Below, in pieces: positions 1 through 15,963 of a DNA stretch of 15,963 nt. Position numbers and translations under genes: made by a program. The notes beneath the pieces are model-generated. The model made no database searches. It had not been told where the DNA came from and saw only the letters and a program-made list of their open reading frames with translations. Within the stretch, counting starts at the first letter, position 1. Each line of letters begins with the position of its first letter. This DNA is from Anaerotignum sp. (lineage in GTDB: Bacteria > Bacillota > Clostridia > Lachnospirales > Anaerotignaceae). Location: the NCBI GenBank assembly GCA_017560955.1, contig JAFZDV010000032.1:1-15963 (forward strand), read 5' to 3'.

Positions 1-990
1 AACAATCAGCAGATGAACGAATTCCTTTCTCATCTGCAGAAAGACTATCTGATCTACGCACCCAAACGCTTTGTCGGCGGCGGTGCCTTCTCCGATACGG
101 ACTGTATCCGTTACGGTGAAATCAAAAACATCGAAGAAATCGAACATATTGAAAAATCTCAGTATTCCTTCAAAGAAGTGCTGACCCCCATCTCTCAGAC
201 ACTGTTCTTCTTCACAGAAGACGTGGTAAAAGAAGCAGACGCTCCCAAAAAAGGCGCTGTGATCTTCCTGAGAAGCTGCGATCTGCACGCCCTGAAAAGA
301 CTGGACGATATGTACCTGCACAATGGTCCTGCAGACTTCTACTACAACAGACTGCGCCAGAACCTGAAGGTGATCCTGATGGGCTGCAGCCAGTCCTGCG
401 AAAACGGCTTCTGTGTAAGCATGGGTACAAACAAAACTGACAACTACGACCTGAGCATCGACTGGACAGCCGATGGTCTGCTGCTGGACTGCAAGGATGA
501 ATGGTTCCAGAGCCTGCTTTATGAAAACGAAACAGCAGATATTTCTCCAGCTTACGTGACAGAAAACAAAGTCAAAGTGAGCATCCCTGAAAATCTGACC
601 GCAGACGTTGCAAAAAGCGAAATCTGGAAAGAATATGATGGCAGATGTATCAACTGCGGCAGATGTAATTTTGTTTGCCCTACTTGTACCTGCTTCACTA
701 TGCAGGATTTCTTCTACAGTGAAAACGGCAAAGTTGGTGAACGCCGCAGAGTATGGGCTTCCTGTATGGTTGATGGCTATACAGATGTAGCAGGCGGCGG
801 CAGCTACCGCAAGAAAAACGGTGAACGTATGCGTTTCAAAGTGCTGCATAAAGTACTGGACTACAAACAGCGCAACGGCTACCACATGTGCGTAGGCTGT
901 GGCAGATGCGATGATGTCTGTCCCGAATATATTTCCTTCTCCCACTGTGTAAATAAACTGGAAGATGCCATGAAGGAGGTGCAGAACTGA
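1..990 (+). CDS. asrA: Anaerobic sulfite reductase subunit A (4Fe-4S electron-transfer subunit), 5' partial
   Basis: AsrA is the iron-sulfur subunit of the three-subunit cytoplasmic sulfite reductase. It passes electrons towards AsrC for reduction of sulfite to sulfide. Counting from the ATG at 13, two ferredoxin-type clusters are visible: C212-x2-C215-x2-C218-x3-C222 and C293-x2-C296-x2-C299-x3-C303. The text SCDLHALKRLDDMYLHNG (88-105) and FCVSMGTNKTD (133-143) is typical of the AsrA family. The frame is open from base 1 through the ATG at 13, no ribosome binding site precedes that ATG, and known AsrA proteins have roughly 10 more N-terminal residues. The true start is therefore probably left of the window. 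The stop (TGA, 988-990) overlaps the asrB ATG by one base, so asrA and asrB are translationally coupled. The promoter is not visible. Confidence 0.95.
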   Translation, partial: NNQQMNEFLSHLQKDYLIYAPKRFVGGGAFSDTDCIRYGEIKNIEEIEHIEKSQYSFKEVLTPISQTLFFFTEDVVKEADAPKKGAVIFLRSCDLHALKRLDDMYLHNGPADFYYNRLRQNLKVILMGCSQSCENGFCVSMGTNKTDNYDLSIDWTADGLLLDCKDEWFQSLLYENETADISPAYVTENKVKVSIPENLTADVAKSEIWKEYDGRCINCGRCNFVCPTCTCFTMQDFFYSENGKVGERRRVWASCMVDGYTDVAGGGSYRKKNGERMRFKVLHKVLDYKQRNGYHMCVGCGRCDDVCPEYISFSHCVNKLEDAMKEVQN

Positions 991-1784
991 TGGTAAGAAA
1001 TGATTATATTCCCTTCTCTTCCGAAATTCTGGAAGTAATCAAACATACAGAAATCGAATACACTTTCCGTATGGCTTTCACAGGTGATGTGAAACCCGGT
1101 CAGTTCTTCGAAGTTTCCATCCCCAAATACGGCGAAGCACCTATTTCCGTCAGCGGTATCGGAGAAGGTTTTGTAGACCTGACAGTTCGCCGCGTTGGTA
1201 AAGTAACAAACGAAGTATTTACTAACTATGTTGGTGATACACTGTTCATGAGAGGCCCCTACGGCAATGGCTTCGATGTAAACGATTACAAAGGTCATGA
1301 TCTGATCATTATGGCCGGCGGTACAGGTCTGTCCCCCGTTCGTGGTGTAGTGGATCACTTTGCAAATCATACAGAAGACCGTAAAGACATGACTCTGATC
1401 TGCGGTTTCAAAAGTCCTTCCGATGTTCTGTTCCGTGCAGACCTGAAAAGATGGGAAGAAACACTGAATGTAGTCATGACTGTAGATAACAATCAGGGCA
1501 ACGAAGAATACAAACAGGGACTGGTAACAGAATATATCCCCAAACTGAATCTGAAAGACCCCAAAGATGCTGTTGCTGTTGTGGTAGGTCCACCTGCTAT
1601 GATGCGCTTTTCCGTACAGGGTCTGCTGTCCATCGGCATTCCCGAAGAAAATATCTGGATTTCTCAGGAAAGAAAGATGTGCTGCGGTCTTGGCAAATGC
1701 GGTCACTGTAAAGTGAATGATACATATATCTGTCTGGATGGTCCCGTATTCAACTACACTAAAGGCAAAACACTGATCGACTAA
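990..1784 (+). CDS. asrB: Anaerobic sulfite reductase subunit B (FAD/NAD-binding, 2Fe-2S)
   Basis: AsrB is the flavin oxidoreductase subunit that takes electrons from NAD(P)H and feeds them to the Asr complex. It belongs to the ferredoxin-NADP reductase/dihydroorotate dehydrogenase electron-transfer family. Visible parts are an N-terminal flavin-binding barrel with APISVSG (50-56), GPYGNGF (89-95), the nucleotide-binding loop AGGTGLSPVRG (109-119) and VGPPAMM (199-205). A C-terminal 2Fe-2S motif C232-x4-C237-x2-C240-x7-C248 follows. The length of 264 aa fits the family. The ATG at 990 shares one base with the asrA stop and has AAGGAGGT at 973-980. asrC follows after 12 bases, so this is the middle gene of an operon. 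Confidence 0.96.
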   Translation: MVRNDYIPFSSEILEVIKHTEIEYTFRMAFTGDVKPGQFFEVSIPKYGEAPISVSGIGEGFVDLTVRRVGKVTNEVFTNYVGDTLFMRGPYGNGFDVNDYKGHDLIIMAGGTGLSPVRGVVDHFANHTEDRKDMTLICGFKSPSDVLFRADLKRWEETLNVVMTVDNNQGNEEYKQGLVTEYIPKLNLKDPKDAVAVVVGPPAMMRFSVQGLLSIGIPEENIWISQERKMCCGLGKCGHCKVNDTYICLDGPVFNYTKGKTLID

Positions 1785-1796
1785 GGAGGTGACACC

Positions 1797-2759
1797 ATGG
1801 ATACTAATACAAAGAAACTGAAAAAGAACGCATTCCGTGTAACAAAACACAGAGGTCTGACTGCTTCCCGTGTCCGTGTTCCCGGTGGTCATCTGGATGC
1901 AAAATATCTGCCCACCCTGCAGCACATCGCCGAAACATACGGCAATGGCACATTGCATATCACAGGCAGACAGGGTTTTGAAATCCCCGGCATCCCCTTT
2001 GAAAACATGGCAGAAGTGAATGCGGCACTGCAGTCCATCATCGAAGGTCTGGAAATCAACCAGGAAACTGTAAACGAAGGCTACCCTGCAGCCGGCACAA
2101 GAAATATCACAGCCTGCATCGGTAACAGAGTATGTCCTTTTGCCTGCTATGATACAACAGCCTTTGCCAAGAGAATCGAAAAAGCAGTATTCCCCAATGA
2201 CCTGCATTTCAAAATCGCTCTGACAGGCTGCCCCAATGACTGTAACAAAGTTCGCATGCACGACTTTGGCATCATGGGTATGACAGAGCCTCAGTTTGAC
2301 CCCAACCGTTGTGTCAGCTGTCAGGCCTGTGTGAAAACATGTAAGAAAAAATCCGTTGGTGCTCTGGAAATGGTAAACTACCGCCCTGTTCGCGATACAA
2401 AAAAATGTATCGGCTGCGGCGAATGTGTACTGGCCTGCCCCAACAGGGCCTGGGAACGCAGCCAGCAGAAATATTACAAACTGACACTGCTGGGCAGAAC
2501 AGGCAGAAAGAACCCTCGTCTGGGTCAGGACTTCATCAAGTGGGCAGATGAAGAATCTATCAAAAAAATTATTCTGAATACATACGATTATGTAAAAGAA
2601 TATATTGATCCCGAAGCTCCCGGTGGTAAGGAACATATCGGCTACATCGTTGACCGTACAGGTTTTGAAGAATACCTGAGATGGGCAATGAAAGGTGTGG
2701 TTCTGCCTGAAAAAGCAGAAGTTACAAGCCCTATGTACTGGAACGGTATCAAGTATTAA
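1797..2759 (+). CDS. asrC: Anaerobic sulfite reductase subunit C (siroheme catalytic subunit)
   Basis: AsrC is the catalytic siroheme-[4Fe-4S] subunit that carries out the six-electron reduction of sulfite to sulfide. The nitrite/sulfite reductase ferredoxin-like half domain spans about residues 10-80 (GTLHITGRQGFEIPGI at 51-66). The siroheme/4Fe-4S motif is C107-x5-C113 plus C145-x3-C149 (TGCPNDCNK). Two ferredoxin clusters follow: C172-x2-C175-x2-C178-x3-C182 and C204-x2-C207-x2-C210-x3-C214. At 320 aa it is a normal full-length family member. The ribosome binding site AAGGAGGT lies about 7 bases before the ATG. It is the last gene of asrABC and is followed by a bidirectional terminator at 2860-2892. 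Its siroheme requirement links it to the tetrapyrrole operon at 8557-12488. Confidence 0.96.
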   Translation: MDTNTKKLKKNAFRVTKHRGLTASRVRVPGGHLDAKYLPTLQHIAETYGNGTLHITGRQGFEIPGIPFENMAEVNAALQSIIEGLEINQETVNEGYPAAGTRNITACIGNRVCPFACYDTTAFAKRIEKAVFPNDLHFKIALTGCPNDCNKVRMHDFGIMGMTEPQFDPNRCVSCQACVKTCKKKSVGALEMVNYRPVRDTKKCIGCGECVLACPNRAWERSQQKYYKLTLLGRTGRKNPRLGQDFIKWADEESIKKIILNTYDYVKEYIDPEAPGGKEHIGYIVDRTGFEEYLRWAMKGVVLPEKAEVTSPMYWNGIKY

Positions 2760-2859
2760 AAACAACTCGCTCCAAAAAACGTTAAAGCTTTACTCATTCA
2801 AAATTATTACTCTGTTAGAAATAACTCATAACTCACTTATTATCCCTCTAAATATAAAG

Positions 2860-2896
2860 AAGGCTTGGACCCCCTCGTCCAAGCCTTTTCGTTTTT
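2860..2896. terminator. Bidirectional intrinsic terminator between asrC and crp1
   Basis: Perfect 11-bp stem (AAGGCTTGGAC at 2860-2870 and its complement at 2877-2887) with a 6-base loop. A T-rich run follows on the + strand (2886-2896, interrupted by CG) and an A/T-rich run on the other side (T-rich on the - strand). It serves the convergent asrC and crp1 transcripts. Confidence 0.9.
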
Positions 2897-2903
2897 CTGG
2901 TTT

Positions 2904-3563
2904 TTATAAAATCTGGAACATGTTTTTATCAAAATCAATGATTCCTTCGTCACGCATTGTATTCAGTTCCCTTGTCAGAGCACTGCGGTCTGTACAGAGA
3001 AAATCCGCCATCTCCACCCTGCCCAGAGGGATCTCAATATACTTCGTCCCTTGCTTTTGCGCCTGCTGGGAAAGATAGGACATAATCTTTTCACGCAAAG
3101 ATTTTTTTGAAATGACTTCTACTTTTTCCATCAGCTGCTTATTCTTTCTGGCAATGATCGCTACCATATTTTCAATCAGGCGATGGTGAAACACACATGT
3201 CATAGAACAGGAGTGCATCACTCGGTCAAAGGGAAGGAACAACACTTCTGTATTAGAAGATGCATAGAAACTTACAACTGAAGACTGTTCTACACCGCAG
3301 GAAAATGTTTCGCCAAAGAGTTCTTCTTTCTTCATGCGAACCAGCATCGTTTTATTGCCCCAGATATCTTCCTTCACCATGTCAACACTGCCACTGATGA
3401 TAATACCGATCTGACGAACATCATCCTGCTCAAAAAAAATATATTCACCTTTCTTGAACTTTCTTACCTTTCCGCCCAGACAGTTCAGCATGGGTATCAT
3501 ATCCTTTTCCTTTACGCCAAAAAACAAAGGATAATCTAAAAGTTGTTTTACATATTTCTGCAT
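2904..3563 (-). CDS. Crp/Fnr-family transcriptional regulator (Crp1)
   Basis: 219-aa Crp/Fnr-type regulator, cytoplasmic and DNA-binding. The N-terminal cyclic-nucleotide-binding-like barrel covers about residues 10-115 (KFKKGEYIFFEQDD at 35-48, IISGSV at 55-60). A long dimer helix follows (about 125-150), then a winged helix-turn-helix (about 155-215) with recognition helix TDRSALTREL (191-200). It lacks the N-terminal Cys cluster of E. coli FNR. It does carry C28, C119, C123 and H126, all conserved in the paralogue at 7903-8562, which are possible metal, Fe-S or heme ligands (inference). The ATG has GGGAGGGG 5-6 bases upstream. Its promoter overlaps the palindrome at 3605-3620, suggesting autorepression. 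Similar operators before the HD gene, the ncRNA, the DUF819 gene and the hem operon make it the best candidate for their activator. The signal it senses is not deducible; sulfite or redox state is plausible given the asr neighbour. Confidence 0.93.
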   Translation of the reverse strand: MQKYVKQLLDYPLFFGVKEKDMIPMLNCLGGKVRKFKKGEYIFFEQDDVRQIGIIISGSVDMVKEDIWGNKTMLVRMKKEELFGETFSCGVEQSSVVSFYASSNTEVLFLPFDRVMHSCSMTCVFHHRLIENMVAIIARKNKQLMEKVEVISKKSLREKIMSYLSQQAQKQGTKYIEIPLGRVEMADFLCTDRSALTRELNTMRDEGIIDFDKNMFQIL

Positions 3564-3576
3564 AAATTCCCCTCCC

Positions 3577-3612
3577 TGAAAAAAGTATACTAAAATACAC
3601 TACGCGTTGCAA
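3577..3612 (-). promoter_or_regulatory. crp1 promoter, overlapped by its own operator
   Basis: On the - strand a TATACT -10 lies at 3589-3584. A TTGCAA -35-like hexamer lies 17 bases upstream at 3612-3607, inside the 3605-3620 palindrome, and the predicted start is about 3577. The operator centre is at about -35.5, a position where bound protein would block RNA polymerase. This suggests negative autoregulation. Confidence 0.6.
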
Positions 3613-3654
3613 CTGCAACGGACGAATTGAAGCAATCCCTTTATACTAAATACA
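3605..3654 (+). promoter_or_regulatory. Class II Crp-type promoter of the HD-domain gene
   Basis: The palindrome CGTTGCA-AC-TGCAACG (3605-3620, centre 3612.5) precedes a TATACT -10 at 3642-3647. The predicted start is 3654, so the operator centre is exactly -41.5. The -35 position (3619-3624, CGGACG) is not a consensus hexamer, as expected for an activator-dependent promoter. Confidence 0.75.
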
Positions 3655-3679
3655 TAAAGTAAAAAGGATGTGATAAATC

Positions 3680-4240
3680 ATGCTCAACAATGAACCAAAG
3701 TTGCTTAAGGATGTCCTTTTATATGAAAATGGTCATATCAGAAGAACAAAGCACATCCTGATGGTGTATTCTCTGGCAAAGTCTATCAGCAGTGAAGAAG
3801 GTTTATCTCTGGAGCAGCAGCAGATCGTGCAGAGTGCAGCGATCCTGCATGACATTGCTATCAAAAAATGCAAACGTAAATATAACGATGCTTCCATTGA
3901 AAAGCAACAATTGGAGTGCATTCCTGTTGCAAAGAAATTCCTCAAAGCATGCAACTATGTGCCTTCTTATACCGAAAAAATATTGAACCTCATCTACCAT
4001 CACCATGATTATGGTGCCTGCCAAGGTATTGAGCATCAGATTCTGATAGAGGCAGATTTAATCGTCAATTGTCTGGAACACAGAAATTATAGAGAAAAAG
4101 CTGCTGATGTTGCAGTTCATTTCCACACAAAGACCGGAAAGGAACTGTTGCATAAGTTAATGGAAAACAAAGAAATCCCATCTCTCAATACACTCCATGA
4201 TACCGTTCAGGAGACAGAAGACCTGCCCTCTATACATTAA
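3680..4240 (+). CDS. HD-domain metal-dependent phosphohydrolase-like protein
   Basis: 186-aa cytoplasmic protein of the HD superfamily, whose members hydrolyse phosphate esters such as nucleotides or signalling nucleotides with a bound metal. The metal-ligand set is visible: H25 (RRTKHILMVY), H57-D58 (AILHDIA), a histidine-rich YHHHDYG at 106-112, and D126 (EADLIVN). The substrate cannot be told from sequence. It is a small stand-alone HD protein without a RelA/SpoT synthetase or GGDEF partner. The start ATG has AAGGATG about 9 bases upstream, and the leader from the predicted start point is 26 bases. It is transcribed divergently from crp1 across a single shared operator, so it is a likely direct Crp1 target. 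No terminator follows immediately, and transcripts may read through to 4738. Confidence 0.85.
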   Translation: MLNNEPKLLKDVLLYENGHIRRTKHILMVYSLAKSISSEEGLSLEQQQIVQSAAILHDIAIKKCKRKYNDASIEKQQLECIPVAKKFLKACNYVPSYTEKILNLIYHHHDYGACQGIEHQILIEADLIVNCLEHRNYREKAADVAVHFHTKTGKELLHKLMENKEIPSLNTLHDTVQETEDLPSIH

Positions 4241-4267
4241 ACATATCATAGGTAATCATACAAAATG

Positions 4268-4317
4268 CGTTGCAGGCGCAACATATAAAAGCAGAATCTT
4301 GTTATATAATAAGGCTA
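4268..4317 (+). promoter_or_regulatory. Class II Crp-type promoter reading into a gene-free region
   Basis: The operator CGTTGCAGGCGCAACA (4268-4283, centre 4275.5) is followed by a perfect TATAAT at 4305-4310. The predicted start is 4317, so the operator is at -41.5. There is no consensus -35. It reads into the putative ncRNA at 4317-4740. Confidence 0.72.
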
Positions 4318-4330
4318 TAATCAATAAATC

Positions 4331-4357
4331 ACATATCTGCTGGTGGGTAGTATATGT
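4331..4357 (+). repeat. Hairpin repeat copy 1
   Basis: A 27-base element beginning ACATATCTGC and ending TATATGT, with self-complementary ends (ACATA/TATGT, then CTGC/GTAG with one G-T pair). It matches the element at 4500-4526 at 23 of 27 positions. Confidence 0.6.
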
Positions 4358-4358
4358 A

Positions 4359-4457
4359 AGCAGATCAGACACTCCAATGTTTCACAAACAGTTTTTAATC
4401 TTCCTTAAAATAAGTCGGAAACACAATCCTTCTCCAAATACAATCGTCTGATCTGCT
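4359..4457 (+). repeat. 12-bp inverted repeat enclosing 75 bases
   Basis: AGCAGATCAGAC at 4359-4370 is exactly complementary to GTCTGATCTGCT at 4446-4457. In an RNA it would close a 75-base domain. The arm starting at 4359 could also pair with ATCTGCT at 4335 or 4504. Confidence 0.6.
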
Positions 4458-4462
4458 GTTTT

Positions 4463-4669
4463 CTAACATCCGCAGCACTTATAGCAGCAATCCATATAAA
4501 CATATCTGCTGTTTCGCAGTATATGTCCACGGGCCAGAATATCCAGATCATTCCAAGACAGTATTGTTCTTGTTTCCTCTAGCTTCTCAAGAATACGCTT
4601 AACATATTTTGATTTTTTGGCCCGTTGCTTCTTACTATCACGCAATTTACAAAAGTATTTAGCTTCCAT
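4463..4669 (-). CDS. Doubtful small ORF, basic with a Cys-rich tail
   Basis: A 68-codon open frame antisense to the putative ncRNA. The product would be lysine/arginine-rich in its first half (DSKKQRAKKSKYVKRILEKL at about 11-30) and end in YMDCCYKCCGC, with five cysteines in the last nine residues. I do not recognise it. No ribosome binding site stands at the usual distance before the ATG: GGATGGAG lies about 20 bases upstream. The frame also runs through the hairpin repeat at 4500-4526. It may be a chance frame, a decayed gene or an unusual small peptide. It is listed because the Cys-rich end is striking. Confidence 0.15.
   Translation of the reverse strand: MEAKYFCKLRDSKKQRAKKSKYVKRILEKLEETRTILSWNDLDILARGHILRNSRYVYMDCCYKCCGC
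4500..4526 (+). repeat. Hairpin repeat copy 2
   Basis: Near-copy of 4331-4357 with ends ACATA/TATGT and a perfect CTGC/GCAG inner stem. The first copy has GTAG at that place, so pairing is kept through a G-T wobble. The differences fall mainly in the loop, as expected for a selected RNA hairpin. Confidence 0.6.
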
Positions 4670-4698
4670 TTCGAAATAATGAAATCCATCTCCATCCT

Positions 4699-4740
4699 AA
4701 CAAAGAAACAGACCTTCCACGAGGTCTGTTTCTTTGTTAT
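4699..4740 (+). terminator. Strong intrinsic terminator before the DUF819 gene
   Basis: Perfect 16-bp inverted repeat (4699-4714 and 4723-4738, 8-base loop). The GC core is CAGACC/GGTCTG, with an A-rich left arm and a T-rich right arm. It would end the putative ncRNA and any readthrough from the HD gene, isolating the DUF819 promoter. Confidence 0.85.
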
Positions 4741-4776
4741 ATACAGATACAAAACTTACAAAAACCACTATTTTTT

Positions 4777-4826
4777 CGTTGCAACCGCAACATCACCAAA
4801 ATCCTTCCTGTTATATGCTGAATGTA
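4777..4826 (+). promoter_or_regulatory. Class II Crp-type promoter of the DUF819 gene
   Basis: The operator CGTTGCAACCGCAACA (4777-4792, centre 4784.5) is followed by a TATGCT -10 at 4814-4819. The predicted start is 4826, again giving -41.5. The 31-base leader carries AAGGAGGG at 4843-4850. Confidence 0.7.
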
Positions 4827-4856
4827 ATAAAACGAACATTCTAAGGAGGGAAATTC

Positions 4857-6077
4857 ATGAATACATTTATTTCTTCTGACAACTCATGGGCACTGATGGC
4901 GATCACCTGCGGCTGGACCGCCTTTGCCATCTATGCAGAACAGACCTGGACATGGGCATCCAGACTTTCCAGCTGCATCATCGCCCTCTTAGGGGCACTA
5001 TTCCTGACTAACTTTGGCATTATTCCCACAAACTGCATCTTTTTCGATGACATTATCTGGGGCTATGTGGTTCCCATGGCCATTCCTATGCTGCTGCTCA
5101 CTTGTGATATCCAGAAAGTCGGCAGAGAATCCGGTCGGATACTGATTATATTTCTGATCGGCTCCATTGGCACAACAGTCGGCGTTTTACTGGGCTATGC
5201 TTTATTACATGACTACATCGAGCATCTTCCCGGTATTGCCGCCATGCTAACAGGCACTTATATCGGCGGCACCGTGAATCTTGTTGCCCTCTCTGATGCA
5301 TTTCAGATCCCCGGAGAATCCGTTTCGGCAGCCGTGGTAGCTGATAATTTGCTGATGACCCTTTATTTCTTTGTGTTGGTTATGATTCCCGGCATCCGAT
5401 TCTTTTACAGAAAATTCAAACATCCTCTGATCGACGAAATCAACACCACAGGCACCACTGATACTTCCGTAACGCAGGCTGCATCCTTCTGGGGCAAAAA
5501 GCCAATTTCTCTGAAAGATATCGCCATCAACATTGCCCTCAGTGTGATGATCGTATGGGTTTCCACAGAAATCTCTAATCTGATTTCCGCAGCATTCCCA
5601 GCAAATCAGGATAAAGGCCTTCTGAACAATATGATCGGCGGACTGTTCGGCAATAAATATCTGATCCTTACTACCTTCACTATGATTATCGCCACAGTAT
5701 TTTCAAAGCCTCTGGAGAACCTTTCCGGTTCTCAGGAAATCGGCACTTATCTGATCCACCTGTTTTTCTTTGCGGTCGGTGCGCCTGCTTCCATCAGGGC
5801 GATCCTTCAGAATGCTCCTTTACTGCTGGTCTTCGCCGCTGTCATCATATTGGTGAATATGCTGTTTACTTTTACCTTTGGCAAACTACTGAAATTTGAT
5901 CTTGAGGAATGTATCCTGGCATCCAATGCGAATATCGGCGGCCCTACCACCGCAGCCGCCATGGCAATTTCCCAGGGCTGGACAAAACTGATCGGACCAA
6001 TCATGCTGATCGGCACCTTCGGCTATGTCCTCGGAACATATGCAGGTATGTTTATCGGCAACTTTTTAGGTGCATAA
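4857..6077 (+). CDS. DUF819 (YjcL-like) multi-spanning membrane protein
   Basis: 406-aa integral membrane protein of the DUF819 family (B. subtilis YjcL type), whose function I do not know to be established. Many hydrophobic segments run through the protein. Signature stretches are GTYIGGTVNLVALSDAF (133-149), GSQEIGTYLIHLFFFAVGAP (291-310) and SNANIGGPTTAAAMA (356-370). The two IGG-containing motifs in the two halves suggest an internally repeated transporter-like fold (inference). The hydrophilic stretch at about 186-218 is probably a central loop. The start ATG has AAGGAGGG 6 bases upstream. It has its own class II Crp-type promoter, which places it with the siroheme operon and near asrABC. 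Transport of a sulfur oxyanion or organosulfonate would fit but is speculation. Confidence 0.88.
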   Translation: MNTFISSDNSWALMAITCGWTAFAIYAEQTWTWASRLSSCIIALLGALFLTNFGIIPTNCIFFDDIIWGYVVPMAIPMLLLTCDIQKVGRESGRILIIFLIGSIGTTVGVLLGYALLHDYIEHLPGIAAMLTGTYIGGTVNLVALSDAFQIPGESVSAAVVADNLLMTLYFFVLVMIPGIRFFYRKFKHPLIDEINTTGTTDTSVTQAASFWGKKPISLKDIAINIALSVMIVWVSTEISNLISAAFPANQDKGLLNNMIGGLFGNKYLILTTFTMIIATVFSKPLENLSGSQEIGTYLIHLFFFAVGAPASIRAILQNAPLLLVFAAVIILVNMLFTFTFGKLLKFDLEECILASNANIGGPTTAAAMAISQGWTKLIGPIMLIGTFGYVLGTYAGMFIGNFLGA

Positions 6078-6108
6078 CACACTTCATTCTACATATATAC
6101 AAAAAATA

Positions 6109-6145
6109 CGGCAGAGAGATTTCATTCTCTCTGCCGCTGTTTTTT
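6109..6145. terminator. Bidirectional terminator between the DUF819 gene and hcp
   Basis: Perfect 11-bp stem CGGCAGAGAGA (6109-6119)/(6126-6136) with a 6-base loop. It is followed by CTGTTTTTT on the + strand and preceded by an A run (6101-6106) that gives a T run on the - strand. It serves both convergent genes. Confidence 0.9.
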
Positions 6146-7745
6146 AGCTAAGCAATTTCTTCAAATCCTCTTCAGGTGTACTGATAGGAGCAATATTATA
6201 ATTCTCTGCAAGGAACTGCAATACATTAGGAGAAATAAATGCTGGCAAAGAGGGGCCGAGCAGAATATCTTTGATTCCCAGATGCAGCAATGTCAGTAAA
6301 ATACATACTGCTTTCTGTTCATACCAAGACAATACCATGGAAAGAGGCAGATCATTCACGCCGCACTGGAAGGCATCCGCAAGGGCAGATGCTACTTTAA
6401 TTGCGCTGTAGGCATCATTGCACTGTCCCATATCCATCATACGAGGAAGACCTCCAATTGTTCCCAGTTCCAGATCATTGAAACGATATTTACCACAGGC
6501 AAGTGTCAGGATCACACTGTCAGCAGGTGTCTGTTTTACAAACTCAGTATAGTAATTACGGCCTGCTTTTGCACCATCACAGCCACCTACAAGGAAAAAG
6601 TGTTTGATAGCACCGGATTTTACTGCTTCAATAACTGTATCCGCAACAGAAAGAACTGCATTGTGCGCAAAGCCTGTCATTACCTTATTCCCGCCATTGA
6701 TACCTGTAAATTCCTTATCTTCAGAATAGCCGCCAAGAGCCAGTGCTTTTTCAATCACAGGGGCAAAGTTCTTTTCTTCGCCAATGTGTACGATTTCAGG
6801 ATAGGATACTACTTCTGTTGTAAACACACGATCTGCATAACTTTCTTTTGGAGGCATCAGGCAGTTTGTCGTAAACAGAATGGGTGCAGGAATATCTGCA
6901 AACTCTTTTTGCTGATTCTGCCATGCAGTACCGAAGTTCCCTTTCAGATGTGCATATTTTTTCAGTTCAGGATACGCATGTGCAGGGAGCATCTCTCCAT
7001 GAGTATAAATATTGATCCCTTTGCCTTCTGTTTGTTCCAGAAGCTGTTTTAAGTCATACAGGTCATGGCCTGTAATAACAATGAACGGACCTTTTTCTAC
7101 TGTCAGACTTACTTCTGTAGGCACAGGATTTCCATAGGTTTCTGTATTCGCCTGATCCAGCAGAGCCATACATTTGAGGTTGACTGCACCTACCTCCATT
7201 ACAATTGGCAGCAGTTCTTCCATTCCCCAGTCCTTCATACCAATTGCAAAAAGGGCTTTGTAGAAGAATGCATTCACTTCAGGATCACGATAACCCAGAA
7301 CTTCTGCGTGGTAAGCATACGCCGCCATACCACGAATCCCAAACAGAATGAGAGATTTCAAAGAACGAATATCCTCATCTGCGTCCCACAGATCATTCAT
7401 ATCATAATCGTCATTTCTGCCGCAGGGGGATTCACATTCTGTGCATCTGGGAACAAGGCGCTCTTTCTCTTCTTCGATCTTATCAATAAGGATATCCAAT
7501 GTTTCATTGTTAAAGTTCACATTAGTAATTGCAGTAAACAAGCCTTCCACTACCAGTCTGTCAGTTGCTTCCGTCACAAGGTGTTCATTGCCTTCCGTCG
7601 CTCTTGCCAGACCAATCAGCGCACCTGTCAGTTTATCCTGCAATACTGCTGTATCAGCTTTCTTGCCACATACACCAGCACAGCCTGTGCAGGCAGAACA
7701 GCCTGCTGTCTGTTCACACTGAAAACAAAACATATTTCTTTCCAT
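6144..7745 (-). CDS. hcp: Hydroxylamine reductase / hybrid-cluster protein
   Basis: Hcp is a cytoplasmic Fe-S protein that reduces hydroxylamine to ammonia in vitro and is linked in vivo to nitric oxide/nitrosative stress. The N-terminal cluster Cys are at C7-x2-C10 followed by C16, C19, C22 and C26, richer in cysteine than the minimal motif. All seven expected hybrid-cluster ligands can be placed by motif: H227 (TGHDL), E251 (HGEML), C295 (TNCLMPP), C389 (GGCDGAK), C417 (LACGKY), C442 (GQCND) and E476 (WYEQK). The length of 533 aa is normal. The ATG has GGAGGA about 7 bases upstream. It is divergent from crp2 and shares the operator at 7873-7888, located at -41.5 of its predicted start point (7839). 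This implies activation by Crp2, much like HcpR-hcp pairs in other anaerobes. Confidence 0.97.
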   Translation of the reverse strand: MERNMFCFQCEQTAGCSACTGCAGVCGKKADTAVLQDKLTGALIGLARATEGNEHLVTEATDRLVVEGLFTAITNVNFNNETLDILIDKIEEEKERLVPRCTECESPCGRNDDYDMNDLWDADEDIRSLKSLILFGIRGMAAYAYHAEVLGYRDPEVNAFFYKALFAIGMKDWGMEELLPIVMEVGAVNLKCMALLDQANTETYGNPVPTEVSLTVEKGPFIVITGHDLYDLKQLLEQTEGKGINIYTHGEMLPAHAYPELKKYAHLKGNFGTAWQNQQKEFADIPAPILFTTNCLMPPKESYADRVFTTEVVSYPEIVHIGEEKNFAPVIEKALALGGYSEDKEFTGINGGNKVMTGFAHNAVLSVADTVIEAVKSGAIKHFFLVGGCDGAKAGRNYYTEFVKQTPADSVILTLACGKYRFNDLELGTIGGLPRMMDMGQCNDAYSAIKVASALADAFQCGVNDLPLSMVLSWYEQKAVCILLTLLHLGIKDILLGPSLPAFISPNVLQFLAENYNIAPISTPEEDLKKLLS

Positions 7746-7779
7746 TTGTTGTTCCTCCGTTCATCTATTTTTTTGCTAG

Positions 7780-7810
7780 CCAGATAAATCTTATTTTTTA
7801 TTTATCCTGG
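7780..7810 (-). other. Hairpin in the hcp mRNA leader
   Basis: Inverted repeat CCAGATAAAT (7780-7789) against ATTTATCCTGG (7800-7810), with one bulged base, inside the roughly 94-base 5' leader of hcp. It is weak and AT-rich. Its role is unknown; it might affect mRNA stability. Confidence 0.3.
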
Positions 7811-7829
7811 TTATGGGGTTTCTCATTTC

Positions 7830-7888
7830 TTGCTTTTACAGGCTTATTATAATATAATATAGAAAACAATACCGTTGTATTTACAACA
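7830..7888 (+). promoter_or_regulatory. crp2 promoter with downstream operator
   Basis: TTGCTT (7830-7835), a 17-base spacer and TATAAT (7853-7858) predict a start near 7865. The palindrome at 7873-7888 lies about +9 to +24, a roadblock position that suggests autorepression by Crp2. The + and - strand -10 elements overlap in the same TATAATATAAT run, so the two promoters also compete directly. Confidence 0.62.
7839..7888 (-). promoter_or_regulatory. Class II Crp-type promoter of hcp
   Basis: On the - strand a TATAAT lies at 7851-7846, predicting a start at 7839. The palindrome CGTTGTA-TT-TACAACA (7873-7888, centre 7880.5) is then at exactly -41.5. No -35 consensus is present (CGGTAT at 7874-7869). 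Confidence 0.72.
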
Positions 7889-7902
7889 GAATGGAGTGTT
7901 TT

Positions 7903-8562
7903 ATGAAAGAATATGTTTCAATTCTGAAAAAAACAAAGTTGTTTGCCGGTGTCGGTGAAGAAGAAATCTCCGCAATGCTTTCCTGCCTTTCCGCAAGAAT
8001 GCAGATTTATAAAAAAGGAGACTATGTATTAAGACAAGGCACACATTTAAGCGATATTACTATTTTAGTTGCAGGCGCTCTGCATATTCAAAAGGATGAT
8101 TACTGGGGCAACCGCAGTATCCTCGGACATATCGGAGTGGGTGAGATTTTTGGCGAAGCCTATGTTGCACCTGAAAGTGGTGTTCTGATCAATGATGTAG
8201 TTGCAATAGAAGACAGTGCCGTTATCTTTTTCGATGTAAAGAAAATCATTACAACCTGCCCATCCGCCTGTCAGTTTCACACAAGGGTAGTACAGAACAT
8301 GTTTTTTACAATCTCAGAAAAAAACAAAAAACTCGTGCAGAAGCTCGATCATATGTCCAAGCGTTCCACACGAGAAAAATTACTTTCTTATTTATCTGAA
8401 GAAGCACAGAAACAAAACAGTTCTACCTTTACCATCCCCTTTAATCGTCAGCAGCTTGCAGATTTTCTTTCTATTGATCGAAGTGCCATGTCCAATGAAT
8501 TGAGTAAGATGCGTAAAGAAGGTCTTCTTGATTTTGAAAAAAATTGTTTTCGATTGTTATAA
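7903..8562 (+). CDS. Crp/Fnr-family transcriptional regulator (Crp2, HcpR-like by context)
   Basis: 219-aa Crp/Fnr-type regulator, same length as and clearly paralogous to Crp1 (2904-3563). The barrel covers about 10-115 (IYKKGDYVLRQGTH at 35-48), then the dimer helix, then a winged helix-turn-helix with recognition helix IDRSAMSNEL (191-200). C28, C119, C123 and H126 (TCPSACQFH) match Crp1. The frame is open from an ATG at 7891. The ATG at 7903 is preferred because GGAG (7893-7896) sits 6 bases before it, and because MKEYV then aligns with MQKYV of Crp1. The 7891 ATG would touch the operator and has no ribosome binding site. Being divergent from hcp makes it the likely hcp activator. The 3' end overlaps the convergent hemB by 6 bases. 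Confidence 0.93.
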   Translation: MKEYVSILKKTKLFAGVGEEEISAMLSCLSARMQIYKKGDYVLRQGTHLSDITILVAGALHIQKDDYWGNRSILGHIGVGEIFGEAYVAPESGVLINDVVAIEDSAVIFFDVKKIITTCPSACQFHTRVVQNMFFTISEKNKKLVQKLDHMSKRSTREKLLSYLSEEAQKQNSSTFTIPFNRQQLADFLSIDRSAMSNELSKMRKEGLLDFEKNCFRLL

Positions 8563-9528
8563 AGATATTTCTTTCAGCCATGCAGCCACATCCAGCGCAT
8601 GATAGGTAATGATGATCGTTGCACCTGCTCTTTTCATAGCGATCATATTTTCCATCACGATGCGTTTCTCATCGATCCAGCCCATTTGCGCTGCTGCCTT
8701 TACCATGGCATATTCACCGCTGACATTATAAACTGCAAGAGGCACATCAAATCTTTGTGCAGCTGCCTCAACCACATCCAGATAAGCCAGCACAGGCTTC
8801 ACAATATACATATCTGCCCCTTCTTCCAGATCATCTTCGATTTCTCTCAAAGCTTCTTTTTTGTTGCAGGGATCCATCTGATAGGATCGTCTGTCACCAA
8901 ACTGAGGGGTGGAATGGGCTGCATCACGAAAAGGCCCATAATAACCAGACGCAAATTTTGCACTATATGCCATGATTGGCACATTTGTAAAACCTGCATC
9001 ATCCAGCCCCGCTCTGATTGCCCCCACACGGCCATCCATCATATCAGAGGGAGCAATGATATCTGCCCCTGCCTGTGCCAGTGTGACAGCCATATTTGAC
9101 AGCAAAGGCAGCGTTTCATCATTCAGAATATGGCAGCCATGTACCAGCCCACAATGACCATGGGAAGTATATTCACACAGACATACATCCGCAATGACCA
9201 GCATCTCAGGATATTTCTCTTTGATATATCGAATCGCTCTCTGGGTAATACCATCAGGATGATATGCCTGAGAACCCACTTCATCTTTTTCTGCAGGGAT
9301 ACCAAAAATCAGCACACCACTGATCCCACTGTCTGTTACTTTTCCCAGCACTTCATCCATACGGTCAATAGAATACTGATACACCCCAGGCATGGATGCT
9401 ACAGGATTTTTGATATTTTCCCCATCGATCACAAAAATGGGGTAAATCAATTCCTCTGCAGAAACTCTGGTTTCTCTGACCAGTTTTCGCATCGTTTCTG
9501 TTGTACGTAATCTTCTGAATCTTTTCAT
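8557..9528 (-). CDS. hemB: Porphobilinogen synthase (delta-aminolevulinic acid dehydratase)
   Basis: HemB condenses two 5-aminolevulinate molecules to porphobilinogen, in the cytoplasm. The two Schiff-base lysines are K191 (YSAKFASGYYGPFRDA) and K244 (MYIVKPVLAYLD). The zinc site is C116, C118, C126 (DVCLCEYTSHGHCG), so this is a zinc-type enzyme. The length of 323 aa is normal. Its ATG overlaps the cobA-hemD stop in an ATGA arrangement, and AGGAGG precedes it by 7-8 bases. It is the last gene of the operon. No terminator can be seen after its stop, which overlaps the end of crp2 by 6 bases, so hemB mRNA probably runs antisense into crp2. Confidence 0.97.
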   Translation of the reverse strand: MKRFRRLRTTETMRKLVRETRVSAEELIYPIFVIDGENIKNPVASMPGVYQYSIDRMDEVLGKVTDSGISGVLIFGIPAEKDEVGSQAYHPDGITQRAIRYIKEKYPEMLVIADVCLCEYTSHGHCGLVHGCHILNDETLPLLSNMAVTLAQAGADIIAPSDMMDGRVGAIRAGLDDAGFTNVPIMAYSAKFASGYYGPFRDAAHSTPQFGDRRSYQMDPCNKKEALREIEDDLEEGADMYIVKPVLAYLDVVEAAAQRFDVPLAVYNVSGEYAMVKAAAQMGWIDEKRIVMENMIAMKRAGATIIITYHALDVAAWLKEISL

Positions 9529-11018
9529 TGCTCTACCTCCTTTACGATCATTTCAACCACACCGTCTACATTGAATTTTTCTGCCACAAGCATATCTGCA
9601 TATCCATATTTCTGCAGCATTTTCTGTGTAGAATCACCGATGCAAACAATTTTCGTTTTCGCAGGAATCGCTCCACCATCTTCCAGAAAGCCTCTTACAC
9701 CAGAGCCACTGGCAAAGGTAATAAAGTCCATATCCTGTACTCCGGAAAGAGCATCTTTTCTCTTATCATCATCCACACGAATGTCATAAATTTTCACATC
9801 TGTATAATGCAGCTCTGCAGTATCCAGTTTTTCTGTCAGAACATCAGAACCCTGTTCCGCACGCAGGATCAGAATCTTTTCATTCTTATTCACCTTTTTA
9901 CAAAGCCCCTCGGCAAAACTTTCCACATTGTATTTTTCAGGCAGATAAGAAGCATACACGCCTCTCTTTTCCAAAGCAGCTGCTGTACCTGTGCCAATGA
10001 CTGCAAACTGTAACCCCACTAATTTACGGACATCCAGTTTCAGTTTTTTCAGATAATCAAAGAAACTCTCTACCCCATTGGGACTGGTAAGCACCACCCA
10101 GGAATATTCCCCTGCTTTCTTCAATGCTCTTTCTAAATTCATATTTTCTCTGTAAGGAGTGAGAACAGAGTAATCCATTTCTGTTACGGCTGCCCCCAGT
10201 TCTTCCAGTCGATCACGCAGTTTTCTGGTCACAGATTTCGTCCCTGTCACCCCAATTTTCTTGCCGTACAAAGGTCTAGGGATGGTCCTTGAAAAATCCA
10301 GTCCAGCCGTTTCCCCTACCACAATAACCGCAGGTGCTTTCAGTTCTGCTGCTCTTACCATTTCCGCCAGTTCTCCTAAATTGCCCCTAACTGTTCGCTG
10401 GTATGGTGTTGTCCCCTGAGAAATCACTGCGGCAGGTGTTCCAGGATCCTTTCCGTCTGCCAAAAGCCCCTGTGTGATTTCCTCTAAATGATGCAGCCCC
10501 ATCAGGAAGACCAGTGTGCCTTCCAGTTTTGCCAGTACATCCAGATTTTCTGTTACAGCCCCTTTTCCATTTTCTGCTGTATGCCCCGTGATCACATGGA
10601 AACTTCTTGCAGTCTTACGATGAGTGACCGGGATTCCTGCCGCCGCAGGTACTGCAATAGACGAGGTCACACCGCTGACTACTTCATAGGGAACATTTTC
10701 TGCCTGCAATGCAAGAATTTCTTCGCCACCTCTGCCAAATACAAAGGGATCTCCGCCCTTCAGGCGGACAATCATCTTCCCCTCTTTTGCCTTCTGCACC
10801 AGAAGGGCATTGGTTTCATTCTGGGGCAACGAATGTTTCCCATATCGTTTACCTGCAAAAATCAGTTCACAGCCTGCCTTTACTTCTTCCAGCAGTTTCG
10901 GCGCCGCCAGATCATCGTAAAGAACCACATCACACTTTCGAAGCAAGTTCAGTCCTTTCCATGTGATCAGTTCCGGATCGCCGCAGCCTGCCCCCACCAG
11001 ATATACTTTTCCTGTCAT
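9525..11018 (-). CDS. cobA-hemD: Uroporphyrinogen-III C-methyltransferase / uroporphyrinogen-III synthase fusion
   Basis: Two-domain protein of 497 aa. The SUMT domain (about 1-245) methylates uroporphyrinogen III twice with S-adenosylmethionine to give precorrin-2. Its marks are VGAGCGDPELITWKG (8-22), VRLKGGDPFVFGRGGEE (84-100) and TPAAVISQGTTPYQRT (194-209). The HemD domain (about 252-497) cyclises hydroxymethylbilane to uroporphyrinogen III and is, as usual, weakly conserved (VLTSPNGV stretch). This fusion is common in Clostridia. The frame is open for 25 more codons upstream, but the ATG at 11018 is chosen. It overlaps the hemC stop as ATGA, has AGGAGG 8-9 bases upstream, and begins MTGKVYLVGAG as expected. 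The fusion commits tetrapyrrole flux towards siroheme/cobamide. Confidence 0.95.
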   Translation of the reverse strand: MTGKVYLVGAGCGDPELITWKGLNLLRKCDVVLYDDLAAPKLLEEVKAGCELIFAGKRYGKHSLPQNETNALLVQKAKEGKMIVRLKGGDPFVFGRGGEEILALQAENVPYEVVSGVTSSIAVPAAAGIPVTHRKTARSFHVITGHTAENGKGAVTENLDVLAKLEGTLVFLMGLHHLEEITQGLLADGKDPGTPAAVISQGTTPYQRTVRGNLGELAEMVRAAELKAPAVIVVGETAGLDFSRTIPRPLYGKKIGVTGTKSVTRKLRDRLEELGAAVTEMDYSVLTPYRENMNLERALKKAGEYSWVVLTSPNGVESFFDYLKKLKLDVRKLVGLQFAVIGTGTAAALEKRGVYASYLPEKYNVESFAEGLCKKVNKNEKILILRAEQGSDVLTEKLDTAELHYTDVKIYDIRVDDDKRKDALSGVQDMDFITFASGSGVRGFLEDGGAIPAKTKIVCIGDSTQKMLQKYGYADMLVAEKFNVDGVVEMIVKEVEQ

Positions 11019-11872
11019 TCTTTCAGCCTCCTCGCCAGCTCCTCCGCCAGTTTCAAACGGTCCACTACAGGTGCAGTTCCTTCCGCACGGCAACTGCCAT
11101 ACATCACTCTCAGACGGATGTTATCTCCCTGCAATTCCGCAAAAGCTGCCGCAGGTTCGCTGCAGTCTGCATTCAAAAGCATCAGCACTTCCCTTTCTGC
11201 TTCAAAGACATAACGGGTTTCTTCATGGGTCATTTTTCCGATGAAGTCAGCCAGTTCCGGCCTACCTTCTGCCACTACGATGCCTTGACAGGCTGCAGGA
11301 AGAAACTCATCTGTAGAAAGCACACGGAAGGTATATCCGTCTTCTTCGGTGATACCCATTCTATCCAGACCAGCTTTTGCAAGGATGATAGCATCAAAAC
11401 ACCCATTCATCAGTTTCTTCAGTCGCGTATGGATATTCCCACGGATCAGTTTGCATTCCGCCCATGGAAAGACCTCTGCTGCACATTGCTGTCTGCGAAG
11501 ACTTCCTGTGCCAATAGTCTTACATTCTTCCGGCATTCTGCCCTTTGGCATAACCAGAACATCTCTGGGATCATCCCTTTTCAGCACACCAATGATTTCC
11601 AAACCTTCCGCAATAAATAATGGGAGATCCTTACCGCTATGGATGGCAATATCTATTTCATCACGCAAAATCATTTCTTCAAATTCCGATGCAAAAAGAC
11701 CTTTGCTGCCGATCTCCCAAAGGGGTCTGTCCAGAATTTTATCCCCTCTGGTCTGAAAAGGAATGATCTCTGTTTCCATATTTGGATGGGTCATTTTCAA
11801 TGTTTCAATCGCTATATCCGTTTGTCTGCGAGAAAGCTGACTTTTTCTTGTCCCGACTCTGATTCTTTCCAT
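11015..11872 (-). CDS. hemC: Hydroxymethylbilane synthase (porphobilinogen deaminase)
   Basis: HemC polymerises four porphobilinogens to hydroxymethylbilane on a covalently bound dipyrromethane cofactor. Visible are VGTRKSQLSRRQTD (6-19), the catalytic Asp region HSGKDLP with D82, the substrate-binding SLRRQQ (124-129) and RGNIHTRLKK (144-153), and the probable cofactor cysteine C237 (LNADCSEP). At 285 aa it is about 25 residues shorter than typical, mainly in the C-terminal domain. The cofactor-Cys surroundings differ from the usual GGC-x-P-x-G form. An open frame extends 26 codons further, but the ATG at 11872 is preferred: AAGGTGGAG lies 4 bases upstream, and the longer version would overlap the upstream gene by 68 bases. 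It follows the sirC-like gene after 10 bases. Confidence 0.94.
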   Translation of the reverse strand: MERIRVGTRKSQLSRRQTDIAIETLKMTHPNMETEIIPFQTRGDKILDRPLWEIGSKGLFASEFEEMILRDEIDIAIHSGKDLPLFIAEGLEIIGVLKRDDPRDVLVMPKGRMPEECKTIGTGSLRRQQCAAEVFPWAECKLIRGNIHTRLKKLMNGCFDAIILAKAGLDRMGITEEDGYTFRVLSTDEFLPAACQGIVVAEGRPELADFIGKMTHEETRYVFEAEREVLMLLNADCSEPAAAFAELQGDNIRLRVMYGSCRAEGTAPVVDRLKLAEELARRLKE

Positions 11873-11882
11873 TTTCTCCACC

Positions 11883-12488
11883 TTATCTTTCAAGCAATAT
11901 GCTGATTTCTTCTTCTCTGACTTCGCCATTATTTTCCATAGCATAATCAAATACTTTCCTGAAGGCTTTCTCCCTTTCTGCGATATCAGGGATTTCCGTT
12001 TTTATTTTCTGGCGAACAGAAGAAAGAACTTCTACCACACGATCAAAATAATCAGGCACAACTTCCTCGACTTTCTGACGAATATACTGAACGGCAACAG
12101 GACTTCCGCCACCACTGGAAAAACCTGCTACAAACTCACCTTTCTTTACCAATGCAGGAAAGAAGAACCCACACTTTTCTCTGTCATCCACAATATTGAC
12201 CAGAATGCCTTCTGCATTACAGATCTCTGATATCTGGCTGTTTACAGCTTCATCATCTGTTGCACCAATCACAAACATTTTGCCGACGATATCTGTAGGA
12301 TGGAATTTTCTACAGATACGATGGATACCTTCCATCTCCTGAATCTCTTTACAAAAGGCTGGAGAAATAACAATGATCTCTACATCAAAAGGCAATAGCT
12401 TTTCTATTTTTCTAAGAGCAACGATGCCGCCTCCAACTATCAGACAAGGCTTATTTGTGATATCGATAAAAAATGGAAAGTAACTCAT
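11883..12488 (-). CDS. Precorrin-2 dehydrogenase (SirC/Met8-like, CysG N-terminal domain)
   Basis: 201-aa NAD-dependent enzyme that oxidises precorrin-2 to sirohydrochlorin, the step before iron insertion in siroheme synthesis. The Rossmann motif is VGGGIVALRKIEKLL (18-32). The catalytic Asp region is VNIVDDREKCGFFFPA (97-112), and SSGGGSPVAVQYIR (124-137) matches the family S-x-G-G-x-S-P signature. The length fits SirC/Met8-like proteins. Whether it also acts as ferrochelatase, as yeast Met8p does, cannot be read from sequence; no separate chelatase is present here. It is the first gene of the operon. The ATG has GGGAGGAG 4-5 bases upstream, and a 39-base leader separates it from a class II Crp-type promoter. 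Confidence 0.93.
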   Translation of the reverse strand: MSYFPFFIDITNKPCLIVGGGIVALRKIEKLLPFDVEIIVISPAFCKEIQEMEGIHRICRKFHPTDIVGKMFVIGATDDEAVNSQISEICNAEGILVNIVDDREKCGFFFPALVKKGEFVAGFSSGGGSPVAVQYIRQKVEEVVPDYFDRVVEVLSSVRQKIKTEIPDIAEREKAFRKVFDYAMENNGEVREEEISILLER

Positions 12489-12526
12489 ATTTCTCCTCCC
12501 TTTTCCATACTGGATGTATTCCTTTA

Positions 12527-12576
12527 TGCAATCAGTATAAAAAAAGAGGAAAACAAAAAGCGTTGCAGTTGCAACG
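12527..12576 (-). promoter_or_regulatory. Class II Crp-type promoter of the siroheme/hem operon
   Basis: The operator at 12561-12576, read on the - strand, is CGTTGCAACTGCAACG, identical over 16 bases to the one between crp1 and the HD gene. A TATACT -10 lies at 12539-12534, giving a start at 12527 and an operator centre of exactly -41.5. No -35 consensus is present. Confidence 0.78.
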
Positions 12577-12581
12577 CTTTT
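12556..12581 (-). terminator. Operator palindrome that also forms a terminator for the DUF3268 gene
   Basis: The operator is extended to a 26-bp palindrome with AAAAG/CTTTT flanks (arms 12556-12567 and 12570-12581). On the - strand it is followed by TTTTTGTTTTCC (from the right arm into 12555 and below). That is a stem plus U-tract suited to end the DUF3268 transcript before the hem promoter start at 12527. Confidence 0.6.
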
Positions 12582-12662
12582 ATGGGAAAAATCTGTATTT
12601 TACTATTTATCAAAAATCACATTTCTATTGAGATATTTACAATTTCATACTCCACTCTCTCA

Positions 12663-13079
12663 TCATGCACCCTTTACCATATTATTTTTCAATACATCTT
12701 CACACGACCGAATCAGCTCCTCGCACATATAGTCTGAGAAATATCCGATATGCGCCTGCTTCTTTGTCAGAGAGAACTTATGCTGCATCCACTGATACGT
12801 CTGCCCTCTTGTCATAATTCCTTCTTTCCAGATAGCATCAAAACTCTTATGAGCACGAATCCTTTTATTTCGTAATTCACTATTTGCAAGCGTTCCTTTT
12901 GGAATATCACTATTACGAAACACCCCAACATAAGAATCACAGGCAGGATAATTGGAGCATACATAGAGTTTTTCCACCATAGCACCTTCTCCATATACAA
13001 ACCCAGCATCCCGAAGTACTGCATGGGCTCCACAATACGGACAAGTCACTTTCTGATTTCCTTTCTTTTTCTGTTTCAT
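12663..13079 (-). CDS. Small zinc-finger protein, DUF3268-like
   Basis: 138-aa basic protein with two CxxC-type knuckles near the N-terminus: C13-x2-C16 (TCPYCG) and C41-x5-C47 (VCSNYPACDSYVG). They resemble a single zinc ribbon of the DUF3268 'zinc-finger-containing' family, often seen in phage-like or accessory contexts. The C-terminal half (LRNKRIRAHKSFDAIWKEG, then TYQWMQHKF) is helical and may bind nucleic acid (inference). The ATG has AAAGGTGG about 7 bases upstream. It is a lone gene between two housekeeping blocks, and no integrase, phage or plasmid gene is adjacent. Function unknown. It lies just upstream of the hem operon on the same strand but is probably separated by the palindrome at 12556-12581. 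Confidence 0.8.
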   Translation of the reverse strand: MKQKKKGNQKVTCPYCGAHAVLRDAGFVYGEGAMVEKLYVCSNYPACDSYVGVFRNSDIPKGTLANSELRNKRIRAHKSFDAIWKEGIMTRGQTYQWMQHKFSLTKKQAHIGYFSDYMCEELIRSCEDVLKNNMVKGA

Positions 13080-13126
13080 AGTCCAGCCACCTTTCCATCA
13101 TTGTTTCTCTTGATCATAAACATGCA

Positions 13127-13186
13127 GTCTGCAATTTTCTGTCCATTATTTGTCCATTATTTTTCTAAAAATGGACAAATGCAGAC
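13127..13186. repeat. Compound inverted repeat upstream of the DUF3268 gene
   Basis: GTCTGCA (13127-13133) pairs with TGCAGAC (13180-13186). Inside, TTTGTCCAT (13149-13157) pairs with ATGGACAAA (13171-13179). A second GTCCATTATT copy at 13141-13150 is a tandem duplicate of the left inner arm. It may be a repressor operator for the - strand DUF3268 promoter (TATGAT at 13118-13113) or an RNA structure in its leader. Confidence 0.5.
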
Positions 13187-13303
13187 CTATCAGCAAGACC
13201 GCTTATTCTCATAAAACATTGATTTTCCAAGGTTATTCTGATACCATAAAAACAGAAAATAAGTCAGATTTCTAATACGTCAATCGAAGATATTGAATAT
13301 CTC

Positions 13304-13336
13304 CCCTCGAAAACTTTTTTCGAGGGATTCTTTTTT
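13304..13336 (+). terminator. Orphan + strand intrinsic terminator
   Basis: 10-bp stem CCCTCGAAAA (13304-13313)/TTTTCGAGGG (13317-13326), with a short loop and ATTCTTTTTT after it. No + strand gene precedes it, so it would end an unknown short RNA starting near 13254 or act against readthrough. Confidence 0.65.
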
Positions 13337-13437
13337 CTGCAGGCTCTCCCTTTTTCAACAATATTCCTAAATCTTTCAGGGTACATCCCCAAAAAGTGAC
13401 AGAATCCATGAACTTCTTCATTCTGATAAATTCTTTA

Positions 13438-13473
13438 TTGTTCCTGCATCTTTCTTCATGTATAATAATAGGG
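13438..13473 (+). promoter_or_regulatory. SigmaA-type promoter of the export gene-rsmA pair
   Basis: TTGTTC (13438-13443), a 17-base spacer and TATAAT (13461-13466). The predicted start near 13473 gives a leader of about 57 bases. Confidence 0.7.
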
Positions 13474-13529
13474 TTAAAATGGAGTTAATATGTCTAAAAT
13501 ATAAAACTGTACGTTAGGAGGAATGACAA

Positions 13530-14027
13530 TTGGCTGAAACATTAGCAGCATGGTTCGTTGAAAATCTGTCGGGCATCTTTTCCAGAGAAGTGATCGTAGC
13601 GATCGTTTCCATGCTTCCCATTCTGGAACTGAGAGGCGGTATCATCGCCGGCTTTGCCATGGGTATGGAATGGCTGCCTACATTCATCATCGCATATATC
13701 GCAAACCTGATCCCCATCCCTTTTATCCTGCTTTTCATTCGTTTCATCTTCAGAGTTCTGAAGAAAACACCTATGAAAGGCATTGTGGAATGGTGTGAAA
13801 GAAAAGCAGATTCCAAATCCGAAAAAATCAGAAAATATGCTTACTGGGGCGTATACCTTTTCGTAGCAGTTCCCCTGCCCGGTACAGGCGCATGGATGGG
13901 TGCCCTGATCGCAGCCCTTCTGAATATGGACCCCAAAAAGACATTCCCTGTCATCGCCATTGGCGTACTGACAGCAGGTATCATCGTTTCTGTGCTGAGT
14001 TTTGGTGTACTTGGCAGCATTTTGTAA
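13530..14027 (+). CDS. Small multidrug export family membrane protein (COG2426-like)
   Basis: 165-aa integral membrane protein of the Sm_multidrug_ex family (COG2426). The name is historical and the transported substrate is not established. Family signatures are LPILELRGGI (29-38) and VAVPLPGTGAWMGALIAALL (112-131). Hydrophobic segments at about 22-45, 50-75, 107-131 and 139-163 are separated by a charged loop at 76-104. It starts with TTG at 13530. AGGAGGA (13516-13522) is 7 bases upstream, and the only nearby ATG (13523) overlaps the Shine-Dalgarno and stops after four codons. rsmA follows after 12 bases, so they form an operon. Confidence 0.88.
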   Translation: MAETLAAWFVENLSGIFSREVIVAIVSMLPILELRGGIIAGFAMGMEWLPTFIIAYIANLIPIPFILLFIRFIFRVLKKTPMKGIVEWCERKADSKSEKIRKYAYWGVYLFVAVPLPGTGAWMGALIAALLNMDPKKTFPVIAIGVLTAGIIVSVLSFGVLGSIL

Positions 14028-14039
14028 AAGGAGAAAAAC

Positions 14040-14918
14040 ATGGCAGAAAGAATTTCCACCCCCTCTAGAACAAGAGAAATCATCGAAGCAAACAGCTTTG
14101 CATTTAAGAAAAACTTTGGTCAGAACTTCCTGATCGATTCCAACATTCTGGATAACATCGCTTCCTGCGCAGGCGTTACAAAGGATGACTGCGTACTGGA
14201 AATCGGCCCCGGTATCGGTTCCCTGACACAGGTGCTGGCAGAAAATGCAAAACAGGTCGTTGCCGTTGAAATCGACAACACACTGATCCCCATCCTGAAA
14301 CAGACACTGGCGGATTATGACAACATCACCATCCTGAATCAGGACATCCTGAAAACAGACATCGATGCCATCATTCAGGAAAAAAATGACGGCAGAAATA
14401 TCAAGGTCGTTGCAAACCTGCCCTACTACATCACAACACCTATCATCATGGACCTTCTGGAAAGTGAACGCCATGTAGACAGCATCACTGTTATGGTGCA
14501 GAAGGAAGTTGCAGAAAGAATGCAGGCCGGCCCCAAAGATAAGGAATACGGCGCACTGTCCGTTGCCGTACAGTATTACTGCGACGCAAACATGGATATG
14601 ATCGTACAGCCTTCCTGCTTCATGCCTCGCCCTAAAGTGGCATCTGCAGTGATCACACTGAAAGTGCTGCCCGAAAGAAAAGTAAAAACTGTGGATGAAA
14701 AACTGTTCTTCCACATTGTAAAATGTGCCTTTGGCCAGCGCAGAAAAACACTGATGAACTGCCTGTTCAATCTGGGTAATCTGGGCTTCAGCAAAGAAGA
14801 ACTGACAGAAATCATCCAGAGCCTTGGCTGGGATGAACGCATCCGCGGCGAAGCACTGGGTCTGGAAGAATTTGCAGCCCTGACAGACCGTATCGCAGAA
14901 AGAAAAGCAAGTAAATAA
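14040..14918 (+). CDS. rsmA: 16S rRNA (adenine1518-N6/adenine1519-N6)-dimethyltransferase
   Basis: RsmA (KsgA) dimethylates two adjacent adenosines in the 3' terminal hairpin of 16S rRNA, using S-adenosylmethionine, late in small-subunit assembly. Visible are the N-terminal KKNFGQNFL (23-31), the SAM-binding VLEIGPGIGSLTQ (52-64), the acidic VVAVEID (73-79) and the catalytic motif NLPYY (126-130). A C-terminal helical domain follows (GQRRKTLMNCLF region, about 232-243). The length of 292 aa is typical. AAAGGAG about 7 bases before the ATG supports the start. It is cotranscribed with the export-family gene and closed by the terminator at 14923-14951. Confidence 0.97.
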   Translation: MAERISTPSRTREIIEANSFAFKKNFGQNFLIDSNILDNIASCAGVTKDDCVLEIGPGIGSLTQVLAENAKQVVAVEIDNTLIPILKQTLADYDNITILNQDILKTDIDAIIQEKNDGRNIKVVANLPYYITTPIIMDLLESERHVDSITVMVQKEVAERMQAGPKDKEYGALSVAVQYYCDANMDMIVQPSCFMPRPKVASAVITLKVLPERKVKTVDEKLFFHIVKCAFGQRRKTLMNCLFNLGNLGFSKEELTEIIQSLGWDERIRGEALGLEEFAALTDRIAERKASK

Positions 14919-14922
14919 CAGT

Positions 14923-14951
14923 AAGAGCCCTCAAAAAGGGCTCTTTTTTTT
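14923..14951 (+). terminator. Intrinsic terminator after rsmA
   Basis: 8-bp stem AAGAGCCC (14923-14930)/GGGCTCTT (14938-14945), a 7-base loop and a run of eight T (14944-14951). Confidence 0.92.
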
Positions 14952-14998
14952 GCGTTTTTCGTCCGCCTTTTCTGCTGTTTTCCTGCAAATTATGCATT

Positions 14999-15019
14999 TT
15001 CGACAACCAATATTCGACG
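14999..15019 (-). promoter_or_regulatory. Two candidate Spo0A boxes upstream of spo0A
   Basis: Read on the - strand, 15005-14999 is TGTCGAA, a perfect match to the 0A box (TGNCGAA), and 15019-15013 is CGTCGAA, one mismatch. The two start 14 bases apart in the same orientation. Confidence 0.55.
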
Positions 15020-15099
15020 GCGAAAGACAGCATCCCCCTTCCTTTGCAAAAAGAATGTCAGATCACCGATTTTCCTTGATTTTTCAAGGATATTTTGAC

Positions 15100-15106
15100 T
15101 GACGAA
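15100..15106 (+). promoter_or_regulatory. Candidate Spo0A box next to the spo0A promoter
   Basis: TGACGAA matches TGNCGAA and ends 6 bases before the putative -35 at 15113, a position suited to Spo0A autoregulation. Confidence 0.5.
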
Positions 15107-15112
15107 TGGTCA

Positions 15113-15148
15113 TTGCAGCCTTCTTTTTTCTATACTATAATCAACGCA
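15113..15148 (+). promoter_or_regulatory. Putative spo0A promoter
   Basis: TTGCAG (15113-15118), a 17-base spacer and TATAAT (15136-15141), with an overlapping TATACT at 15131-15136. The -35 is poor, which fits an activated promoter. No good SigmaH promoter was found. Confidence 0.55.
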
Positions 15149-15203
15149 AAAGCAAGGAAGTTCTGCATAAACATTCATCATATTACAAATCGGAGGGATC
15201 ATT

Positions 15204-15963
15204 TTGAATAAAACCACAATAAAAGTACTGCTGGCAGATGATAATAAGGATTTTTGCGATATCATCGTTGCCCATCTGCATAAACAGGAGGATATCCGCG
15301 TTGTGGCCGTTGCCGTAGACGGCATCGATGCCATGAATAAAATCAGAGATACACAGCCCGATGTGGCCATCATCGACGGCATCATGCCCCGTCTGGACGG
15401 ACTGGGTGTTCTGGAAAGACTGCAGGCTCTGGAGGAAAAGGACAGACCCGTTACCATCATCCTTTCTGCCCTCAGTCAGGATAAAGTCGTGCAGAAAGCA
15501 TTGGATCTGGGGGCTTCTTACTACATGGTAAAACCCTTTGACATGGATGCTCTGACCCACCGCATCCGTCAGCTGATGCAGGAACAGAAGCCACTGCTGA
15601 AAACAAGTCCCGTTTCCGCCAATTCTGCCGCTTATGACCTGGAAACAAAGGTGACAAATATCCTGCATGAAATCGGTGTGCCTGCCCATATCCGCGGCTA
15701 TCATTACATGAGGGAAGCCATCATCATGAGTGTCAACGACATGGATGTGCTGAATTATATTACGAAGGAACTGTATCCTTCCATCGCTAAAAAATGCAAC
15801 ACTACCCCCAGCCGCGTGGAACGGGCCATCCGCCACGCCATCGAAGTCGCATGGAACAGAGGCAAGGTGGATGCCATCGATGCTCTCTTCGGCTATACCG
15901 TCAATAATCACAAAGGGAAACCCACGAATTCAGAATTCATCGCATTGATCAGCGACCGTTTGC
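15204..15963 (+). CDS. spo0A: Stage 0 sporulation protein A, 3' partial
   Basis: Spo0A is the master response regulator of endospore formation. It receives phosphate through the sporulation phosphorelay or orphan kinases and binds 0A boxes. The receiver domain (about 5-125) has the acidic pocket D12-D13, phospho-acceptor D58 ([11 protein letters not shown]), S88 and K110. The C-terminal Spo0A DNA-binding domain (about 148-253) includes [20 protein letters not shown] (200-219) and ends with the typical [20 protein letters not shown]. The gene starts at TTG 15204 (no ATG is possible there), with GGAGGGA 6 bases upstream. 253 codons are visible and only about 10-20 residues should be missing at the right edge. 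In many Clostridia spoIVB precedes spo0A; here rsmA does. Confidence 0.97.

Follow-up and report, generated by a model that had tools for sequence, protein, structure and literature searches.

A Crp/Fnr-family regulator appears to switch on asrABC and siroheme cofactor genes together in an Anaerotignum sp., in a wiring that partly recurs in relatives

AsrABC reduces sulfite to sulfide and has been linked to gut competition in Salmonella (passages of PMC12452934), and passages on its control in Clostridia suggest induction by sulfite and predict Rex in one relative (PMC5886521). A 15,963-nt stretch of DNA from Anaerotignum sp. (Anaerotignaceae; GCA_017560955.1, contig JAFZDV010000032.1, positions 1–15,963, + strand), here called the window, holds two related Crp/Fnr regulators, Crp1 and Crp2, with different predicted half-sites (Table 1). 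We consider it likely that the palindromes of the window serve as class II operators in a small regulon for anaerobic sulfite reduction that is mostly local, with Crp1 acting at GTTGC half-sites and Crp2 probably at hcp. On this reading, one regulator of the Crp/Fnr family appears to activate asrABC jointly with the siroheme cofactor genes, and part of the wiring is found again in relatives.

Table 1. Genes, operators and candidate transcript of the window
Feature	Positions	Strand	Remarks
asrA, anaerobic sulfite reductase subunit A	13..990	+	TIGR02910, 521 bits (cut-off 323)
asrB	990..1784	+	TIGR02911, 438 bits
asrC, siroheme/Fe-S subunit	1797..2759	+	TIGR02912, 557 bits; NIR_SIR domains
crp1, Crp/Fnr regulator, proposed activator	2904..3563	-	Pfam cNMP_binding and HTH_Crp_2, above cut-off
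operator 1, CGTTGCAACTGCAACG	3605..3620	+	-10 TATACT 3642-3647; precedes HD gene
HD-domain protein gene, divergent from crp1	3680..4240	+	PF01966
operator 2, CGTTGCAGGCGCAACA	4268..4283	+	-10 TATAAT 4305-4310; precedes possible short transcript
possible short transcript from operator 2	4317..4740	+	terminator-like hairpin at end, ~4698-4739
operator 3, CGTTGCAACCGCAACA	4777..4792	+	-10 TATGCT 4814-4819; precedes DUF819 gene
DUF819 membrane protein	4857..6077	+	PF05684
hcp, hybrid cluster protein	6144..7745	-	NF003658, 765 bits
operator 5, variant, TGTTGTAAATACAACG on - strand	7873..7888	-	-10 TATAAT 7851-7846; precedes hcp
crp2, HcpR-like Crp/Fnr regulator	7903..8562	+	Crp/Fnr domains, clade placement
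siroheme operon: precorrin-2 dehydrogenase (cysG N-terminal type), hemC, cobA-hemD, hemB	8557..12488	-	
operator 4, identical to operator 1 over 16 bases	12561..12576	-	-10 TATACT 12539-12534; precedes siroheme operon

Scanning the window for CGTTGCA-N2-TGCAACG with up to 3 mismatches gave five matches (starting at 3605, 4268, 4777, 12561 and 7873), where 0.64 (sd 0.82) are expected by chance and five were reached in 0 of 200 shuffles. An earlier, sequence-only reading had proposed a regulon of four operators; all four were found, two of them identical over 16 bases as it had said, but it had missed the fifth, in-phase operator at hcp. In operators 1–4, the 14-mer GTTGCN4GCAAC lies 22 nt from the -10 hexamer, equal to 29.5 bp from the centre to the first -10 base, and operator 5, whose half-sites are GTTGT, shares this spacing to its TATAAT. 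The shared phase of -41.5 that had been claimed for the four sites holds exactly when measured to the -10, and the figure itself assumes a start 7 bases past the -10, with start points predicted from sequence. For 1.1% of positions across the window, and for 2.4% of those between genes, a correctly spaced -10 was found, and one shared spacing of any value arose for 5/5 sites in 5 of 200,000 permutations, in agreement with the earlier view that such phasing is unlikely by chance. The best -35 match at the five promoters is 1–3 of 6 (spacers 16–18), which suggests activator-dependent class II promoters of the Crp/Fnr type; the class II assignment made by that reading draws support from the phase, the poor -35 and the comparison with relatives. 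We infer that Crp1 binds GTTGC-N4-GCAAC centred near -41.5 and, once bound, would compensate for the poor -35.

The regulon seems to be mostly confined to this locus. In the genome assembly, which is 67.7% complete in 267 contigs, a perfect site with a TATNNT -10 occurs four times, every one inside the window. When 2 mismatches were allowed, the two strands together gave 26 site-plus-promoter matches, and the control gave 14. Of the 26, 7 are inside the window; the 19 outside show no clear excess over the 14. The palindrome alone, at up to 3 mismatches, is found 84 times, against 31 for the reversed control pattern, and two perfect 14-mers lacking a phased -10 lie on other examined contigs (C95 and C146).

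The asrA promoter of the window falls off the contig (the gene starts at position 13), and the site predicted upstream of asrA holds in relatives. Among 58 asr operons, GTTGCN4GCAAC at exactly 22 nt precedes 8/8 that have a Crp1-clade gene and 2/50 that do not, as judged within the region examined; in G026, crp1 lies ~10 kb from asr and was visible owing to a longer region, and with equal regions the counts become 7/7 and 3/51. A search from asrA matches alone found the site in 5/5 own-family genomes with both Crp1 and asr. The reductase also goes with the regulator, asrA being present in 6/9 genomes with Crp1 and 1/49 without (p = 1.4e-5, at a Crp1 threshold of at least 49% identity chosen after inspecting the data). 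In the family scan, a spacing of 22 was seen in 40 of the 150 rows taken, or 36 after leaving out the own genome. No phased palindrome of any kind was found at 32 of the 58 asr operons, and some asr promoters in the order carry GTGAT-N4-ATCAC in place of GTTGC. A simple code by which E181 would specify GTGAT at asr was rejected: L249 (SSRETISR) fits, and L245 and L246 (DRAAMSSE near GTGAT) do not.

An FNT gene precedes asrABC in four relatives (L075, L104, L106 and L108), and HSC-type FNT channels have been linked to asrABC in passages that name no regulator (PMC5525234). An HD gene that runs divergently from crp1 and has a phased site is present in the window and in three other loci (L107, L231 and L232), and among 20 HD loci in another comparison the site stands in front only in the window and G030. 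Crp1 would accordingly be placed as an activator of asrABC, with the FNT channel in several relatives, and of the HD-domain protein. A Crp/Fnr regulator through which the reductase is coupled with an FNT channel and, in the window, with siroheme supply is a testable candidate.

How the five sites are shared between the regulators may be read from the recognition helices. Crp1, which belongs to an HcpR-like group and whose clade of 17 members has support of 100/99, carries DRSALTREL, with R193, S194 and R198 corresponding to CRP 180, 181 and 185, and Crp2 carries DRSAMSNEL, with Asn at CRP 185. Regulators with Arg at 185 go with 37 sites that have C at the inner half-site base and 0 with another base, against 2 with C and 14 with T or A for other residues, in a table that ignores shared ancestry, so that one or two changes could account for the whole association. 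Residue 185 probably separates the two specificities. Since Arg185 goes with GTTGC, and Asn and others mostly with GTTGT, Crp1 would be favoured at four sites and Crp2 at hcp. In-phase GTTGT precedes an FrdX-like or hcp gene in all 11 loci having it (19 scanned), and hcp of the window adjoins crp2, not crp1; Crp2 probably activates hcp via GTTGT-N4-ACAAC in the same phase. Crp1 had earlier been taken as the activator at the four GTTGC sites, which is likely; the hcp site fits Crp2. With the pairs Crp1/GTTGC and Crp2/GTTGT, nature provides a case in which to examine how Crp/Fnr regulators that arose by duplication keep off one another's operators.

A single nitrosative-stress regulon in which Crp2 serves all five sites, with Crp1 acting elsewhere, is unlikely but has points in its favour besides the position of crp2 next to hcp. 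Genes of the Crp1 clade, too, suggest an HcpR-like regulator by their neighbours: they adjoin an FrdX-like ferredoxin gene, a label given here from 4Fe-4S domains and gene position, in L017–L022 (6/6), with hcp too in L019. In L016, moreover, GTTGC sites stand at both asr and FrdX-hcp. Against this, the Crp2-type proteins of the family sit mostly at GTTGT, and it is Crp1-clade genes that the GTTGC sites at asr track; the two exceptions, Crp2-type proteins beside GTTGC sites in L095 and L103, both have a Crp1 gene nearby as well.

The third regulator of the genome, Crp3 (G000:C111:4313-4942), has a phased site with one mismatch and shares the GTTGC half-site, so cross-talk with Crp1 sites is possible. 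Crp3 proteins have Arg 185 in 32/32 cases and adjoin GTTGC promoters, which in several genera precede desulfoferrodoxin and a flavodiiron-type fusion. That Crp3, or Crp1 and Crp3 together, acts at the GTTGC sites and ties sulfite reduction to a superoxide or oxygen response is nevertheless improbable: Crp3 is widespread in the family, whereas the asr sites track the Crp1 clade, and by inspection the centre looks AT-rich in Crp3 sites and mixed in Crp1 sites.

Siroheme, DUF819 and HD genes near asrABC all have sites, as the proposal of a local regulon had it, but among the loci compared the operators at the first two were seen in the window alone. The siroheme operator as an ancestral feature was rejected, as it was seen at 0/27 other loci with upstream DNA, six of the same genus included; these were read up to 1.5 kb upstream, beyond which a promoter could escape, and one further locus came without upstream DNA. 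Within that operon, cysG-N (TIGR01470) and cobA-hemD were identified by a family-model scan, and the genes that we take to be hemC and hemB were named from their sequence. DUF819 as a core regulon member was likewise rejected, with the operator at 0/29 other loci in a comparison covering 30 loci of 35 places; the gene of the window is an extra paralog, the other copy, on C74, being 74% identical. In the window lineage, Crp1 may also activate the siroheme operon and the gene for the DUF819 membrane protein, and perhaps drive a short RNA.

The stretch 4317–4740 has a fold z-score of -6.67, or -4.76 without the terminator, and no gene was recognised on its plus strand; a minus-strand ORF at 4463–4669 was rejected as a real gene, no homologue being found. 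An Rfam scan of the window gave 0 matches, 57 other family genomes had no match to the candidate, and 392 order genomes gave only matches of 22–39 nt, in 3 other genomes. The ncRNA of the earlier reading survives as a structured intergenic stretch behind a phased promoter, from which operator 2 possibly drives a short RNA; as a conserved ncRNA it is no more than a candidate, no real relative having been seen in the 392 order genomes. This transcript without recognised gene or relative bears on the quite unlikely reading that some palindromes are not operators, operator 2 serving nothing and operator 4 being the terminator of the upstream DUF3268 gene. Operator 4 does fit a terminator, listed by the scan at 12581-12556 (-) with 11 pairs and then a T-rich tail, but it could be both, and each palindrome has a -10 at the exact shared spacing, which is rare by chance for 5/5. 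It is very improbable that the palindromes are repressor sites, as might be suggested by L020–L022, where one before the Crp1-clade gene itself, by eye, is separated by ~10 nt from a hexamer resembling a -10 and so stands where a repressor would bind, because the window centres near -41.5 and the -35 matches are as activation predicts.

Several known systems resemble parts of this arrangement. In the HcpR2 regulon, known for Clostridia, Bacteroides and Thermotogales (Rodionov 2005, PMC1274295), a Crp/Fnr regulator likewise adjoins hcp and the 14-mer, GTAACnnnnGTTAC, has an equal layout, and C. thermocellum and C. difficile have Ser at CRP 181 with motifs deviating from the common one. Its common half-site, GTAAC, is absent from the five window operators, which have GTTGC (1–4) or GTTGT (5), and the passages of that paper name none of asrABC, siroheme synthesis or the HD protein as clostridial targets. 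Desulfovibrio HcpR is a predicted activator of a sulfite/nitrite-reductase-like operon (206515-206516) and hcp-frdX, its sites either preceding the -35 or overlapping with it, and an HcpR link to such an operon had thus already been predicted in passages of Rodionov 2004 (PMC545781); unlike the window, the motif is TTGTGAnnnnnnTCACAA, the phylum is another, the operon is not asrABC, and sat and apsAB are predicted to be repressed. C. difficile HcpR also acts on frdX-hcp, the only one of the genes changed in the hcpR mutant with a putative site, and 'asrA', 'asrABC' and 'sulfite' are absent from the main text (PMC12915319). In Thermoanaerobacterium, a Firmicute, transcriptional control of asrABC is predicted from a Rex site, of another regulator family and palindrome (PMC5886521). 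A preprint on B. thetaiotaomicron describes the SnoA RNA, encoded close to HcpR (hcpR-snoA-hcp), with SnoA levels unaffected by hcpR deletion (PMC13370916).

A limited literature search turned up no regulator of the Crp/Fnr family for clostridial asrABC. We give an even chance to a wider view in which Crp1 founds a dedicated sulfite-reduction regulator, 'AsrR', derived from an HcpR-like nitrosative-stress regulator and kept apart from it by one change of specificity, Arg for Asn at CRP 185, through which the inner half-site base is read as C and not as T. The asr promoters across the order would have kept the -41.5 phase while the operator was swapped (GTTGC or GTGAT-N4-ATCAC), and siroheme synthesis and the possible RNA would have been recruited in the window lineage.

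The Fe-S oxygen sensor FNR has an N-terminal cysteine cluster. No cluster of this type was seen in Crp1, which has only Cys28 before Cys89, with Cys119, Cys123 and Cys190 after it, and the NCBIfam CRP model gave Crp1 20 bits against a cut-off of 266. Five invariant cysteines suggest that the signal is perhaps thiol or metal based. Where P. gingivalis HcpR (chain 9day, taken as that protein on the evidence of a primer in PMC12750200) has its heme ligand, Met68, Crp1 has the aligned residue Lys64, and Lys occupies this position in 16/17 Crp1 and 13/22 Crp2 proteins.

All four palindromes that the sequence-only reading had taken for class II Crp/Fnr operators were recovered in a search of the window, together with a fifth in front of hcp. 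Five matches stand against 0.64 expected, and none of 200 shuffles contained five. The shared spacing claimed for the four sites was confirmed and extends to the fifth: in all five cases the -10 hexamer begins 22 nt past the 14-mer, GTTGCN4GCAAC at operators 1–4 and a variant with GTTGT half-sites at hcp (hereafter phased, with the site centre predicted at approximately -41.5). Each of the alternative spacings between 5 and 59 nt was seen at one site at most. When sites were placed at random in the window's intergenic DNA, five of five at one spacing arose in 5 of 200,000 placements and at least four of five in 226 of 200,000. The phased arrangement is better founded than first stated. Because the top -35 matches agree at just 1–3 of 6 bases, the five promoters look as if they require an activator. 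Operator 4 forms part of a more extended hairpin followed by T-rich sequence, which would also suit a terminator of the DUF3268 gene.

Coordinates of the proposed operators and related features
Feature	Sequence	Position	Strand	-10 hexamer
Operator 1, HD gene	window	3605-3620		TATACT
Operator 2, intergenic	window	4268-4283		TATAAT
Operator 3, DUF819 gene	window	4777-4792		TATGCT
Operator 4, siroheme operon	window	12561-12576	-	TATACT
Operator 5, hcp	window	7873-7888	-	TATAAT
Hairpin and T-rich tail at operator 4	window	12556-12581	-	
Candidate RNA, predicted start	window	4317	+	
Candidate RNA, hairpin	window	near 4700-4740		
Cysteine-rich ORF	window	4463-4669	-	
crp1	window	2904..3563	-	
crp2	window	7903..8562	+	
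Site after asrC, small ORF, FrdX-like gene, hcp	L016	5334-7431		
crp3 and divergent promoter	L127 (contig C111)	4307-5580		TATCAT

The window carries asrABC (identified by TIGR02910/11/12), the regulator genes crp1 and crp2, hcp, genes for an HD-domain protein and a DUF819 membrane protein, and a siroheme operon with two genes that we take from their sequence to be hemC and hemB. In the assembled genome, the perfect site followed by TATNNT has four matches, every one inside the window (contig C31), and no phased -10 was found at two perfect 14-mers outside it, on contigs C95 and C146. With up to two mismatches on both strands there are 26 matches vs 14 in the control, 7 of the 26 inside the window; the palindrome alone with up to three mismatches gives 84 vs 31 for the reversed pattern. 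Since the assembly (1.38 Mb, 267 contigs) is 67.7% complete, a local regulon is valid only for its assembled part.

The asr operons of relatives carry the argument beyond the window. Within the family, 7 of 58 genomes have an asrA above cut-off; within the order, 56 of 392 do. We surveyed 58 asr operons: 51 from other families, three of them in a single genome, plus that of family genome G049, those of five other family genomes, and locus L016. The operon of the window was excluded, as the contig does not reach its promoter. A Crp1-clade gene lies within the fetched region in 8 of the 58, and GTTGCN4GCAAC stands exactly 22 nt before a -10 in all eight; the regions searched for Crp1 in genomes from other families spanned about 7 kb at most, and the Crp1 gene of G026, approximately 10 kb away, was detected because its region was longer. 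Located from asrA hits alone, the phased site occurs in all five family genomes having both Crp1 and asr, and was not found at the more distant asr operon of G049, which has no Crp1. Among the 50 operons without a nearby Crp1-clade gene, GTTGC occurs in two (L259 at 22 nt, L242 at 23 nt), GTAAC in one, and GTGAT-N4-ATCAC at 22 nt in nine from other families (L222, L223, L225-L229, L240, L249), which suggests the same layout run by another Crp/Fnr protein; no clean residue code was found among the regulators near these nine. A phased perfect palindrome was not found in 32 of the 58. The first operon gene encodes an FNT-type channel in four of five family genomes (PF01226 in L106; assigned by similarity in the rest), a family that includes hydrosulfide channels linked to asrABC (PMC5525234). 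In L016 a phased GTTGC site between asrC and the FrdX-like gene and hcp means that asr and hcp share an operator type there.

The other targets recur less. In the window, L107, L231 and L232, crp1 and the HD gene are transcribed away from each other, with a phased site in the space that separates them. Of 20 HD loci surveyed, two have a site ahead of the gene: that of the window and that of G030, from which L107 derives. No site was found at 27 other siroheme loci with upstream DNA (up to about 1.5 kb read), including six of the same genus at 59–68% identity in whose genomes neither asrA nor a Crp1-clade gene was found, nor at 29 other DUF819 loci, the genome's own second copy included. This recurrence suggests a regulon core of asr and HD, to which siroheme, DUF819 and the RNA candidate seem to have been added locally. 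The proposed local regulon of HD protein, ncRNA, DUF819 and siroheme operon beside asrABC is correct in outline, amended by the inclusion of hcp and Crp2, the status of siroheme and DUF819 as local additions, and an ncRNA that is unproven. No plus-strand gene was recognised between the RNA's predicted start and its hairpin, and the predicted fold of this segment is more stable than those of shuffled sequences (z -6.67, or -4.76 with the terminator left out), but no real relative was found in family or order genomes, leaving a candidate only. The overlapping ORF (68 aa, cysteine-rich end CCYKCCGC) yielded no homologue.

Crp1 homologues (E 1e-10 or better) occur in 55 of 58 family genomes and sort into groups that we name Crp1, Crp2 and Crp3, the Crp1 clade having 17 members (support 100/99). 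For 77 distinct proteins from the collected loci, we looked within 400 bp of each gene for a perfect palindrome in phase with a -10. Arg at position 185 (Crp1, Crp3; CRP scheme as in PMC1274295, positioned via the recognition-helix pattern) goes with GTTGC at 37 of 37 sites, and another residue, mainly Asn in Crp2, with GTTGT at 12, GTTGA at 2 and GTTGC at 2 (Fisher 5e-11, shared ancestry uncorrected); both GTTGC exceptions (L095, L103) also have a Crp1 gene nearby. The remaining proteins had no such palindrome within 400 bp. Of 19 regions surrounding genes for Crp homologues (L054-L072), 11 have phased GTTGT, always with an FrdX-like or hcp gene downstream, 2 have GTTGA, and 6 lack a phased GTTG palindrome.

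Crp1-clade genes adjoin an FrdX-like ferredoxin gene in all six of L017-L022 (in L019 also hcp), making Crp1 HcpR-like by the company it keeps. Given that an HcpR-activated operon resembling sulfite/nitrite reductases was predicted in Desulfovibrio in 2004 (PMC545781), the link between regulator type and enzyme is not new in kind. In the HcpR of P. gingivalis, Met68 is important for heme (PMC12750200); the aligned residue in Crp1 is Lys64. All 17 Crp1 proteins share cysteines 28, 89, 119, 123 and 190, and the signal could be thiol- or metal-based. By eye, L020, L021 and L022 have a palindrome about 10 nt ahead of a -10-like hexamer of the Crp1-clade gene itself, a repressing position.

GTTGCN4GCAAC followed by TATNNT at 15–28 nt is present in 51 of 58 family genomes. 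In 150 rows examined among the matches listed, spacing 22 accounts for 40 (36 minus our genome), spacing 17 for 31 and every other spacing for 2–12. In 60 regions (L073-L132), 20 of 23 spacing-17 sites have an additional -10 at 22 or 23, and the spacing-17 peak comes mostly from reading these promoters twice; the regions were picked around scan hits, mainly of lengths 37, 42 and 43, and are therefore unusable as a test of spacing itself. In L127 of our genome, the gene for Crp3, the third regulator, and a phased GTTGC-type promoter face away from each other. Crp3-linked promoters of this type in several genera (among L078-L105) precede a desulfoferrodoxin and a flavodiiron-rubredoxin-reductase-type fusion, and Crp3 promoters probably form an oxygen/superoxide regulon. 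GTTGC with a phased -10 also stands ahead of redox or Fe-S genes encoding a SufC-like ABC ATPase (L109 and L124, judged by eye; L118, under the SufC cut-off), a thioredoxin (L110) and a CcdA-like protein (L084).
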